DNA from: a virus
Direction: 5' to 3' (one strand)
Length of the DNA stretch: 23,906 bases
IMG/VR virus record: IMGVR_UViG_3300046836_000121
Coordinates: 1 to 23,906 of that record
Positions 1-23,906 of this stretch are shown one piece after another (the stretch's first letter is position 1; the number at the start of each line of letters is the position of its first letter). The notes under the pieces were generated by a model, which worked only from the letters and a program-made list of their open reading frames with translations, was not told where the DNA came from and did not search any database. The translations under genes and the position numbers were made by a program.

Positions 1-954
1 CACACGTTCGTAGCCCTCGACGAGGTGCAGTCACTCGTCGGCATCAACAAAGGTGTCCCCGCTTCGACGCTTCACATCGTCGGAAGTCTCTCCGGAACTG
101 GGGCGGCTATCATCCCGGTGGCCGATGTCGCGATTGGAACCGGCTGGGTCGCCCGTGGCGGCCCTGCATGGGGTGGTATCGCTGGTTCAGTTGCAGCAGC
201 GATGACAACAGACGATGGCGAAACCTCAATGGGTGTCATCAACACAGCCTCCTCGGGGACGAATCCACAGCAGTGCACCTTGAGTGGAACGATCGTTCCG
301 GGTGCTACGTACACGATCACATTCCGAGTTGCTTCTTTCTCGTCTATACCCCTCAGTGCCATCCTCGGATGCACCCTCGTGGATTCCGCTGGTAATGGGT
401 GGTCGAGTGATCCGACCAACACTGGTGAGTCTTATGACTCCGCCAACTCACCTGTAACCATCACGGCTATCAGTCCGACGTTCTACACAGTAACACGGAC
501 AGTTCGTTGTTCCGGTGCTCCCGGTCCCGTGATAACGGGCTCAACGCCCAATAGTATCCGACTGTTCGGCCAAGAGACGATCACTGGTCCGGCAGCTTGG
601 TACTTTGGAGTCACATCCCTTAGCATCGCACAGTCCGGTTCCTCGCTAGTACGGTGGGACTTGTCCTCCGGGACACAGTCGGGTGGTATCGACATCTTCG
701 GACGGATGGGCATCAACACGGGAAGCACGCTGCTCGCAGCAGAACTGACGGTCGTTGGCGACAATGCGGTCAATCCAGTCCTTAGCCTTTCCACTCCTGT
801 CGGCCAGTCGGCTGACATCGTCCGAATCAAGGACAGTACGGGAGCCGTTACAGCAGCAGTTACCTCACGGGCAGCTTGGGCCGGACACACTGACCTCGTT
901 ATGTACGAGGACGACGTTATCGGCTATGCGGACGACACCGTCTACTTCTACTAA
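1..954 (+). CDS. Tail fibre-like protein, 3' part (5' end outside window)
   Basis: The frame is open to the left edge, so the gene starts before the window; 317 codons before the stop are visible. The GTG at 25 has no SD and is probably internal. The visible part is rich in Ser, Thr and Gly and predicted beta-stranded. A stretch around nt 200-620 (TYTITFRV, a cysteine pair, AAWYFGVTSLSI) resembles a carbohydrate-binding-module-type beta sandwich. The C-terminal part (MGINT, AELTVVGD, VRIKDSTGAV) has the repeat style of tail fibre tips, where a short motif introduces each fibre segment. It is followed 9 nt later by two further small beta-rich genes, which fits a receptor-binding or tail module. 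Fibre function is inferred from composition and context; no catalytic motif is visible. Confidence 0.6.
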   Translation, partial: HTFVALDEVQSLVGINKGVPASTLHIVGSLSGTGAAIIPVADVAIGTGWVARGGPAWGGIAGSVAAAMTTDDGETSMGVINTASSGTNPQQCTLSGTIVPGATYTITFRVASFSSIPLSAILGCTLVDSAGNGWSSDPTNTGESYDSANSPVTITAISPTFYTVTRTVRCSGAPGPVITGSTPNSIRLFGQETITGPAAWYFGVTSLSIAQSGSSLVRWDLSSGTQSGGIDIFGRMGINTGSTLLAAELTVVGDNAVNPVLSLSTPVGQSADIVRIKDSTGAVTAAVTSRAAWAGHTDLVMYEDDVIGYADDTVYFY

Positions 955-963
955 GGAGACAAC

Positions 964-1329
964 ATGGCCTCTTTGAAAGACAAAGCGATCACACTGCTCG
1001 GCTCTGTGTCCGGTGTAGACATGAAGACAGCCGCTTCGACCGCCATCTTCACCGTCCCAGCAAACCGAACGCTCGTCATCACGCACGTCATCGTGCGGAA
1101 CAACACGGCGTCCCTCGCGGGTGGCACGAGTTACTCGGTAACTGGATTCCGGCAAGCCTTCAGTCTCAACGCGATCACGGCGACCACTACCAACTACATC
1201 CTGATCCAAGGCACCGACATCACCAGCTTCACTGTTCAGGCGGCCAGTACCGTCATCAACTGGACCGTCACAACCGGTGCGACGGCGGCTGGAACGGCGA
1301 CGATCGATATCTTCGGGTACCTCTACTAA
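964..1329 (+). CDS. Small beta-rich tail or decoration-type protein (121 aa)
   Basis: The ATG at 964 follows an AAGGAG SD. The product is 121 aa, Thr/Ala/Ser rich and predicted all-beta, with no signal peptide or membrane segment. It has the look of small phage proteins that decorate tails or heads (FTVPANRTLVITHVIVRNN, then two short hydrophobic strands and a terminal FGYLY). It lies between a fibre-like gene and a C1q-like gene. Its stop TAA shares its last A with the next gene's ATG (TAATG), so the two are translationally coupled. I do not recognise a named family; a structural role is inferred from position and composition only. Confidence 0.55.
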   Translation: MASLKDKAITLLGSVSGVDMKTAASTAIFTVPANRTLVITHVIVRNNTASLAGGTSYSVTGFRQAFSLNAITATTTNYILIQGTDITSFTVQAASTVINWTVTTGATAAGTATIDIFGYLY

Positions 1330-1835
1330 TGTTCCCGGTACTCGACTCTGATGGCAAGTTGCCAATCCGGTTCACTCGACGGATACCCTTCGGCACCTTC
1401 ATTCGAACAACGAACCAGAGTAGCGGTGGGGTGACGAGTGAGAACCTCATAACCTTCGATACCGATGTTTCGAAGAACATGATCGAGCATGGAGCCAGTA
1501 CTTCTGTGATCAAGGTCTTCGAGGCTGGTCTCTACTGGGGCAACATTCGTATAACGGTCAACGCCTCCGCGAGTAACAAGACCATCGAGTTGTACCCGAA
1601 GGTAAATGGTGTGATCGTAGCGAACGCGGCCGTGCATGAGTCTCTGCCGAATACAGGCGACCAGTTGATCAGTCGCGTCTACGTCGCGGTGTTAGCGGCA
1701 GGCGATACGATCGAGTGGGCATGGGTGAGTCGTGATGATGCCTCGATGATCATAGAAGCAAACGCAGCAGGCGTCAGCCCTACTTCACCCGCGTCTCCCT
1801 CCGCCGTCTTCAATCTCATGCGGGTCAGCCCGTAA
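1329..1835 (+). CDS. C1q/TNF-like jelly-roll virion protein (168 aa)
   Basis: It starts at the ATG overlapping the preceding stop by one base. Residues about 20-168 show the strand order of C1q/TNF-like trimeric jelly rolls seen at phage fibre tips: an FDTDVSKN region, then FEAGLYWGNIRITVNAS, a central ELYPKVNGVIVANAAV strand pair, VYVAVLAAGDTIEWAWVSRDD, and a closing FNLMRV strand. The AGLY...I and LAAGDTIE signatures are the usual recognisable elements. Such modules are typically homotrimeric and contact receptors or cap fibres. The assignment is by pattern, not search. It may be a tip or accessory module of the fibre system upstream. Confidence 0.55.
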   Translation: MFPVLDSDGKLPIRFTRRIPFGTFIRTTNQSSGGVTSENLITFDTDVSKNMIEHGASTSVIKVFEAGLYWGNIRITVNASASNKTIELYPKVNGVIVANAAVHESLPNTGDQLISRVYVAVLAAGDTIEWAWVSRDDASMIIEANAAGVSPTSPASPSAVFNLMRVSP

Positions 1836-1844
1836 GGAGTCATC

Positions 1845-2582
1845 ATGGACCCAGTAACTGCCATTCTCGCCGCCGCCTCCATCGCTGGGGCAATCCGGGG
1901 CGGGCAACGCAAGCACATCGACCCTGAGTGGCTCAGAGCCAACTACGGGGCGCACGCCGTGACGCAGGAGGCACAGGACCTGTTCGCACGCATGGTCAAC
2001 AGCCCACAGGGTCAGGCGATCCAGCGGCAGGCGTCGGAGACAGGCCAGCAGTTCGCGAACCAGACGCAGGGTCAGGCGGCTGCGGCCGGGCTCACTCCGA
2101 TGAGTGGGTCGGCATCCGGCACGGGCATCTTCGCTACCGGCGCTGGCGAGGGCGCGGCCAACACACTGAACACACAAGCCAAGGCGAATATATACGCCTC
2201 AGTTCTCCCGGTCGCACAGGACATCGTGAACGAGCGGAAGAACGCCTACATGCAGGACTTCTACAACAACGGTGCGCCGACGCAGGGCGCGCTCCAGTGG
2301 CAGAAGGTCGGCAACGCTGCGGGCATCGCGCTGTCTGCGGCGAAACCCGGCCAGAACTCGACGAGCGCGCCAGTCCAGAACGTCGGTGCAGCGGGCTCCA
2401 TCAGAAACTTCCAGCCCAAAGCTGTGTCACTCGGCCAGCCTGTGATCGGCGGCTCGATGGGTGGCTTCCGCCTCCCGCAGTACAATCCGCAGTACGGTTT
2501 CCTTCAGAAGTCCCGGCGTCTGATGGGCTCACTCGGGAACCGCTTCGTCACCGCTTTCACACCACAACCGCAGGGGGCCTAA
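1845..2582 (+). CDS. Probable internal virion / DNA-ejection protein (245 aa)
   Basis: The ATG at 1845 is preceded by AAGGAG. The N-terminus (MDPVTAILAAASIAGAIRGG) is a short hydrophobic or amphipathic segment. A helical Ala/Gln/Gly-rich body follows (residues about 30-130, SETGQQFANQTQGQAAAAGL) and then a low-complexity C-terminus ending FTPQPQGA. Size, N-terminus and composition resemble the smallest of the podovirus internal core proteins (gp14-like), which leave the particle and form the ejection conduit. It directly precedes three larger ejection-type genes, which supports that role. No enzyme motif is visible. A head-tail connector accessory protein is the main alternative. Confidence 0.5.
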   Translation: MDPVTAILAAASIAGAIRGGQRKHIDPEWLRANYGAHAVTQEAQDLFARMVNSPQGQAIQRQASETGQQFANQTQGQAAAAGLTPMSGSASGTGIFATGAGEGAANTLNTQAKANIYASVLPVAQDIVNERKNAYMQDFYNNGAPTQGALQWQKVGNAAGIALSAAKPGQNSTSAPVQNVGAAGSIRNFQPKAVSLGQPVIGGSMGGFRLPQYNPQYGFLQKSRRLMGSLGNRFVTAFTPQPQGA

Positions 2583-2583
2583 G

Positions 2584-3678
2584 ATGGGTGAACTCGCAAA
2601 GGACAGAGCCGCACGCTACGCGCGCGCGATGAACCCGGACTTCGCTCCCCGAAGTCTCAGGGGGACAATGACGAGTGCGGCCCCGGCTGACACGATCAAG
2701 CGTCCTCCGATGGGCTCTCCCGCCCCGGCCTCGGCTGTAGCGGCGGCTGGTGGTCCCGACCCTGTGCTCGACGCACCGGCAACGACCCCCGCAAACGCGG
2801 AGGACGCTGCGATGGTCGGTGAGAACGCTCCGGACTCGACGGTATCCTCACCAGCCGCTGACACGTCGCTAGCCGATCAGAACGCGACGGGTGACGCAGA
2901 CATCAATGCAACGTACGCTCGCATCAACCAACTCATGCTGGCCCAGCCCGACGTGGACTACGAGGGCAAGTACCGTCAGATTCTCGCGCAGGCGCAGAAG
3001 CAACCGGTCCCCCAAGCACCCGGCCGCGCACAGTCGTTCTTCGCGGCCCTCGGTTCGCCTGATCAGGCTCCCGGTCTTCTCGCGCAGGCGCACTCGGAAC
3101 AGCAGCGGGCAAGCGACGAGAAGTTCCAGAAGATCATGTCCCTGAAGGAGGCAATCCTCCATGGCGACATCCAGCAGCAGATCGCGAAGGGTGACTTCAA
3201 GAAGGCAATGGTTCAGAGCAGCGAGCTTGAGAAGCTCCATGCTCATCAGGAGCGGCAGGCTAGACAGGACGCTCTCACCACGTTCGGGAAGCAGCAGGAC
3301 ATCCTTCAGGGCAACCGGCTGGAACTCGCACATATCCACGAGGACGCAGCGACTGCCCGTGCCGAGAAGTTGATCCAGAATCGGAAGGACCTCGCGAACC
3401 TCTCATCCTCTGCAAAGAGCGGGCTCTCGCGTGCGTACGTCACCAGTTACACGTCGCTCATGGCGACCGGTATGTATACGGACGAGCAGGCGACGAAGAT
3501 GTCCGAGACGGCCGTCGATCAGGCGTACGAGATCATGAAGCTACATGGTGAGGGTGGTGGCAGCACCACCGGTTCGGTGAACCCGAACGAGGGCAAGACC
3601 CGCGTCAAGCGCAACGGCCAGATCGGCTGGGTCACGAAACCTCTACCCACTGACGTACTGGCTCCCCTCTCGAAATGA
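2584..3678 (+). CDS. Probable internal virion / ejection protein, helical (364 aa)
   Basis: The ATG at 2584 lies two bases after the preceding TAA, with a GGGGG-type SD inside the upstream gene's end. Residues 1-110 are Ala/Pro/Ser/Asp rich and probably disordered. Residues about 165-300 are strongly helical and charged (EQQRASDEKFQKIMSLKEA, LEKLHAHQERQARQD), with coiled-coil potential. The C-terminus is a short basic segment (TRVKRNGQIGWVTKPLP). The mixed disordered and helical architecture and the position between other ejection-type genes suggest an internal core protein. No known family was recognised. Confidence 0.45.
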   Translation: MGELAKDRAARYARAMNPDFAPRSLRGTMTSAAPADTIKRPPMGSPAPASAVAAAGGPDPVLDAPATTPANAEDAAMVGENAPDSTVSSPAADTSLADQNATGDADINATYARINQLMLAQPDVDYEGKYRQILAQAQKQPVPQAPGRAQSFFAALGSPDQAPGLLAQAHSEQQRASDEKFQKIMSLKEAILHGDIQQQIAKGDFKKAMVQSSELEKLHAHQERQARQDALTTFGKQQDILQGNRLELAHIHEDAATARAEKLIQNRKDLANLSSSAKSGLSRAYVTSYTSLMATGMYTDEQATKMSETAVDQAYEIMKLHGEGGGSTTGSVNPNEGKTRVKRNGQIGWVTKPLPTDVLAPLSK

Positions 3679-3686
3679 GGTAACAC

Positions 3687-6600
3687 ATGCCCACTCAAGA
3701 TGACTTCACTCCCGAAACCCCTGCGACCTCCGCACCCCCGGGGGATGACTTCGTAGCAGAGGACGACTTCACGCCTGAGCAGACGACCCCGACACTCGGG
3801 GACCGTGTTGTCGGTGCGGCGAAGGCCGCAGCGAAGCTGCCGGGCGCGTTGGTCCGAGGCGTCGTCGAGAGTGCGCTGTCGCCAATCAAGGCGGGGCATG
3901 AGTTCGGCCTCGCGTCCCAGCAGGGCAAGCAGATCGCCGCTCTCCGGGCGGACACGTCAGGCACCCCCGAGGAGCAGCAGGCCCGGAAGGACTACGCCGA
4001 TGCACTGGAGGGCGTCAAGAAGGAATCCCTGAAGCAGGGCGCGATCGCCACGGGTGAGGCGGCTGGCACGTACGGCACGCTTCCATTCGGTGGCGCGATC
4101 AAAGAGGGTGTCGAGGGTGCGGCTGCCAAGGTCCTCACACAGGGTGCACTCAAGTCTGTCGCTGGAAAGGCAGCCATGGGCGCGGCCGAGGGTGCAGTCT
4201 TCGGCGGTGCCTACGGTGCCGTGAAGGGCAGTGTCAGCGAGGGGACGCAGGCGGCACAGGAAGGAAAGGGCGCGGGCCAGATTTTCGGCTCGATCGTCCA
4301 TGGCGCGGCCGCTGAAGGTCTCGTCAACGCAGCCGGTGGTGCCCTCGTGGGCGGTGTGCTCACGGGTGCGATCGCCGGAGGCGCGAAGGTGCTCGGGCGG
4401 GAGACGGCGGCTCAAGCGGCCGCGAGGGCTGCGACGGCTGCGGCTGCTGTCGATGCGTTCGACAAGTCGTTCCATCCATCGTTCGTCGGTGAACGGTTCA
4501 GCGCGGACCTCGCACAGGCCGCGAAGGACAAGGTGCCGGACAGCGTGCTCGCGGCTCAGATCGTCGCCAAGCTGATGAACACCACACCCGAAGCTGCCGA
4601 CCCCGGCATCGTCGCGGTGATGGCTAAGAAGATCGCACAGTACCGAGAGATGTCGGCTGCGAACGTGATCGGGTCGAACTCCGGCCTCTATCCCGAGATC
4701 GCACTGCCCCCCGTGGCCGAAGGTGTGCCCCCAGTTGGAGCGCGCCTCCCGCTGTCCACGGACCTCGAACCGACCGGAGGTGTCCCGCCCCAAGCGATCG
4801 GCACTCCGTTGCCCCCGGACCAGACACCCTCGCCGTTCGCGGCAGGGCAGGCTGTCCCGCAGGCACCGCCCGAGGGCTTCGAGCCCGGGCTCGGTGCACC
4901 ATCCGCAATGGCCCAGCAGCCGCTGACCCCACAGGGCATCGAGCCGCAGCCTGAGACACAGCAACTCAACCAGCCTCCGGTGCTTTCACAGCCGGGGGGT
5001 GTGCAGCCCGGGCCTCCCAGCGAACCACAACCACTGGAACCGGCTCCTCGTCCGATGCCTGCTCCCACACAGCCGCCCAACGCGAAGATCACGGAGGGTG
5101 TGCCGTTCACAGAGGTGCAGCCCGGCCTCCCGACGCGGCAGGGTGCGACGACGACCACGCAGAAGGTGGCGAAGTACCACGCGCCCGGTGCAGCAGAGGC
5201 CAACGAGAAGACCGCAGCAGATGCCTCATTCGCCATGCAGTCCCTCGGCCAGCCCACCGGCACGCCGAACTGGAACTCTCTCGGCGACGTGGTCTATCGC
5301 ACGAGTGTGGCTGACCCGGAGCTTCACGGCAAGGGCACAGTCGAACTGAACTACATCGAGAACGTCGGCGACGAGAAGGGTGCAGGGGCCGCTGTCCTGA
5401 AGAAGCTAACTAAGGTCGCAGATGACCATCAGGTCCCGATGTCCCTGAGTGCACTCCCACTCCCGCGAGGGAACGGCAAGGGTCGCATCCCGCTCGACAA
5501 GCTGATCGAGTTCTACAAGAACCATGGCTTCACGATCGTGGACGAGGGTGACGGCTGGGCGGAGATGCGGCGTGAGCCAGTCCCGCTCGCGAAGCCCACA
5601 CCCGAGGTGGTGTCGGCACTGAAGGAGCAGGGTGAGGGAGTTGCGGACCGCATCAATGGTCTGACTGACGACCGCGCCCGGATCGCGGCTGGCAACGTGA
5701 CTGAGGGCAAGCCCCTCATCCCGCAGAAGGCTACGCTGTTCACACGGCTCGACGAGCACCTCGGTGCCATCGAAGACGCGGCGAAGCAGCGGCTCATGGC
5801 TCGGCGCATCGAGGCAGCACTCAACCCAGAGATGCACGCAGGTATCAATCCCAACGGGACCAACGCACGTGATCTCGCGATCATGGCGGCGGCGAAGATG
5901 TTCCGACTGGGCCTGCGCTCGACACAGAAGATCACGGACGCCCTCGTCGCGGCACACGGCGACTGGGTCAAGCCGCTGGTGAAGAAGGCAATCGAGCAGG
6001 GCAAGGCGCTTCTCCTGAAACTCGTGGCGAACGACCGTCCCACAGTGAAACAGATCACCGCGATCAAGGCCATGTTCGAGTCCGGCAAGATCGGCAAGGA
6101 CTGGTATGACAAGACGTGGGGCTGGCTGAACGAGCACTTCGGCGACGATGCCGAGATGGTCGCGCGCTTCATCAGTGCCACCTCCCTTGGCAACACGACC
6201 GACGCCAACGCCACACAGATGATGAAGGCGTACGGCCAGTGGAAACTGGGCCTGCCCTTCGAAGGGCACCTGAACGATGTCCACGTGAACGCTCTGTACA
6301 AGGCGGTCCGGGGAGAGGTCTTCGGCGACGGCAAGGCACAGGGCTTCCTCGGTGCACTCACAGGTGACCCGAACGCCGTGGCTCTTGACCGTCACGTCAT
6401 GCGCGTGCTCGGCTTCAAGGACGCGGGCAAGGCTACAGGCAAGGCGGCACTGTCGAACTCGACGTACAAGCTGTACTCGCACATCATCACGGACCTCGCA
6501 CAGGAGGCTGGTGTCACACCCCGCCAGTATCAGGCGGCTCTGTGGGTCGGCAAGAAGATTGCCGACGAACAGGTCGCAGACCATACAGGCGTCGCCACTC

Positions 6601-8075
6601 GTGGCGGATCGTTCCGCCCAATGGAGGACCTGCTCAAGGCTCGTCTGAACGGCCTAACTCCCTCGGAGTGGGTCGAGCAGAACAAGGTCAACCTCCAAGG
6701 CATCCGGAACGCCACCGAGGGCGTGGCCAGGGCGCGTGCAGACGGTGGCTACTCGTTCAACCCAACTGACTTCTCGAAGCACGACAGACCCGGCTACATC
6801 GTGACGCTCGACCACAAGGTCGTACCGGTCGGCGAGGCGTCGGGGATGAAGGTGATCGAGCACGCCAAGCGATACCGTGACCTCACAGACAAGTACCATG
6901 GCACCTTCACAGGACTGTTCCAGCCTGCGGGGCTCGGGGAGAACCAGACCGAGATGCACATGGACTTCAACATCCATCTGCCAGACCATCCGGGCAACGA
7001 GGACTTCGCAAAGAAGCTCGGCCTTGAGGGTCGCCAGTACCAAGTCGGCCACATCGACGCCAACGGCCAGTACCGCGACATCGCCACCGGCTACGACCCA
7101 GCGACACACGGGCCGCAGTTCACACAGCGGAAGATCGCGGAGGTTGACGCGCAGCTTCAAGCGATGGGGTACCCGACCAAGGATGACCCATCGAGCTACT
7201 CCAAGTTCCTCCCGGCGACGCAGTCTGCGAACGGGAAGTTCCAGTTCGATCCCGAGGTCCATCAGTACGCCATCGACAACCCGGCCTTCGCCCTCAGCAA
7301 GTACGCCGAGGTCGCGAAGCAGACGCCGGAGCAACTGAAGGAACTGATTAACTCGGGTCAGTTCAAGCCCATGACTGACGCAGGCGTGGCTGGAGCGGTG
7401 TTCGTCGGTAAGGACGGCATCATCCACCAGTACATCGATCCGGTCGCCCCGTCGTACAACACGACACAGGTGTTCGGTTCTCTGCGTGGGAAGAACATGC
7501 CCGCCATGTTGGAGAAGCTGAAGGGATTGGACATCCTTCGGGGTCACGATGTGGTCGAACAGTATCGCAGCCAAGCGGGCTTCGTCGCCATTGGTCCTCG
7601 TGGGAAACCCGCAGGGCCGGAGTCAGCGAAGTGGGTCTCGAAGATGCTACAGATCGGGGGCAAGGTTGTGCCTCCTTCGGTTCTTCGGAACAACTCGAAC
7701 AACAACTTCATGAACAGCTACTGGCTGTCCCCAGAAGGACGACTGATCGAGTCTCCTATGACCCATGCCGGACACGTTCGTGCGATGAAAGTCCCGGCTG
7801 TCCCCGGTTATGCTGGGACAGACGGGAGTGCGGGTGCTCAGGTCCAGACCCTCTTGAACATGGGCTTCGTCCGTGTGCAGGCGGCTGGCAAGCAGATTGG
7901 TTTCGATGCAGCGGCGGAACTCACCCCGACGCAGCGAGGGATCATCCGCGCAGCCACCGCTGACAAAGAGTTCTGGGCGGGTCAGGTGAACGACCAGAAG
8001 GGTCGGATGGTTCACTGGTTCAGCACCAACGACGGCGGCATCCACCGCTATCTCACAGCAACATCACCAGAGTAG
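3687..8075 (+). CDS. Giant internal virion/ejection protein with GNAT-like and all-alpha polyvalent-type domains (1462 aa)
   Basis: The ATG at 3687 follows a GAGGT SD. The N-terminal ~260 residues are Gly/Ala-rich amphipathic segments (GAAEGAVFGGAYGAVKG and similar), like the membrane-active regions of ejected proteins. Residues about 335-480 form a Pro/Gln-rich linker. Residues about 556-630 match the core of a GNAT acetyltransferase: YIENV strand, KGAGAAVLKKL acetyl-CoA-loop pattern, then LIEFYKNHGF and a closing strand. Residues about 805-960 (WYDKTWGWLNEHFGDD, SATSLGNTTDANATQMM, DRHVMRVLGF) resemble an all-alpha domain found in phage polyvalent proteins. The C-terminal ~500 residues are unassigned and end in a beta-rich part. 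Multi-domain proteins of this kind are packaged and injected with DNA. Whether the GNAT-like part is active is unknown. Confidence 0.6.
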   Translation: MPTQDDFTPETPATSAPPGDDFVAEDDFTPEQTTPTLGDRVVGAAKAAAKLPGALVRGVVESALSPIKAGHEFGLASQQGKQIAALRADTSGTPEEQQARKDYADALEGVKKESLKQGAIATGEAAGTYGTLPFGGAIKEGVEGAAAKVLTQGALKSVAGKAAMGAAEGAVFGGAYGAVKGSVSEGTQAAQEGKGAGQIFGSIVHGAAAEGLVNAAGGALVGGVLTGAIAGGAKVLGRETAAQAAARAATAAAAVDAFDKSFHPSFVGERFSADLAQAAKDKVPDSVLAAQIVAKLMNTTPEAADPGIVAVMAKKIAQYREMSAANVIGSNSGLYPEIALPPVAEGVPPVGARLPLSTDLEPTGGVPPQAIGTPLPPDQTPSPFAAGQAVPQAPPEGFEPGLGAPSAMAQQPLTPQGIEPQPETQQLNQPPVLSQPGGVQPGPPSEPQPLEPAPRPMPAPTQPPNAKITEGVPFTEVQPGLPTRQGATTTTQKVAKYHAPGAAEANEKTAADASFAMQSLGQPTGTPNWNSLGDVVYRTSVADPELHGKGTVELNYIENVGDEKGAGAAVLKKLTKVADDHQVPMSLSALPLPRGNGKGRIPLDKLIEFYKNHGFTIVDEGDGWAEMRREPVPLAKPTPEVVSALKEQGEGVADRINGLTDDRARIAAGNVTEGKPLIPQKATLFTRLDEHLGAIEDAAKQRLMARRIEAALNPEMHAGINPNGTNARDLAIMAAAKMFRLGLRSTQKITDALVAAHGDWVKPLVKKAIEQGKALLLKLVANDRPTVKQITAIKAMFESGKIGKDWYDKTWGWLNEHFGDDAEMVARFISATSLGNTTDANATQMMKAYGQWKLGLPFEGHLNDVHVNALYKAVRGEVFGDGKAQGFLGALTGDPNAVALDRHVMRVLGFKDAGKATGKAALSNSTYKLYSHIITDLAQEAGVTPRQYQAALWVGKKIADEQVADHTGVATRGGSFRPMEDLLKARLNGLTPSEWVEQNKVNLQGIRNATEGVARARADGGYSFNPTDFSKHDRPGYIVTLDHKVVPVGEASGMKVIEHAKRYRDLTDKYHGTFTGLFQPAGLGENQTEMHMDFNIHLPDHPGNEDFAKKLGLEGRQYQVGHIDANGQYRDIATGYDPATHGPQFTQRKIAEVDAQLQAMGYPTKDDPSSYSKFLPATQSANGKFQFDPEVHQYAIDNPAFALSKYAEVAKQTPEQLKELINSGQFKPMTDAGVAGAVFVGKDGIIHQYIDPVAPSYNTTQVFGSLRGKNMPAMLEKLKGLDILRGHDVVEQYRSQAGFVAIGPRGKPAGPESAKWVSKMLQIGGKVVPPSVLRNNSNNNFMNSYWLSPEGRLIESPMTHAGHVRAMKVPAVPGYAGTDGSAGAQVQTLLNMGFVRVQAAGKQIGFDAAAELTPTQRGIIRAATADKEFWAGQVNDQKGRMVHWFSTNDGGIHRYLTATSPE

Positions 8076-8084
8076 GAGGCCACA

Positions 8085-10607
8085 GTGCCCGGTTTCGGTC
8101 CATTCCTCGAACAGATCGGTAAGGTGCTACCCGAGGTAGGGGAGGCACTCTTCAAGCCCGCCATCCCCGAAGCAGCGGATCGTACACCTACGTCGCTCAT
8201 CGAGGCAGGGAACAAGATGCCGTCCACAGTCGGCCAGCGGCACGAGGGGGTCCCCTTCGCTGGGGACCCTACACTCGAAGCTGCGACACGCACCACGAAC
8301 GTCATGCCCCAGACGGTCCCTGACTGGGTACGACAGAAGGCGCAAGCCCTGCGAGGCTTCGTTCAGTCGGACCCGGGGATGCCCCGGGACATCGCGGACC
8401 AGCTTGTCAACCATCGGCAGAACGTCGAGGAGTCGAACTACCTCGCCTCGAAGACGCTCGCGCCTGTGTACGACGGACTGACCCGGGACCCAGTGACGCA
8501 AGCAGCAGCGATGTGGGACTACGCGGTGTCGGCTGACGACCTCGCACAGGCCCAGCGCGAGGGCTACAGCAGCATCATGAAGGTCGGCGACAACGGCAAG
8601 GTGCTGCACGTGCCGATCGAGAAGTGGGCGGCCCACACGCAGCAGTTGAAGGACCATGTGGACGCCGATCCCCAGATCACGGACGCGCTCGCGAAGCGCA
8701 CCGCGATGTGGAAGACAGTCTTTCAGAGCATGGTGGACGAGGGTGCCATCGTGCCTGAGCGGGAGTTGCAGGACTATACCCCCATGCGGCACCTTACGGG
8801 GATCGCGCGTGGTTTGGCTACTGCAACTGGGGACGAGACCCTTGTGCGTCGTCTCTCTGCCGTCAACGCCCGTGGGATAGCTGGCGGAGCCCGCGAAACT
8901 AACCTAGCCGTTCTGGAGCACGACGTGATCCGGCGATTCCTGAAGTGGAAGGCCGATCGCCAACTGTTCACGAACCTGATGGCCGACAAGACCATCAACC
9001 TCACCGACCAGTTCAAGTTCGGCGAGGCCCTCCCTGCGAACCTCACCCGGTACGATCCGGGCAAGGGACAGATCGGTTACATGCAGCGACCCCCAGAGAT
9101 GGACTTCCTGTCCGGCGCGGCTGACGCACTCCACAAGGACAGGTACGCTAGCGGTGGCTTCGTGATCCCCAAGGCACTGAAGGGCGCACTGGAGAACATC
9201 TCTCCGCGCGACTCACAGGCTGAGGACGTGTGGCGGAAAGCAGGCAAGGGTGTGGCTCGGTGGCTCACCGTCTACAACCCGAAGAACCTCTCACTCAACA
9301 TCGGCTCTGACCTCCTGACGGCCCTGATGGGTATGCCGGGAGAGAAGGCACAGCCGCTCGGCGTCCTCCGCTGGTACGGGAAGACTGCCCGTGGCGTCGT
9401 GCACGCCGCTGTGAGGGGTGAACCCTACATGGTGGACACGAAGCAGGGCCTGATGGACGTGATGTCCATGGCTCGTGAACAGGGCCTGATGGGCTCGACG
9501 TTCATGAACGAGGTCAAGGGAGGTGGCTCGATCGCACCGGAACTGGAGCATCTGCTCCCACCGGGGACCGTTCACCACAACCCCGTCACCGAGTTCGCAG
9601 GCAATCTACGTCAGGGCTTCGAGCTTGCACCGCGTATCGCGGCTGGGCTAGAGGCACTGGAGCGGACAGGTGACCTCAAGGAGTTCGGCCGGGTCGGGCG
9701 TGAGATCACGCTCAACTACGGCGGCGGAGCGCCAGAGGCGTCCCGCGTCCCGATGTGGAAGCTGCTCGCACCCTTCATCAAGTACACAGGTCTCGCGACC
9801 CGTCGCTTCGCCAACCTCGCCATGACGCCCGGCTCGCGAGGGCGCACGCTCGCCGCAGTCGTCGGCGTGCCGTTCGCGGCCATGATGTGGAATCAGCAGA
9901 ACGATGCGTTCAAGCAGGTAGAGGATGCACTGCCCGACTACGAGAGAGCCGGGATGCACATCACCATGCCGAACCCAGCAGACCCGACGAAGCCGATGGT
10001 GGACCGACAGGGCAAGCCTGTCGTGCTCCGCTTCCGGTACCTGATCACCGAGGAGATGATGAAGCAGGCCGGACTGGGCAACCTCCCAGCGCGGGTTGGT
10101 CGTCTCATCTCGGGTCAGGACACGCCGGGACAGTTCGCCGGGGAGACCGCGAAGAACGTGGCGGGGAACATCGGATCGATGATCACGATGCCCTCGCTGG
10201 CGCTCGACGCTCTGTCCGACACGGACCGCTTCGGCAAGCACCGGGACCTCGGCGAGAAGCTGATTCGCACGATCCCGATGGCGCGCATCATCAACGAGGG
10301 ATGGACGAACACGAAGGACTACGGTCCGGCCGCAGGGGCGAAGCGCACCGTCGAGGAACTGGCGGGCATGAGCTTCGCCAACGTGGACCGCAAGGGCCAG
10401 AACATCATGGATGCGGGATTGCAGGAGCGGCTGTTCGCGCTGAAGGATGCGCGGGCGGCTTTCCGCAATGCCAATCGACAGAAGAAGTCACCGACCGAAG
10501 TCGCGAAGACACGGCAGCAGTTCTTGAACGCAGCGACGGAACTCCAACGCTACGTCAAGATCAAGGGAGCGTCTAATGGCGCATCAGATACAGTCACCAA
10601 CGAGTAA
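8085..10607 (+). CDS. Large internal virion/ejection protein, LPD38-like (840 aa)
   Basis: It uses a GTG start at 8085 with AGGAGG seven bases upstream; no competing ATG has a better SD. The protein is largely helical. Residues about 385-420 (ARWLTVYNPKNLSLNIGSDL) and 505-600 (LAPRIAAGLEALERTGDLKE, REITLNYGGG, then LLAPFIKYTGLATRRFANL) follow the pattern of the large polyvalent protein-associated domain (LPD38-type) at the end of many phage ejection proteins. Hydrophobic, Ala/Gly-rich helices near residues 585-605 could insert into membrane. The C-terminus (residues about 780-840) is charged and coiled-coil-like. It is the last of the four ejection-type genes and overlaps the first lysis gene by 32 nt. 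Family membership is by eye. Confidence 0.6.
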   Translation: MPGFGPFLEQIGKVLPEVGEALFKPAIPEAADRTPTSLIEAGNKMPSTVGQRHEGVPFAGDPTLEAATRTTNVMPQTVPDWVRQKAQALRGFVQSDPGMPRDIADQLVNHRQNVEESNYLASKTLAPVYDGLTRDPVTQAAAMWDYAVSADDLAQAQREGYSSIMKVGDNGKVLHVPIEKWAAHTQQLKDHVDADPQITDALAKRTAMWKTVFQSMVDEGAIVPERELQDYTPMRHLTGIARGLATATGDETLVRRLSAVNARGIAGGARETNLAVLEHDVIRRFLKWKADRQLFTNLMADKTINLTDQFKFGEALPANLTRYDPGKGQIGYMQRPPEMDFLSGAADALHKDRYASGGFVIPKALKGALENISPRDSQAEDVWRKAGKGVARWLTVYNPKNLSLNIGSDLLTALMGMPGEKAQPLGVLRWYGKTARGVVHAAVRGEPYMVDTKQGLMDVMSMAREQGLMGSTFMNEVKGGGSIAPELEHLLPPGTVHHNPVTEFAGNLRQGFELAPRIAAGLEALERTGDLKEFGRVGREITLNYGGGAPEASRVPMWKLLAPFIKYTGLATRRFANLAMTPGSRGRTLAAVVGVPFAAMMWNQQNDAFKQVEDALPDYERAGMHITMPNPADPTKPMVDRQGKPVVLRFRYLITEEMMKQAGLGNLPARVGRLISGQDTPGQFAGETAKNVAGNIGSMITMPSLALDALSDTDRFGKHRDLGEKLIRTIPMARIINEGWTNTKDYGPAAGAKRTVEELAGMSFANVDRKGQNIMDAGLQERLFALKDARAAFRNANRQKKSPTEVAKTRQQFLNAATELQRYVKIKGASNGASDTVTNE

Positions 10608-10869
10608 CGCCTTAAGCCGGGGTTTCGGGACTCTCCCGATGTGGCTCGTTCAAACAGTCCTTGGGCTCCTGTTGTCTGGTGGCCTCGCGTGGTGCACATG
10701 GGCGTCTGTCTCCGCATGGAAACATGAGGTCCGGATCGGAGTGGTTGAGACGAAGGTCGATGACATCCATGGTGACATCGGTGAGATCAAGGAGATGCAG
10801 AAGGAGACCAACAGCAAACTCGATCGACTGATCGAAAGGAGTATCCGTGGCTCTCGACCCCCTCAGTAG
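10576..10869 (+). CDS. Membrane protein with TM plus coiled coil, lysis cassette (97 aa)
   Basis: The ATG at 10576 has a GGGAG SD and lies inside the 3' end of the 840-aa gene in another frame. One transmembrane segment spans residues about 21-48 (WLVQTVLGLLLSGGLAWCTW). A charged coiled-coil tail follows (VVETKVDDIHGDIGEIKEMQ). This topology resembles a short inner-membrane spanin (Rz-like) or an accessory holin of the XhlA type. The next gene is a holin and overlaps it by 23 nt, so a lysis function is likely. No outer-spanin lipoprotein was seen beside it, so the exact role is open. Confidence 0.55.
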   Translation: MAHQIQSPTSNALSRGFGTLPMWLVQTVLGLLLSGGLAWCTWASVSAWKHEVRIGVVETKVDDIHGDIGEIKEMQKETNSKLDRLIERSIRGSRPPQ

Positions 10870-11269
10870 TGTCCTAGACTTTGGCAAGGCCGTCATCGAG
10901 CGGTTCATCCCCGACCCGAAGGCGAAGGCCGAGGCGATCCAGCAGCTTGCACAGATGCAGCAGAGTGGGGACCTCGCGGCCATGGCGCAGCAGGCGAACA
11001 TCAACGCCATCGAAGCCGCGAACCCGAACCTCCTCATCGCTGGCTGGCGACCCGCTGTCGGCTGGGTCTGTGGTGCGGGCCTCGCAATGGCGTACGTCGC
11101 GAGCCCGGCAGTCGCACTCGTCATCTCCCTCGTCGGCGTGTTCCATGGCAAGCCGTTCGTCGCACCCGTGGTCGATCTGACCACTCTCTCACCGATCCTG
11201 ATGGCGATGCTTGGCATGGCCGGGCTCCGCACCTACGAGAAGGTGCAGGGCGCGCAGGGTAATCACTAG
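10847..11269 (+). CDS. Holin, GTA-type three-TM family (140 aa)
   Basis: The start is GTG at 10847, with GAAAGGAG six bases before it. An N-terminal charged helix (residues 1-60, LAQMQQSGDLAAMAQQANIN) leads into the diagnostic AGWRPAVGWVCGAGLAMAYV motif. Two further hydrophobic segments follow (VALVISLVGVF and the ILMAMLGMAGLR region). The GWRP-xxGW signature and size fit the three-TM holin family first described for gene-transfer-agent release. Such holins accumulate in the inner membrane and open it so that endolysin reaches the wall. The cognate endolysin is not beside it but on the other strand near 13.2 kb. Confidence 0.75.
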   Translation: MALDPLSSVLDFGKAVIERFIPDPKAKAEAIQQLAQMQQSGDLAAMAQQANINAIEAANPNLLIAGWRPAVGWVCGAGLAMAYVASPAVALVISLVGVFHGKPFVAPVVDLTTLSPILMAMLGMAGLRTYEKVQGAQGNH

Positions 11270-11278
11270 GAGGTTCAC

Positions 11279-11446
11279 ATGCAAGTCTTCCTGATGGCTG
11301 TTCAGTTGGTTGTGAGTGCGGCTGCGGCTTCACTCAACGGTCTGTTCTTCGGGGCAGGCTTCGCACTCTCGGCGGTGCTCGTGCAGCGTCGGATGGCGCA
11401 GAAGGATGCGGTGAAGCTGGGTGAGAACCCCGCGATCAAGCCGTAA
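11279..11446 (+). CDS. Small membrane peptide at end of lysis cassette (55 aa)
   Basis: The ATG at 11279 has AGGAGG six bases upstream, and the SD overlaps the holin stop region. The 55-aa product has a long hydrophobic stretch (FLMAVQLVVSAAAASLNGLF, then FGAGFALSAVLV), either one or two membrane passes. It ends in a basic, probably cytoplasmic tail (QRRMAQKDAVKLGENPAIKP). It is the last + strand gene, nine bases before the terminator stem region. A holin partner or antiholin is the natural guess from position, but the sequence alone does not settle it. Confidence 0.6.
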   Translation: MQVFLMAVQLVVSAAAASLNGLFFGAGFALSAVLVQRRMAQKDAVKLGENPAIKP

Positions 11447-11454
11447 CGTACAAA

Positions 11455-11501
11455 CGAAAAAGGCCCGACTCCCATCGCTGGGGGCCGGGCCTTTCGTTTT
11501 T
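11455..11501 (+). terminator. Rho-independent terminator between the convergent arms
   Basis: A 15-position stem (11459-11473 with 11480-11494) has one mismatch and one G-U pair, and its outer nine pairs (AAAGGCCCG) are perfect. It closes a six-base loop and is followed by five T at 11497-11501. It ends the + strand lysis operon. An A-run at 11457-11461 gives a U-run on the other strand, so it can also stop the leftward operon. Its place between convergent operons fits a bidirectional terminator. Confidence 0.85.
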
Positions 11502-11503
11502 CT

Positions 11504-11616
11504 GGCAGCGTTGCTATCCAGTTGACACTACACTGGGATGTCCTCTATCAGGGCACTCTCCATCAGCCCTAGTCAGGAGCAACCCAGTGGTGGGATTCGA
11601 ACCCACACCTCTGCTC
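11504..11616 (-). ncRNA. Candidate circularly permuted tRNA-like element
   Basis: Read on the - strand. First comes AGCAG then AGGT (anticodon-stem 3' side and a consensus variable loop). Next is a perfect T-arm (GTGGG-TTCGAAT-CCCAC, 11606-11590) and the acceptor 3' strand CACTGGG plus T (11589-11582). After 44 nt comes the exact complement CCCAGTG (11537-11531), TA, a tRNA-style D-loop (AACTGGATA) and CTGCC, which pairs 4 of 5 with AGCAG. The spacer folds into stacked stems (TCCT/AGGA and AGGGC/GCCCT), continuing the acceptor helix. The D-stem is weak in any register, U33 is missing, CCA is not encoded and no anticodon can be named. The order is 3' half before 5' half. A relic of a tRNA or of an attP site is the alternative. 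Confidence 0.4.
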
Positions 11617-11619
11617 GCT

Positions 11620-11886
11620 CTAGTACCTACCGAACTTGGGCTTCGTCGTTGGTAGGTCCATCGTCGGCCACATGAACATCAGGTCTGTGCCACCGTTGCC
11701 ACGGAGTAGAATCTCACCCATGGATGGTGTCTCAGGCTGTTGTGGCTTGGTTGGTACGCCCGGGGGGAGAATCTCGGGCTTCGGGGCAGCCGTGCCACCG
11801 GGTACCATTTGTCGCGCTTGAGTCGGGGGCTTGAGTTCGAAGGGCAGAGCACTCTCCCAATACCATTCGTACTTCGGCCACTTCAT
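11620..11886 (-). CDS. Hypothetical proline-rich protein (88 aa)
   Basis: This is the last gene of the leftward operon. I start it at the ATG at 11886, eight bases after the upstream stop. Its SD is poor (only GGGG next to the start). A GTG at 11952 would add 22 residues but overlaps the neighbour by 59 nt. The product has an aromatic N-terminus (MKWPKYEWYWESALPFELKP) and then a Pro/Gly-rich middle (PKPEILPPGVPTKPQQPETP). It has no membrane segment and no recognisable family. Confidence 0.45.
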   Translation of the reverse strand: MKWPKYEWYWESALPFELKPPTQARQMVPGGTAAPKPEILPPGVPTKPQQPETPSMGEILLRGNGGTDLMFMWPTMDLPTTKPKFGRY

Positions 11887-11893
11887 CCCCGAA

Positions 11894-12130
11894 TCAAAAG
11901 GGCTTGGTAACGAGCACCTCACAGCGGTCCGGGTCCGGCGCGGTGCTGCCACCCGACACAGCCGCCAGCATGATCGCCTTGTTGCTCGCCGCCTGAGCGT
12001 CGTCGGCCAGCACGAACTGCGGCTGCACGAGCACGGACTTCTTCGCGCCCGAGATGCGCTCGGCCTCGGTCGGGATGTAGAGGACAGCGATGAGGAAGAT
12101 ACTGCCGACAGACAGGGTGTTGATCGCCAT
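11894..12130 (-). CDS. Small protein with N-terminal hydrophobic segment (78 aa)
   Basis: The ATG at 12130 is preceded by AAGGAG seven bases upstream, located at the stop of the exonuclease gene. Residues 5-19 (TLSVGSIFLIAVLYI) form a hydrophobic segment without a clear cleavage site. A soluble Ala/Ser/Asp-rich region with one cysteine near the C-terminus follows. It could be a membrane-anchored accessory protein. There is no lipobox, so an outer spanin is not supported. Function unknown. Confidence 0.5.
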   Translation of the reverse strand: MAINTLSVGSIFLIAVLYIPTEAERISGAKKSVLVQPQFVLADDAQAASNKAIMLAAVSGGSTAPDPDRCEVLVTKPF

Positions 12131-12134
12131 GGTG

Positions 12135-12758
12135 TTACTCCTTCTCTTCGATGGGTGCTTCAGGAGCGTCCGGAGCCTGACGACTCGGGTCGCGGATCAT
12201 GTCCATCAGTCGCGTCAGCAACTGTGCGGTGGCACGTGCATCCTCCAGCGCGTTGTGAGCCTCACCCTTGCGGATGACGATCCCGAACCGCTGGCACAAG
12301 GCGTCCAGCCCTCGCGAGCGCAGGCCCGGTAACCGACCAGCAAGGTCGAGTGCGTAGGCCAGCGTCATCGTGTCCAACATCCTGTAGTGGAATACCTTGC
12401 TGTAGTCCTCACCCGCCAGTGCGAACAGCCGCTTGACGAAGCCCACGTCAAACGACGCGACATTGTGACCGGCAAGTCCCACAGGTTTGCGAATCCAGTT
12501 CTTCTGCAACCAGTTCTTCAGGTAGACCACCGCTTGGAGCGGATCATCTCCCACCCACGTTGTCAGGTCGATCCCGTTCACCTTGAGGGCGGCGGGTGTC
12601 GCGACGATGTTGGGCTCGGCGATCTGGATGTACAACTCATCCTCGATGTGCCCACCAACGCCGTACACGACCGCGCCGAGGGAGAGGATCGAATGCTGCG
12701 TCGGGTCTAGTCCACCCGTCTCGGTATCGATGACTAGCAGCTTTTCCTTGTTGTACAT
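12135..12758 (-). CDS. DnaQ-like DEDDh 3'-5' exonuclease (207 aa)
   Basis: All three exonuclease motifs are present. Exo I is VIDTETGG (D11, E13), Exo II is GHNVASFD (D104) and Exo III is HNALEDA (H168, D173), the DEDDh arrangement of DNA polymerase III epsilon and RNase T. The two-metal site removes nucleotides from 3' ends; proofreading in trans, primer/RNA trimming or host-DNA turnover are possible. The start ATG shares its A with the TGA of the upstream micro-ORF (TGATG). The C-terminal ~15 residues are acidic and Pro-rich. The family is clear, the substrate is not. The phage polymerase has its own proofreading domain, so this enzyme is additional. Confidence 0.85.
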   Translation of the reverse strand: MYNKEKLLVIDTETGGLDPTQHSILSLGAVVYGVGGHIEDELYIQIAEPNIVATPAALKVNGIDLTTWVGDDPLQAVVYLKNWLQKNWIRKPVGLAGHNVASFDVGFVKRLFALAGEDYSKVFHYRMLDTMTLAYALDLAGRLPGLRSRGLDALCQRFGIVIRKGEAHNALEDARATAQLLTRLMDMIRDPSRQAPDAPEAPIEEKE

Positions 12759-12853
12759 CAGCGGTGCTTCCAGACCATGACGGCGGCGTGGATCAGAGCG
12801 AGTGCGGCGGCGTAGCCTGCTCCGGCATTCTGCATCAACTGTCCCATGCTCAT
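12758..12853 (-). CDS. Micro-ORF: 31-aa single-TM peptide
   Basis: The ATG at 12853 overlaps the TGA of the 50-aa gene (ATGA), and its own TGA overlaps the exonuclease start (TGATG), so it is coupled on both sides. Residues about 9-27 (NAGAGYAAALALIHAAVMVW) form a hydrophobic helix, ending in KHR. A second ATG at 12847 is possible. It lies two genes after the endolysin, which makes a holin-like or lysis-modulating peptide conceivable, but this is inference only. Confidence 0.5.
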   Translation of the reverse strand: MSMGQLMQNAGAGYAAALALIHAAVMVWKHR

Positions 12854-13002
12854 CGCCAGAACCCGAACTCGTCGCGCTCGATCTGGAATGCCTGAATCAG
12901 GTTCTGCCACAGGGCCGCCTGCTCCTTCATCGTCTTCCGGCCACTGGTGTCTTCCCAGTACGCCGCATTGCACAACAGAACTGCCGCTTCACGTGGTGTC
13001 AT
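12850..13002 (-). CDS. Small hypothetical protein (50 aa)
   Basis: The ATG at 13002 overlaps the endolysin's TGA (ATGA), with an AGAGAGGA-like SD just upstream inside that gene. The product starts MTPREAAVLLCNAAYWEDTS and ends FQIERDEFGFWR. It is amphipathic and soluble-looking, with no known family. The double coupling to the endolysin and the micro-ORF supports it as a real gene despite its size. Confidence 0.5.
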   Translation of the reverse strand: MTPREAAVLLCNAAYWEDTSGRKTMKEQAALWQNLIQAFQIERDEFGFWR

Positions 13003-13457
13003 GACATCCTCTCTCCCGTCTCGATCATGTGTTGCAACCGGACGGCTCTCGGTCCCACTTGGTTCGCCCATACACTGTTCCGCATCTCACGACCCGCGTC
13101 GAGCCAGTCCTGCTCGTTGTCGAGGTGGCTCATCGCTCGGTTGATCGCCGCGTGCATCTTGGTGAACGCGCCGAACCGGTTGCCGAGATTGAAGGCCATG
13201 TTCACGAGCGCGTCCTGCCGAGTCAGGTCGATCAGCACCCAGTTCGGGAAGTACGAGCGCGCCCGACTCGTGGCCTGATCGATGTCGTACCGGAGCAGAG
13301 CCGCGATCTCGTCCTCCGTGATCGTGGACATCCGGGGAAGTGTCCCCGCTCCCAACTCATGTCCGACACCGATCGTCCAGATACCGACGCTGTCGCGATA
13401 TGCCGAGTAGCGGTAGCCCTCGTCCCGCATCAGGTCCCGTTCGAGATCAGTTGGCAT
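12999..13457 (-). CDS. Endolysin, T4-type lysozyme (GH24 muramidase) (152 aa)
   Basis: The N-terminal region matches T4 lysozyme: MRDEGYRYSAYRDSVGIWTI gives the catalytic triad E13, D22, T28 with the same spacing as T4 E11, D20, T26, followed by GVGH. The motif DALVNMAFNLG (about residues 83-93) is the second family signature. The enzyme cleaves the MurNAc-GlcNAc bond of peptidoglycan at lysis. No signal peptide or SAR segment is visible, so release should need the holin. The start overlaps the 3' end of the preceding gene by 11 nt. Its position in the replication operon, away from the holin, is unusual. Confidence 0.88.
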   Translation of the reverse strand: MPTDLERDLMRDEGYRYSAYRDSVGIWTIGVGHELGAGTLPRMSTITEDEIAALLRYDIDQATSRARSYFPNWVLIDLTRQDALVNMAFNLGNRFGAFTKMHAAINRAMSHLDNEQDWLDAGREMRNSVWANQVGPRAVRLQHMIETGERMS

Positions 13458-13659
13458 CGGGTTCGTTGATCGAGATGGAGACCCCGATCTCCGTGCCCTC
13501 GTTGCGCGGGACCTCCAGCCAACCCATCATCGACTGTCCGATGGCCTCTTCCAGCGTCTTCCCACTGAATGCGCGGAAGAACCTACCGTCCTTGATCAGG
13601 GCCGCTTCCCACGTCTCCCCGGTCTTCCTCGCTGCGTACGTCACTGACACTGTTGCCAT
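13447..13659 (-). CDS. Small hypothetical protein (70 aa)
   Basis: I chose the ATG at 13659 because GGAGG lies seven bases upstream; a longer form (from 13689) lacks this. The product (MATVSVTYAARKTGETWEAA ... ISINEPDAN) is predicted alpha/beta, with a KDGRFFRAFSGKTLEEAI stretch like small phage strand-helix proteins of the HicB-like or DUF type. No function can be named. It overlaps the preceding gene's 3' end by 77 nt and the endolysin by 11 nt. Confidence 0.5.
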   Translation of the reverse strand: MATVSVTYAARKTGETWEAALIKDGRFFRAFSGKTLEEAIGQSMMGWLEVPRNEGTEIGVSISINEPDAN

Positions 13660-14014
13660 TCTGTGCCTCCCTCGCGAGCTTGTCTGCATCGCTGATCAAC
13701 TTCAACACAACCGCATCGGCGGTCTTCGGTGCACCCTTCTTCCGCCACGGAGTATGCTGACCATGGTAGAAGATGTCAAGCAGTTCCTCGACCGGTCCGG
13801 GTTCGAGCCCCGCCTTGATCGCAAGCACACGCCCCGCGAGGGCCTTGATGAACTGATCCTCATGATCCTTCCACCAGACACGCGAGCGAAGGGTGGGAGG
13901 GGGAGCCATGGGAATCTGCACTCGCGAGGCTTTCCGGGTTACGTAACACGCGACGCAGCGGATACCCAGTTCACGAGGCCGCCGCTCGCACGCCTCACAC
14001 AGAAGGGAAGACAT
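13583..14014 (-). CDS. Zinc-finger-like protein (143 aa)
   Basis: The ATG at 14014 lies inside the end of the upstream gene (20-nt overlap). The N-terminus has two CxxC pairs (C6/C9 and C20/C23, CEACERRPRELGIRCVACYV), a likely single zinc site. The middle (RSRVWWKDHEDQFIKALAGR, LEPGPVEELLDIFYH) is helical. The last ~26 residues, which overlap the next gene, are Gly/Ser/Asp rich and look unstructured. It may be a nucleic-acid-binding accessory protein; no family was recognised. Confidence 0.5.
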   Translation of the reverse strand: MSSLLCEACERRPRELGIRCVACYVTRKASRVQIPMAPPPTLRSRVWWKDHEDQFIKALAGRVLAIKAGLEPGPVEELLDIFYHGQHTPWRKKGAPKTADAVVLKLISDADKLAREAQNGNSVSDVRSEEDRGDVGSGPDQGR

Positions 14015-14966
14015 CGCGCGGGTCCACCCCGGGGTTGGCCCTACGCCACTCGGCGATCATCTCCAGCGTCAGAGCGTAGCCCGCCGTGTCAGTGTTGTTG
14101 TCACGCTTCGGTGCGTTCCGGTGCCGGGACTGCTTCACGCAGATCATCGCCTGCCCGATGTCCTCGGCCTCCAGCCGTGCACCCGGCTTCAGCTTGTTGC
14201 GGAGGAGCGCCGTCAGCATGTCCGCGCTCCGCGTCATGTCGAAGATCGGATGGCCGTACGCGGCACCCCGGTCACCCAGCACGAGGCGGTGAGCCTCTTG
14301 TGCGACGCTCTCCACAATGGGTATGTGGTACTGGACTTTCTTATTCGTGATCCACATCGGCTTCGGCTCGAACAGGTCCAACTGCTCCAGTGTCTCCTTC
14401 AGATCACCACCCTCGCGTATCTGCTTCTGGACGATCTCCTCCTGAGTCGGCTGAGTCTGCCGCTCCTCGATCGCCTGCCGCACGTACATCACCGCGTCGA
14501 GGAGTTCCTGATAGAGGTCCACGAGTGGATCGCGCCCATTCTCAGTCTTCAACTCAGTGCCGTACTTGGCGACACCCTGCTGCCTGCGCTCCTGAATGTC
14601 CGCAAGCACGAGGTCCGTCACCGAGGTCTTGCCCGGCTTCGGGTCCTGCTGCGGTCTTGTCGTATCACCCATTGGTATGATCCTCTCTTCATGTTGGTCC
14701 CAGTAGTCGTTCCACCAGTCGAGCATCTCCTGCCGGGTCACAGGGGGAAGGCACGTGTGTCCGATCTCCCCCAACTTGAACACGTACCCGCACTTTGTAC
14801 ACGGAGGGAACGTGTGAGTGGGTACGTACTCCACTATCTTCGGTTTCGCGTTGAAGCTAACCTTCCGTACGTCACCCAGCCAGAACGTACCGAACATGCC
14901 CCCGAGAGGGGCGAAGTACTCGCTGGCCTGTGATGCTACTGACTTGATCTTCTTCCGGAGTCCCAT
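13995..14966 (-). CDS. Zinc-ribbon plus two MazG-like all-alpha domains (323 aa)
   Basis: The ATG at 14966 shares its A with the polymerase stop (TGATG). Residues 56-72 have a CxxC...HxC zinc-binding pattern. Residues about 115-170 (DIQERRQQGVAKYG ... LYQELLDAVMYV) resemble an all-alpha MazG/NTP-pyrophosphohydrolase-like domain. Residues about 215-310 (AYGHPIF, EAEDIGQAMICVKQSRH, KRDNNTDTAGYA) match the DUF6378-type phage domain of the same superfamily, with its acidic pair and the DN..D metal-binding pattern (D289, N290, D293). Such enzymes hydrolyse NTPs or dNTPs to NMPs and adjust nucleotide pools. An in-frame ATG at 14672 with an AGAGGA SD could give a shorter form. The substrate is unknown. 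Confidence 0.6.
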   Translation of the reverse strand: MGLRKKIKSVASQASEYFAPLGGMFGTFWLGDVRKVSFNAKPKIVEYVPTHTFPPCTKCGYVFKLGEIGHTCLPPVTRQEMLDWWNDYWDQHEERIIPMGDTTRPQQDPKPGKTSVTDLVLADIQERRQQGVAKYGTELKTENGRDPLVDLYQELLDAVMYVRQAIEERQTQPTQEEIVQKQIREGGDLKETLEQLDLFEPKPMWITNKKVQYHIPIVESVAQEAHRLVLGDRGAAYGHPIFDMTRSADMLTALLRNKLKPGARLEAEDIGQAMICVKQSRHRNAPKRDNNTDTAGYALTLEMIAEWRRANPGVDPRDVFPSV

Positions 14967-17467
14967 CAGGCCGCCAACTTCAGGGGCTCAACGTCTCCCC
15001 ACGACATGCCCGGTTCGGCCATTTCGACTTCGACGGGGATATAGAAGCCCGGCTTCACGATGTCGAACTTCCGCTCCATGATGCGCTTCATCTCTGCCGC
15101 TGCTGCCCTCGCGTGCTGGCTGGGGACTTGGATCAGGATCGAGTCATGCACGGTGGTCGTCATGCGCCCCCCGAACGTCCGCGCCATCTTCGCCACTTCG
15201 CTAAGGACGCACCAAAGGACATCCGCCACGGTGCTCTGAGGGATGAAATCCACAGCCGCTGGTGCGTTGCCAGCATGGAAGAAACGGATTCGGCCAAAGG
15301 CGTTCTTGATGTACTTCTTGGACTCGCACAGGGCGACGAGGTGCATCTTGTATGCGTGAGTCTTGAAGTAGTACTTGGCGATCTCCGCGAGGATTCGCTT
15401 ACACTCCTCCACTGGCACATACTGGTGCTCCTGTTCCAGAAGCATCTCGCTCACCTTCGCAGCACCAGCAAGGTACTGACCGGCGTACGTGATGTTCTTC
15501 GCGGTCTTGCGTGAGGTGTTGAACCGCACAGCGTTGCGGCTGTGCATGTCGCCAGACATCAGGTCGTCCATGAGACGGTCGTCGCCAGCCATCCATGCCA
15601 TCACGAACAGTTCCGCGCTCTTGTAGTCCGCTTGGATGAACGTCATGTCGGCGGTGTCCGGCACGTACAGGCCGCGCACCTTCTTCGGTTGGTTCTGGAT
15701 GTTCGGCCCATAGGTGGCGAGCCGCCCGGTGCACGTCGTGCCCTTCGCGGTCTCCAGCCCGAGGCCGGTCGGCTTCTTCTCGTGCTCGTCGTCCTTCGAC
15801 ACCGGCATGTACGACGGGTGAACCCAGCACTCCGCGTTCATCGCGGCGGGCTGGACGTAGGTGCCGATCAGTTTGCCACACGATCGCAACTGGAGTACGA
15901 GATCGAAGAACCGCTCGGTGCACCGGGAGTCCTCGGTCCACGGACCGGGATGGTGCTTGCGGGCGTAGTCACTCGCCACGTAGTGCTGGAGCCGCACGAG
16001 GGCGAGTTCGTCTGTCGTCGCCCCGGCTTCCTTGGACTTGGTGCGCTGGACCGGCAGGCCCCACTCACCGTACATCAGGTCCTGTAACTGCTGTGTCGAG
16101 CCGGGATTGGTGCCGGGGAAGTGACGCCCCCATATCTGCTCCAGCCGGTGCTGCTTGCGCTCCAGCCGCCCGACGAACTTCTCGGCATACGGTCTGTCCA
16201 CACGGATGCCGCCACGGTTCAGGGTCGTCAGTTCGCGGATCGTGGCGCACACGCCGGGTCCCGGGTGGTCGCCCTCGCCCATGAACAGGTTCCAGCAACC
16301 AAGGTTCTTCATGACTGTGATGATGCTGATCGCCAGCCATGCGGTGACGAAGGCGTCCTTCGCCGAGTAGAAGCGCGGGTCGGCCTTGCTCAGTTCCGAC
16401 CACATGGAACCCTTCTGGCCCTTCCACGGCTTCAGGTCGTGGTAGATGGTGATCGCACGGGCCAAGGACTTGTGAAGGTCGGGCTGGAGAACGACAGCAC
16501 CGAACATAGTATCCACCAGTCGGTGGTCAAGTACGGCGTCGGAGATTCGTACTCCGTTCGCGATGAGGCGGGGAATGTCAAATGGGCTGTTGTGTACAGC
16601 ATAGTACCTCCCCGGGAGATCGAACAGCCACTGGACGAAGTCCCTCGTCTCGGTCGTCCACTCCAGCGAAGCGGTGCACTTGCCATCACTGAAGGACACG
16701 AGGTCGATGACCTCGTTGCCCACGCCGTGTGTCTCGATGTCGATGGCGATCACGTCGCCCCACACGTGCTCGTGCAGGTCGTTGACCGAGTGGAGTGTCA
16801 GGTTGCGGCCGAACCGCTTGACCGTGAACTCGGTGTAGAAGCCATCGCGCTCCAGCCGGTCGTCCAGCATATACAGGCCGCCGTCGATCGCCCGCTTGCA
16901 CCGCTTCACGTCTTCCTTGAACGCGGGGCGCACCGCGAACTGTTCCATGCGGATGTGGTCGAGGCCGTAGCTGGGGATCACGACGCCAGTGAAGTCGGTG
17001 CCGAGAAGACCGCCGAGGAGTGTGGTCTTCTGCCAGCCGAACTTCGGGTCACCTTTCAGGTGCCCGTTGCCCTTGTTCTTGTACTCGCCAACCTTCACCC
17101 ACGACTCGGTCGTGATCGAGTGGAAGAACTCCTTGTCGAGCACGTAACCGCGTGCGTCGAGGATCGTCTGCGTGATACCGGTGAGTGGGTACAGCGTGTC
17201 GCCCTGTAGTGCGAGCACGACCTTCGGGCGGGACTCTGCGATCTCCTGAGAGAAGCGCGGCCACGCAGCCCGGACCTGAGCCTTCGACGGGCGGCCACCA
17301 CTATTCGCGGGGGGCTCGTCGATCAGGAAGACGATGCGAGTGTCGAGCTTCGAGATACCACACTCGTCTTGGACAACCTTCCAGAACCAAGCCTCCATGC
17401 CCTCGCTGGGCTCGGCGATCATGGTGACCAGAAGTGGTGCGTCTACTCTACCACGTGCATTGCTCAC
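14966..17467 (-). CDS. DNA polymerase, family A, with UDG-like N-terminal and 3'-5' exonuclease domains (833 aa)
   Basis: It uses a GTG start at 17467 with AGGAGG five bases upstream. Residues about 10-175 resemble a family 4-type uracil-DNA glycosylase fold (FLIDEPPANSGGRP, ESRPKVVLALQG, VVIPSY). The proofreading exonuclease follows: DIETHG (D243, E245), HNSPFD, and YSAKD as Exo III. Polymerase motif A is DYKSAEL (D614). Motif B is R653-x3-K657-x3-Y661-x3-Y665. Motif C is VHDS (H774, D775). The catalytic residues are intact, so it should be the replicative enzyme. Tyr at the O-helix position equivalent to Pol I F762 and T7 Y526 is a T7-like feature. There is no 5'-3' exonuclease domain. The downstream gene is coupled by TGATG. 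Confidence 0.93.
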   Translation of the reverse strand: MSNARGRVDAPLLVTMIAEPSEGMEAWFWKVVQDECGISKLDTRIVFLIDEPPANSGGRPSKAQVRAAWPRFSQEIAESRPKVVLALQGDTLYPLTGITQTILDARGYVLDKEFFHSITTESWVKVGEYKNKGNGHLKGDPKFGWQKTTLLGGLLGTDFTGVVIPSYGLDHIRMEQFAVRPAFKEDVKRCKRAIDGGLYMLDDRLERDGFYTEFTVKRFGRNLTLHSVNDLHEHVWGDVIAIDIETHGVGNEVIDLVSFSDGKCTASLEWTTETRDFVQWLFDLPGRYYAVHNSPFDIPRLIANGVRISDAVLDHRLVDTMFGAVVLQPDLHKSLARAITIYHDLKPWKGQKGSMWSELSKADPRFYSAKDAFVTAWLAISIITVMKNLGCWNLFMGEGDHPGPGVCATIRELTTLNRGGIRVDRPYAEKFVGRLERKQHRLEQIWGRHFPGTNPGSTQQLQDLMYGEWGLPVQRTKSKEAGATTDELALVRLQHYVASDYARKHHPGPWTEDSRCTERFFDLVLQLRSCGKLIGTYVQPAAMNAECWVHPSYMPVSKDDEHEKKPTGLGLETAKGTTCTGRLATYGPNIQNQPKKVRGLYVPDTADMTFIQADYKSAELFVMAWMAGDDRLMDDLMSGDMHSRNAVRFNTSRKTAKNITYAGQYLAGAAKVSEMLLEQEHQYVPVEECKRILAEIAKYYFKTHAYKMHLVALCESKKYIKNAFGRIRFFHAGNAPAAVDFIPQSTVADVLWCVLSEVAKMARTFGGRMTTTVHDSILIQVPSQHARAAAAEMKRIMERKFDIVKPGFYIPVEVEMAEPGMSWGDVEPLKLAA

Positions 17468-17489
17468 TGGGTCCTCCTGTGGGGTAGGC

Positions 17490-17554
17490 GGGGCGACTCA
17501 ACGGGATCGAGTCCATTCTGAGATGTATCGAGGGTTCCATCGAAGAGTCGCCCC
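17490..17554 (-). promoter_or_regulatory. Hairpin leader upstream of DNA polymerase
   Basis: A perfect 10-bp inverted repeat (GGGGCGACTC at 17490-17499, its complement at 17545-17554) encloses 45 nt. It begins two bases after the HNH stop and ends 11 bases before the polymerase SD at 17473-17478. No T-run follows, so it is not a standard terminator. A translational operator or an mRNA-processing site is the likelier reading. Confidence 0.5.
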
Positions 17555-17556
17555 TT

Positions 17557-18087
17557 TCACGGGGCCGGGGTCACGGGCGTACCTACCACTGTGTGCATTG
17601 CTACGAGCTTGGCATGTCGCTTCGACATACGGTCGCTCCTGAACAGTCGGCCACCCACGCCGGGCTCTCTGTTCAACCACCAGAGGAACCGCAGCGGCAG
17701 GATGAACCTCCACATATTTCTGATCCAGACCAGTACTTCTGCGTCGGTGAAGACCGCATCCCCACGCTTGGCGTTGCACCCCGAACACAGCGGTCGGTAG
17801 TTCCCGTCGTTGACGTGGGGCGTGATGTGATCTAGCTGAAGACCACGGCCGGTCTTGCGGCTCCCAAGGAAGCGGAACCATGGACCGTCGCGGTTGTACT
17901 TCCGCAGGATGTAGTTCGGTATCCCACAGATTGAGCACCGTGTCTCCTCAGCCATGAGGATCGGTGCCCACTTCCGTGCTTCCTCGTCACTCAGGCCGTG
18001 GTGTTCTCGCAGCCTCTTGATCTTCCCCACCAGCGACGAGTTCCGCGCCAGCATCCGCAGTCGTTCCGTCTCCCTCGTTCGAGCCAT
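17557..18087 (-). CDS. HNH endonuclease (176 aa)
   Basis: The HNH core is at residues 85-110: LDHITPHVNDGNYRPLC, then SGCNAKRGD, with the general base H87 and N96 in place. Two CxxC pairs (C51/C54 and C101/C104) form the structural zinc site. The enzyme makes metal-dependent nicks or breaks in DNA. A free-standing homing endonuclease or a packaging/replication nicking enzyme are both possible. The ATG at 18087 has a good SD (GGGAGAAGG) but gives a 101-nt overlap with the upstream gene. An ATG at 17955 would remove the overlap but has no SD. The C-terminal ~50 residues are hydrophobic, Trp-rich and then basic. Confidence 0.75.
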   Translation of the reverse strand: MARTRETERLRMLARNSSLVGKIKRLREHHGLSDEEARKWAPILMAEETRCSICGIPNYILRKYNRDGPWFRFLGSRKTGRGLQLDHITPHVNDGNYRPLCSGCNAKRGDAVFTDAEVLVWIRNMWRFILPLRFLWWLNREPGVGGRLFRSDRMSKRHAKLVAMHTVVGTPVTPAP

Positions 18088-18745
18088 TCGCCTTCTCCCT
18101 TACCGACGCGCCCATCTGGTCGGCCAGTTCCTGCGGAACGCCGAACGCGATCAGAGCCTCAGCGAGTTGCTTGACGACGTGGTCGAGGGCGAGGTCCACA
18201 GCATACCGCTTCATGTCGCGGACATCAGCTTCCGGAATCTTGAATGCCAACCCATCGATGTACAGTACGTTGGTGGAAAAGTCGAACAGTTGGACCTGAG
18301 TGAAGTCCGGCAGCTTGACGACAGGTTGTGGGATGAACATCCCGGCCGCAGGATGAGAAGCGAGGAACTCCCGCGCCGTTTGCCGATCGGGTGTTCCCTG
18401 ACGCCGGACCTCCTGATCGAGAACCGTGTTCAACTCTGGCCGACCAACTCCACCCGCTGCGGTCTGTGCCTCTGCGAGGGAGCCGTACTGGTTGTCCTCA
18501 CCCTCTTCCTTGGGAAGAAGACCAAGCTCTCTCGCCCTCGCGTCCCGGGCCGCAGCCTCTTCTGCGCTCAGGGGCGCTGGATTGTTCATAGCCGCCGACC
18601 GCACCGAAGTCCCCGAACCAACCTGAACAGGTTGGTCCGTGAGACTCCGGCCCGCTGCCGGTAGCCCAGCCGCCGCGTTCACCCGCTTCAGCATGTCTGC
18701 TGCTTCGGTGGCCGCGTTGCGCTTCTGAAACGCTGGACTAGGCAT
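17987..18745 (-). CDS. Hypothetical protein of the replication operon (252 aa)
   Basis: The ATG at 18745 is preceded by AGGAGG. Residues 1-130 are Ala/Gln/Glu rich and low in predicted structure. Residues about 138-220 look folded (IPQPVVKLPDFTQVQLFDFS, VLYIDGLAFKIP, VDLALDHVVKQLAEALIAFG). The C-terminal ~35 residues are Gly/Ala/Glu rich, disordered, and overlap the HNH gene. Its position directly downstream of the ATPase and ssDNA-binding-type genes suggests a replication or recombination accessory role. No family was recognised. Confidence 0.5.
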   Translation of the reverse strand: MPSPAFQKRNAATEAADMLKRVNAAAGLPAAGRSLTDQPVQVGSGTSVRSAAMNNPAPLSAEEAAARDARARELGLLPKEEGEDNQYGSLAEAQTAAGGVGRPELNTVLDQEVRRQGTPDRQTAREFLASHPAAGMFIPQPVVKLPDFTQVQLFDFSTNVLYIDGLAFKIPEADVRDMKRYAVDLALDHVVKQLAEALIAFGVPQELADQMGASVREKANGSNEGDGTTADAGAELVAGGEDQEAARTPRPE

Positions 18746-18753
18746 CAGCCCTC

Positions 18754-19386
18754 CTAAGCCGCAGGCGCGTCGGGCAGGTAGCTCTCGACGTTGGTGCGGC
18801 GATCGTGCTTCCGCTTCTCACTCTTGTTCGGCGCATCCTTCAGGTTGACGAGGACGGACTTGCCGGTGAGCGGGGAGTCGGTACCGTTGAGCGGCCCCTT
18901 CGGCGGGAACACGCTGTTGAGCAGGCTGGCCTTGAGGCCCTTGCTCTTGTCACCGTCCTTGACCCGGGGCGTGAAGCCCGTGGCCGCGAAGAGCGACGTG
19001 ATGGCGGAGACCGCGAGGTTGTGCGGGAACGCGGACTTCATGGCCGCATCCTCTGCCGTACCCTGACCGAGAAGCAGGCGGATGTTGAGCGTGTGACGAG
19101 CCCACGCGCGCTTCTCCTCGTTCGGATAACCCGCGCGGACCTTCAACTGCACGACGGCGTTGATCTTGTTGGTGTCCTCACCGCCGCCCTCACGCCACGC
19201 AGCCTCGATGACCGCACCTTCCATCCACTCGTTGTACTCGTCGAAGGGAGCCTTCTTCGAGACGGTGTGCTTCGCATCAGCGGGGACGACGAACGGCGCA
19301 CCCTGATCGAGAGCCGCAGCCGCAGCCTTCTGCGCGCCATCGCTGATGTCCACGAAATCAGGGGTCGGGATGTTCTGGTCAGCCAT
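18754..19386 (-). CDS. Probable ssDNA-binding or recombination partner protein (210 aa)
   Basis: I start at the ATG at 19386, which has AAGGAG upstream and overlaps the ATPase stop by eight bases. Longer in-frame starts lie deep inside the ATPase gene and are rejected. The protein has a central alternating beta pattern (GAVIEAAWREGG, INAVVQLKVRAG, HTLNIRLLLGQG) compatible with an OB-type fold, and a C-terminus rich in Lys (DAPNKSEKRKHDRRT). In many phages the gene next to a Sak4/RecA-like ATPase encodes an SSB-like protein. The role is inferred from that neighbourhood, not from a clear motif. Confidence 0.5.
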   Translation of the reverse strand: MADQNIPTPDFVDISDGAQKAAAAALDQGAPFVVPADAKHTVSKKAPFDEYNEWMEGAVIEAAWREGGGEDTNKINAVVQLKVRAGYPNEEKRAWARHTLNIRLLLGQGTAEDAAMKSAFPHNLAVSAITSLFAATGFTPRVKDGDKSKGLKASLLNSVFPPKGPLNGTDSPLTGKSVLVNLKDAPNKSEKRKHDRRTNVESYLPDAPAA

Positions 19387-20206
19387 TGGTGATCTCCTTG
19401 TTGACTTCCTTCTCGTACAGCGTCCAGTAGCTACTCGGGTTGCGATCGAGGAATACCTTCGCCAGCTTGTTCGTCCCCTCCTCGTCGGAGGTCCTGATCT
19501 TGCTGATGAACTTACCGTCATTCTCCGTGATAGCCACGACCACGTCAGACGGGGCGTCGTCGCCCGGGACGAGGATGGTTTCACGGATCAGACGAATGAC
19601 GGTGTTAAACTGCGCCGGGATGTACTCAGTCATCGCGCGGCCGGGGTGAGCCGGGCCGCCGACACTGTGCACGCCCTCGACGATCTTGACATCCTCGTGC
19701 ATGACGAAGATGATGTGCATGTTGCGCTGGTTCTTGAACAGCATGTCCAAGTACCCACGCGACAGAGACTCGATGGCCTGATAGTCACCCCGGTTCGGGA
19801 TGGCCTGTCCGCCCTTCTTCGGGTCGCCGATGACGTAGTGCTTCTCACGATCCATGGTCTGTGCGTTGGCCGCGTAGCTGATCGTGTCGAGGGCAACCTT
19901 GGTGTAGGTGTCCACGACGAGCACGCCGATCCCGGGATCGACCGCCTTCCAGTCCTGCATACAGAACTGCATGAAGTTCACGGTCGGGTCGTCACCCTCG
20001 GGAATGACCGGGATGATCCGGCCACGCTTGGCGAGGCCCGTTGAGCCCAACGATTCCGAGTTGGTGTCGGCCGCATAGTAGGCGATCTTGCCCCACGACT
20101 CGGGTACGGACAGCGCGAGGCGGCTCTTGCCAATGCCCGCGCGGCCGTAGATGATGATGCGCTCCTTGGTCGCCGGAGCGGCGTCCTTCAGAATCCGCAA
20201 ACCCAT
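19379..20206 (-). CDS. RecA-fold ATPase, Sak4/AAA_24-like (275 aa)
   Basis: The Walker A motif is GRAGIGKS (residues 21-28) and Walker B is GVLVVDT with D99. The architecture of a single RecA fold of about 275 aa, with HIIFVMHE as the following sensor strand, matches the phage AAA_24/Sak4 group of single-strand annealing and recombination ATPases. The ATG at 20206 has a GAAGGAG SD. A promoter-like sequence and two dyads lie just upstream. It probably loads on ssDNA and supports recombination-dependent replication with its 3' neighbour. A phage helicase or KaiC-like variant cannot be excluded. Confidence 0.8.
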   Translation of the reverse strand: MGLRILKDAAPATKERIIIYGRAGIGKSRLALSVPESWGKIAYYAADTNSESLGSTGLAKRGRIIPVIPEGDDPTVNFMQFCMQDWKAVDPGIGVLVVDTYTKVALDTISYAANAQTMDREKHYVIGDPKKGGQAIPNRGDYQAIESLSRGYLDMLFKNQRNMHIIFVMHEDVKIVEGVHSVGGPAHPGRAMTEYIPAQFNTVIRLIRETILVPGDDAPSDVVVAITENDGKFISKIRTSDEEGTNKLAKVFLDRNPSSYWTLYEKEVNKEITNG

Positions 20207-20218
20207 TGTCTCTCCTTC

Positions 20219-20239
20219 AGTTAGAGGTGGACCTTAACT
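20219..20239 (-). promoter_or_regulatory. Dyad over -10 and +1, operator-like
   Basis: An inverted repeat (AGTTA/TAACT with inner AGGT/ACCT around a GG centre and one unpaired base) overlaps the -10 element and the predicted transcription start. A loop of two bases is too short for a good RNA hairpin, so a protein-binding operator is more likely. Inference from position. Confidence 0.35.
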
Positions 20240-20265
20240 CTACACGTTTTGCGATCGCGTGTCAA
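20237..20265 (-). promoter_or_regulatory. Sigma70-like promoter for the ATPase-polymerase operon
   Basis: On the - strand a perfect TTGACA (20265-20260) is followed after exactly 17 bases by TAGAGT (20242-20237; 4 of 6 to TATAAT). The start point would be near 20230, about 24 bases before the ATPase ATG. The -35 overlaps the primase stop codon. A second dyad (ACACG-N11-CGTGT, 20242-20262) occupies the spacer. Confidence 0.6.
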
Positions 20266-21287
20266 GCCTTTCCGTACGACGTTTCGATGACGTGGTCGAG
20301 TTCCCTCTCGGTCATCTCTTGGTCCGGGCCGCAGATGCCGTTGGCGTAGGCGATCGCCGCCCTCGCCTGCGCGCGCTCGATCCCGCACTCCTTCAGCTTG
20401 GTGGCCGTGTGCCACGCCGTCTCGTGACGGCCCGGAGCCTCACGACCCTCGGTCAGGTAGACCTGAGCCTTCTTCGTCAGGTTGGTGAACACCTTCTGCC
20501 ATGGCGTGCCGGGTGGCACTTCACCGGGCTCAGGCTCCGCGTACACACTGTCAGGTGTCCCAGTTGTCAGGAGAGCCGCATACCCACTGAACCGCTCCCG
20601 CGAGGGCTCAATGATCTGAGCCATCCGCCCGGTCTTGATGTTCACGGTCCCCGGACACCGCATGACACGTGGTAGGTCTGAGGTGCACGAGTCGAGTCGG
20701 CATCCATACGTCGTGCCGATCTTGTCACTCACCCGCTTGAGCCAGTGACCCATGGCTTTGCGTGCGGTCTTCCGGGTGCAGATGCCGAAGGGTGGCTCGA
20801 CCGGAACACCCTTCATTGAATCATACGAGACTCCAATGTACACCCCTTCCATCTGTCGGTCATCGAGCACGGTGTCGTCCATCCTGATCCATGCCTGACG
20901 ACCACGGCCACTGTCGATGATGAGCGGACGGCGCTGGCGGAAGTTCCGGCCAGACCACTCACCCAACCAGAGGAGTGCATCCTCCAAAGCTTCCTCGGGA
21001 AGGAAGTCTTCCTCTACAGGGTCCATGTCAAGCAGTAGGTACGACCAGTGCGTGACATCAGCGGCAGCATGGCGCATCCCCACCGTGCTCATCGTGGGGT
21101 TCGGTGCGACATACACATTCATGCCCTTCGCTTCCGCACTCTGTGCGAACCGTTCCATCTCCGCTGGGTTCCGTGCGAAGTCTCCCATCCTCCGGCTGTC
21201 CGACCGGGCGAACATCCTCACTACGTGTTGGGGGCTCGGGTGTGGGAGTAGGTCCCACAGTTCCGTCAGTGCTGGCCGTACGATCAT
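20262..21287 (-). CDS. Primase-polymerase, AEP superfamily (341 aa)
   Basis: The ATG at 21287 has a GGAGA SD. Archaeo-eukaryotic primase motifs are visible in order. Motif I is LLLDMDP with D87 and D89. Motif II is IIDSGRGRQAW (residues 123-133), where the usual His is Gln. Motif III is RLDSCTSDLPRVMRCPGTVN (D199, R210, N216). Residues about 285-341 resemble a PriCT helical tail. The enzyme would make primers for the family A polymerase; no helicase domain is fused. The first 230 nt overlap another predicted gene on the same strand. Later starts such as M25 would reduce but not remove this overlap. Confidence 0.8.
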   Translation of the reverse strand: MIVRPALTELWDLLPHPSPQHVVRMFARSDSRRMGDFARNPAEMERFAQSAEAKGMNVYVAPNPTMSTVGMRHAAADVTHWSYLLLDMDPVEEDFLPEEALEDALLWLGEWSGRNFRQRRPLIIDSGRGRQAWIRMDDTVLDDRQMEGVYIGVSYDSMKGVPVEPPFGICTRKTARKAMGHWLKRVSDKIGTTYGCRLDSCTSDLPRVMRCPGTVNIKTGRMAQIIEPSRERFSGYAALLTTGTPDSVYAEPEPGEVPPGTPWQKVFTNLTKKAQVYLTEGREAPGRHETAWHTATKLKECGIERAQARAAIAYANGICGPDQEMTERELDHVIETSYGKA

Positions 21288-21528
21288 CGAGTCTCCATGT
21301 GTGGTAGAGGTGGTTGGATGGGACCTTCGGGATGATACACCCTTCGGGCCATGGCTTGTTGACTGGGGCGATGAACGTGATCCAGCACATGATGTCGCAC
21401 TTCGGATTGTCGTAGCGGTGCCCTTCGGGGCACAGCATCCGGTTCTTGATCGCCCGCTGCCAACGCTGGTAGACTGCGGGCCGTGTGACCCGCAGCCACC
21501 AGTGGAAGAGTCTAGCGGTGAAGCGCAC
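21058..21528 (-). CDS. Hypothetical protein overlapping primase (156 aa)
   Basis: It uses a GTG at 21528 with GGGGAG four bases upstream, overlapping the stop of the 76-aa gene by 17 nt. It fills the interval between that gene and the primase, which is otherwise unexplained. The N-terminal part (VRFTARLFHWWLRVTRPAVY, then MLCPEGHRYDNPKCDIMCW) looks protein-like, with a possible zinc site C-x3-H-x6-C-x3-C. The last ~75 residues lie in the primase-overlapping region and are Gly/Thr/Pro/Glu rich, as expected of a shifted frame. The true product could be only its first half functionally. No family was recognised. Confidence 0.5.
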   Translation of the reverse strand: MRFTARLFHWWLRVTRPAVYQRWQRAIKNRMLCPEGHRYDNPKCDIMCWITFIAPVNKPWPEGCIIPKVPSNHLYHTWRLDDRTASTDGTVGPTPTPEPPTRSEDVRPVGQPEDGRLRTEPSGDGTVRTECGSEGHECVCRTEPHDEHGGDAPCCR

Positions 21529-21742
21529 CGGGCTCCCCAGCCACTCGGCGAAGCTCCCGCGTGATGGCCTTGCGCGCCCCACTGCGGGACGAGAACAGCC
21601 GGATCGCACCATCGACCGTACGGAGATAGTTGAAGTACGAGCCGGTGTGGACCTCGACCTCGAACTTACCAATATCCCACATCGCACTCACGACCTTGTA
21701 CGTCGTCGTAACATCCACCGTCTGCGTGCTCGTCATGTTCAT
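21512..21742 (-). CDS. Small hypothetical protein (76 aa)
   Basis: The ATG at 21742 overlaps the nuclease TGA (ATGA). The product begins MNMTSTQTVDVTTTYKVVSA and has alternating strands (FEVEVHTGSYFNYLRTVDGA), then a basic helix (SGARKAITRELRRV). It is a compact alpha/beta protein without a known family, with no signal peptide. A nucleic-acid-related accessory role would fit its basic tail, but this is not shown. Confidence 0.5.
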   Translation of the reverse strand: MNMTSTQTVDVTTTYKVVSAMWDIGKFEVEVHTGSYFNYLRTVDGAIRLFSSRSGARKAITRELRRVAGEPGALHR

Positions 21743-22671
21743 TCTTGCTCACTCCCTTCCGGAGTCTCGTACGTGTCTTCCCGCTTCTTGAAGTAACGCG
21801 GGTCACCCAGTTCGTACTCACCCGTGAGGACACGGAAGTACTCGTCTGGGCTGTTACCATATGCCCCACCGTTCATGTTCTCGTTCGGGGCGGGCACTTC
21901 CCCGATCGATAGCCATCTGTGGCGACAGGAACGCATCTCCCTCGCGTGGTGCCTGATGCTGTCCATGACGTGCTCGTGCAACGGGCTGTCGAGATCGATG
22001 TTGACCGGAACCTGTTGGAACATCTCCTCGTATCGCTTGCACTCACCCAGCGGATTCGCCTTGGTCACCTTGGTCCGGTACTTCAGCTTCCGGATCAGAT
22101 CGAACTGCGTCCCGCCGTATCCCTTGAACTGTCCGGCGTACTTCACCATCAGTCCTTCCGCGTACATATGCTCGTGGTAGCTGCGCTTGGCGAGGTCGGT
22201 GAAGACGCCGAAGTGCGTGCCCGACGCGAGGGCTTTGTGCTGAACATGCCAAAGAAGTCCGTGGCGTACAGCCACACGATCAGGGCGACCACGCCCAACG
22301 AGACCGTCTCCCAAGTCGATTTCAAACGGCACCTCCGCTTCGATGCACTCGATCTCGAAGGGATAGGTGTCGTGCCACTGAACGAGCGCCTCCGTGAGAT
22401 CGTCCAACTGCTTGAGAACCTTGAGGCCAACAGCGATGTCCACCTCGTCGTTGGTCGTCGCCATCAGGGAGAGCCAGTTGCCACGGTGGAGATTAATGCA
22501 CTCCAGCATGTCACACTGGCCGCCACTGTACGTCTCGAAGATGCGGTGGATCAACTTGCCGAAACTGAGGGGCTGGGCCTCGTGCAGCGGCACCCAATCC
22601 ATCACCCACTTGGCCCACCAGCGGAAGCGGCACCGCTGGAAGTCCTGCATCTCGGAGATGTTGAAGACCAT
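21739..22671 (-). CDS. PD-(D/E)XK nuclease, RecB/Cas4-like (310 aa)
   Basis: I start at ATG 22671, one base after the ligase stop; a longer form would lie inside the ligase gene. The N-terminus (MVFNISEMQDFQRCRFRWWA, GKLIHRIFE with H42) is the usual opening of RecB-type nucleases. The core is VPFEID with E113, then GRGRPDRVAV with D131, then WHVQHKAL with K146; here the second acidic residue of the motif is Gln144. Such enzymes process DNA ends for recombination or degrade host DNA. The family call is good. Activity needs testing because of the Gln. No iron-sulfur cluster cysteines are visible at the C-terminus. Confidence 0.7.
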   Translation of the reverse strand: MVFNISEMQDFQRCRFRWWAKWVMDWVPLHEAQPLSFGKLIHRIFETYSGGQCDMLECINLHRGNWLSLMATTNDEVDIAVGLKVLKQLDDLTEALVQWHDTYPFEIECIEAEVPFEIDLGDGLVGRGRPDRVAVRHGLLWHVQHKALASGTHFGVFTDLAKRSYHEHMYAEGLMVKYAGQFKGYGGTQFDLIRKLKYRTKVTKANPLGECKRYEEMFQQVPVNIDLDSPLHEHVMDSIRHHAREMRSCRHRWLSIGEVPAPNENMNGGAYGNSPDEYFRVLTGEYELGDPRYFKKREDTYETPEGSEQE

Positions 22672-22672
22672 G

Positions 22673-23452
22673 TTACCGTCCCACGTTTGCACCGACCACC
22701 TCGAACTTGTGTGCCGCATCGTTGTCCACCGTGGCCTTGAACAGACTACCCGTGGCGATGTGGAAGATGACGATGCCCTCGGCGGGTTGGCCCGGGGCAG
22801 CGACAGAGCCCTCGTTCTTCAGGAACTCCAACTCGAACTCCGGCATGTACCGACGCCCGGGAGGCGCGGGTTTGTCGAGGAACTTCACCGTCCCGTCCTC
22901 GTTGAACTTGTCGCTCTCGTCGATGTACCCCGCAACAGACCCGACCGGCATGATCCACGGACCGTGCCAGAGAACCGGTACAGAGTAGATCGCGACGCCG
23001 AGTTTCCGCGCATCGGCGAGTGCCGTCTCACCATCGGGCGACGCCCACCGAGACGTGTTGAACAGACTGAACCGCTTGTGGTCGAGACCGTATCCGCGCT
23101 GGATACCCTTGCCCCACCACTCACCGAAGTGCGTGCCCTCACCGAGGGTCGAGATCAGGACATCCGCGTTGGCATCGACCCACGCACGGAAGCCCATGTT
23201 GTCCTTCTGGGGTGTGAGCATCCGGGTCCGTGACTGGGCGAAGACTTCGAACATCCCACCCTCGGCACGACGGATGACGACCGCAGCGTTGGTGCCATCG
23301 ATCTTCTCGGTGATGACGATGTCACGGTTCATGCGGCCGATCTTCGGCCATGCTTTGAACTCGGGAGCCATCGCGAGGAACCGCTCCTCTGCCTCCTTGG
23401 CAAGTTGCTTCTCCAGATGAAACTTCTCTAGTTGCTCAGGCGTTTTCTGCAT
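22673..23452 (-). CDS. RNA ligase, Rnl2-like nucleotidyltransferase (259 aa)
   Basis: Nucleotidyltransferase motif I is TEKIDGTNA, with catalytic K50 forming the AMP adduct. Motif III is GEWWGKGIQRGYG (residues 110-122). Motif IV is EGIVIFH (225-231) and motif V includes LFKATV (K239). The arrangement fits the Rnl2/RNA_ligase family that seals 3'-OH and 5'-phosphate RNA ends. It is shorter than T4 Rnl2 (334 aa) and lacks room for a full C-terminal domain. The ATG at 23452 has GGAGGG five bases upstream; a GTG at 23458 is less well placed. It overlaps the upstream gene by 17 nt. DNA ligase activity cannot be excluded. Confidence 0.75.
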   Translation of the reverse strand: MQKTPEQLEKFHLEKQLAKEAEERFLAMAPEFKAWPKIGRMNRDIVITEKIDGTNAAVVIRRAEGGMFEVFAQSRTRMLTPQKDNMGFRAWVDANADVLISTLGEGTHFGEWWGKGIQRGYGLDHKRFSLFNTSRWASPDGETALADARKLGVAIYSVPVLWHGPWIMPVGSVAGYIDESDKFNEDGTVKFLDKPAPPGRRYMPEFELEFLKNEGSVAAPGQPAEGIVIFHIATGSLFKATVDNDAAHKFEVVGANVGR

Positions 23453-23906
23453 CGGCACCCTCCACAGCGGTCTCCAGCGTCACGGCCTGAGCCGCCGCCT
23501 CGTCCGCGATCTTGTCCAGCACAGCCTGCTTCTCCGGGTTCGCCTGACCGGCCCACGACAGAGCCGCATCCTCAGACGACTGCAACTCCTCATCGGTCAC
23601 CGGCTCCGTGTGCGTCTCGGTCTCCAGCAACGTCGGGTGCGGGAGTCGGAACATCACCTTCCGCATGAGCACGACAACCATCAGGCCGCTGCCGTTGGGC
23701 AGAAGCGCCGACAACTGCCACTGCTCCGGACCGTTCACCTTCTCGGTGATATAGTCACCAGCCGTGCTAGTCGAAACGGACTTGGTGTTGAACTGAATCT
23801 TCGGGGCGATGAACCCGATCACACCCTCTTCCACCTCGGCAAGCTGTGACTTCGGGTAGTAGTGCGCGAGGTTCTGTTCGAGATCATACTTGCTCCAGTC
23901 CTCGGT
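23436..23906 (-). CDS. Hypothetical protein, 5' end outside window (at least 156 aa)
   Basis: The frame is open to the right edge, so the start lies beyond it; the GTG at 23834 is probably internal. The visible part has a folded-looking beta section (VIGFIAPKIQFNTKSVST, LSALLPNGSGLMVVVLM), then an acidic Ala/Glu-rich tail (ETETHTEPVTDEEL ... EGADAENA). It is the most upstream gene of the leftward operon seen here and overlaps the RNA ligase by 17 nt. No family was recognised. Confidence 0.55.
   Translation of the reverse strand, partial: TEDWSKYDLEQNLAHYYPKSQLAEVEEGVIGFIAPKIQFNTKSVSTSTAGDYITEKVNGPEQWQLSALLPNGSGLMVVVLMRKVMFRLPHPTLLETETHTEPVTDEELQSSEDAALSWAGQANPEKQAVLDKIADEAAAQAVTLETAVEGADAENA

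Follow-up and report, generated by a model that had tools for sequence, protein, structure and literature searches.

A probable host-polymerase promoter at the primase/ATPase boundary of an uncultured phage, one of a sister pair

The gap between a primase-like gene and a RecA-like ATPase gene in the leftward gene block of an uncultured phage carries a promoter of the host housekeeping type, one of a sister pair, at which the host RNA polymerase probably re-starts transcription of the replication module, and the dyads around it would play no part in this. The promoter lies on the minus strand of the window, the whole stretch of 23,906 nucleotides that was analysed (IMG/VR record IMGVR_UViG_3300046836_000121). 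As described in the original prediction, TTGACA and TAGAGT are separated by 17 bp on the minus strand (20265-20237), and the intergenic gap was confirmed, spanning 20207-20261 from the primase-like gene (20262-21287) to the ATPase gene (19379-20206).

Elements of the promoter and the genes that it would serve

The elements of the promoter and the surrounding genes are as follows.

20260-20265, minus strand: -35 element TTGACA, read from the sequence; the strict form is also present in five other lineages
20243-20259, minus strand: 17-bp spacer CGCGATCGCAAAACGTG, read from the sequence
20237-20242, minus strand: -10 element TAGAGT; close relatives have TAGGGT or TACGAT
20228-20232, minus strand: GTCCA block over the predicted start site, from the site alignment, with the start placed by spacing
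20212-20217, minus strand: Shine-Dalgarno sequence AAGGAG, five bases ahead of the ATG, read from the sequence
20262-21287, minus strand: primase-like gene upstream, whose 3' end holds the -35 element; PHROG DNA polymerase/primase, E 9e-09, no Pfam match
19379-20206, minus strand: RecA-like ATPase behind the promoter; Pfam AAA_24, PHROG Sak4-like
18754-19386, minus strand: next gene of the module, a conserved protein starting MADQN, with no Pfam or PHROG family match
17987-18745, minus strand: following gene of the module, a conserved protein with no Pfam or PHROG family match
17557-18087, minus strand: HNH-endonuclease-like gene; PHROG matches, no Pfam match
14966-17467, minus strand: DNA polymerase of family A, from family searches; end of the module

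Read along the minus strand, the order of elements is GGC-TTGACA-CGCGATCGCAAAACGTG-TAGAGT-TAAGGTCCACCTCTAACTGAAGGAGAGACA-ATG, in which the ATPase ATG starts at 20206 and the end of the -10 element lies 30 bases from the gene. The stop codon of the primase-like gene, TGA (20264-20262), sits inside the -35 box. The 3' half of the spacer, AAAACGTG, is the part held in common with the sister promoter, and the 5' half is mostly variable. A primase-like protein, a PD-(D/E)XK nuclease and an RNA ligase are encoded upstream of the promoter, the primase-like assignment being drawn from a single PHROG match.

A TTGACA-like -35, a TAnnnT -10 and a spacing of 16-18 bp characterize promoters read by a housekeeping sigma factor, and TTGACA-17-TAGAGT has all three. 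The hexamers and spacer also fit the housekeeping promoters of Streptomyces lividans, which have -35 TTGACn or nTGACn, -10 TAnnnT and a mean spacer of 16.5-17.4 (PMC8079986), although this is an actinobacterial consensus and may not be that of the host. T7-type RNA polymerase (PF00940) was absent from all 10 contigs searched, as was sigma-70 region 2, these contigs being fragments or of uncertain completeness. The T7-type polymerase was likewise absent from five further contigs (four relatives and a near-duplicate) in a search that recovered the T7 positive control, such that the phage-encoded single-subunit RNA polymerase that a promoter of that type would need was found in none of the 15 contigs, the further ones being likewise fragments or of uncertain completeness. 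Since neither a T7-type RNA polymerase nor a sigma-70 region 2 was found, the host polymerase with its housekeeping sigma factor is the likely reader, and would probably recognise the internal promoter early in infection. RNA from promoters of this class starts 5-9 bases past the -10; here the transcript would begin at approximately 20228-20232, and its leader of about 22-26 bases would include a good ribosome-binding site. Since the scan lists no intrinsic terminator near 20207-20300, read-through from upstream probably continues, and the genes from the Sak4-like ATPase through to the DNA polymerase would receive a fresh transcript on top of it.

Hints of the host come from sequence matches of the replication genes. 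The DNA polymerase has weak matches of less than 60% identity in 1,199 phage records, of which the 25 listed show 22-24% identity and are mostly actinobacteria phages by name. A nucleotide search with positions 15000-23906 returned 35 mycobacteriophage records, and in each of the 20 listed the match is to the same 91-base stretch, at 82%, which is annotated as RNA ligase and its neighbour. Together these matches hint at an actinobacterial host; the lysis genes, however, belong to Phage_lysozyme and GTA_holin_3TM, which look more like those of phages of Gram-negative bacteria. Two very large rightward genes occupy 3687-8075 (1462 aa, with DUF7178) and 8085-10607 (840 aa, with no Pfam or PHROG match). 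The ATPase, the primase and the 840-aa protein had no match at E 1e-5 among 50,697 phage records, and six pattern matches to the ATPase in bacterial genomes were discarded, none being a relative.

Conservation of the site at the end of the primase gene

Related loci were gathered by scanning viral contigs with the polymerase (11 loci) and with alignments of the ATPase and of the primase (13 loci each, many contigs overlapping). Once the near-duplicate contigs G005, G007 and G015 are set aside, 12 lineages hold the primase end, including this phage (G001); G002 and L013 (G006) start only at the polymerase, so that the primase junction is missing from them, and were not counted. Scans covered 20 kb each of G015 and G016, all but about 3.2 kb of G008, all but about 1.6 kb of G010, and G002 up to its last 0.9 kb. 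A site was scored by position if TTGAC started within 41 positions around the primase stop, with the background taken from the same 505 kb.

TTGACN-17-TANNNT lies at the primase stop in six of the 12 lineages (G001, G003, G004, G011, G017 and G008), where 0.0034 would be expected. Relaxing the -10 to NANNNT adds G009 and G010 (8/12; expected 0.028), and allowing spacers of 16-18 adds G013 (9/12; expected 0.054). Primase identities across the lineages range from 46 to 100%, the 88% of G004 covering only its last 57 residues, and because the lineages share ancestry, six of 12 is a measure of conservation and not the outcome of twelve independent trials. G014 has TCGACA-17-TACAAT at the primase stop, with an imperfect -35. 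G012 and G016 have no promoter in the primase gap, and their next start codon lies nearly on the primase stop.

The promoter stays at the primase stop at five loci where the next gene is not the ATPase (L009 and L014-L017). An HNH-like gene, absent from the same place in the window, lies between promoter and ATPase in L009; it encodes 87 residues (6716-6979) and matches Pfam HNH at E 0.021, below the curated cut-off. A small gene takes this place in L014, L015, L016 and L017; tblastn identifies it as a homologue of window 21512-21742 in L014 and L017, and in L015 and L016 the match was made by reading only. In the window this small gene lies ahead of the primase, in L014 and L017 directly after the promoter; apparently the gene has changed position and the promoter has not. 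The primase stop falls inside the -35 box in G001, G003, G004, G017, G008 and G013, and is the TAG of the -10 in G011; with the stop codon in one box or the other depending on the lineage, the promoter has been kept while the coding frame around it changes. An element retained in relatives amid changing surroundings (6/12 strict, 9/12 loose) makes the site in the primase/ATPase gap, judged by this comparison, a real promoter.

Sequence scans taken by themselves are less distinctive. TTGACA-N16..18-TANNNT matches the 23.9-kb record once, and the reversed pattern used as control has no match there; a looser scan of 4000-23906 found six promoter-like sites against 2.8 +/- 1.7 in shuffles, the site in the primase/ATPase gap being one of three that score 10/12. 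The frequency of the loose pattern is close to that of its control: it has 85 matches against 59 for the reversed pattern summed over 10 contigs, and in G001 and G009 it is no commoner than the control. In addition, 23 early promoters predicted from sequence in the Kayvirus vB_SauM-515A1 had no visible effect on transcription (PMC7698491), so a good promoter match need not be active. What counts here is the position of the match and not the common loose pattern itself. Conservation of both position and sequence in relatives makes it extremely improbable that the promoter-like sequence is an inactive chance match, and backs the strong internal promoter of host housekeeping type that had been proposed for the primase/ATPase boundary.

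A sister promoter and a shared asymmetric block

A longer contig of this phage (G001), whose proteins are 100% identical over the genes compared, carries a second promoter 12.1 kb upstream (L018 4251-4279), reading TTGACG-ACGCGCCGCGAAACGTG-TAGAGT-TGAAGTCCAACC. In G003 and G011 the sister promoters lie 13.4 and 13.5 kb upstream, where the orthologous gene ends. In L018 the preceding gene (3911-4276) has as its stop codon the TAG of the -10, and in G011 the stop lies in the -35 box. Between the two promoters are genes for a phosphatase-like protein, an AAA_25 helicase-like protein, a ligase, a nuclease and the primase. The first gene after the sister promoter, L018 4304-4696, has a PHROG protease match (E 3.5e-50) and is an odd opener for such a transcription unit. 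The similar promoter about 12 kb earlier would open the upstream half of this gene block, and because the two are so alike, both halves of the block should respond alike and would fire together. The proposal that the polymerase module is switched separately from the genes upstream accordingly finds no support, as the close resemblance of the sister promoter over the extended sequence points to joint firing. For an uncultured phage lineage, this provides a testable transcription map of two units with matched promoters placed on the stop codons of the preceding genes.

Host-type promoters internal to long phage operons are already known, for example from two reports. In Cluster O mycobacteriophages (Corndog), one long leftward gene block contains several strongly predicted SigA-like promoters, including one that lies in coding sequence, and the authors suggest separate operons (PMC4351075). 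The virulent Kayvirus vB_SauM-515A1 has strong early sigma-70 promoters with a 17-bp spacer, several per transcription unit, one of which precedes a gene for a protein acting on the host replicase (PMC7698491). The promoter described here resembles those of Corndog in being of host type and internal to a long gene block (PMC4351075), and those of the Kayvirus in combining a strong host-type sequence and a 17-bp spacer with a place inside one transcription unit (PMC7698491). In contrast to Corndog, each genome here has just two such promoters (PMC4351075), and whereas the 58 early promoters of the Kayvirus came from RNA sequencing extended by a matrix, the two here are predicted from sequence (PMC7698491).

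The similarity between the paired promoters extends beyond the hexamers. With a leave-one-genome-out matrix, eight distinct sites score 12 to 49 bits, the G004 site, also present in the near-duplicate contig G005, being counted once; among 18 sequences, the sole other match above 8 bits is a borderline 8.3 in G013. The eight aligned sites do not differ in TTGAC, in the T-A and last T of the -10, or in the bases at -2 (G), -1 (T) and +2 (C). Six or seven of them also agree on A at -19 and at -18, on G-T at -15/-14, and on +1 (C) and +3 (A). The conserved block, made up of the spacer's 3' half, the -10 and the GTCCA that covers the start site, lacks symmetry. The promoter-like sites at the primase stop of the more distant G008, G009, G010, G013 and G014 do not have GTCCA, so the block belongs to the nearer lineages. 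An exact scan of viral contigs found four copies of the promoter pattern, a pair in G001 and a pair in G003; this is no independent test, since the pattern was built from those four sites. A wider pattern found 11 stretches, six in relatives and five in contigs with no detected homology, a yield inseparable from chance, and the pattern had no match in bacterial genomes.

Such a block might be the binding site of a phage regulator that governs both promoters as a two-site regulon, a reading that we regard as rather unlikely. Identity between the two sites of a genome outside the hexamers is 18/29 in G001, 21/29 in G003 and 18/29 in G011, GTNC over the start site is invariant in all eight sites, and the distant relatives with promoter-like sites but no GTCCA suggest that the polymerase does not need this sequence everywhere. 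On the other hand, a genome has only two sites, no HTH_3 match was found in 10 contigs and no regulator was recognised among the early proteins scanned, and shared ancestry or the preference of the host polymerase would account for the block equally well. The true within-genome pairing gives the highest identity sum of six possible pairings, but with three genomes this is an outcome of 1 in 6; concerted change of both promoters within a genome was therefore set aside as a conclusion, the genomes being too few. L5-type mycobacteriophages have more than 20 asymmetric 13-bp operators and stoperators and a known immunity repressor (PMC9283540). Their sites resemble the present one in being asymmetric, conserved, overlapping promoters and near gene ends, but the phages here differ in having two sites, always in a promoter, and no integrase or HTH_3 in 10 contigs (PMC9283540). 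Stoperators would be many, spread and mostly outside promoters, whereas G001, G003 and G011 have two promoter-linked sites each.

The specific form of this reading, in which the pair is a two-site regulon operated by the host polymerase together with a phage factor on AAnCGTnTAGRGTTGnRGTCCA (approximately -19 to +3), is one that we consider distinctly unlikely. If it were true, the helicase/ligase/primase half and the ATPase/polymerase half would be turned on in step by a two-site regulon that works with no T7-type polymerase, sigma factor or dyad-binding repressor, and any phage protein found to bind this block would be a previously undescribed early regulator.

Dyads and RNA structure

The original prediction also placed two operator-like dyads around the promoter, which are present as follows.

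20242-20262, minus strand: dyad 1, ACACG-N11-CGTGT, with the palindrome GCGATCGC inside; found only in this phage and judged incidental
20219-20242, minus strand: dyad 2, TAGAG-N11-CTCTA (20242-20222) with the overlapping AGTTA-N11-TAACT (20239-20219); judged incidental

One of them does overlap the -10 and +1, but neither their number nor their length is clearly beyond that of shuffled sequence. All three registers have 5-bp arms; three such dyads in a 64-base stretch are reached in 7% of 2000 dinucleotide shuffles, and an arm of five or more occurs in 44%. The palindrome GCGATCGC has four copies in the window. The dyads were taken to be repressor operators that switch the polymerase module separately, and this is improbable. 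In its favour, besides the overlap, dyad 2 keeps four of five pairs in the nearest ATPase-side sites, in both registers in G003b and in the TAGAG register in G004b, and two relatives carry dyads of their own. Elsewhere dyad 2 keeps 0-3 pairs, with 0/5 in both registers in G003a and G017b, and dyad 1 keeps just one to three of five pairs at the 10 other sites (counts were made at 11 sites, this promoter included). Of the five pairs in each of the three registers, this phage's own sister promoter keeps two, two and one, and it has no 5-bp dyad; a search for the same dyads elsewhere found no second copy of the arm pairs in the window, G001 or G002. Furthermore, dyad 2 has its 3' arm within AACC/AACT-AAGGAG, a pre-Shine-Dalgarno leader that is also found before genes with no such promoter. 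An HTH_3 repressor domain was absent from 10 contigs in a search of that family alone. Corndog differs in this respect: a 17-bp dyad whose 7-bp arms are invariant occurs more than 30 times in its genome, whereas here no dyad is repeated (PMC4351075).

The dyads of the relatives are those of G004 and G009. The G004/G005 site (L012 3907-3960) has its own 7-bp dyad, ACAACCC-N15-GGGTTGT, reaching from the spacer to the -10 flank, and G004 also has a 5-bp dyad, GGTTG/CAACC, where dyad 2 sits; G009 has a 5-bp dyad in the spacer. Because these differ in sequence, and the long one also in place, they do not mark a shared operator, although in G004 itself an operator role may still apply. On this comparison, the dyads around the promoter in the primase/ATPase gap are probably chance and not control switches, and a tempting operator reading that is private to one phage is thereby removed.

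Dyad 2 could instead work in RNA, as a leader hairpin ahead of the ATPase ribosome-binding site. Read-through RNA would be able to form a short stem there, and in G004b the sequences GGTTG and CAACC can pair at the corresponding position. The 5' arm, however, lies upstream of the predicted start, and folding is no more stable than in shuffles (z +0.61 when the folded leader includes both arms, -0.51 when it begins at the predicted start and +0.74 when flanks are added), such that the hairpin was rejected as highly improbable. A host-read promoter whose function owes nothing to the dyads is thus the preferred reading.

An Rfam search of the window and three loci found tRNAs only, in L014 and L016. 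Three tRNA genes lie at L014 11420-11987 and two at L016 15157-15568, behind the polymerase region of these distant relatives. The 141 bases between the small gene and the ATPase in L016 (6690-6830) contain no tRNA and no Rfam family at the gathering score. Folding at the same place in L014 (2794-2925) is unremarkable (z -0.8), and the L016 stretch folds far beyond its shuffles (z -4.2).
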